DNA of 33,215 nucleotides from the NCBI GenBank assembly GCA_016867335.1, contig VGJU01000016.1, positions 1 through 33,215 on the forward strand, written 5' to 3'. This document shows, piece after piece, positions 1 through 33,215 of the stretch. How positions within the stretch are numbered: position 1 is the first letter of the stretch; each line of letters opens with the position of its first letter. Both the position numbers and the translations under genes were made by a program. Source of the DNA: Candidatus Zixiibacteriota bacterium. GTDB lineage: Bacteria; JAAXHH01. The notes under the pieces are model-generated. The model was given only the letters and a program-made list of their open reading frames with translations, did not search any database and was not told the DNA's origin.

Positions 1-451
1 GCGGGGTGATTACAAAAGGTATACCGCATCTGCGTGCCGTTTCACAAGACAGATGACTCAAGTATTCGGTTCCCACCAGCACGTTGTGTATAAGGTCGAT
101 TTGGTGTGTGCGTACGTAGCGCTCCAGATGTCCGGCAAACAGGGAAGCGTAAAGCCGGTAGCCGAGGGGTTTGGTCGTCGGATAATGGTACAACCGCGCC
201 GCCGGAGCCAGCAGAACCCGGGCCGCACGACCGACCCCCAAGAAGTGAACCCGTACGGGGCCGTCCTCAAAGACATCTGTCCGAACCGCTCCGGTGGTAC
301 AGGCCCGAATCGGGTCCACCCGCTGGCGATCGGTGTGCGCGACGACCGAAACGCTATGACGTCCGGAAAGCGCGTGCGCTATCTGTCGAACGTGAATTTC
401 AGCGCCTCCGATAGCCGGATGACAGCGCGTGATTGTATATAGGATATTCAT
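1..451 (-). CDS. Glycosyltransferase family 4, N-terminal part (cut by left edge)
   Basis: An ATG at 451-449 opens a frame that stays open for 150 codons to the left edge, so the C-terminal part lies outside the window. The protein starts MNILYTITRCHPAIGGAEIHV; the glycine pair followed by Ala-Glu (GGAE, residues 16-19) after a short first beta strand is the N-terminal acceptor-side signature of GT-B fold family 4 glycosyltransferases. A Rossmann-like alternation of hydrophobic strands follows, with LIHNVLVGTEYLSHL and then a GIPFVITP strand, as usual for the family. It is a cytoplasmic or membrane-associated sugar transferase using a nucleotide-sugar donor; donor and acceptor cannot be read from this part. 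The start lies 6 bp after the stop of the preceding gene, so it is the most distal visible member of the operon. The catalytic EX7E half is not visible. Confidence 0.85.
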   Translation of the reverse strand, partial: MNILYTITRCHPAIGGAEIHVRQIAHALSGRHSVSVVAHTDRQRVDPIRACTTGAVRTDVFEDGPVRVHFLGVGRAARVLLAPAARLYHYPTTKPLGYRLYASLFAGHLERYVRTHQIDLIHNVLVGTEYLSHLSCETARRCGIPFVITP

Positions 452-457
452 GGCAGG

Positions 458-2047
458 TCACGGCATAAGATCGATCCGGTATATCTCGATATGGCTTGCC
501 GGATCGAAAAAGACTTGAGAAAAGCGCTCTGGAAATTTTTCCAACACCGGTCGCTGATACAGCTCTTCGAGTCCCCTCCGCTCGTTGGACACCCGGCGAG
601 GTTCGATTACGAAATACTGCGCCCCGGTGGTCGACAGGTAGTTCATTACCTGCTGAGGATCGTGAGACATGAGCGGGGCGATCGTTTTTCGACCGGTATA
701 CAGAAACAACCCTAAATGATCAAAGCCGACGACAAGGCTGTTGGGCGGTGTTTCGTTTTTAATCCACCCATAAGCAAGCGCGTAAGGATCGTTTGTTCCG
801 TTGGTCCACCAGCCTTTTGCAAGACTATCGGGCGCTCTAAGCAGACACGCCACAAGCATCAGACTTAGGAAGGCATAAGACAAACCGATGCGGGGAAGCC
901 GAAGGGATATCCGCGAAAAGGTGTAGGAGATGCCCGTATAGAGATAATACAACAGAAGGGGGGTGACGGGTGCCATGTATTTCCATTGGATTCGATTATG
1001 CCAAAGTAGGAGCATGGCAAAATAAGCGAACATATAGAGTTCGGGCATTCGAAGACCGGAACGAATCCGTCTCCAGAATCCGACGACGAGCAGACCGGAC
1101 AGACACAGTCGTCCGACGACGAGAACGGGGTACATCTCTGCCCCCTGAAAGCCTTCCACGACTCTTTGGCTACCCAGTAACGGAAACAAATGATTGGGTA
1201 TGGTCTCCGAAAGATACGAGACTGCATTCGATACCATTCGGGCGATCAGTCCTTCCGGTCCGATGCGTCCCATTTCGGGATTTTCCAGATCGGCGAGCCA
1301 AAATTGTCCTCTGTATTCGGGCGTTCCTACCAACACGCTTTTGAACAGCCACGGAGAGGCGAGGATCAGAAATCCTGCGATCGCCCACGCGGCGGCGTAC
1401 CAACGCCGCCGAAGCGCCAACGTGGCAACGACCGCCATGACAAGTCCTATGCCGACGCTGCGAAACAGATAGGCCCCGGTCATCATGACGACTGCACCCA
1501 AAAGCGTGTTGCGGTGGACGTTGGATTGTCCGTTGGGCAGGGCGCGGTCGAAAAAGAGAAACGTAGCCATGGTAAAGGCGGCATATCCCATCTCCGCGAT
1601 GACCGCACCTGCAAAGCGGACGGTTTCCGGGTTGAACGCTATGAGCGCCGTCATCAGCAGGGCGGCGCTCGGTTCGAAATGCCGGCGAAGCCACAGCCAC
1701 GACAGATAGACAAAACACAACGCAAAAACGGTCGATACCAGTTGCAACGGAATGGCGTTGGTCGGAGGATCGGGAAAGAGCCACAACACGGGCACGAGAA
1801 ACAGCGAGTGCCCCGGTGGAAACTGGGTAGCAAGTGGAGCGTCGGGGTCGCTGATCATGCGAAGGCCTTGGCCGGTCGCCATGGACTTGGCGGCTACGAG
1901 GTGAATGCCGTCGTCTATGCTGTGGCCGGTACTGGGAGACAGACTGCCCGTGTAGAGGATGGCGGCGCACAGCAGCATGAGTGAAACGGGCCATGCGGAA
2001 TGGTAGAACGACGACGGAGCGTGTCCGTCCGATAGGGTTTTAGACAT
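458..2047 (-). CDS. Polytopic membrane glycosyltransferase, GT39/PMT (ArnT-like) family
   Basis: A 529-residue integral membrane protein with about ten hydrophobic segments, the first at residues 20-36. Right after it comes an acidic pair (D45-D46 in SIDDGIHLVAAKS), the position of the conserved Asp-Glu in the first periplasmic loop of PMT/ArnT-type GT-C glycosyltransferases. The C-terminal 110 residues form a soluble domain, as usual for the family. Such enzymes move a sugar from a polyprenyl-phosphate donor to a glycan, lipid or protein on the periplasmic side of the inner membrane. Its ATG overlaps the end of the upstream GT2 gene by 8 bp, so the two are probably translationally coupled. 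A DPM1-like GT2 two genes upstream (3010-3726) could supply the donor (inference). The second residue of the acidic pair is Asp rather than Glu, so the exact subfamily is uncertain. Confidence 0.82.
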   Translation of the reverse strand: MSKTLSDGHAPSSFYHSAWPVSLMLLCAAILYTGSLSPSTGHSIDDGIHLVAAKSMATGQGLRMISDPDAPLATQFPPGHSLFLVPVLWLFPDPPTNAIPLQLVSTVFALCFVYLSWLWLRRHFEPSAALLMTALIAFNPETVRFAGAVIAEMGYAAFTMATFLFFDRALPNGQSNVHRNTLLGAVVMMTGAYLFRSVGIGLVMAVVATLALRRRWYAAAWAIAGFLILASPWLFKSVLVGTPEYRGQFWLADLENPEMGRIGPEGLIARMVSNAVSYLSETIPNHLFPLLGSQRVVEGFQGAEMYPVLVVGRLCLSGLLVVGFWRRIRSGLRMPELYMFAYFAMLLLWHNRIQWKYMAPVTPLLLYYLYTGISYTFSRISLRLPRIGLSYAFLSLMLVACLLRAPDSLAKGWWTNGTNDPYALAYGWIKNETPPNSLVVGFDHLGLFLYTGRKTIAPLMSHDPQQVMNYLSTTGAQYFVIEPRRVSNERRGLEELYQRPVLEKFPERFSQVFFDPASHIEIYRIDLMP

Positions 2048-2948
2048 AAGAACGATTTTTTTTGATCACCCCGAAATACAGAGCCAGCATCCGGGGCGCA
2101 AGACACAACAACCAGACGCGCTGTAAGGCAAGACCGGCCAGCGCATTGACAAACTCGACCGGACGCCGTCCGGACATGCGAAGACTTGATGCGATCTGAC
2201 CGGGAAGATACCGAAGTCCTATGGAAATAAAGATGACGTGCAGAGGGTTGTGTTTTTTGGTTTGCAGATATCTCTGGGGATGGTTGCGATAGAGCAGGAT
2301 CTCGACACCATAGGTCTCCGGATGCCGGACAAATTTCAGAAAGGAACGCGGAACCGGGGGGTGCAGGATCACCATTTTTTCGTTAAACACCATACGGCCC
2401 CGTTGCATCATACGCCAGGCCAGATCGACGTCTTCGTTGCCATAGAAAAAACGGGTATCGAACCCCCCCAGTTCGGTTAACGCTTGCCGACGATAGGCCA
2501 CGTTGCAACTGGCGTAACACTCGCCGTTTCCTTCTACATAGTGGGTAAACGGGGTTCTTAGTTCATGCTGGGTGACGGTTTTTCCTTCCATACCAAGCAC
2601 ATCGGGTTGTTCTTTGAAGCATCGGAGGATATGCCGAACCCAGTCGGGTGCGGCGATACAGTCGTCGTCGGTAAAGGCGATGCAATCGGTTGTCGCTACG
2701 GCCAGACCGGTGTTGCGTGCGGCAGCCGGCCCTTGGTTTTTTTGTACCATCCATCGAAAATTCGTATGGGTACAGCAGAAGGCTTCCAAATACTCGTGCG
2801 TATGATCCGTAGAACCGTCGCTCACGACCAACACTTCGAAATGGTCCGGGGCAACGTCCTGATCGGCCAGCGATTCGAGCAGACGCGCCAGAAAAGCGGG
2901 ACGGTTGTATGTGGGAATAACGACGCACAGAGCGGGAAGGGATGGCAT
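2040..2948 (-). CDS. Glycosyltransferase family 2 (GT-A)
   Basis: A 302-residue GT2 enzyme. The nucleotide-binding strand VVIPTYNRP is at residues 9-17, VVSDGSTD at 41-48, and the metal-binding DXD region reads TDDD at 93-96, followed by a GNEDVDLAWR motif near 170-179 that carries the catalytic-base-type Glu-Asp. No convincing membrane segment is seen, although the C-terminal 60 residues are hydrophobic enough for peripheral membrane contact. It should act in the cytoplasm, adding one sugar from a nucleotide sugar to the growing lipid-linked oligosaccharide. The ATG at 2948 is chosen because it directly precedes the first family motif and lies 61 bp after the previous gene; a GGGAT about 7 bases upstream is only a weak ribosome-binding site. 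Sugar specificity cannot be told from sequence alone. Confidence 0.88.
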   Translation of the reverse strand: MPSLPALCVVIPTYNRPAFLARLLESLADQDVAPDHFEVLVVSDGSTDHTHEYLEAFCCTHTNFRWMVQKNQGPAAARNTGLAVATTDCIAFTDDDCIAAPDWVRHILRCFKEQPDVLGMEGKTVTQHELRTPFTHYVEGNGECYASCNVAYRRQALTELGGFDTRFFYGNEDVDLAWRMMQRGRMVFNEKMVILHPPVPRSFLKFVRHPETYGVEILLYRNHPQRYLQTKKHNPLHVIFISIGLRYLPGQIASSLRMSGRRPVEFVNALAGLALQRVWLLCLAPRMLALYFGVIKKNRSYV

Positions 2949-3009
2949 GCCGATTATCCCGTAAGAAGGAAACCTTTTGCGTAATTTGCATCAAAACGCC
3001 GCACAAGGA

Positions 3010-3726
3010 TTACCATAGCGTTCGCAACCGGTGTGCCCAGATCATGAAAATCATCATGAGACCCAATCTGAACGCTTTGATTTTGCTTCCGGTAACCGAC
3101 GAGCGGCCTACACGTTTACGGTAGTTTACGGGGATTTCCACCAGACGAAGACGGTTGGTGATGGCAAGCAGTGTCATTTCCAGACCGAAATGCGAGGTGC
3201 CTACGGTAAATTGATTTTCGAGCCGCCGAAGGCTGTCCCGGTGGATAAGTCGCATGGTACAGCCCACATCGGTAAGCAGGGTGGTGTTGAACAGAAATTC
3301 CACCATTTTGGCTACGGCCCAGTTGCCCCACTTGAGAAACCATCCCATATTGGCCCCTGCCCAGATAAACTCGCGGCTGGTTCTCGTGCCGAGCACGTAT
3401 TCGAAATCGTCGGCATAAGCCAGCAGTTTGATGACGTCTCCGCCGGAAAACGTACCGTCCGGCTCCGAAACGATAATAAAATCGCTGGCAGGGTCCGCTT
3501 CCTGAAACCCGCGCCGTATGGCATTTCCGTATCCCTGTCGGGTTTCGAACACCTGTCTTGCCCGCGTACGGGCCACTTCTTCCGCCGTGCCTTCCGCCGC
3601 GTTGTTGTTGATCACCACGACTTCGTCCACATAGCCGTTGGCAAAAAAATCTTCGATAGCCTGATAAATCGAGTCTTTTTCGTTATACGTGGGAAAGATG
3701 ACTGAAATACGTTTTCCGTTCCACAT
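3010..3726 (-). CDS. DPM1/DpsG-like family 2 glycosyltransferase (polyprenyl-phosphate type)
   Basis: A 238-residue GT2 enzyme whose layout resembles dolichol-phosphate mannose or glucose synthases: FPTYNEKDSI at residues 11-20, VINNN at 38-42, and the metal-site motif EPDGTF at 88-93, where Glu-Pro-Asp replaces a classic DXD. After that come an R-T-S-R stretch and a region with aromatic and small residues (around 117-135) that can lie on the membrane, then DVGCTMRL, typical of this subfamily. The short length and lack of a C-terminal transmembrane pair fit the DPM1 type rather than the GtrB type. Expected reaction: transfer of a sugar from a nucleotide sugar to polyprenyl phosphate, giving a donor for periplasmic GT-C enzymes. 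It sits two genes before the GT39-like protein at 458-2047. The 22 bases before the ATG hold no Shine-Dalgarno motif. Confidence 0.85.
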   Translation of the reverse strand: MWNGKRISVIFPTYNEKDSIYQAIEDFFANGYVDEVVVINNNAAEGTAEEVARTRARQVFETRQGYGNAIRRGFQEADPASDFIIVSEPDGTFSGGDVIKLLAYADDFEYVLGTRTSREFIWAGANMGWFLKWGNWAVAKMVEFLFNTTLLTDVGCTMRLIHRDSLRRLENQFTVGTSHFGLEMTLLAITNRLRLVEIPVNYRKRVGRSSVTGSKIKAFRLGLMMIFMIWAHRLRTLW

Positions 3727-3790
3727 AGGAGGCGCGAGGAGGATAAGAGGACGGTTTTTAAAACCCGCCCGGCGTGGTATGGGTGTGCGA

Positions 3791-4771
3791 CTAGAGTGTC
3801 AGGTCGGTCTGTCGACGAATTTTTTCCCAGTGCTCGCGCATCCAAGCGAGCGTTCGCTCCAGCCCTTTTTCGAGCGGAGTTTCAGCCTTGTATTCGAGCA
3901 AGGTCTGCGCTTTCCGGATCGCCGGTTGTCGGTGGGTGACATGGTCCCATGCGCGACGTCCGGCCAGTGTGATCCCGGCGTCGTTGCCGGTCAGCCGATT
4001 GACCTGCTCAGCCAGTCCGAGAATGCTTACCGGTCTTCCTGCGGCGAGATTGAACTCTGCGCCCGATATTTCGTCGTGTTCGGCAGCCAGCAGGGTTCCG
4101 TTAACGATATCGGCAACATAGCAGAAATCTCGTGTTTCATCCCCGTTTCCGGTAACGACCAAGGGGTTGCCGAGCAGGGCGGTGTACAGAAAGTTCGGGA
4201 TGACGTTTCGGTATCTGCCCGGACGCTCTTTGGGCCCATAGCAGTTGAAATAGCGAAGGCTTACCGTGGACAGCCCGTGAAACGAAGTAAAAAAACGAGT
4301 ATAGTGTTCCCCCAGCAGCTTTGTCATGGCATAGGGCGTGCCGGGATCGAACACGTTGGCAGACTCGTCCATCTGGCCGTCGCAGTTGCCGTATACGCAG
4401 GAAGAGGAGGCATAGACAAAGCGCCGTACCCCGGACCGACGACAGCGTTCGAGTATTTTCAGAATACCCAGCCCGTTGGTCAACAAATCGCGTTCCGGAT
4501 GGTCTACCGAGTTTTTGTTGGCAAAATTCGCGGCCAGATGAAACACCACGTCAAAAGACCGGGTAAATATCTCGTCGAGCGGAGCGTCTTGCGCAATGTC
4601 CGCCTCAAAAAACCGTTCGTCGGGTATGTCGGGTACGTTGTCTCGATAACCCGAACTCAGGTTGTCGACGATCCATACCTGACAGCCCCGAGCGGACAGC
4701 GCATCGACAAGCTGGCTTCCGATCATGCCGGCACCACCGGTCACAAGGACGTTTGCACGATTAATGTTCAT
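3791..4771 (-). CDS. NAD-dependent sugar epimerase/dehydratase, GalE-like SDR
   Basis: A 326-residue extended short-chain dehydrogenase. The Rossmann motif GGAGMIG is at residues 12-18, the adenine-side acidic residue D36 is in VDNLSSG, HLAA is at 78-81, the catalytic Ser is within ASSSCVYG (121-128) and the YXXXK pair is Y147-K151 (YAMTK). NCYGP follows near 186. Extended SDRs of this form interconvert nucleotide sugars, most often UDP-Glc/UDP-Gal or UDP-GlcNAc/UDP-GalNAc 4-epimerisation; some are decarboxylases or dehydratases. Length is normal for the family. The gene overlaps the stop of the GT2 gene upstream by 11 bp (TAA at 4763-4761 inside the first codons). GalE proper is a little longer, and the substrate cannot be fixed here, so I give no symbol. 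Confidence 0.88.
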   Translation of the reverse strand: MNINRANVLVTGGAGMIGSQLVDALSARGCQVWIVDNLSSGYRDNVPDIPDERFFEADIAQDAPLDEIFTRSFDVVFHLAANFANKNSVDHPERDLLTNGLGILKILERCRRSGVRRFVYASSSCVYGNCDGQMDESANVFDPGTPYAMTKLLGEHYTRFFTSFHGLSTVSLRYFNCYGPKERPGRYRNVIPNFLYTALLGNPLVVTGNGDETRDFCYVADIVNGTLLAAEHDEISGAEFNLAAGRPVSILGLAEQVNRLTGNDAGITLAGRRAWDHVTHRQPAIRKAQTLLEYKAETPLEKGLERTLAWMREHWEKIRRQTDLTL

Positions 4772-5504
4772 GGGCCGTCCGCGCGGTAAGACGCTTGACG
4801 CGAATCAACAGCCTCGCGTATTCCACCAGCGTTTTGAAAATTTTCATCTTACTGTCCCCCGCTTTTAGATCGTATCGGAGAAAAAGCGGCACTTGCACAA
4901 TTTTCGGTTTCAGCGGTTCCAGTTTGAGCAACAGTTCCAGAATCGCCGCAAACCCCCGTGCTTCGAGAAACGGCGTATAGCGGCGTATCGCCTGCTGGAG
5001 AAGCCCGATTCGATACAACCGATAAAAACTGGTATAGTCTTTGATGCCAATGGGAAACAGCGCCATAAAGGTCCATCGGGCGCCATGACTCAGCAGACTG
5101 CGATGCCAGGGTACACCCGCTTGACCGCCTCCGGGTACGAAACGCGAGGCGATGACCATATCCGCACCCGAAGCGGTAGCTTCCAGCATGGATAGAATCA
5201 AATCCGGATTCTGCGTGTTGTCCGCATCCATGGTAACGACCATGTCTTCCGGCCCGTAATGCGCGCAGGCATATTGAATGCCGGTGGAGATAGCCTGTCC
5301 CGCCCCCCGGTTTACTTCGTGCGTCACCAAGGTAACCGGCCATTGCGCCGCCAACGCGGAGACGATGGGACCGGTCCCGTCCCGGCTCCCGTCGTCCACC
5401 ACGACGACATGGTGGTCGGTCTGCGCCAGTGACTTGCCGATACGTTCGATCAGCTCGCCTATGCCCTCCGCCTCGTTGTATGCGGGGAGTACGACAACAA
5501 CCAC
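4761..5504 (-). CDS. DPM1-like family 2 glycosyltransferase
   Basis: A GT2 enzyme with LPAYNEAEG at residues 6-14, VVDDGSRDG at 35-43, and a full metal-binding motif MDADNTQ at 92-98, as in dolichyl/polyprenyl-phosphate mannosyltransferases. I place the start at the GTG at 5504-5502, giving 247 residues. An AGAAAGGG ribosome-binding site lies 8 bases upstream (5513-5520), and family members begin directly at this strand. An in-frame ATG at 5609 would need 88 bp of overlap with the gene before it and a 35-residue head unlike the family. The C-terminal third (RFVPGGG, then an aromatic helix and the FYRLYR motif) matches DPM1-type enzymes. Probable product: a polyprenyl-phosphate sugar used by the adjacent GT39-like protein at 5522-7333; that pairing is inferred from adjacency. 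Confidence 0.87.
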   Translation of the reverse strand: MVVVVLPAYNEAEGIGELIERIGKSLAQTDHHVVVVDDGSRDGTGPIVSALAAQWPVTLVTHEVNRGAGQAISTGIQYACAHYGPEDMVVTMDADNTQNPDLILSMLEATASGADMVIASRFVPGGGQAGVPWHRSLLSHGARWTFMALFPIGIKDYTSFYRLYRIGLLQQAIRRYTPFLEARGFAAILELLLKLEPLKPKIVQVPLFLRYDLKAGDSKMKIFKTLVEYARLLIRVKRLTARTAHEH

Positions 5505-5521
5505 CGGAACGACCCTTTCTC

Positions 5522-7333
5522 TTATCGGATAAGCTGGTACACGGCGATGCGCGACGAGTCGGCCGGCTGCCGGAAATGATGAAACCAGAGTTCGGGGCGG
5601 TTGTCCCACAGCGCATTCGGGTAGGGCAGGTCGATCTTTCGGTACGAGGTTTCCAACAAAGTACGGACCTCCGGCGATGGCGCAACATGATAGCCCGGAT
5701 GCAACACAACCCAGTCGGGACGTATACTCGAGTCGCTCAGAAGATGCTCTGGAAGCAAAGCCATCGGTGTATAAAACATGAGAGGAACGGACCCGTAGTC
5801 GATGATGACCGTATCGTCTGGCGTTCCGTACCGGTTCAGATAGGTGGAAACGCCTTCTATCACCCCTTCGTAGGGGTGCGTCAATTCATGGAAATACTCC
5901 AGCGGATACGAACGAAACCGAGCCAGTTTTTCTACAGCTTCGTCGATCACCACCATACGATGAAACCATGCACCCTTCGGGGGCAGCAGGCGGTTTATGC
6001 CGGTCCGGACCGCCCACGGCGATTCGCTTAGAAAGACACCCGCTTCGTACGCCGAAAAAGGCAACATGCGTAACGCTGCCGCCGGAAGCGCATTAAAAAT
6101 ACTGGTTCCCCATGCCAGCGCAAGACAAACGACGGCAAAACGGGGAAATCGCCCGAAAAGTCGGTAAAAACACAACACGACACCCACAATGACCAACGGA
6201 GCCAAACCGGACATGTAACGTATTTCGTCCGAAGGGCTTAGCAGAGCCAGTGTGAGAATTACGCCGGCGGGCAGCATCCATACGAGGTGTAGAGGCGGGT
6301 GTTCAACAGGGCGACAGACCCTCCGAATACCCTGTCCAAGCGCGGCCAAGAAACAGGCAGCGGTCAGATAAGGAAAAAAAGGGAGATTGATTGTGGCTCC
6401 CGCCATGACAACGCCTCCTGCTAAGCAAACCCATCGCCAAAACCGTTCCGTACGGTCGAAGGCCAACCATCTGACTATCGACAACACCAGGGGAGCGGTA
6501 AAATTTTCGAAAAGACGCGCGCTCAACGTCCCCAGATAGGTTCCTACCTTCTGAAGACTGAACCATGCATAGCCGTGTGTCCAGAATTTTGCATACAGCA
6601 CCCAGGGGACCGTTCCGGCCAGAAAAACCGCTCCTGTCCATGCGACGGTAGTCCATGGGATATGTCGGCGGTACACCGTAAGCCAGTGTATCCCAAGTCC
6701 GATCAGGGTGCCAGCACATACTACGTAGTGGCTATGAAAAAGGGCGATCGCCGCGAGGGTAAAATAAATACCGGCATAACGCCGCTTTTCACCGAGACCC
6801 AGATAAGCCCACACCAGCAAAAGGGTGGCGAGGATAACCAGGGCGTAGTATCGGGATTGCCGGAAATACAGCAAAAAGGGAATGCTGAGGGTAAGCAGCC
6901 ACGGCGCGAGCGCCTGAACCCGAAAATCCGGTGTGAGACGACGCACGACCGCCGGATAAAGCCCGATGGCGGCAAGTCCGCAGAGTACGAAAGGTAGCCG
7001 CGCGGTAAACGTATCGACACCAAACACCAGAAAAGAGGCCGCGCATACATAATACTGAAGCCACGGCAACACCACTTCGGCGTACGCTTCGTTGTGAAGC
7101 GTCGGATAATAGGCCATCAGATTCCGCCCGTCAAACATGCGGGGATAGCCGTAGGTAAGGATGTTCTTGCCAAGTACCGCCGTCTCTGCCTCATCCATCC
7201 ACAGATAGGTTTCATCCAGGTTGGGAAAAAGCAGAAGCGCGCCGACGAGCATCAGCAAAACCGTCCGAAACCGTTCGTAAGGGGGTGCCCCCGCAAGCAT
7301 CGCCATGATAGAGCCAACCCGTGCGGTGTTCAT
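5522..7333 (-). CDS. Polytopic GT39/PMT-like membrane glycosyltransferase
   Basis: A 603-residue integral membrane protein. Its first hydrophobic helix (residues 24-37) is followed by WMDEAETAVLGKNI, with D47-E48 in the position of the catalytic/metal acidic pair of GT39 (PMT/ArnT) GT-C enzymes. About a dozen hydrophobic segments follow, including RQSRYY after the fifth or sixth, a motif common in this family, and then a soluble C-terminal domain of about 130 residues. The start chosen is the ATG at 7333, which shares the sequence ATGA with the stop of the upstream gene; a further upstream start at 7390 would only add overlap. Expected role: transfer of a sugar from a polyprenyl-phosphate carrier to an acceptor on the periplasmic face. 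The gene directly downstream is a DPM1-like enzyme that could make that donor. Confidence 0.85.
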   Translation of the reverse strand: MNTARVGSIMAMLAGAPPYERFRTVLLMLVGALLLFPNLDETYLWMDEAETAVLGKNILTYGYPRMFDGRNLMAYYPTLHNEAYAEVVLPWLQYYVCAASFLVFGVDTFTARLPFVLCGLAAIGLYPAVVRRLTPDFRVQALAPWLLTLSIPFLLYFRQSRYYALVILATLLLVWAYLGLGEKRRYAGIYFTLAAIALFHSHYVVCAGTLIGLGIHWLTVYRRHIPWTTVAWTGAVFLAGTVPWVLYAKFWTHGYAWFSLQKVGTYLGTLSARLFENFTAPLVLSIVRWLAFDRTERFWRWVCLAGGVVMAGATINLPFFPYLTAACFLAALGQGIRRVCRPVEHPPLHLVWMLPAGVILTLALLSPSDEIRYMSGLAPLVIVGVVLCFYRLFGRFPRFAVVCLALAWGTSIFNALPAAALRMLPFSAYEAGVFLSESPWAVRTGINRLLPPKGAWFHRMVVIDEAVEKLARFRSYPLEYFHELTHPYEGVIEGVSTYLNRYGTPDDTVIIDYGSVPLMFYTPMALLPEHLLSDSSIRPDWVVLHPGYHVAPSPEVRTLLETSYRKIDLPYPNALWDNRPELWFHHFRQPADSSRIAVYQLIR

Positions 7334-8463
7334 CCCTTTCCCGCTGCTTTCCGATATATTTCCATCGTCCTTTCCGCAGTGTTGGGCCATGAAAACTTTT
7401 TTACATGTTCAAGCCCTTGGCGTATCAGGGTGTTTCGCCAGCCCCCATCGTCCAGTATCCGTTGCATGGCCTCAGTCAACCCTTCGACGTCTTCCGGTTC
7501 GATCAGCACCCCGGCATCCTGGACCACTTCGGGCAGCGAACCGCGCCGAGAGGCGATAACCGGACACCCGCACCGCATCGCCTCGACTACGGGCAGACCA
7601 AACCCCTCGTAGAGCGAGGGAAAGACAAACAAAGCCGCCCGGTTGTACAGCGCTACCAGTTCGGGGCTTTCGTTTTGCAATCCGCTGATAAACCGTACCC
7701 GGTCTTCTTTTCCTGCTCCGGAAAGACGGTCGGTCAGCGAAGCCGGATAGGTCTCTCTACGCCCGACAAGCGCCAGATGCACCGACCGAGGAAGACGGTT
7801 CCATGCTTCGACAAGCAGTTCTATGTTTTTGTGTACGTTGTAGTTGCCCACGTAGAGGACAAACGGGTCGAGCAGGTTGTATGGGCGCAGGAGGTTTTCG
7901 GCGACCGAGGGTTCCATGATGTGAAAATGTTCCCCCGGCGCCATGGGGATGACGTCGATACGCTCCGGAGGGATGTCCGCATATCGCGCCATGTCCTGCC
8001 GCGTGTTGTTCGATACGGCGATCAGACCCGCAGCCTTTCGTAATGCCTTGATCTGCCAACCGAATGCGCGTGCGTCCGCGATAAAACGAAAATGCGGTAT
8101 GATAAACGGATGAAGATCCTGTACCGTGACGACCACGGGGCAGGGTTGGACAAGGGGGACACCGAGTTCCCAGACCTGTGTAAGCGCGCCGGTGGCGTGA
8201 AACACGTCGAGACGGCTCCGCCACATATCTATCGGCAACAGCGTCTGTTCCCAGAAGGCAATATGCGAAGAGGGCGGACGACGGATACGTACGGTATCGA
8301 AAATCTCGAAGCCGGGCACTGGGACGCCGTCGAGCGCAAAATACCGCCACTCGTCCGTGTTTTCCAGTTGCATTAAATGACGAACAAGATGATAGGTGTA
8401 GGTTCCGATCCCCGCTCCTCGATGGGCTGTCTGGAGCGGGCGTAGATCAACGCCGATACGCAT
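7330..8463 (-). CDS. Glycosyltransferase family 4 (GT-B)
   Basis: A 377-residue GT4 enzyme from the ATG at 8463, where the protein begins MRIGVDLRPLQ, the usual start of this subgroup; an ATG 39 bases upstream is possible but adds 13 residues unlike the family. GAGIGTYTYHL (residues 16-26) is the glycine-rich acceptor-side loop. The C-terminal half holds YVGNYNVHKN, LVGRRE, and the donor-binding EX7E motif in LYEGFGLPVVEAMRCG, followed by PVIASRRGSLPEV, all typical of mannosyl-, rhamnosyl- or glucosyltransferases using nucleotide sugars. It acts at the cytoplasmic face. Its TGA overlaps the ATG of the following GT39-like gene by 4 bp. No good Shine-Dalgarno precedes either start. The sugar transferred is not determined. 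Confidence 0.9.
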   Translation of the reverse strand: MRIGVDLRPLQTAHRGAGIGTYTYHLVRHLMQLENTDEWRYFALDGVPVPGFEIFDTVRIRRPPSSHIAFWEQTLLPIDMWRSRLDVFHATGALTQVWELGVPLVQPCPVVVTVQDLHPFIIPHFRFIADARAFGWQIKALRKAAGLIAVSNNTRQDMARYADIPPERIDVIPMAPGEHFHIMEPSVAENLLRPYNLLDPFVLYVGNYNVHKNIELLVEAWNRLPRSVHLALVGRRETYPASLTDRLSGAGKEDRVRFISGLQNESPELVALYNRAALFVFPSLYEGFGLPVVEAMRCGCPVIASRRGSLPEVVQDAGVLIEPEDVEGLTEAMQRILDDGGWRNTLIRQGLEHVKKFSWPNTAERTMEIYRKAAGKG

Positions 8464-8526
8464 GAGGAAACCAAAAAACGAGGTTATACACAATGCCTCC
8501 ATCCAGTAAGAAAAGCCGATTGAACA

Positions 8527-9495
8527 CTATGCTGGCACTTGCCGGACGAAACGCCGGTTTCTCTTGTCTGTCAGCGCGTCGACCAGAGACAGACCGTATG
8601 CCATCCATACCGAAGGGGTATATCGGCGTTTTATCAGATCGGTCAGGAACAACGCCGGAAATAGCCGGAAGGCATACAGCACCGCCACCTTGAGCATGGC
8701 CCCTCGTCCGAAGTGTTTTCTTACTACGATAAGCCAATTTCTGTACCAGTAGTACTGTCCTGCCGGGTTTCCGCGTCGCTTTCGGTCTTGCAGGTTGATG
8801 CTGGCCGAAACCCGATGCCACACCCCCACCTCCGGGACGACGACGCAACGATACCCGTTTTTTTGCGCGCGAAGCGACCAGTCGAAGTCTTCGTGGATCA
8901 TAAACAGACTGGCATCCAAAAGTCCTGTTTCCCGGATTGCGGAGACACGCAGGAGCATGGCGCACCCCACGACGGCGTCCACGTCGTAGGGTGCGGCGGG
9001 AAGTGCTTCGACCGGTGCGCCGCAGTACATAAGACTCGACGTCGTATTTTCGATCGACAGACCGAACAGGCGTCCTTTGCCTATGGCCAGTCCGGCGCAC
9101 CACAGCGTGCGGGGTGCATCCGCATAGCAGATGGCAGGGCCTGAGACGGCGATACGCTCATCTTTTTCCATGGCGGCGACTAGTATCTCCGGTAGATGGG
9201 AACTGACCGTCGTATCGTTGTTCAGAAGCAAAACATAGTCGGCGGTGTCGAGTACGGCCCGAATTCCGATGTTGTTGCCTTCTGCAAAACCCGTGTTGAC
9301 CGGATGGGCGATCAGTCGTACCATGGGAAACTGCCTACGTATGGCCTCGACCGAGCCGTCCTCGGAGCCGTTGTCAACTACGACCACCTCCAGCGGCGCA
9401 TAGGAGATCGCTTCTGTAGACTTGAGACATGCAAGCGTATCTTCCAGACCGTTCCAATTTAAAATAATAAGCGCAACACGCGGTTTAGCCGACAT
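8527..9495 (-). CDS. Family 2 glycosyltransferase, rhamnosyltransferase (WbbL)-like
   Basis: A 322-residue GT2 enzyme with IILNWNGLEDT (residues 10-20), VVDNGSEDGS (39-48), NTGFAEGNNIGI (67-78) and LLNNDT (90-95), the NND motif that replaces DXD in the WbbL/RfbF rhamnosyltransferase-like clade. HEDFDWSLRA near 200 carries the Glu-Asp catalytic region. A C-terminal hydrophobic helix (residues ~265-285) may anchor it to the inner membrane. It is 45 bp downstream of the homologous GT2 gene at 9541-10494 and shares its motif order, so the two look like diverged paralogues. Rhamnose transfer would fit the RmlD gene in the same cluster, but NND-type enzymes use several donors, so this is only a suggestion. 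No ribosome-binding site stands out before the ATG. Confidence 0.88.
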   Translation of the reverse strand: MSAKPRVALIILNWNGLEDTLACLKSTEAISYAPLEVVVVDNGSEDGSVEAIRRQFPMVRLIAHPVNTGFAEGNNIGIRAVLDTADYVLLLNNDTTVSSHLPEILVAAMEKDERIAVSGPAICYADAPRTLWCAGLAIGKGRLFGLSIENTTSSLMYCGAPVEALPAAPYDVDAVVGCAMLLRVSAIRETGLLDASLFMIHEDFDWSLRAQKNGYRCVVVPEVGVWHRVSASINLQDRKRRGNPAGQYYWYRNWLIVVRKHFGRGAMLKVAVLYAFRLFPALFLTDLIKRRYTPSVWMAYGLSLVDALTDKRNRRFVRQVPA

Positions 9496-9540
9496 AAGGC
9501 GTTTTGTCTGAATGTTTTTCGTGTGTCCGTGGTCGCCAGT

Positions 9541-10494
9541 CTACCGTGGCAGCATGGGCAGAAACCAGCGCTCGAACTCCGCGTCGTCGATGCGCCGACT
9601 GCGTTGCACTTGTCGTCTTTTGACAAACATCCGAGGGATTTTTCGGTACGTGTCCCATTTCATCCTTAGCCAGCGTATCTCTTCACGCCGTAGATGGGTT
9701 TTCCAGAAGACAAATTCCTGTTTTAGAAAAGGGAGTAGTCTGGGGCGAAGAAACGGGCCTGGGATTCCTTTGATATATAGCCAGACGATGTTGCGGAAGA
9801 GGTGGTATTCGGTAAAAAAGGGGAGCGACTTGCTGGTGCCTCCGGAAACATGGCGACAGACGGCGGAGGGGATATACAGGCACTTCCATCCGGCAAGACG
9901 GGCACGCCATGCCAGATCTACGTCTTCGTAGTAGGCAAAGAAATCTTCGTCGAACCCTCCGAGAGTTTCGAATACCATCCTGCGGTACAGTCCCGCCCCT
10001 GCGTTGGGGCCGAACACTTCCTCAACCCGGTCGTACCGACCGTCGTCCGGCTCGCCTCCGCCCCGGTCCGTCGGCATGTGATCTTTTGCACCGATACCGG
10101 CGTTTACGATCAAGGGCGGTTCGTCGAAACTGATGATTTTGGGGGCGCAGGCATAGATTTCCGGATGCCCCTCAAGCGCTTCCACAAGCGTGCTGATACA
10201 GTCGGGGGCCATCTGGGTGTCATTGTTTAGCGTCATGACAAAAACGCCGGACGATGCGGAAATCCCGATGTTGTTAGCTTGTGCGAATCCTCGGTTGGTG
10301 TCGAGCGCAATAAGACGGACGTTTGGAAACCGTTCTTTTACCAGTTCGACCGAGCCGTCGTGCGAACCGTTATCGACCAGAATCGTTTCTATGTTCGGAT
10401 AACGCTGGGTCAGAACGGCCTCGAAACAGCGCGCCAGATATTCCTTGCGATTCCAGTTGACCACCACCACAGACACCCGCGGTCGTTCCGCCAC
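9541..10494 (-). CDS. Family 2 glycosyltransferase, rhamnosyltransferase-like
   Basis: A GT2 enzyme of 317 residues when started at the GTG at 10494-10492, which follows a GGGGG ribosome-binding site (10503-10507, spacing 8) and lies 2 bp after the stop of the radical SAM gene. A more distant in-frame ATG at 10758 would overlap that gene by 262 bp and is rejected. Motifs: VVVVNWNRKEYLA (9-21), VDNGSHDGS (40-48), NRGFAQANNIGI (67-78), NNDT (90-93), and YYEDVDLAWRARL near 180, giving the complete GT-A set of the WbbL-like clade. The tight spacing to the radical SAM gene suggests coupled translation and perhaps a shared substrate. The C-terminal ~50 residues are Arg/Lys-rich and may contact membrane phospholipid. 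Donor sugar is unknown. Confidence 0.88.
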   Translation of the reverse strand: MAERPRVSVVVVNWNRKEYLARCFEAVLTQRYPNIETILVDNGSHDGSVELVKERFPNVRLIALDTNRGFAQANNIGISASSGVFVMTLNNDTQMAPDCISTLVEALEGHPEIYACAPKIISFDEPPLIVNAGIGAKDHMPTDRGGGEPDDGRYDRVEEVFGPNAGAGLYRRMVFETLGGFDEDFFAYYEDVDLAWRARLAGWKCLYIPSAVCRHVSGGTSKSLPFFTEYHLFRNIVWLYIKGIPGPFLRPRLLPFLKQEFVFWKTHLRREEIRWLRMKWDTYRKIPRMFVKRRQVQRSRRIDDAEFERWFLPMLPR

Positions 10495-10496
10495 GG

Positions 10497-11564
10497 CTAC
10501 AACCCCCGAGAAAAAAGACAGTCTCGGCAGACTTCCGGAAGCCCTATACCCGTCTCGTTGGCCTTGCGAAACGCCGTATAATCGGGTTTGTTCCAAATGC
10601 TCAAAAAATCTTCTTCGAGCAAATTTCCCATCGTCGCTTCGTGGGCAAACTTTTTCTGTCCCTGAAACACGTATTCGTACGGATGAAAAAGATTGCAACA
10701 GGGGCGCAGATTGCCCTCCCATGTAACGACAAAATGTTCGTGGGGGCGGTAGCTGCACGGACCGGGTTCTTTCAGGATAAATCCCGGCAGTTCAAGGTTG
10801 ATGCCGAGTTCAGCGGCCGTTTGTTTGGCTTTTTCTATGGCCTCCTTCTCCTCCGGGTTTATGCCGTTGTATAGCGGAAGCGTCCGCTCCATCTCCTCGT
10901 TCCATGTAAATACGTTTTCCGCGTTGAGCGTAGGAATCTCGAGTTCATGACAAAGACGCACCACATCCGATAGTTCCCGGACATTGGTTTTCATCAACAC
11001 CATACCCATGGCGATCCAAGGGCGCTGAACATTGAGTGCCTTCTTAGCCTCGATCAGACGCCGGATATTGCGTTGCACCTTGTCAAACCGGGCATTTACC
11101 CGGATGGATTCGAATGTCTCCTTGGTGCCGCCGTCTATGGAAAAGGCTATGCTGTCGAGACCGGAGTCGATGAGTTTGTGTGCGATTTTGTCCGTCATAA
11201 TCGTGCCGTTGGAAGTCATGTTGACCCCGACGAACTTCGATTTGGCATGGGAGATGATCTGGTCGATCTGTGGGTGCATCAGGCTTTCGCCGAGACCGAT
11301 AAAGTTGACGTTTCGGATATAAGGGAAGATGGCGTCCGCCACCTTGTGGTACGTCTCCATCGGCATCAGTTTGAGCGGTTCGGGTGTAATGCCCTCCTGG
11401 CGGGGGCAGGTGATGCAGTCCAGGTTGCATACGGCGCTTACTTCGATCCATGCCGAGTCGAGTGGGCGACGAACCGCTTGTCTTTGACCGAAATAGACCC
11501 GGCGTTCTTCCGGGTCTCGAAGCAGTTGCGCCGCACGTTTGAGCTTTCTTGTCAGGTCCACCAT
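10497..11564 (-). CDS. Radical SAM protein with SPASM-like C-terminal domain
   Basis: A 355-residue radical SAM enzyme. The 4Fe-4S/SAM-binding motif CX3CX2C is C46, C50, C53 (VCNLDCITCPR), followed by GLGESLMHP (the GGE-type SAM contact), MTSNGT and AFSIDGG, the standard order of the partial TIM barrel. The C-terminal region has a Cys in PCSYRPH, the pair in LRPCCNLFHP, and CRDC near the end, together with MGNLLEEDFLSIWN, as in SPASM or twitch auxiliary-cluster domains. I start at the ATG at 11564 because AAGGA lies 7 bases upstream and the longer frame to 11738 would cross the end of the next gene. SPASM proteins usually modify peptides or, in fewer cases, sugars and aminocyclitols. In a polysaccharide locus a glycan or nucleotide-sugar substrate is likelier, but this is inference. 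Confidence 0.9.
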   Translation of the reverse strand: MVDLTRKLKRAAQLLRDPEERRVYFGQRQAVRRPLDSAWIEVSAVCNLDCITCPRQEGITPEPLKLMPMETYHKVADAIFPYIRNVNFIGLGESLMHPQIDQIISHAKSKFVGVNMTSNGTIMTDKIAHKLIDSGLDSIAFSIDGGTKETFESIRVNARFDKVQRNIRRLIEAKKALNVQRPWIAMGMVLMKTNVRELSDVVRLCHELEIPTLNAENVFTWNEEMERTLPLYNGINPEEKEAIEKAKQTAAELGINLELPGFILKEPGPCSYRPHEHFVVTWEGNLRPCCNLFHPYEYVFQGQKKFAHEATMGNLLEEDFLSIWNKPDYTAFRKANETGIGLPEVCRDCLFSRGL

Positions 11565-11608
11565 GTATCTATCCTTGATCGGTCCGCAGTGGGGTTTGTG
11601 CGCTGGGT

Positions 11609-12757
11609 TCAGGCGTTGACCGGTGTTTCGGCGTGTGTGTGCGTCTCGGTCTTTGGCGCTTCGCCGTAAGCGTGTCCGCGCGGCAGAATGCGGGTCAGAT
11701 TCTCCTTGCACAACACCCGGTGCGAACATTTGTCGCAAAAATCGATCATCTCCTCACCGGTCAAGAGCGAACGGCGAAGCTGTTTCATCTGCGGACCGTT
11801 CCAAATGTCCTTCCATGAAGTCTCGTAGAGGTTGCCGACCTGAATAGTGTCGGCATAAACCGCTCGGCAACAGGGACGCACCGCCCCGTCCCAGTTGACC
11901 CACAGCGAATCGAAGGGGAAGTGGCAGAAATATTCGGTTTTGTCAAGCGGTGGAAGCACCAGATTGACACCCACCTCTTTGGCGCGTTTGCGCGCGATTT
12001 CGAAATGGGTCTGCGCCAATTCCACATGATTGAACAAAAGTTCTTCGATCAGGTAGTCGGCGTGGGCTTCCATGTGCGCCACGTACATGTTTTTCACATT
12101 TAGAGAAGCGGCGACATCCACCAGTTCGACCGTCTCGTGGACGTTTTTGCGCATCGCTACCATGGCAATCGAAACTTCCGGCTTTGTCACCCCATATTCG
12201 GCTTTGACTTCGTGGAGCGTTTTGATGTTTTCGATAAGTTTTTCGACCGGGATGCCGCGAATTTCCTTGAACGTGCTCGTGCCGTCTATGGATATTGCGA
12301 TTTCGTCGGCGCCTAGTTGGACCAGTTTTTCGCAGTTTTTTCGCTTGAGCAGTACGCCATTGGAGTTGAACGTCACGTGACAGTCGTACTGTTTGACCCG
12401 TTCGAGCATTTTGTAAAACGTTTTGCTGAGTAGGGGCTCCCCGAAGATCTGAAGGATAACCTTGGGCGAATTTTCCAACATGGGAACGATTTTTTCAAAC
12501 AGTTCCATCGGGATGTCGTCTTCGGGATTTTCCGCTTCGTCCCAGTAGATACGGGCGCAAAACTCGCATTTCAGGTTGCATCGGTTGGTGGGTTCTATGG
12601 CGATGACCTTCGGAGGAAACACGTTTACTCCACCGGTCATTCGGGCAATAGGAAACATCAGGTGGTTCCGGAGACGAAGCATGGTTTTGCGTTTCAACTC
12701 ATGCCGTCCTTTGGAGGAACCAAGCAGTCCCAGTGCTTTTACGGCTTTATGGATCAT
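11609..12757 (-). CDS. Radical SAM/SPASM-like protein
   Basis: A 382-residue protein with CX3CX2C at C60, C64, C67 (RCNLKCEFCAR), then IFGEPLLS (SAM-contact GE motif), FNSNGVLL and ISIDGTS, the canonical radical SAM series. Its C-terminal part has YFCHFPFDSLWVNWDG, RPCCRAVY, VGNLYETSWKDIWNG and a closing CDKCSHRVLC, which supply enough cysteines for at least one auxiliary iron-sulfur cluster. A charged 48-residue N-terminal extension precedes the barrel. The last ~20 residues are Thr/His/Glu-rich (TETHTHAETP) and look disordered. The ATG at 12757 has AAAGGG about 8 bases upstream. It is followed 44 bp later by a second radical SAM gene. In this context it probably modifies a sugar residue or precursor; no peptide-precursor gene is visible nearby. 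Confidence 0.9.
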   Translation of the reverse strand: MIHKAVKALGLLGSSKGRHELKRKTMLRLRNHLMFPIARMTGGVNVFPPKVIAIEPTNRCNLKCEFCARIYWDEAENPEDDIPMELFEKIVPMLENSPKVILQIFGEPLLSKTFYKMLERVKQYDCHVTFNSNGVLLKRKNCEKLVQLGADEIAISIDGTSTFKEIRGIPVEKLIENIKTLHEVKAEYGVTKPEVSIAMVAMRKNVHETVELVDVAASLNVKNMYVAHMEAHADYLIEELLFNHVELAQTHFEIARKRAKEVGVNLVLPPLDKTEYFCHFPFDSLWVNWDGAVRPCCRAVYADTIQVGNLYETSWKDIWNGPQMKQLRRSLLTGEEMIDFCDKCSHRVLCKENLTRILPRGHAYGEAPKTETHTHAETPVNA

Positions 12758-12902
12758 GGGATAAACCCTTTATATGAAAGGCGACGTGCTCCTCGAATCG
12801 CGCGGTAATACAACGACGCCGAACCTCAAACTATCCTGTTTTCCGTACCCGTATGGTCGGTTTTGCATCCTCCCCGGCTGGTCTTACCTTACCATCCGAG
12901 AG
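12758..12902. other. 145-bp intergenic gap, no gene seen
   Basis: This stretch separates the RmlD stop from the radical SAM start. I see no open frame with a family resemblance, no hairpin followed by a T-run, and no clear promoter. It is the second-largest gap in the operon. A TATAAA-like hexamer lies about 15 bases before the downstream ATG (minus strand) without a matching -35 box. Confidence 0.4.
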
Positions 12903-13772
12903 TTAGGCGCAAGCCCAGCGTTTGTGCAGATACTCCTTGAGTCCTTCCTCCCAAGTTCTAAGCGGTTTTATGCCAAGTGTCCGAATCCGTTTGTTATCGA
13001 GTACCCCATAGAGCGGGCGGCGGGCCTTTGCCCCAAAGGCGGCAGTAGAAACCGGCTCGACGACGGCGTCTATCCCGGCTATCCGATATATGGTGCGCGT
13101 AAAGTCGTAGTAGGAACAAGCCCCGTTGTTTGTAATGTGCCAGGTCCCGTATGCGTCGGTTTCGATCAGCCGGGCCAGCGTTTCGGCAAGGTCCGCCGTA
13201 TAGGTGGGCGCCAGAATCTGGTCGCAGACGACGGAAACCCGCCCCCGTTCGCGTCCCAACTTGAGCATCAGATCGACGAAATTATAGCCCTTTCCGCCTC
13301 CGCTTTGCTGCTGGGACAGTCCGTAGAGTCCGGCGGTGCGGATGAGAAAATGACGGGGGCATAGAGCACGGACAAGATGCTCTCCCGCCAGTTTGGCCGT
13401 CCCGTATACGTTTACCGGGCCGGGCAAATCCTGTTCGTCGTAGGGGTTGTCCGCCGTGCCGTCAAACACGAAATTGGTACTCACATGTACTAGCGTGATC
13501 CCCAAGCCCCGGCAGGAAAGCGCGAGGTTGCGAGGGCCGAGTGCGTTGACCGCAAACGTTTTTTCCGGATACGACTCGCATTCGTCCACTTTGTGATACG
13601 CCGCCGTGTTGATCACCATATCCGGTCGGTGAGCGGAAAGCACCGTCTCGACCTGATCGGCGTCGGTAATGTCGAGTTCCTCATGACTGCAGGGAACAAG
13701 GCTATGCGTGTTGAGTGTATGTTGCAGATCGACACCGAGTTGTCCTCGGCAGCCCGTGATCAGTAGGCGCAT
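12903..13772 (-). CDS. rfbD: dTDP-4-dehydrorhamnose reductase (RmlD)
   Basis: A 289-residue SDR-fold reductase. From the ATG at 13772 it begins MRLLITGCRGQLG, the GXXGXXG dinucleotide-binding loop of RmlD, with DITDADQV, NTAAYHKVDECE, the Ser of HVSTNFVFDG and a YGTAK catalytic pair. NAL and GTWHITNNG near the C-terminus also match the family. It catalyses the last step of dTDP-L-rhamnose synthesis, NAD(P)H-dependent reduction of dTDP-4-dehydro-L-rhamnose. An ATG 42 bases upstream would overlap the preceding gene, so the shorter start is preferred; it leaves a 4-bp gap. RmlA, RmlB and RmlC are not in the window. The normally conserved D in the ST-D-YVFDG motif is Asn here (STNFVFDG). A related reductase acting on another keto-deoxy sugar is the alternative. 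Confidence 0.87.
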   Translation of the reverse strand: MRLLITGCRGQLGVDLQHTLNTHSLVPCSHEELDITDADQVETVLSAHRPDMVINTAAYHKVDECESYPEKTFAVNALGPRNLALSCRGLGITLVHVSTNFVFDGTADNPYDEQDLPGPVNVYGTAKLAGEHLVRALCPRHFLIRTAGLYGLSQQQSGGGKGYNFVDLMLKLGRERGRVSVVCDQILAPTYTADLAETLARLIETDAYGTWHITNNGACSYYDFTRTIYRIAGIDAVVEPVSTAAFGAKARRPLYGVLDNKRIRTLGIKPLRTWEEGLKEYLHKRWACA

Positions 13773-13776
13773 GTCG

Positions 13777-15048
13777 CTATGTCTGCGGTGAATGGGTTTT
13801 GGCCGATTTGACACGGTGATAGAAAGCAGATTGTTTGAATCTGAGCATCATCCTTCCGATGCGATCGTCGAGCGGATGGATACTTTGGTCAAGCATAGAG
13901 GGCTGGCCGACACGTTTGACCGGATTCCGGCAAAAATCCGCAAGCGGCTTCGCCATTCTGTCCCAGGTAAAACATTCCTTTACCAGATGTCGAGCATTTT
14001 GTCCGTATGCCGCGGTCGTGTCCGGATCGTCCAACACTTGGTCGATCACCCGATCCAGTCCGTCGAGGTCCGAGGGGTCGAGCGTCCAGCCTGCTTTGCG
14101 GTCGCGGATAGGCGAAGAAAGCTCCGAATAGTCGTTGAAGATGACCGGTAGTCCGCACCAAAGCGAAACGACGGTACGATGCGGAAACGCCAGTTCTCTC
14201 TCCACGTTGCGTTGCATCAGGTCTATGGCTACCGAACACTTCAGCGATTTTTCCACATAGGTCTCGAAGGGAAGCAGTCCTATGACTTCCACGCGGGGAT
14301 GTCGTTCGATTTCCTTGGCCAGGGCCGCTGTATTTCCCGTGGGAAAGGCATAGGAAGGGTGCATGCCCCCTATGAGCACCAGCCGTCCTTTTTTTCGGTA
14401 TTCCAGACGGTTTACCAGCCGGCGCAGGATAGCGGTCGGATCCTGCCAGGGAAGAAAAAGACCCGCGTGCAAAAAAACGGGTTCTTCCGGGAAGGGCGGC
14501 ATCCGATTCGGCAGGGCGGGATCGAGTCCCATACAGGCTACGTCGAGCGGCGGTGCGGTCAAATCGTATCCGGCCATCATGAGCCAAGGCAGAAAGTAGT
14601 TTTTTTGGACATGCCCTCCGCAAAGAAGATAATCCGCTTTTTGAAGCGCGTTTATTTTTATCCATGGCATCGACACCGGATCCTGAAACCGGCTGTACAG
14701 ATTTTCCAGCAGATACGGTCCCGTCAAATCGATGACCAGCGCCCTGTCGGGGCGGGGAGTTAAAAGATTCACCCATGTCCACCCAGTAAGCAAAACCACC
14801 GTCGGGGCCGCTTGTTCGACGCACCGGTCGAGTTCGTGGTAGGCAAAAGGCAAAATGGCAAGGTCCGACGACGGGGTTGACGGAAGAATGTCGTGCGGAA
14901 TCGCGTATACCGTGTCGATGCCATGTGCCCGCAAGCCCTGTCCCATGGCCCAAGCGCGCAGCCCCACGCCCGTGGCGGGCTGTCCCTGAAGCGGCAGCGG
15001 TTGCCCGCATACAATCAGTACGCGGGGGGAACGTGTATCGGCGGCCAT
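13777..15048 (-). CDS. Glycosyltransferase, GT-B fold (GT4-like)
   Basis: A 423-residue protein that reads as a GT-B glycosyltransferase. The N-terminal half has RVLIVCGQPLPL, a glycine-containing GVGLRAWAMGQGL loop, and LLTGWTWVNLL. The C-terminal half has FLHAGLFLPWQDP, LVLIGGMHPSY, a FETYVEKSLKCSVAIDLM region, and HRTVVSLWCGLPVIFND, where the donor site would be, with an Asp/Glu-poor version of the usual EX7E motif. It is a more divergent member than the other GT4 genes here, and its donor is unknown. The ATG is 3 bp after the stop of the radical SAM gene upstream, so the two are probably co-translated. A longer frame of 474 codons exists on the same strand in another phase, but it is Arg-rich without recognisable motifs and is rejected. 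Confidence 0.78.
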   Translation of the reverse strand: MAADTRSPRVLIVCGQPLPLQGQPATGVGLRAWAMGQGLRAHGIDTVYAIPHDILPSTPSSDLAILPFAYHELDRCVEQAAPTVVLLTGWTWVNLLTPRPDRALVIDLTGPYLLENLYSRFQDPVSMPWIKINALQKADYLLCGGHVQKNYFLPWLMMAGYDLTAPPLDVACMGLDPALPNRMPPFPEEPVFLHAGLFLPWQDPTAILRRLVNRLEYRKKGRLVLIGGMHPSYAFPTGNTAALAKEIERHPRVEVIGLLPFETYVEKSLKCSVAIDLMQRNVERELAFPHRTVVSLWCGLPVIFNDYSELSSPIRDRKAGWTLDPSDLDGLDRVIDQVLDDPDTTAAYGQNARHLVKECFTWDRMAKPLADFCRNPVKRVGQPSMLDQSIHPLDDRIGRMMLRFKQSAFYHRVKSAKTHSPQT

Positions 15049-15051
15049 ACC

Positions 15052-16146
15052 TCAGACGGCGACTTCGCGCAGGGTGGCTGTTTTGGCGTTTCCTTCCACC
15101 AAATGAAATTCGCTTTTTCGGAGCAACTGACATCCTTCGCAGGCGGACGGAACCACCCCCCTGCCAAATTCGTCCCGGAATGTCGTCCATGTAGACGTAT
15201 TCCAGATCGTTTCGAACGAGTCCTTGTGGATGTTTCCGAACACCAGACCGGAATTTTTGATATAAGAGCCGTCGGGAATCATACGGGGGGTGGGATGTCC
15301 CAAGTTGACGCACGGCGAGATGTCTCCCGTAGCGGCCACATAGACGCCACCCTGCTGCATGGGTACGCAGGTGTTGGTAAAACCGTATTCGAAGGTAGGC
15401 AAAAGCAACCGCGCGCCGCGTTCTTCGGCAACCAACCGTGCTTCGTTAAATTTTGCTTCGAGTTCGTCGTAAGGAATAGACGGCTGATCGTCCGAGAAAG
15501 TAAACAGAATCTGTTCGACATCATCCGGTTTGGAGACCACATCCTGATTTTTGATGTGGATTTGATCAAAGCCGATATCGCTTGCCAGCTCGACAAACGC
15601 GGGTACTTCGGCAAAGTTGGCCCGATTCATGGTAAAGGTGGTGGACAGAAAAGGCCCGTGGTAGGTTGGTGTTTTGTACTCTTCGCGTAGTTTTACGAAG
15701 TGCCGAACGTTGTTTACCACTTTGCCGAGGTCGCCGCCGATGCGAATCCCGGAGAACGTCCCCGGATCGGCACCGTCTATCGAAACAAACATCCAGTTGA
15801 CTTGGGCCTCGAGCAGTTTGCGTCCCCGTTTGTCGTCGAGCAGCGTTGCGTTGGTGATAAACCCTGCCGTACAACCCTGTTCTTTGGAGATGCGGATCAT
15901 CTCAAAAAGCTGTTTGTGCAACAGCGGTTCGCCCCAGCCGGTCAAATCTACGTTGTCGTAGTTTTTAAGCGCCGGGACCAACTTCATAAAGGCTTCCATG
16001 GCAAGATCGCGGGGCTTGTAGTCGTACGAAAGACGAGGACAGGTAACACACAGCAGGTTGCAACGATCCGTCGATTCGATCACGATGGATCGGTAGGGAC
16101 GCGGTTTGTGGAGCATTCTTCTCAATCGACTGTATATGCCAAACAT
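15052..16146 (-). CDS. Radical SAM/SPASM-like protein
   Basis: A 364-residue radical SAM enzyme with CX3CX2C at C29, C33, C36 (RCNLLCVTCPR), then LTGWGEPLLH (GE motif), FITNATLL and VSIDGAD. The C-terminal part carries TCVPMQQGGVYVAATGDISPC, VNLGHPTPR, VFGNIHKDSFETIWN and a final CEGC, a SPASM/twitch-like cysteine layout with fewer Cys than the two other family members in the cluster. An AGAGGAG ribosome-binding site lies 7 bases before the ATG (16154-16160), one of the strongest in the window. It is immediately followed (3-bp gap) by a glycosyltransferase gene. Likely cytoplasmic, oxygen-sensitive, and acting on a precursor sugar or a small peptide/lipid substrate; the true substrate cannot be inferred. 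Confidence 0.9.
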   Translation of the reverse strand: MFGIYSRLRRMLHKPRPYRSIVIESTDRCNLLCVTCPRLSYDYKPRDLAMEAFMKLVPALKNYDNVDLTGWGEPLLHKQLFEMIRISKEQGCTAGFITNATLLDDKRGRKLLEAQVNWMFVSIDGADPGTFSGIRIGGDLGKVVNNVRHFVKLREEYKTPTYHGPFLSTTFTMNRANFAEVPAFVELASDIGFDQIHIKNQDVVSKPDDVEQILFTFSDDQPSIPYDELEAKFNEARLVAEERGARLLLPTFEYGFTNTCVPMQQGGVYVAATGDISPCVNLGHPTPRMIPDGSYIKNSGLVFGNIHKDSFETIWNTSTWTTFRDEFGRGVVPSACEGCQLLRKSEFHLVEGNAKTATLREVAV

Positions 16147-16153
16147 GGGCGAT

Positions 16154-16160
16154 CTCCTCT
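16154..16160 (-). promoter_or_regulatory. Strong Shine-Dalgarno site of radical SAM gene
   Basis: On the minus strand the sequence AGAGGAG stands 7 bases before the ATG at 16146. It is notable because most genes in the cluster have weak or no Shine-Dalgarno motifs, and it fixes the start of the radical SAM gene. Confidence 0.7.
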
Positions 16161-16163
16161 CTT

Positions 16164-16191
16164 CTATATGCTATCCCTTATATTCTATCCC
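16164..16191 (-). repeat. Imperfect 14-bp tandem repeat, two copies
   Basis: On the minus strand GGGATAGAATATAA is followed at once by GGGATAGCATATAG (12 of 14 identical), just upstream of the ribosome-binding site of the radical SAM gene. It is AT-rich against its surroundings and includes hexamers resembling -10 elements. A 4-bp hairpin (CCCG, five T, CGGG) sits next to it at 16190-16202. Function is unknown; an internal promoter or a protein-binding site is possible. Confidence 0.45.
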
Positions 16192-16213
16192 CGAAAAACG
16201 GGTACGTATTTTT

Positions 16214-17854
16214 TTACTTTTCCGATACCGGCTGAAGGAATCTCAATTTTCCCACGTATCGGCGAAACAGTGCCCGGTCGTAGCAGTCTAAATAGCTGGT
16301 TTTCAGAACGAAGATGGTATAAAGCGCAAAAAAGATCAGCGCTTCCGTCCCAAACAAAAAGAGCGCCGCAGGGCGATGCGTCGGGTCGAGTAGAGCCACC
16401 GCGCCCTGTTGGGTGATAAAAACGAGAAAACCCGCCGCAAGGCTCGCCCCGATGGGCACGGTATACATCCGGTGAAGAAACGGCAGAAGCGGCTGACCGA
16501 GATAGGTGTGAAACAGACGGTAAAAATACAGCGCGCATACGGTCAGCGAGACCGTCGAACCGATGCCAGGCCCGTAAAACCCCATAGTATGCACCAATCC
16601 CGCGCTAAGTGCTACCGTAAAAACGGCAAGCGCGATTCCGAATTTCATTTCGTATTCCGGTTTGCCCATACCGACAGCCACGCCCGTGGCTACTCCGGTG
16701 CTCAGGTTGGCGTAATAACCGATAGTAAGCAGTTGGATCAATCGGGTCGCTTCCGGAGCCAGATGATATTCGGGACCGAGCCACGCCAGCATGATGAGCG
16801 GGGCGGCGATAATGGAAAACATGCAGATAGGTGTGCCGATCAGCACGAGATAGCGCGTTCCTCGTTCGTAAAATTCGAGAGACCGCTCTTTTTCGTTTCG
16901 CGCTTCGAGTTCCGCCGTGGCGGGGATGACGGCCGATGGAAGCATCAGCACCACGTTGCGTATGCTTCCGATAAACCCGGCGGCAAACGAGTACGGCGTT
17001 ACCAGACCGACGTGAAGAAACCGGGAGACAAGCAGGCTGTTGAGTTGATAGGTCAACAGATTGGCCAGTTTGGCCACCTGAAGCTTGGTTCCGAAACCGA
17101 ACATCTGGCGGAACATCGTCCATTCGGCCAGAAAAGGGTTCAGCCGCAAACCGGGCATCAACGCGCTTGCGGCCACAACGGTCACGACGGTGCTGATCAC
17201 AGCCACTACACCGCTGCTCACCACCAGACCCCGAAGACCATAGCCTCCCTCCAGCGCGATTACTGTCCCCACGACACCTAGCGTGGACGCGCCGATGTTG
17301 ATTTTGTTCAGCGTGTCCATGCGCTGTAGCCCGATCATGATCATTCCGTATACCGATGTAGCCATGCCCCACCCAAATATGACGATCGAACCTATTACCG
17401 CAAAAACGGCCGTATCAAAATTTTCCTGGCCGATACGGTCCGCCGAAAGCCCCAAAAGGGGCATGAGATACGGATACCCTACCACAACCAACGCTACGAT
17501 GCTTAACGCAAAAAAAACATAAAAAATCAATCCGATATTGAAAACTCTGTTAAAACACGCCCAGTCCCGTTTGGTGTAATACTCCGCAAAGTATTTGTCG
17601 AACGACCGAGCCAGTCCAAAGTCCAGAAGACCAAAGTAGCCCGTCAGAATACCTACGACGGACCATACACCGGCGAGATCGTTGCCGATATGATGCCAGG
17701 TATAGGGCGTAATAAAAAAGCGTATACCCATACCCCATACCATGCCGAACACGTTGAACAGCGTATTGCGGATGACTTTTCCGGAGAAACTCTGACTGGC
17801 CGGAGCCGCGGGTCCGGCGCCGGAAGGTGTAGACGCTTCGAGGGCTTTTTCCAT
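16214..17854 (-). CDS. Lipid-linked oligosaccharide flippase, Wzx-type (MOP superfamily)
   Basis: A 546-residue polytopic protein with about 12-14 hydrophobic segments after a Pro/Ala/Ser-rich cytoplasmic head (residues 1-23). The first helix region NTLFNVFGMVWGMGIRFF, the loop FGLLDFGLARSFDKYFAEY, and WLGPEYHLA late in the protein match polysaccharide-biosynthesis flippases (Wzx/RfbX). These proteins move undecaprenyl-diphosphate-linked oligosaccharide repeat units from the cytoplasmic to the periplasmic face of the inner membrane, driven by an ion gradient. The ATG follows the TAG of the aminotransferase gene by 6 bp, with GAGGG about 9 bases upstream. As the only MOP-family transporter seen, it marks the locus as Wzx-dependent rather than ABC-transporter-dependent. 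Confidence 0.9.
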   Translation of the reverse strand: MEKALEASTPSGAGPAAPASQSFSGKVIRNTLFNVFGMVWGMGIRFFITPYTWHHIGNDLAGVWSVVGILTGYFGLLDFGLARSFDKYFAEYYTKRDWACFNRVFNIGLIFYVFFALSIVALVVVGYPYLMPLLGLSADRIGQENFDTAVFAVIGSIVIFGWGMATSVYGMIMIGLQRMDTLNKINIGASTLGVVGTVIALEGGYGLRGLVVSSGVVAVISTVVTVVAASALMPGLRLNPFLAEWTMFRQMFGFGTKLQVAKLANLLTYQLNSLLVSRFLHVGLVTPYSFAAGFIGSIRNVVLMLPSAVIPATAELEARNEKERSLEFYERGTRYLVLIGTPICMFSIIAAPLIMLAWLGPEYHLAPEATRLIQLLTIGYYANLSTGVATGVAVGMGKPEYEMKFGIALAVFTVALSAGLVHTMGFYGPGIGSTVSLTVCALYFYRLFHTYLGQPLLPFLHRMYTVPIGASLAAGFLVFITQQGAVALLDPTHRPAALFLFGTEALIFFALYTIFVLKTSYLDCYDRALFRRYVGKLRFLQPVSEK

Positions 17855-17860
17855 GCGCAG

Positions 17861-19114
17861 CTACCCTCTTTCCAAAGCGAACGACGCCTCCAGCATCTTT
17901 TCCGTGGTCAGGACGACCTCTTCGACATCGGCGGTGCTCATTCCGGGATAAAGGGGTAGGGTAACCTCCTGGCGGGCGACGGATTCCGTGATGGGAAGCA
18001 TCCCCTCCCGGCATCCAAAGCCTTCCCGATAGTACGAAAACAAATGCGTCGGAGGATAATGAATGCTGGTCTGAATTCCCGCTTCGCGCATACCATCCAT
18101 AAATCTCTTACGGTCTATCCCTTTTGCCAACAAAACCGGGCAGATATGATGTGATACCGGTTCATCGGGCAGACCGAAAGGGACTTGAATCATAGGGAGA
18201 CGGACGAGGTTTGTCAAGTACCTTTGCATAAGGTCTCGTCTTCGCTTGTTATTGTCGGCCAAACGGTTAAGCTGTATGAGACCAAGCGCGGAACGCAGTT
18301 CGTCGATCCGATAGTTGAATCCAAGACCGGTGACATCATAGGAATGGGCGTGTCCACGTATCCGGTCCCAGGTAACGGTTGTCATGCCGTGCGACCGCGC
18401 CCTGCGCATACGCTCGGCCAGCTCGTCGTCTCCCGTTACGATCATTCCCCCCTCTGCGGTCGTCATGTTCTTGTTGGGATAAAAGCTGAAACACCCTATA
18501 TCCGAAAGCGTGCCCGCGCTCCGACCTCGGTACATAGATCCGGGGGCATGGGAGGCATCTTCGACGACATAGAGACCATGCGCCCGTGCGATTTCCATGA
18601 TCCGGTCCATGGCGACCGGATATCCCGCATAATGCACCGCCACGATACCACGGGTGCGAGGGGTGATTTTGCGTGCAACGTCTTCCGGGTCGATATTCAA
18701 ATCGTGAGGACCAACGATATCCGCAAAGACGGGCGTTGCACCCGTATAGAGGACGCTGTTTGCCGTGGCTACAAAAGTCAACGCAGGAACGATCACCTCG
18801 TCGCCCGGCCCCACCCCCATGGCGTGATGCGCCAGATGAAGCGCCGCAGTGGCGTTGGTCACGGCCAACGCGTGACGCGCACCGGTAAATTTGGAAAAGG
18901 CGTCTTCAAATTGCTCCGTAACCGCCCCCATGGACAACATGCCGGAAGCGATCACCCGTGTGACGCTTTCTATTTCTTCGGGGCCTATGTCCGGCTCGAA
19001 GAGTCTAAGTCTCCAAGCTATCTGAGCGATTTCCGTCTCTCGTGTTTTCCGTAAACCGTTTTTTTTCTGCCCTATCCGATTCGTGATCCGTATGGATTCG
19101 GCAGATACTGACAC
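17861..19114 (-). CDS. DegT/DnrJ/EryC1/StrS-family PLP-dependent sugar aminotransferase
   Basis: A 417-residue fold-type I aminotransferase. The PLP lysine is K215 in YPNKNMTTAEGG, D186 in VVEDASHA contacts the pyridine nitrogen, and TNATAALHLA (86-95) forms the phosphate-side loop; RIDELRSALGLIQL is the usual C-terminal family motif. The enzymes convert 4-keto or 3-keto nucleotide sugars into amino sugars with glutamate as donor. Here the substrate is most likely the 4-keto-6-deoxy product of the LegB-type dehydratase two genes upstream (LegC/DesI-like role), by inference. The start is a GTG at 19114, directly after the TGA of the methyltransferase; no other start codon precedes the first family motif. 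It gives a 34-residue charged N-terminal extension, which is unusual, so the true start could be slightly further in. Confidence 0.9.
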   Translation of the reverse strand: MSVSAESIRITNRIGQKKNGLRKTRETEIAQIAWRLRLFEPDIGPEEIESVTRVIASGMLSMGAVTEQFEDAFSKFTGARHALAVTNATAALHLAHHAMGVGPGDEVIVPALTFVATANSVLYTGATPVFADIVGPHDLNIDPEDVARKITPRTRGIVAVHYAGYPVAMDRIMEIARAHGLYVVEDASHAPGSMYRGRSAGTLSDIGCFSFYPNKNMTTAEGGMIVTGDDELAERMRRARSHGMTTVTWDRIRGHAHSYDVTGLGFNYRIDELRSALGLIQLNRLADNNKRRRDLMQRYLTNLVRLPMIQVPFGLPDEPVSHHICPVLLAKGIDRKRFMDGMREAGIQTSIHYPPTHLFSYYREGFGCREGMLPITESVARQEVTLPLYPGMSTADVEEVVLTTEKMLEASFALERG

Positions 19115-19819
19115 TCAACCGTGTTTCTTTTTGGCGACTACATAGACGATATAAGGGCATCCCATGTAAAACCAATCGTGATGGACATTTTCGACGGCAA
19201 GATTGTGTGCGTTCAACATCCGGATAATCCGGGGAAGCGTCTGATAGGTGTTCCAGAGCAATTTTTGGCCTGTAAGAAACGAAAGCCAACTGACAGGCAA
19301 AACGGCCAGGTATTTGAATTTTCGCTCCGAAAATACATAGTGCAGATACAACCCCAGTCCGTGAAAACCTATCAGTACTCGTCCTCCGGGGCGGCACACC
19401 CTAGCCAACTCGCCGATCAGGCGGTAATCGGAGGGGACGTACGAAATCAGCAACGAGGCGATGACCAGATCAAACCGCTCATCCTTCACCGGGATGGCCA
19501 GCGCATCGGCATAGAAGAGACGAACACCGAGTTTTTCTACCCCGAGTCTGCGGACCGATGCCAACATCTCTCGGCTGTAGTCGCCACCGACCAGCCGTGC
19601 CGGTTGTTCCTCGGCGCACACCTTAAGCCATTGTCCCGGACCACACCCCACATCGAGTACGGAACTGTCTTTTAGCGACAGACCGGTTTGTGCAAGACGC
19701 TCGCGGTAAAATGCCAGCCGCTCCGGTGTATAGGCCGACATCACGTAATCGGTCTGCCAGTCGGTTTCCGTGTGCGACATCAACCGGCGGTTCAACCCGA
19801 CCAGCCACCCGGGTTTCAT
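19115..19819 (-). CDS. SAM-dependent class I methyltransferase
   Basis: A 234-residue protein with motif I VLDVGCGPG at residues 54-62, an acidic residue in GGDYSREML after the second strand, YADALAIPVKDERFDLV (motif II/III) and LARVCRPGGRVLIG, the standard Methyltransf_11 series. Substrate-binding C-terminal parts are hydrophobic (LYLHYVFSERKFKYL). It should transfer a methyl group to a sugar hydroxyl, amine or carbon; lying between a 4,6-dehydratase and an aminotransferase gene, it may act on the same nucleotide sugar. The ATG at 19819 shares an ATGA with the stop of the dehydratase gene. A start at 19867 would only duplicate coding of its C-terminus. O-, N- and C-methylation cannot be separated from sequence. 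Confidence 0.86.
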   Translation of the reverse strand: MKPGWLVGLNRRLMSHTETDWQTDYVMSAYTPERLAFYRERLAQTGLSLKDSSVLDVGCGPGQWLKVCAEEQPARLVGGDYSREMLASVRRLGVEKLGVRLFYADALAIPVKDERFDLVIASLLISYVPSDYRLIGELARVCRPGGRVLIGFHGLGLYLHYVFSERKFKYLAVLPVSWLSFLTGQKLLWNTYQTLPRIIRMLNAHNLAVENVHHDWFYMGCPYIVYVVAKKKHG

Positions 19820-20796
19820 ATATGATACCGGTCGGTACGATACCGGTCTATATGATGGGAAATCCACTGTATGGTGCGCGTTAGACCCTCGTCAAGCGAT
19901 ACCGTCGGCTTCCACCCCAGAAGGGTTTCGGCACGCCGCGCATCGGCAATCAGCCGGCGTACCTCGCTGCGAGGCGGACGAAAACGCTGGCTGTCCTCCA
20001 CCAAGACGACCTCTCGTCCGATTATGGCGATGACTCGGCGGGCCAAGTCTCCTATGGAGATTTCGTTCCCTGTCCCGATGTTGATCACCTCTCCAACGAC
20101 TGCGTCGCACGTTCCGGCGCGGACAAAAGCGTCGGTCAGGTTTTCGACGTAATTAAAATCACGCACTGGGGTAAGATCGCCAACCAACACACGGTCTTCC
20201 GTAAGCGCCTGGGTGATGAGTGTAGGAATAATCGCGCGTGTCGATTGTCTTGGACCAAATGTGTTAAAGGGTCTGACGGTCGTCACCGGGAGATCGTATG
20301 AAAGATGAAAACTTTCGGCGATCTTATCCGCCGCGATTTTGCTGGCCGCATAAGGCGATTGACCCTGAAGCGGATGGGCCTCGTCGATCGGTGCATACCG
20401 TGCCGTACCATATACCTCGCTTGTCGAAGTATGAACAACCCGGACCCCACCCTGCTTCCGAGCGGCCGTCAGCACGTTCAGCGTTCCCATTACGTTGGCC
20501 TCGATCACCTCGCGCGGATGCACATACGAATATGGAATCGGTATGATCGCGCCTAAGTGGTAGATGACGCGCATATCCTTCGCCGCCTGCTCTACCGCGT
20601 CGGCGTCGCGCAAATCGCCCTGTACGATTTCCATCCGCCTCTGCATCTCTTCGGACGCGAGCGAAAGAAACCCAAAGTCGCCGCGAGAGTTATACCTTAT
20701 AAAGCAACGAACAGGGTCGCCGTTGCGTATCAGCGTTTCGACCAAATGGCTGCCGATAAATCCGCCGGCACCGGTGACGAGTACGGTCGGTTTCAT
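19816..20796 (-). CDS. NAD-dependent nucleotide-sugar 4,6-dehydratase, LegB-type
   Basis: A 326-residue extended SDR. GAGGFIG is at residues 9-15, YNSRGDFGFL at 35-44, HLGAIIPIPYSYVHP at 80-94, TSTSEVYGTA at 123-132 and Y149-K153 in SPYAASKIAADK. The combination of IPIPYSY, the TSTSEVYGTA motif and RPFNTFGPRQS is characteristic of LegB-like 4,6-dehydratases that act on UDP- or GDP-bound GlcNAc-type sugars in legionaminic-acid pathways. The catalytic Glu is E127, while the Asp of the RmlB-type STDEVYG motif is Ser. The upstream neighbour is a nucleotidyltransferase and the aminotransferase lies two genes downstream, so a 4-amino-4,6-dideoxy sugar is expected. No NeuB/LegI-type synthase is in the window, so a full nonulosonic-acid pathway is not shown. 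Start and stop both form ATGA overlaps. Confidence 0.88.
   Translation of the reverse strand: MKPTVLVTGAGGFIGSHLVETLIRNGDPVRCFIRYNSRGDFGFLSLASEEMQRRMEIVQGDLRDADAVEQAAKDMRVIYHLGAIIPIPYSYVHPREVIEANVMGTLNVLTAARKQGGVRVVHTSTSEVYGTARYAPIDEAHPLQGQSPYAASKIAADKIAESFHLSYDLPVTTVRPFNTFGPRQSTRAIIPTLITQALTEDRVLVGDLTPVRDFNYVENLTDAFVRAGTCDAVVGEVINIGTGNEISIGDLARRVIAIIGREVVLVEDSQRFRPPRSEVRRLIADARRAETLLGWKPTVSLDEGLTRTIQWISHHIDRYRTDRYHI
19824..19848. repeat. 10-bp direct repeat at a gene junction
   Basis: GATACCGGTC occurs twice with a 15-bp period within the last codons of the dehydratase gene. It encodes the repeated DRY-type residues at the C-terminus (DRYRTDRYHI) and lies just before the ATGA overlap with the methyltransferase gene. 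It looks like a short in-frame duplication. No regulatory role is evident. Confidence 0.5.
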
Positions 20797-21518
20797 TCCG
20801 GTTCTTCTCCGATAAAATCCGTTCTGCGCTGGATAAAAAGATCCGTCGCCTGCTGATAGTCGTCATGCCGACCGATATCGAGCCAGAGGTCCGTGCACGG
20901 ATAGGCGATCACGCGCTCTTTGCGTTCCAACAGACGCAATACCAGATGATTAAAATCGAGCCGTACACCCGACTCGATACAGCCCAACACTTTTGGTTCG
21001 AAGACGTAGATCCCCATGCTAACCCGGTAATCTACCGATGGTTTTTCAATATAGTCCGTTAGCTCATGGCTGTCGTTGACGTGCATCACACCCAGATCGA
21101 TTTTCTGCTGTTTGGTGTGCATAGCGATGGTAAGTACCCCGCCCATCTGGTGGTGAAAGTCGATAAGACGGCGGTAATCGAGCGAGGTCAGCACGTCCCC
21201 GTTCATCATGAGAAACGTTTCTGTAAGACCGTACTGTTCATGGATAAGCGAAAGCGGCCCGGCTGTACCGAGCGGAACCGGTTCGCGGGCATACGAAATG
21301 GGAAGACCGAAACGGGAGCCGTCTCGATAGTAGGCTTCCAGCAATTCGGCCAAATATCCGACCGACAGGATGATTTCGTCGATGCCGCTACGCCCCAGTT
21401 GGCGAATGACGATGTCGAGAATAGGTCGATCGTCCACCGGCATGAGCGGTTTGGGAAGAACTGCGGTATACGGGGCAAGCCGCGTGCCTTTGCCGCCCGC
21501 CAGAATAACGGCTTTCAT
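20793..21518 (-). CDS. Sugar-phosphate nucleotidyltransferase (NTP_transferase family)
   Basis: A 241-residue protein starting MKAVILAGGKGTRLAPYT; the LAGGKGTRL loop (residues 6-14) binds the NTP phosphates and K23 in PKPLMPV is the conserved lysine. MNGDVLTSLDY holds the metal-binding Asp, and YIEKPSVDY, GIYVF and WLDIGRHDDYQQA complete the family pattern. Members form an NDP-sugar from sugar-1-phosphate and NTP. The protein ends after the catalytic domain, so there is no acetyltransferase beta-helix, unlike GlmU. Because the next gene encodes a LegB-like dehydratase, the product is likely its substrate (a PtmE/LegF-like or mannose/glucose-1-phosphate-type role). Base and sugar remain undetermined. 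Four-base ATGA overlaps occur at both ends. Confidence 0.89.
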   Translation of the reverse strand: MKAVILAGGKGTRLAPYTAVLPKPLMPVDDRPILDIVIRQLGRSGIDEIILSVGYLAELLEAYYRDGSRFGLPISYAREPVPLGTAGPLSLIHEQYGLTETFLMMNGDVLTSLDYRRLIDFHHQMGGVLTIAMHTKQQKIDLGVMHVNDSHELTDYIEKPSVDYRVSMGIYVFEPKVLGCIESGVRLDFNHLVLRLLERKERVIAYPCTDLWLDIGRHDDYQQATDLFIQRRTDFIGEEPE

Positions 21519-22399
21519 ATCGTCTCCGATGGCTGGAGGGTATCCACAAGCAGTTGCCGGGCATGGTCCATAGTAAGAAAATCCAGTTCTTTCACCTGTC
21601 TCAATCGATAAAGAGTCTTTCGCAGACTTGCCCTCATGCCGACATCCAGCCGGGCTGTTTCGTTTCTTCCACTTCCCGGTAGGGTAAGTTCGTCAATATG
21701 AAGATACAGATTCAAAAAAGAGGTATGAAATCGTCGGATCAAATTTTTTGCATGAAAGACCGTAAACCGATCTATAAACGGACGAGTGGAGGGGGCGGTA
21801 ATCCGGAAATGAGTGGGAAATTCGACAATAGCCGATGTGCCGGCCCGCAGCGTCGAAGCAGGGTGACAGCGGTACGGCTGAGCCGGGTTACCCAAGAGTC
21901 TGCGCAGAAGACGCGGTTCCATGCAGGTGGCGTCGTTTTGGTATCCGTATCGCTCCAACAGTTCGGGCAGTCGGGGCACTTGCAAAAACGCGCCACCCCG
22001 GAAAGACACAGGGGTAACGCCCGTCGCCGTCTTTAATGTTTCGGAAGCGTACTGTATCTGTTCTTCAACCCAATGGGTATGTTCCAAAGATACGATGTCT
22101 TTTCCATTTTTCCGCCGGATCCAGTGGATGTGCGCCCCGATCTCGTCACTTGGACGTCGGCTCAAGCCCCGTACGATTTCGGGAAACAAACGCGGCAGAT
22201 CGCGGTCTTTGTTTTCCATGTGGCACTCCACCAACCAAGTGCAAGGAATACCCAATTCGTCGAGAAGACCGACAAGACCGTCGGTTCCGACCAGTACCCC
22301 GCCATAGTCCTCATCGTCCGGCGAGGGGGCGTAGTGCCATTTGCCGTGATCGGCTTCCCAATCGACCGTCAGCAAAACGTAAAGTCTTTTATCACTCAT
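21515..22399 (-). CDS. Polysaccharide-deacetylase-like (NodB-homology) protein
   Basis: A 294-residue protein with the order of NodB motifs: LLTVDWEAD at residues 9-17 (an Asp-containing motif 1), EIGAHIHW at 86-93 (motif 2, where H90 and H92 would bind metal) and SFRGGAF at 132-138 (motif 3 Arg). The motifs differ from the classical TFDDG and H-S/T-X2-H, so this is a divergent carbohydrate-esterase-4-like clade; hydrolysis of acetyl or N-acetyl groups from a sugar is the usual function. No signal peptide is seen, which implies a cytoplasmic substrate such as a nucleotide sugar or lipid-linked intermediate. Its start and stop each overlap a neighbour by 4 bp. It could also be an inactive or otherwise specialised homologue. 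Confidence 0.75.
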   Translation of the reverse strand: MSDKRLYVLLTVDWEADHGKWHYAPSPDDEDYGGVLVGTDGLVGLLDELGIPCTWLVECHMENKDRDLPRLFPEIVRGLSRRPSDEIGAHIHWIRRKNGKDIVSLEHTHWVEEQIQYASETLKTATGVTPVSFRGGAFLQVPRLPELLERYGYQNDATCMEPRLLRRLLGNPAQPYRCHPASTLRAGTSAIVEFPTHFRITAPSTRPFIDRFTVFHAKNLIRRFHTSFLNLYLHIDELTLPGSGRNETARLDVGMRASLRKTLYRLRQVKELDFLTMDHARQLLVDTLQPSETI

Positions 22400-23592
22400 G
22401 TCTGCCGGGCCAAAGACGGCTCCGCCTCTACCGTTTGGTCTATGACGGTCAGGATACGCTCGGATATCACCGCCCAGTCGTACTCCCGCTCGATAGCCTG
22501 TCTGCCCCGGCGCCCCATGAGGACAGCCTGTTCAGGACGCTCAATCAGGTCGGACACCGCCGCTGCGTAGCGTTCTGGATCGGCTTCTACGACAAGACCA
22601 CAGCCGGTTTCTTCGACGATTTCGGCAAAATTGGGTATCCTGACGGTTACTATGGGTTTACCCATGGCCATATATTCGCGCAATTTGATGGGATCGCCCA
22701 TAAATCCGTATCGTTTGACATTATAGTTAGGGTAGTAAAGACATACCTGAGCAACGGCCATATACCCCGCAACGATTTTCGGAGGCTGTTGACCGGTAAA
22801 AACCGTCGCGTGTCGGATTCCCAATCGGTCGGCCAAGGTTTCGCATTCGGCACGGAGCGGGCCATCGCCTACCAGAACGAGTTTGAGCGACGGTACGCGG
22901 GCAAGCATGTGGGGAAGCGCATAGAGCAGATTTTGGACTCCGTGCCACGGGCGGAACGAGCCTACGAATAGCGCTACCGGACCATCGGGAAGCGCCGGAG
23001 CCGCTTCGGCAGAACCGGCTTCCAACAAAGCGGTGTCGATTCCGTTGGGAATGACATGGATGCGTTCCGGGTTTACCCGAAACTCATGGACAAGATATTC
23101 TCGCAGCCCCGGAGATACCGCAATGACGGCACGCGCAGACCGAAGCGCTCTGCCTTCGAGAAGACGCATGAGATGGTAGCGGAGATCGCTTCGATTTTTC
23201 ACATATCCTTTTTCGATCCACTCTTCGCTGTATATCCCATTTACTTCGATCACACCCGCGATCCGGCGTTTCCCGACAGCCGTATACAAAAGCACAAGTG
23301 GCATGTCTGTATAGACCATGCGGGCTTGAGCCAGAAAATCGCGTAGCGCGCCGGCGAGGCGTAACGTTTGAAGAATACCTCCCAGACCAAATGAGCGTGC
23401 GTCAAACCGACGGATGGCGAGTCGATTGCAGGGAAACTGGTCTATTTTTGTCAAAGGCAGGTTTATCGGCGAAGAGGCCAGTAGCGCAACAGGGCGTTGC
23501 TGAGCCATGTGGGCAATCAACTGTTTCATGCGAAGTGCCTGACCGGAAAAGGCGGCAAGATCGGTAGTCGTGGCGATATAAATCGGGTGCAT
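22396..23592 (-). CDS. Glycosyltransferase family 4 (GT-B)
   Basis: A 398-residue GT4 enzyme. The N-terminal half has FSGQALRMKQLIAHM (acceptor loop), VYTDMPLVLL and VIEVNGIYSEEW; the hinge IHVIPNGIDTALL is typical of the family. In the C-terminal half FVGSFRPWHGVQNLL, LVLVGDGPLRAEC and PIKLREYMAMGKPIVT supply the donor-binding site, with an EX7E-like Glu in the last. It probably transfers a sugar to the lipid-linked repeat unit in the cytoplasm. I use the ATG at 23592 (MHPIYIATTTD), 35 bp after the stop of the previous gene; an ATG 51 bases upstream (23643) would cover that stop. Neither has a clear ribosome-binding site. It heads the run of genes joined by ATGA overlaps down to the methyltransferase. 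Confidence 0.89.
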   Translation of the reverse strand: MHPIYIATTTDLAAFSGQALRMKQLIAHMAQQRPVALLASSPINLPLTKIDQFPCNRLAIRRFDARSFGLGGILQTLRLAGALRDFLAQARMVYTDMPLVLLYTAVGKRRIAGVIEVNGIYSEEWIEKGYVKNRSDLRYHLMRLLEGRALRSARAVIAVSPGLREYLVHEFRVNPERIHVIPNGIDTALLEAGSAEAAPALPDGPVALFVGSFRPWHGVQNLLYALPHMLARVPSLKLVLVGDGPLRAECETLADRLGIRHATVFTGQQPPKIVAGYMAVAQVCLYYPNYNVKRYGFMGDPIKLREYMAMGKPIVTVRIPNFAEIVEETGCGLVVEADPERYAAAVSDLIERPEQAVLMGRRGRQAIEREYDWAVISERILTVIDQTVEAEPSLARQT

Positions 23593-23627
23593 CTTGTGTA
23601 CGGAAAGTTGAGGGTGGACGCCGGGCG

Positions 23628-24761
23628 TTATGAAAGCGACCATTTGGCAAGCACATGGGCGATACGCTCGCTTGCCCGGCCGTCTCCGTATGGATTTTGC
23701 GCCTGCGACATCCTACGATATTCGACGGGGTCGTCAAACAGGCGGATCGTTTCGTCCATAATACCTTGCGTATCCGAACCCACCAGTTTGAGCGTGCCGG
23801 CTTCGACACCTTCCGGGCGCTCGGTTACATCCCGCAGCACAAGAACCGGAACGCCAAGACTGGGAGCCTCTTCTTGAATACCGCCCGAATCGGTAAGAAT
23901 CAGTGTTGCCCTGTTTAGTAGGTGGACAAAGGGAAGATATTCGAGCGGGTCTGTAAGGGTAATATTTTCTACCTGTCCAAGTAGACGATGTACGGTTTCG
24001 CGCACACGCGGATTGGGATGAACGGGATAGATGATTTGCACCGTTTTTTTGTAGTGATGAGCCAAGCCGATCAGTGCATGGCAAATCTGTTCGAGTGGTG
24101 CGCCGAGATTTTCGCGCCGATGGGCGGTTACTACGATCAAACGCCGCCCCGGCATGACAAGCGAGTTTAGCAATCCCGCTGTCTGCCCTTCTCCTTGGTG
24201 TATGATGGAGAGCAAAGCGTCGATGACCGTATTGCCTGTTACATGAATCGTATCCGGCGAATAGCCCTCTCGGAGCAGATTGTCGCGGGCGCCTTGTGTC
24301 GGGGCAAAATGAAGGTCGGAAAGCGTATCCGCAATACGGCGATTTATTTCTTCCGGATACGGCGCGTACCGGTCGCCTGTACGCAGACCGGCCTCGACGT
24401 GCCCGACGCGTATCCGTTGGTAAAAACCGGCCAACGCCGCGGTCATCGAGGTTGTAGTATCGCCGTGAACCAATACCCAGTCCGGACGATGTTCCTTCAG
24501 AATGTCCTCCAGCCGAGTGAGTATCGTAGAAGTCGTGTACGACAGACTCTGATTTGCCTGCATGATCCCCATATCGAAATCGGGTTCTATACGAAACAGA
24601 GACAATACCTGGTCCAGCAGTTCTCGATGTTGCGCTGTAACGCAGATTTTGATATCAAAGGTTTCGGGTCGGCGCTTCAACGCCTCGACGACCGGGGCCA
24701 TTTTGACGGCTTCCGGGCGTGTGCCGAAAATAGGCATGGCTTTGATCCGCTGACGGTTCAT
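23628..24761 (-). CDS. wecB: UDP-N-acetylglucosamine 2-epimerase, non-hydrolysing (WecB)
   Basis: A 377-residue epimerase with every diagnostic motif: FGTRPEAVKMAPV near residues 12-24, VHGDTTTSM, GHVEAGLRTGDRYAPYPEEINRR, VTAHRRENLG, and TDSGGIQEEAPSLGVPVLVLRD with TERPEG. It interconverts UDP-GlcNAc and UDP-ManNAc in the cytoplasm, the first step towards ManNAc- or ManNAcA-containing polysaccharides. No WecC-type dehydrogenase is seen in the window, so UDP-ManNAc itself may be used or oxidised elsewhere. I choose the ATG at 24761 because family members begin a few residues before the GTRPE motif; an in-frame ATG at 24860 would add 33 residues of low-information sequence. The 121-bp gap after the Wzc gene leaves room for a longer leader. 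Confidence 0.94.
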   Translation of the reverse strand: MNRQRIKAMPIFGTRPEAVKMAPVVEALKRRPETFDIKICVTAQHRELLDQVLSLFRIEPDFDMGIMQANQSLSYTTSTILTRLEDILKEHRPDWVLVHGDTTTSMTAALAGFYQRIRVGHVEAGLRTGDRYAPYPEEINRRIADTLSDLHFAPTQGARDNLLREGYSPDTIHVTGNTVIDALLSIIHQGEGQTAGLLNSLVMPGRRLIVVTAHRRENLGAPLEQICHALIGLAHHYKKTVQIIYPVHPNPRVRETVHRLLGQVENITLTDPLEYLPFVHLLNRATLILTDSGGIQEEAPSLGVPVLVLRDVTERPEGVEAGTLKLVGSDTQGIMDETIRLFDDPVEYRRMSQAQNPYGDGRASERIAHVLAKWSLS

Positions 24762-24882
24762 AGGCGACGAATGTACATCGATTCCCGTGCAAAGGCTGGA
24801 AGCGCCAACAGGATCGGAACAGCGATGCCCGACGTCGGCGCTTGAGGCGTCAGGCTGCACACTTGGGGATATACAGGGGTTG
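24762..24882. other. 121-bp intergenic gap
   Basis: It lies between the end of the Wzc-like gene and the likely wecB start. A CCGACGTCGG palindrome is present but there is no terminator-like hairpin with a T-run and no convincing promoter. The frame of wecB stays open through most of it. Confidence 0.4.
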
Positions 24883-27096
24883 TCAGACGTTTTTTTCTTT
24901 TTTCTCTTTATCCTCTCCGTAATAATACCGGCTGTAGTATTTGTAACGGTAGTAGTAACGGTAGCTGTAGTAGTATCCGTAGCGGCGATCTACGTCGATG
25001 TTGTTCAACAAGCCGCCGATGACTTTTCCGCCCGCTCGCCGAATCTGTTCGATACAAAACTGGGCCGCTTCGCGTTTGGTTTCGTCCATATTGAACACAA
25101 GGAGAATTCCTTGGGTTTTGGTGCCGAGGATCGCGGCATCTATGGCGGCAATAACCGGCGGAGAGTCCATCAGAATGAGGTCCGCCTGCTGTTTGAGTTC
25201 TTCGAGCACCGTGTCCATGCGCTGAGAACTGATCAACTCGCCGGGGTTGGGTGTCGAATGACCCGCAGGCAAGATAAACAGGTTTTCCACAAAGGTAGGT
25301 TTGAGCGCATCCTGAAGCGAAACTTGACCCGTAAGCACTTCGGTAATGCCCGGCTCTTTGGCGACGTCGAATATCTTGTGGATGACCGGTCGCCGCAAGT
25401 CCGTATCGACGATAACGATTTTCTTGCCGGACTGCGCAAAACCGATAGCAAGGTTGGATGTGGTGAGCGACTTTCCTTCCGAGGCATTAGGGCTTGAAAT
25501 CACGATGCACTTGAGCGGATCTTCGACAAAGGTATACTGCAGACTGGTTCGTACGTTTCGATAGGCTTCGGGAATAGGCTCTTTGGGTGAAAAGTGGGCG
25601 ATAAGCCGCGGGTTATACGTTTCTTCCTTTTTGACCTGTTTAAACGATAGGATGTTCCAGAGTCCGGGTTTCGAGGTTTTGTCATCCTTGATCTGAGGGA
25701 TTTCTCCGATCAACGGTATTTCCAGAAACTGGGTAACATCCTCCGAGGTTTTGAGCGAAGAGTCCATGTACTCAAGAAAGAAGGCTGAACCGAGACCGAG
25801 ACAAAGCCCGATTATGGCCCCGAACATGATCTTTTTGGGTACGGTAGACGGAATCGGGGCGTTGGGCAGACTGGCCGGGTCGATCATCTTGACCCCACCG
25901 CTTTGGGTGGCGCGCTGAAAATGTTCTTCTTCCTGCAACTTTATCAGCGCGTCGTGGTTGGTCTCCAACAGCGATTTGGCATACATAAGCCGTTGGAGTT
26001 CCAACTCGTTGGTGATATTCTCCGATCCTTCCGAAGTCGTTTCATTAAATTTTTGTTCGTAATACTCCGCATCCGTACTGAGTTCAAACAAAGCTTGTTC
26101 GGCATCTACGATCTTGGTTTGAAGTGCCGGAAGTTGTTGGTTTTCGTTAACCGGTGCTACGGTGTTGATCTGCACGTTTATTTCCTGTTCGCGTGTCTGC
26201 AGATCCCGAATTTGCTTATTGACCTCGATAACCGACGCATGTGTCTGACCAAGGCTTGCGGTCAGCTTTCTTTTCATCTCCTCCAGGCTGTCCGTCGAGA
26301 CGGCAAGATTTCGGATTTCTTTGAGCGCTTGGTCAAGATCGGGGTTGCGCGTTTTTACATTCTGCTGTCCCAGTATCTCTTCTCGACGTTGATAATACCG
26401 TCTCAGCTTGGTCTGGGTCAGTTCTCGCTTGATCTGAATTTCGTCCAGCTTTGACTGTATGCCGATAAAACCCTGCCTGCCGGATAACGTCTCATCGGTA
26501 GGGAATATGCCATGCTCTCGTGAAAATTGCTGAATCTGGGTATTGATCTCGCCCAATTTGTTACGAATGAGATCCAGCTTTTCCGCCAGATAGGTATCCC
26601 CTTCGGTGTTGCTTTCCGATTCAATTTCGTTGATACGTTTTTCAAACAGTCTGCTGGAGATGCGGGCGATCTGATAGGTCAGCATGGCGTCCGGACCATA
26701 GGCGGTAATTTTGAAAAAGGTTTGTACGACATCCGCTTCCAGTTCCAGGTTATATTTTAGAAACTCAGCCAAGTCGATGTTTTCGCGTTGCGCGATAAGC
26801 CAGACCTCGGTATCGGCCTTGAGCGAGTCGATTACCTCTTGGCGGAAGATATTGGTTTTGAAGATACGATCGTAGTACTCGATGGGTTGCGCCATGTTCT
26901 GTACGACCGTTGGTCCACCTTTTTGCGATTTGAGCGATCGAGCATCCACGCGTATGGTTGCCGAAGATAGAAAAATCGAAGGCGTCGAGATCGCATAGTA
27001 TAGCGAAATACCGAAAACCAGAAAAAATGAGAGAACGACTATCCATTTTTTGCGGTATATGACACCGATATAGTCCTGAACCCGTATATCGTTCAT
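24883..27096 (-). CDS. Wzc-type polysaccharide co-polymerase with BY-kinase domain
   Basis: A 737-residue inner-membrane protein fusing a Wzz chain-length domain to a bacterial tyrosine kinase. TM1 is at about residues 18-36, a long periplasmic coiled coil runs from roughly 150 to 350, and TM2 is at about 419-441. The kinase domain has Walker A SSPNASEGKS (near 533-542), the second Asp motif VDTDLRRP and Walker B LMDSPP near 645. The tail (706-726) has 14 tyrosines in 21 residues, the autophosphorylation cluster, followed by a charged end. It controls chain length and gates export with the OPX protein encoded just upstream. AGGAG (27106-27110) lies 9 bases before the ATG at 27096 and 3 bases before another at 27102; the first spacing is better. 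A GTG at 27117 is also possible. No Wzb-type phosphatase gene is visible. Confidence 0.93.
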   Translation of the reverse strand: MNDIRVQDYIGVIYRKKWIVVLSFFLVFGISLYYAISTPSIFLSSATIRVDARSLKSQKGGPTVVQNMAQPIEYYDRIFKTNIFRQEVIDSLKADTEVWLIAQRENIDLAEFLKYNLELEADVVQTFFKITAYGPDAMLTYQIARISSRLFEKRINEIESESNTEGDTYLAEKLDLIRNKLGEINTQIQQFSREHGIFPTDETLSGRQGFIGIQSKLDEIQIKRELTQTKLRRYYQRREEILGQQNVKTRNPDLDQALKEIRNLAVSTDSLEEMKRKLTASLGQTHASVIEVNKQIRDLQTREQEINVQINTVAPVNENQQLPALQTKIVDAEQALFELSTDAEYYEQKFNETTSEGSENITNELELQRLMYAKSLLETNHDALIKLQEEEHFQRATQSGGVKMIDPASLPNAPIPSTVPKKIMFGAIIGLCLGLGSAFFLEYMDSSLKTSEDVTQFLEIPLIGEIPQIKDDKTSKPGLWNILSFKQVKKEETYNPRLIAHFSPKEPIPEAYRNVRTSLQYTFVEDPLKCIVISSPNASEGKSLTTSNLAIGFAQSGKKIVIVDTDLRRPVIHKIFDVAKEPGITEVLTGQVSLQDALKPTFVENLFILPAGHSTPNPGELISSQRMDTVLEELKQQADLILMDSPPVIAAIDAAILGTKTQGILLVFNMDETKREAAQFCIEQIRRAGGKVIGGLLNNIDVDRRYGYYYSYRYYYRYKYYSRYYYGEDKEKKEKNV
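24919..24981 (-). repeat. Tyrosine-codon repeat in the Wzc tail
   Basis: The minus strand carries closely spaced TAC/TAT codons interrupted mostly by Arg, Ser and Lys, encoding 14 Tyr in 21 residues. The DNA is a low-complexity trinucleotide-rich stretch, so length variation by slippage is plausible. Confidence 0.75.
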
Positions 27097-27156
27097 CGTC
27101 ATCGTCTCCTGCCCCACATCCTTTGGGGCGCTACTGCAACGCGTGCTGCTGTGCGA

Positions 27157-28080
27157 CTATCTGCTGATCAGAACAAAAAATGATATGATCGTAAACACGC
27201 TGCCTATATCCTGAATGCCATCCAGTATACTCCGGTAACTGATAAGCCGTTTGGGGACGATAATGACATCTCCCGCTTCGACCGGTGGGCTGGCCGGTTT
27301 TTGCCCGGTTCTGAAAAATGCGCCGATGTTGACCTTGTATTCCTCCGAAACGCCGGTATTGGGCTTGATCAGACGGATATTATCCGTCCGCGCGTTATCG
27401 GCAAATCCCCCGGCCTGAAGCACCATGTCGAACACAGTCGCTCCCGCCGGGGCCTGATAAAGCCCGGGAGAGGTAACGGCTCCGATCACGCGCACCGCCG
27501 TAGAAAGCGTTCCTCCCGGAACCACAAGCATGTCCCCTTCCTGAAGGGGTGGGAGATAACTTGCATCGCCGCTTTCCAGAAAACGTTCCAAATCGACGGG
27601 AATTACGATAACCCCGTCACTGGTCGTGCGATGGAGTTTGATGTCGTTGCGACGCGCTCCGGGCAAAAGGTCACCGGCTTCCTTGAGCGCACCCTGAATA
27701 CCTGCCTGGCCGTCCATAAGCACGAGGCCCGGCGCAGCCACTTGTCCCAAAACGGATATCTTGATCTCTACTATAGCCGCATCCTCCGACCAGATGACGT
27801 CTACCGCCTGCGGGGGGCTTCCCAACGAACGAGTCAATTGAATCAGAATAAGTGTCCTCAACTGATCCAGCGTAAATCCGGAAATGGTTTCGCTGCCCAA
27901 AAAGGGATATTGTATCGTTCCATCCGCCCGCACCACTACGGTCCGATTCAAATCCTCTCGTCCCACCACCGTAACGGTCAACCGGTCTCCGGGCCGGACC
28001 CGACGCTCCTGCGCATGACCGTACCCATTTCCTATACATACAAAACAGATCAGCAAAATACCGAAAATTTTTCGATTCAT
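27157..28080 (-). CDS. Polysaccharide export protein, OPX/Wza-like
   Basis: A 307-residue secreted protein. From the ATG at 28080 it starts with a clean signal peptide (MNRKIFGILLICFVCIGNG, then YGHA), so cleavage is expected near residue 24 before QERR. No lipobox Cys is at the cleavage site, unlike E. coli Wza. Next comes the Poly_export domain (VRPGDRLTVTVVGREDLN, VRADGTIQYPFLG), then two SLBB-type repeats (VLGQVAAPGLVLMDG and VIGAVTSPGLYQAPAG), and a short hydrophobic C-terminal helix ending FFVLISR, which may insert into the outer membrane. It should form the periplasm-to-outside exit for the polysaccharide together with the Wzc-like protein. An upstream GTG/ATG extension to 28179 would overlap the neighbouring gene and spoil the signal peptide, so it is rejected. 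Confidence 0.92.
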   Translation of the reverse strand: MNRKIFGILLICFVCIGNGYGHAQERRVRPGDRLTVTVVGREDLNRTVVVRADGTIQYPFLGSETISGFTLDQLRTLILIQLTRSLGSPPQAVDVIWSEDAAIVEIKISVLGQVAAPGLVLMDGQAGIQGALKEAGDLLPGARRNDIKLHRTTSDGVIVIPVDLERFLESGDASYLPPLQEGDMLVVPGGTLSTAVRVIGAVTSPGLYQAPAGATVFDMVLQAGGFADNARTDNIRLIKPNTGVSEEYKVNIGAFFRTGQKPASPPVEAGDVIIVPKRLISYRSILDGIQDIGSVFTIISFFVLISR

Positions 28081-28127
28081 CCGGTTATGTTTTCTCCCAG
28101 CCGCTTCCGTGTCCATGACCGTTCGCG

Positions 28128-29105
28128 CTAAACTACGTCCACGCGCTGGATTTCCTGAAGCGAAAGATGGTCCGTCCAAAGATAGAGCAACCCGACCAGC
28201 GTAATCGGAACAAACTGGCTGGCGTGATACACGATGGAAAAACTGAGCGCATCCGTTTGCGATACGGAAAACAGTGCCAACCCCAGTACGCAGGAGGCGT
28301 GAAACGTGCCGACGAACCCGGGCGACGAGGGGATCGTCACGCCGAACCCGGTAATGGCCATAACAAGTAGCGTGGCCGTAAACGGAATCGCGATGTGAAA
28401 CCCGATAAGCGCAATATGGATGGACAGCCCGTTGACTACCCAGAGCAAAAGGGAAAACGCCAAAATGCCCAACAGCCTCGATCCCTGACGCAGAATCTGC
28501 AATCCCTCGATAAACGAATTCATCAACGCCCCCGCCCGTTGGGCCATAGAGGCGGAGATAAGCCCCAAAATCCGATTGAATACGGCTACCGTCTCAGTGG
28601 GGCGGATTACCAGAAAAAACAATACAAACAATGTCATCGCATAGATACCGCCCAGCACATAACTGAAAATTATGATGTAATCAGGTAGTGTAGTGTTTGT
28701 TATAAAGCTGAGAATAAGAAAGGAAAGAAGGACCAGACCGTCAAAGATACGCTCCACTACGATCGTTCCGAACGAGGCCGATTTGGCGATATTTTCCTGA
28801 CGACCGATTATATAGGCTCGGACAAACTCGCCAAGCCGCGCCGGCAATACGTTATTGGCCATGAAACCGATCATGGTGGCGGAAAACAACGAATGAATGC
28901 CTATTCTTTTGATGGGTTCGAACAAAAGCTGCCATCGGAGGGCGCGGATGCCCATAGACACGAAGGTAAGTACCGTGCTGGGTATCAGATACCAATAGTT
29001 GGCGGTTTTCAGAGCCTGCCAAAAATCGCCGAAGTCTATGTTTCGGAATACGAAAAACAAAAGAACAACGCTGATCGCCACTCCGATAATCAACTGTTTG
29101 CGCAC
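28128..29105 (-). CDS. UPF0104/lysylphosphatidylglycerol-synthase-TM-type membrane protein
   Basis: A 325-residue membrane protein with about eight hydrophobic segments. FMANNVLPARLGEFVRAYIIG and FGTIVVERIFDGLVLL near residues 80-125 are the signatures of the LPG_synthase_TM (UPF0104) family, and TIPSSPGFVGTFHAS is the third conserved motif. Known relatives move or flip lipids (MprF-type flippase domain) or are linked with glycosyl-lipid synthesis; no aminoacyl-transfer domain is attached here. It probably handles a lipid carrier or polyprenyl-linked sugar, by inference from context. I take GTG at 29105 as the start because GAGG lies 5 bases upstream (29111-29114); a TTG at 29120 would add five residues. 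It is 26 bp after the PorV-like gene. Confidence 0.86.
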   Translation of the reverse strand: MRKQLIIGVAISVVLLFFVFRNIDFGDFWQALKTANYWYLIPSTVLTFVSMGIRALRWQLLFEPIKRIGIHSLFSATMIGFMANNVLPARLGEFVRAYIIGRQENIAKSASFGTIVVERIFDGLVLLSFLILSFITNTTLPDYIIIFSYVLGGIYAMTLFVLFFLVIRPTETVAVFNRILGLISASMAQRAGALMNSFIEGLQILRQGSRLLGILAFSLLLWVVNGLSIHIALIGFHIAIPFTATLLVMAITGFGVTIPSSPGFVGTFHASCVLGLALFSVSQTDALSFSIVYHASQFVPITLVGLLYLWTDHLSLQEIQRVDVV

Positions 29106-29131
29106 AGAAACCTCATACAAGAGCCAATTTG

Positions 29132-30109
29132 TTAAAATCTCACCGAAGCGCCCAGACGATGGGTTTCGCCCAGTCTTTCGTCGAAAAAGGCATAATCCAC
29201 CATAAGTCCGCCCACAAGCAAGCCGGCGCCTGCCGTAAACCGTTCTCCATATCCACCCAGACGCACCGCTATCGCATTCCGATACCAGTATTCCGCCCCG
29301 ATCTGAAAGGTCTCGGCGTTATAGAGGCTGTGCTGTTCCGTGACAACCAGCGTTCCGTCCAGCGGAGGCAACGGTCTCGTATAGCTGAAGCCCATGCGCA
29401 CGCCGGGTTTGATCGTCTCGTTCCAACCGCTTGACCGGATATACGTTCCCGTAATATCTCGAACGCTCAACCCCATCGACACATGACCGGCGTTTTCGCT
29501 CCCCGTCGCCTCCCTCAGACCTATCTTCGCCATAATCCCCAAATCCATACCCATACCGTTCGAAGACGCCGTTCCAAAAGACTGGCGGACATATTTCACG
29601 TTTATCGCTACGGGAAACTCGACTGGAACCGATCCGTAGAGTTCCGACCCGGCGTCAAGGTCGTAACGCTTTGCAAGCGAAAAAATATACACCTGTTCCG
29701 TATCTTTGACCGGAAGCGGGCCTGCTCCGCCCCGGCCTCCGGATAGGGCATCGAAAACCGGGATATTGTCGACCTTGAAATAGATTCCGCCCAACCCCAA
29801 AGTATAACCCCGCCCCAAGGGCAGGCTGGCGTTTACAAAGCTGTGATCGGCCAGTGTTTTAAACAGAAAAGCATGACCGGCGGTGATCTGTGGCGATCTG
29901 TGTAGCGCCAGTCCCGCAGGATTCCAAAAAGCTGCGGTCCCGTCGTCGGCGATCGCAACGAATGCGCCGCCCATGGCCAAGGCTCTGGCCCCGACACCGA
30001 TCCGCAAAAGCGACTCTCCGTAGCCGCCCGCGAAAACGGGAAGCGTCGCACCAATCAACAGAACCCACAAACAAACTGTCAACAGCCTGTGCCACCTGCG
30101 GTCAGGCAT
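29132..30109 (-). CDS. PorV/PorQ-family outer-membrane beta-barrel protein
   Basis: A 325-residue protein with a signal peptide (charged MPDRRWHR, hydrophobic core, then LPVFA at residue ~27). The next motif LLRIGVGARALAMGGAFVAIADDGTAAFWNPAGLA is diagnostic of the PorV/PorQ (UPF0164) family of outer-membrane beta-barrels. The rest alternates short polar turns with aromatic strands and ends in a Phe (SVRF), as is usual for BAM substrates. In Bacteroidota PorV works with the type IX secretion system; many other members have no known partner. Here it precedes OPX and Wzc genes, suggesting a role at the outer membrane in export or attachment of the glycan (inference). AGAGGGGAG lies 8 bases upstream of the ATG (30118-30126), the best ribosome-binding site in the window, and the gene follows the largest gap. 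Confidence 0.88.
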   Translation of the reverse strand: MPDRRWHRLLTVCLWVLLIGATLPVFAGGYGESLLRIGVGARALAMGGAFVAIADDGTAAFWNPAGLALHRSPQITAGHAFLFKTLADHSFVNASLPLGRGYTLGLGGIYFKVDNIPVFDALSGGRGGAGPLPVKDTEQVYIFSLAKRYDLDAGSELYGSVPVEFPVAINVKYVRQSFGTASSNGMGMDLGIMAKIGLREATGSENAGHVSMGLSVRDITGTYIRSSGWNETIKPGVRMGFSYTRPLPPLDGTLVVTEQHSLYNAETFQIGAEYWYRNAIAVRLGGYGERFTAGAGLLVGGLMVDYAFFDERLGETHRLGASVRF

Positions 30110-30288
30110 GCCCGCATCTCCCCTCTAACCTTTTGCTTCGTCTCCCGACCGATAATATAGCCTGGCGTTTCCCCGTCGTTGTTGACAGTCATCACAAATC
30201 AGAAAACAATATAACATTATGTCTTCTAAAGGTCGCTGTCAATGAGTATTCTCCGCGAGGCGGCGGAGAGTGCCGGAAAGACAGGGAG
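30110..30288 (-). promoter_or_regulatory. AT-rich intergenic region, probable promoter of the export operon
   Basis: On the minus strand TTGACA (30237-30242) precedes CATAAT (30216-30221, 15-bp spacer) or TAATGT (30214-30219, 17-bp spacer), either of which may serve as -10. The region is richer in A and T than the neighbouring genes and ends in a strong ribosome-binding site. Upstream, a 7-bp hairpin (30250-30256 with 30263-30269) just after the truncated glycosyltransferase gene may weaken transcription from there, but it has no T-run. TTGACAG also occurs on the other strand at 30182-30188, so transcription could be bidirectional. A Bacteroidota-type promoter (TANNTTTG) is not clear. Confidence 0.4.
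30250..30269 (-). terminator. Possible weak stem-loop after truncated glycosyltransferase
   Basis: TCTCCGC and GCGGAGA form a perfect 7-bp stem with a 6-base loop, 20 bp beyond the stop codon at 30289-30291. No T-rich tract follows, so it would be at best a factor-dependent terminator or RNA-stabilising hairpin. Confidence 0.3.
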
Positions 30289-30915
30289 TTACGAAACCGG
30301 AGTCTGTGCACGGTAGGTAGAAAAAAGTGTCTCCAATATGGACCTGAGAGGGGTTCCTGAGACCTGCGGGGGCATAGAAAAATCGATACAGCCCTGTGTT
30401 TCACGACGATAGTATTTGCGGATATGCCCGGCTACCGCCTCGGAGCCGGAAAGAAAATAATCCACTCTGTGCGATGCTACCATCGACCAGAGCCGCAGAT
30501 AAAACCCCAACCCCGGATAGCCCGGAAGAACGTCGTCTTGGCTTTGCTCGGGCGAGTACCACAGCGTCATGATCGTCGGGTGCAAAATACAGACGTGACA
30601 GGTCTCCGGCTGGGTAAGCACGCCGCCTGCGAAATAACGGGTGTTGGAAATGACAAGATCGTAGCCTCTCAGGTCGATATGTTCTATAAAAGCAGGAAAA
30701 AACGGCCAGTACCACCGATAAAGAACCGGCATACCGGGCCATTTTTCAAGCCCGGAAGACCGAATATCCATACCGGTCAGCGTTGGCGAGAGTCGGTCGG
30801 ATTTTATAAACAGCGTATACACTACCGCGTCGGGAAAAATTTGACAGAGCGTTTCCAGACAGGCTTCTTCCGGCCCCGTCCCGGTAATCCAGTCGTGAAT
30901 CAGCGCTACTTTCAC
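30289..30915 (-). pseudogene. N-terminal half of a GT4 glycosyltransferase, truncated
   Basis: A 208-residue frame that matches only the N-terminal domain of GT4 enzymes of the WbaZ type: MKVALIHDWITGTG, ETLCQIFPDAVVYTLF, FIEHIDLRGYDLVISNTRYFAGG, CHVCILHPTIMTLW, and YFLSGSEAVAGHIRKYYRRE. The next expected motif (an IYPPVD-like hinge) and the whole donor-binding C-terminal domain are missing, replaced by unrelated sequence (FSMPPQVSGTP) and a stop. The remaining 179 bp to the next gene have no further homology in any frame. The normally Gly-rich GGEK-type motif is TGPEEA. It starts with GTG overlapping the stop of the GGGP synthase gene by 4 bp, so it is still embedded in the operon. Most likely a degraded or domain-only protein; if translated it could not transfer sugars by the normal mechanism. 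Confidence 0.7.
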
Positions 30916-31691
30916 AGTAGCGGTTCCGCCAAAGACGCGGCGTCGCGTCGCGTCGAATGGACCGCCTCGGCGATTTCCCTAATCAACCGGGGATCGGTGT
31001 TTTCTTCGAGGATATTGCCCGTCACGAGAAAAGACGCCCCCGCCGCCACTTTAGCCGCCGCCTGTTGCGGAGTCCGGATCCCGCCGCCGACGATTACAGG
31101 GATGGAGATCGTTTTGCAGACGGTCTGGATCATCTCGTCCGGAACCGGCATCCGTGCTCCGCTCCCCGCTTCCAGATATACCGTCTTCATGCCGAGATAC
31201 TCCGCCGCCAGCGCGTGCGCCGCGGCGATGGACGGTTTGTCGCGCGGAATGGGACGAGTGTAGCTTACAAACTCCGCCGAGGTGATACCGCCCGACTCGA
31301 TCAACAGATAGCCCGTTGCTATGGCTTCGAGTTTCAAGGCGTGAAGGATCGGCGCTGCCTGTACCTGTTCTCCGATCAGATATTGAGGGTTGCGTCCGCT
31401 GAGCAACGAAAGAAAAAGCATGGCATCCGCATGACGCGAAATATGGTGCGCAGCGCCGGGAAACAGAAGGACCGGAACCGATACATGGGCGCGAACCTGA
31501 CGCACCGCTTCGTCAAACCCCGGCGCAAGCATCAGACTGCTCCCCACCAGCAAGGCGTCCGCGCCATTTTCCGCACAACGGACCGCCGTTTCCACCAACA
31601 GACCACCAGGCAGCTTGTCCGGGTCCAGAAGCGCAAGATAGCCGGCGCCTTTTTCTGCACGAATACGCTGGAGATATTGTAGAACGGACAT
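30912..31691 (-). CDS. Geranylgeranylglyceryl-phosphate synthase family protein (GGGPS/PcrB-like)
   Basis: A 259-residue TIM barrel. LALLDPDK (residues 19-26), GADALLVGSSL (43-53), VLLFPGAAHHIS (74-85), YLEAGSG (172-178) and VGGGIRTPQQA (201-211) are the phosphate-binding and substrate-binding motifs of the GGGPS/PcrB family. These enzymes join sn-glycerol-1-phosphate to a polyprenyl diphosphate (C20 in archaea and some FCB bacteria, C35 heptaprenyl in Bacillus PcrB) by an ether bond. Length matches the larger GGGPS group found in archaea and Bacteroidota rather than the ~230-residue PcrB. The start at 31691 is 11 bp after the alaS stop; a longer frame to 31907 only reads alaS in the wrong phase. 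No second archaeal-lipid enzyme (G1P dehydrogenase, DGGGP synthase) is in the window. Confidence 0.92.
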   Translation of the reverse strand: MSVLQYLQRIRAEKGAGYLALLDPDKLPGGLLVETAVRCAENGADALLVGSSLMLAPGFDEAVRQVRAHVSVPVLLFPGAAHHISRHADAMLFLSLLSGRNPQYLIGEQVQAAPILHALKLEAIATGYLLIESGGITSAEFVSYTRPIPRDKPSIAAAHALAAEYLGMKTVYLEAGSGARMPVPDEMIQTVCKTISIPVIVGGGIRTPQQAAAKVAAGASFLVTGNILEENTDPRLIREIAEAVHSTRRDAASLAEPLL

Positions 31692-31702
31692 GGGCAGATG
31701 AT

Positions 31703-33215
31703 TTATCCCTGTTGCAGATGAGTACTGACCACTTCTGGAACCCTTGAAAGCGCTGCGTCCATGCTGGAAATGTCCTTGCCGCCTGCCTGGGCCATGTGCG
31801 CTTTGCCGCCGCCGCCGCCGCCCATGATCGCTGCGATGTCCCGCGCCAGCGTTCCCGCATGAAGCCCGCGATTGGAAATGCCTGCGTCGGTCACTACCGC
31901 TATACACACCGGACGTTCTCCGATAACCGAAAAAAGCGCGCCGACCGCTTCGCCGGGAAGTCTGGCGCGGACTGCATCACCCATCGCCCTAAGCGCATCC
32001 GTATCCGGGCAGTCCACCCGCGATGCCGCCACCGTGATGTCGCCGATCATGACGGTCTTCGCCAGTATGTCGTCCAGCCAGTTCCGGGCGGATTCGCTCT
32101 GTAGACGTCGGACTTCCCGTTCCAATTCGCGGATACGGTCGTTGAGCGCTCCGGCGCGGCGCGTCACCTCGCCGGGATCGGTCTTCAATAACGCGGCGAC
32201 CTCGTCAAGCGTCCGCGTGTCGTGTTTTATCGCCCGGTACGCGGCTTCGCCCGTAAGCGCCTCGATACGGCGTTCTCCCGCCGCAATGCCGGATTCACGC
32301 ACGATTCGAAAAAGACCGATTTCACCGGTCGCCCGCAGATGTGATCCACCGCACAATTCCAGACTGACATCCCCTATCCTTACCACACGCACCCGGTCGC
32401 CGTATTTCTCCGTAAAAAGAGCCATCGCGCCCATGTTTCGGGCTTCCTCAAGATCGGTCTCAAACCATTGTACCTGTGCATTGGCCCAGATATTTTCGTT
32501 GACCGTACGTTCTACCGTATCCAGTTCTTCCGGTGCTACCGAAGAAAAATGGGTAAAATCGAATCGAAGCCGATCATCGGCCACTTCGGAACCGCGTTGA
32601 TGTACGTGCGTTCCTAGTACGTTGCGTAGCGCGGCGTGCAACAGATGGGTAGCCGTATGGTTGCGCATGATCGCTCGTCGGCGTTCCGTGTCGATCCGTG
32701 CGGCTACCTGAGTTCCCGGCAAAAGCGGACGCATATCCTGTGGGTCGAGTTTGTGCAGAATCCCTCCATCCCGTTTTACCGTATCCACGATCCGGTATTC
32801 GGCGCCCTCTTCCGAAACCAGCCACCCCGTGTCTCCGATCTGTCCGCCGGATTCCGCATAGAACGGGGTTCGGGAAAGTACGACACCCGTATCCAAAACG
32901 GTGACGACGACCGCACCCTCGGTTTCAAAGACGTCGTATCCGACAAATTCGGAATGGGTTCCGGAAATCTTTCTTGTTTCGGGTGCGGCGGTTTCGGACA
33001 TGTCCACCGTCGCCGCGCCGGCGCGCGAGCGGTTGCGTTGCTGTTCCATCTCACGCTCGAAACCGGCCATGTCGACTGTCATATTGCGCTCTTCCGCCAT
33101 AAGACGAGTCAGATCCGCCGGAAACCCATAGGTGTCATACAGTTTGAAGGTCTCCACTCCCGTAAGATGCCGCCGGCTTTCTCCTGCGGCGATGGAGACG
33201 AGGCTTTCGAAATGT
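31703..33215 (-). CDS. alaS: Alanyl-tRNA synthetase, C-terminal part (cut by right edge)
   Basis: The frame is open to the right edge, so the catalytic aminoacylation domain lies outside; 504 residues are visible. Read from the edge it runs HFESLVSIAAGESRRHLTGV and on into KLYDTYGFPADLT, the end of the tRNA-binding part. The editing domain has HTATHLLHAAL, the zinc-site residues of HXXXH, and SLELCGGSHLRATGEIG, the second Cys/His pair that deacylates mischarged Ser/Gly-tRNA. A coiled coil (RIRELEREVRRLQSE) and the C-terminal DHHA1-type IMGGGGGGKAHMAQAGG complete the protein. It charges tRNA-Ala in the cytoplasm. Its TAA is 11 bp before the GGGPS start, so the two are probably co-transcribed. 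It is the conserved edge of the locus. Confidence 0.97.
   Translation of the reverse strand, partial: HFESLVSIAAGESRRHLTGVETFKLYDTYGFPADLTRLMAEERNMTVDMAGFEREMEQQRNRSRAGAATVDMSETAAPETRKISGTHSEFVGYDVFETEGAVVVTVLDTGVVLSRTPFYAESGGQIGDTGWLVSEEGAEYRIVDTVKRDGGILHKLDPQDMRPLLPGTQVAARIDTERRRAIMRNHTATHLLHAALRNVLGTHVHQRGSEVADDRLRFDFTHFSSVAPEELDTVERTVNENIWANAQVQWFETDLEEARNMGAMALFTEKYGDRVRVVRIGDVSLELCGGSHLRATGEIGLFRIVRESGIAAGERRIEALTGEAAYRAIKHDTRTLDEVAALLKTDPGEVTRRAGALNDRIRELEREVRRLQSESARNWLDDILAKTVMIGDITVAASRVDCPDTDALRAMGDAVRARLPGEAVGALFSVIGERPVCIAVVTDAGISNRGLHAGTLARDIAAIMGGGGGGKAHMAQAGGKDISSMDAALSRVPEVVSTHLQQG

Follow-up and report, generated by a model that had tools for sequence, protein, structure and literature searches.

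Introduction

The radical SAM enzymes known to act on sugars come mostly from antibiotic pathways. Among the solved enzymes nearest in sequence or fold to the proteins described here are DesII, an NDP-amino-sugar deaminase, BlsE, a cytosylglucuronate decarboxylase, and BtrN, the 2-deoxy-scyllo-inosamine dehydrogenase of butirosin.

BtrN has been described as an aminocyclitol-oxidising Twitch enzyme whose auxiliary cluster is fully ligated (PMC9012708), NeoN converts neomycin C into neomycin B by radical editing within an assembled oligosaccharide (PMC10991966), and AviX12 carries out an epimerisation for an avilamycin sugar (PMC8234114). By definition, the first four cysteines of Twitch/SPASM domains, CX9-15GX4C...CX2C, correspond to one auxiliary cluster (PMC6231123). 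With regard to polysaccharides, a Brachyspira rfb plasmid carrying at least six radical SAM (rSAM) genes was published in 2014 with no function assigned (PMC4267127) and, apart from this report, the open-access literature yielded no work on such enzymes in the synthesis of polysaccharides. Here, three rSAM genes are analysed that lie within the outer sugar polymer cluster of a marine member of the Latescibacterota, a phylum so far uncultured, in a stretch of 33,215 nucleotides (the window).

Domains, Folds and Families of the Radical SAM Proteins

The initial annotation had recognised three rSAM proteins at 10497-11564 (rSAM1, 355 aa), 11609-12757 (rSAM2, 382 aa) and 15052-16146 (rSAM3, 364 aa). 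All three are present on the minus strand and pass the Pfam cut-offs, scoring 63, 68 and 49 bits, respectively, for Radical_SAM (PF04055, cut-off 29.5) and 54, 57 and 40 bits for SPASM (cut-off 21.5). The CxxxCxxC motif and the cysteine-rich C-terminal region attributed to each were also recovered. The former reads CNLDCITC in rSAM1 (C46/C50/C53), CNLKCEFC in rSAM2 (C60/C64/C67) and CNLLCVTC in rSAM3 (C29/C33/C36), which, together with the scores above cut-off, places the three proteins in the PF04055 superfamily. The latter follows the pattern CX12-13GX4C...CX2C, that is, the first four of the seven SPASM cysteines (C270/C289/C346/C349 in rSAM1, C278/C296/C341/C344 in rSAM2 and C260/C279/C336/C339 in rSAM3). 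rSAM1 and rSAM3 end at CX2C, and rSAM2 has an extra C350, giving CX2CX5C with no later CX3C. Each protein also has a conserved cysteine outside the clusters (C205 in rSAM1, C126 in rSAM2 and C92 in rSAM3), which may be a candidate hydrogen donor. This pattern identifies all three as Twitch domains, with one predicted auxiliary cluster, and rules out a full SPASM domain with two; judging from the sequence, the four cysteines would be able to ligate that cluster fully, as in BtrN.

In structure prediction, a check that the initial annotation had proposed, the models reach a mean pLDDT of only 70-73 (73 for rSAM1 and 69.6 for rSAM3). The best fold matches of rSAM1 are BlsE (Z 22.4) and SkfB (21.0), with DesII at 20.3, and that of rSAM3 is DesII (Z 21.7), with PqqE, BlsE and SkfB at 19.6-20.2. 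Sugar enzymes thus rank first, but the RiPP maturases SkfB and SuiB, as well as PqqE, nearly equal them, and the single auxiliary cluster is read from the sequence.

None of the three proteins reaches any NCBIfam cut-off or belongs to a curated family of RiPP rSAM enzymes, and the family search suggested at the outset returned no known peptide-maturation family. The best model is TIGR04317, with 190, 173 and 168 bits against a cut-off of 380, and the BlsE family TIGR04466 gives 36 bits against 400. In a quick tree, the three rSAMs fall in separate parts and do not group together, so the duplication of a single rSAM into three is unsupported.

Gene Context and Conservation

The locus is of the Wzx type, flippase, Wza and Wzc all being matched by profiles in the window. 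The short distances noted initially between two of the rSAMs and a glycosyltransferase (GT) are real: rSAM1 is followed after 2 bp (10495-10496) by a GT2-family enzyme (9541-10494; PF00535, 104 bits), and rSAM3 after 3 bp (15049-15051) by a GT4-like enzyme (13777-15048; PF00534, 29.1 bits, cut-off 26.4). No GT directly adjoins rSAM2, and an rmlD-type dTDP-4-dehydrorhamnose reductase lies within the rSAM block (12903-13772; TIGR01214, 298.9 bits, cut-off 224). A second GT2 is the next operon gene (8527-9495; PF00535, 63.5 bits). On the other side of the block are the Wzx-type flippase (16214-17854; PF13440, 46.6 bits), a DegT/DnrJ/EryC1 sugar aminotransferase (17861-19114; PF01041, 403 bits), a SAM-dependent methyltransferase (19115-19867; PF13649/PF08241, 71 bits), a LegB-like NDP-sugar 4,6-dehydratase (19816-20796; TIGR04180, 415.6 bits, below the cut-off of 475) and a sugar-1-phosphate nucleotidyltransferase (20793-21518; PF00483, 142.7 bits), followed by the export machinery of this cluster, Wzc (24883-27117; PF02706, PF13614) and Wza (27157-28179; PF02563, PF10531). 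All these genes are on the minus strand. The candidate Wzy polymerase (5522-7390) is a protein with no Pfam or NCBIfam match. The adjacency of genes gives no order of steps, and action at the nucleotide-sugar stage fits it equally well.

The whole genome holds 28 radical SAM matches in 4.38 Mb, from which 0.016 random triples would be expected within a span of 5.65 kb. The clustering of the rSAMs exceeds chance, and their arrangement is also kept in two other genera, represented by the Latescibacterota genomes G002 and G015. In G002 the order GT2-rSAM1-rSAM2-rmlD-GT-rSAM3-wzx-aminotransferase-4,6-dehydratase is maintained, and G015 has the same order as far as the contig end. rSAM1 and rSAM3, which are 77-82% identical to their orthologues (79% for rSAM1 in G002; 77-82% for rSAM3 in G015 and G002), show stronger conservation than the other proteins of the block, that is, its GTs, its flippase and its sugar enzymes (48-75%). 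rSAM2 is 71-76% identical in G002 and G015. The GT2 (61% in G002) and the GT4-like enzyme (48-49% in G002 and G015) keep their positions, the second GT2 (61%) and the nucleotidyltransferase (75%) are found in G002, the flippase adjoins rSAM3 in both genomes, and the aminotransferase and the 4,6-dehydratase are conserved; the methyltransferase is missing from both cassettes. Each rSAM-GT pair had been regarded as a functional unit of its own; instead, rmlD and rSAM2 belong to one conserved block with both pairs. That the neighbours in the cassette are glycan genes speaks for sugar tailoring.

The rmlD-type reductase is the sole member of its family above cut-off in this genome (G000), G002 and G015. 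The lack of RmlC in G000 raised the idea of an rSAM standing in for this rhamnose epimerase, which was rejected: G002 and G015 do encode RmlC alongside the same cassette, so its absence from G000 probably reflects an assembly gap. A contig scan with two exact peptide patterns matched only two already known loci and is, therefore, no measure of the spread of the family; a scan of IMG/VR gave distant relatives only.

Radical SAM-Glycosyltransferase Units in Other Loci

A fourth rSAM lies between GTs in an LOS-core-like operon (GT2-rSAM-GT4-MsbA-like-GT9) of nearly all Latescibacterota examined. In another phylum (G055, G060 and G059), a conserved O-antigen-type locus has the order Wzm/Wzt-rSAM-GT2-B12 rSAM-further rSAMs, with five rSAM genes, several of them SPASM enzymes and one of the B12 type, and a GT. 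The expectation that rSAM-GT adjacency would recur in other genomes held for the orthologous loci of three genera and only weakly for distant homologues: a GT is near 9 of 28 such loci, and near 4 of 33 loci chosen arbitrarily (p = 0.056, one-sided Fisher test), in a comparison that is only rough because it used home-made GT profiles and hand-picked loci. Many distant homologues sit in contexts other than GTs. The close homologues have no known substrate or activity, which counts against sugar tailoring.

Proposed Function and Alternatives

Taking into account that the rSAMs lie inside a polymer cluster, that two of them have a GT directly after them and that this is conserved in relatives, they probably edit sugars of that polymer. 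We consider, with a probability of roughly 55%, that the block 9541-16146 serves to tailor sugars within a surface-polysaccharide cluster of the Wzx/Wza/Wzc type, the rSAMs editing GT-added sugars in place. The initial annotation had already favoured a sugar substrate, and this is still the best reading, given that the proteins match no known peptide family, that no precursor was found, that GT adjacency is conserved and that rSAM-GT units exist elsewhere. Radical tailoring would probably occur after transfer. The editing of oligosaccharide sugars by NeoN and AviX12, the four-cysteine pattern shared with BtrN and the nearness of BlsE, DesII and BtrN also favour this reading. The near-equal fold scores of SkfB, SuiB and PqqE, the model pLDDT of only 70-73, the weak GT enrichment among distant homologues and the tree position of rSAM1 speak against it. 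Domains, motifs, gene order with its conservation and the separate branches of the three rSAMs in the quick tree are observed, and we infer from them the sugar substrate, the lipid-linked stage, the kind of reaction and the identity of the edited sugar.

In the proposed mechanism, the GT would place an ordinary sugar on the lipid-linked repeat unit, the partner rSAM would edit it in place, and the flippase would export the unit afterwards; the coupling of rSAM1 and rSAM3 to GTs makes this the most likely order. Each rSAM would cleave SAM reductively at the CxxxCxxC cluster, and the resulting 5'-deoxyadenosyl radical would remove a hydrogen bound to a carbon of the sugar ring. The single Twitch cluster, probably fully ligated by cysteines, would accept or relay an electron, the role suggested for its counterpart in BtrN. 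Most likely, a hydroxyl-bearing carbon would end up oxidised to a ketone, or the return of a hydrogen would invert an unactivated carbon; the SDR encoded between the rSAMs could reduce a ketone.

The leading alternative, which we consider unlikely, places the rSAMs at an earlier stage: working on nucleotide sugars, one of them would deaminate or deoxygenate an NDP-4-amino-4,6-dideoxysugar, as DesII does, before its use by a GT. The fold match of rSAM3 points this way, as do the nucleotidyltransferase, 4,6-dehydratase and DegT aminotransferase of the cassette, all conserved in G002, which are the kinds of enzyme that lead to the substrate of DesII in the desosamine pathway. However, the window showed only one aminotransferase, GTs and not the aminotransferase are the tightly coupled partners, and a single step of this kind would hardly call for three unlike rSAMs. 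Moreover, DesII exceeds PqqE by only 1.5 Z for rSAM3, and for rSAM1 it does no better than equal BlsE, SkfB and SuiB, or falls below them.

It is improbable that the target is not the sugar but the lipid carrier or the aglycone of a glycolipid. Prenyl-lipid genes do occur nearby, with PcrB at 30912-31907, a polyprenyl synthase adjoins the phylum-core rSAM-GT unit, and the lipid enzyme GDGT-MAS appears among the fold matches, but PcrB adjoins alaS at a distance of 15 kb and is not part of the conserved cassette, and GDGT-MAS ranks well under the sugar and peptide enzymes. Slightly less probable still are RiPP-type peptide maturases located in a polysaccharide locus by chance. SPASM/Twitch enzymes are often such maturases, and SkfB and SuiB closely resemble the rSAMs in fold; nevertheless, the proteins stay below the cut-offs of all RiPP families, glycan genes make up the conserved neighbourhood, and, in agreement with what had been seen at first, the intergenic gaps, of which the largest is 145 bp and not conserved and which differ between genomes, hold no precursor-peptide gene or small conserved ORF.

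A role as tungsten-oxidoreductase maturases (TIGR04317/TIGR04311), serving aldehyde oxidoreductases encoded elsewhere, seems very improbable. It draws on TIGR04317 being the best model for all three proteins, on the position of rSAM1 near tungsten-enzyme maturases in the quick tree, beside true members (support 90, unstarred), and on three AFOR_N matches in the genome. However, none of the scores exceeds half the cut-off, while the true members detected in this analysis reach 460-502 bits, and the neighbours in three genera are glycan genes; no tungsten oxidoreductase gene occurs in the window, AFOR_N being found only on contigs C102 and C83. Finally, a mycofactocin-like system, in which an rSAM-made redox cofactor is glycosylated by the adjacent GT2, is suggested by MftF as the best NCBIfam match of the GT2 at 9541-10494 and is largely excluded by the scores (MftF 90.8 bits against 280; MftC 51 for rSAM1 against 265), the genome also giving no MftA match in a search that found none in any control genome either.

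Significance and Comparison with Known Systems

Beyond the in-place editing favoured for this locus, it might tentatively be proposed, though we regard it as somewhat doubtful, that dedicated Twitch/SPASM rSAMs coupled to GTs carry out in-place editing of bacterial surface glycans in several phyla, as an undescribed glycan-tailoring system. It would include three separately recruited enzymes here, one nearly phylum-wide in an LOS-core-like operon and five rSAMs in the Wzm/Wzt locus of another phylum, and would give sugars beyond the SDR, aminotransferase and methyltransferase routes, e.g., by inverting or oxidising unactivated carbons once the sugar has been transferred. If the rSAMs act on the polysaccharide, gene-based prediction of capsule or O-antigen structures overlooks an entire category of reactions, and enzymes able to invert or oxidise sugar carbons that are not activated could be drawn from uncultured phyla. 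The conserved cassettes supply concrete GT-rSAM pairs.

Among described enzymes, BtrN, detected both by sequence and by fold (Z 15-17), likewise combines a radical SAM domain with a Twitch domain holding a four-cysteine auxiliary cluster and has a polyol substrate. Unlike what is proposed here, it acts on a free aminocyclitol in an antibiotic pathway, has no GT partner and shares about 20% identity with the rSAMs. DesII and BlsE, the top fold matches of rSAM3 and rSAM1, respectively, use substrates of the sugar-nucleotide type, but are 15-18% identical to the rSAMs, and DesII has an extra N-terminal region, the alignment beginning at its residue 126-129. The metalloenzyme maturases of TIGR04317/TIGR04311 share the domain layout, whereas the locus has no oxidoreductase partner for them. 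The radical SAM epimerases NeoN and AviX12, likened by description, edit a sugar of an oligosaccharide antibiotic and belong to clusters that contain GTs (PMC10991966, PMC8234114), although their products are secondary metabolites and not a surface polysaccharide. In the rfb region of plasmid pBHWA1 from Brachyspira hyodysenteriae, too, several radical SAM/SPASM genes are interspersed with GT, rfbABCD, SDR and nucleotidyltransferase genes (PMC4267127), but the proteins are 24-29% identical and the gene order differs. The initial view of the locus as a candidate for an undescribed glycan-modifying system is qualified to this extent: multi-rSAM sugar loci have been reported before, although the Brachyspira genes were given no function.

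Organisation and conservation of the cassette

Contig C16, which makes up the window in its entirety, belongs to a 4.38-Mb draft genome, and a single minus-strand polysaccharide cluster fills it from about 29 kb to its left end. From right to left, this cluster encodes Wza, Wzc, a WecB-type epimerase, a GT4 glycosyltransferase, a protein without family hits, a nucleotidyltransferase, a LegB-like 4,6-dehydratase, a methyltransferase, a DegT aminotransferase and Wzx, followed by rSAM3, a glycosyltransferase (GT), rmlD, rSAM2, rSAM1, two GT2s and a GT4, and then by a 622-aa protein without family hits, more GT2s, a second SDR and a weak PMT_2-like protein. To the right of the cluster, 28128-31907 encodes an LPG_synthase_TM-type membrane protein, a PorV/PorQ-family protein and PcrB, a member of the prenylglyceryl phosphate synthase family; alaS also lies on this side. 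The radical SAM ORFs (rSAM1, 10497-11564; rSAM2, 11609-12757; rSAM3, 15052-16146) occupy exactly the coordinates of the initial annotation, and the gaps to the next gene are confirmed, 2 bp between rSAM1 and its GT2 (9541-10494) and 3 bp between rSAM3 and its GT (13777-15048).

The interleaving of these genes with glycosyltransferases is real, and the arrangement is conserved in orthologous cassettes of G002, from another genus of the same family, and G015, from another family of the same order. Orthologous records are JABIQT010000700.1 and CAJXCW010000024.1, the latter an uncultured-bacterium MAG. Gene order is retained in G002 from the left GT2 through the nucleotidyltransferase, and in G015 for everything fitting its 8.3-kb contig. 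Identity to the orthologues is 79% for rSAM1, 77-82% for rSAM3, 71-76% for rSAM2, 75% for the nucleotidyltransferase and 65-71% for the aminotransferase, and is lower for the flippase (58-63%) and the rSAM3-paired GT (48-49%); the far-left GT2 (82%) is the only shared block gene matching rSAM1 and rSAM3 in conservation. rSAM3 is present in 3 of 16 phylum genomes, the 12 genomes of one genus being without it.

The 622-aa protein (5522-7390; 55% in G002), with no Pfam or NCBIfam match, has a position that suggests a candidate polymerase or GT-C. The methyltransferase (19115-19867), located between the aminotransferase and dehydratase genes, is missing from G002 and G015; found only in the window genome's cassette, it is a candidate for strain-specific methylation.

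Radical SAM proteins

All three proteins have Radical_SAM and SPASM domains above Pfam cut-offs, and share the pattern CxxxCxxC plus CX12-13GX4C...CX2C, with one extra cysteine in rSAM2 alone (CX2CX5C). SPASM domains contain seven cysteines, Twitch being the shortened one-cluster version (PMC6231123), and since their cysteine pattern agrees with this definition, rSAM1-3 are Twitch proteins. Judging from sequence, each auxiliary cluster could be fully ligated by four cysteines, as in BtrN, whose cluster is thought to take up an electron while the enzyme carries out a two-electron oxidation (PMC9012708). Each of the three proteins also has one conserved cysteine outside the clusters (C205 in rSAM1, C126 in rSAM2, C92 in rSAM3), which could act as hydrogen donor, a lead only. 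The three lie outside every curated NCBIfam family, none reaching a family cut-off (closest TIGR04317, 168-190 bits against 380).

A quick tree built from 62 homologues separates the three: rSAM2 groups with a radical SAM protein from another phylum's ABC-exporter locus, rSAM1 adjoins metalloenzyme maturases and rSAM3 is placed elsewhere, with moderate supports (93, 90 and 85); thus, they are not recent copies of one another.

Searches of solved structures by sequence returned BlsE, SkfB, BtrN, PqqE and MoaA, all at weak E-values. The rSAM3 model (mean pLDDT 69.6) best matches DesII (Z 21.7, rmsd 3.8, 295 aligned) and the rSAM1 model (73.0) BlsE (Z 22.4, rmsd 3.2, 282 aligned), both sugar enzymes. 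However, PqqE, SkfB and SuiB trail these by only about 1.4 to 2.6 Z units, and the substrate is therefore not decided by fold.

Radical SAM-glycosyltransferase adjacency in other loci

A GT lies within 5 kb in 9 of 28 homologue loci versus 4 of 33 arbitrary loci (p = 0.056, rough control). This general enrichment is suggestive only; the case rests on specific conserved loci. In almost every Latescibacterota locus inspected (L085, G000:C241, 2315-5406; L104-L110; L011-L018, L020, L034, L036, L037, L040), GT2 and GT4 flank a different Twitch/SPASM radical SAM protein (about 36% identical to rSAM1 over the N-terminal part), G014 showing the rSAM-GT4 part only and some contigs stopping before one flank. 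In G001, annotated in full, the gene for this protein comes after one for a polyprenyl synthase and before those for an MsbA-like exporter and a GT9, neighbours that indicate an LOS-core-like operon with a radical SAM gene between its GTs.

In another phylum, that of G055, a conserved O-antigen-type locus with GT2, four Twitch/SPASM genes and one cobalamin-binding radical SAM gene (L044, G055:C57, 1397-11256; L159, G060:C48; L160, G059:C162) shares Wzm, Wzt, rSAM, GT2, the B12-type and further Twitch/SPASM proteins among three genomes at 39-53% identity, one of the three contigs being cut and G059 seen only within its contig ends. On a plasmid of Brachyspira hyodysenteriae, at least six Twitch/SPASM-type genes stand among rfb and GT genes, already published with no function given (PMC4267127).

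Two more loci hold three radical SAM genes each, next to the gene for an ABC-2 exporter membrane protein in L052 (G050:C119, 7297-13324) and next to GT4/GT2 genes in L103 (G057:C7, 3279-14479). A 3.3-kb contig of the window genome holds two neighbouring Radical_SAM matches (L084, G000:C344, 1781-3310), which the profile built from rSAM1-3 did not detect.

Proposed substrate and stage

The sugar substrate proposed in the initial annotation is the best reading for rSAM1-3. The cassette rmlD (12903-13772) lies inside the radical SAM block, and no other reductase of the three cassette-bearing genomes scores above the TIGR01214 cut-off, making L-rhamnose plausible as a sugar of the cluster's polymer. 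Rhamnose genes also accompany the Brachyspira proteins; rmlC (PF00908) was not found in the window genome's assembly and is present in G002 and G015.

As to the stage, the main rival is a DesII-like action on a nucleotide-sugar, since the cassette also encodes enzyme types able to make such a substrate. The favoured reading is that a lipid-linked sugar is edited before it is exported, because the radical SAM-GT coupling best fits oligosaccharide-editing precedents: the GT would presumably add the target sugar, which the coupled radical SAM protein would then edit. NeoN, which edits C-5' of neomycin C with hydrogen from Cys249 (PMC10991966), and AviX12, which catalyses an unusual epimerisation on the way to avilamycin (PMC8234114), are the precedents for radical editing of a sugar already within an oligosaccharide. 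Sugar-acting Twitch enzymes, known from antibiotics, would here be shifted to a surface polysaccharide.
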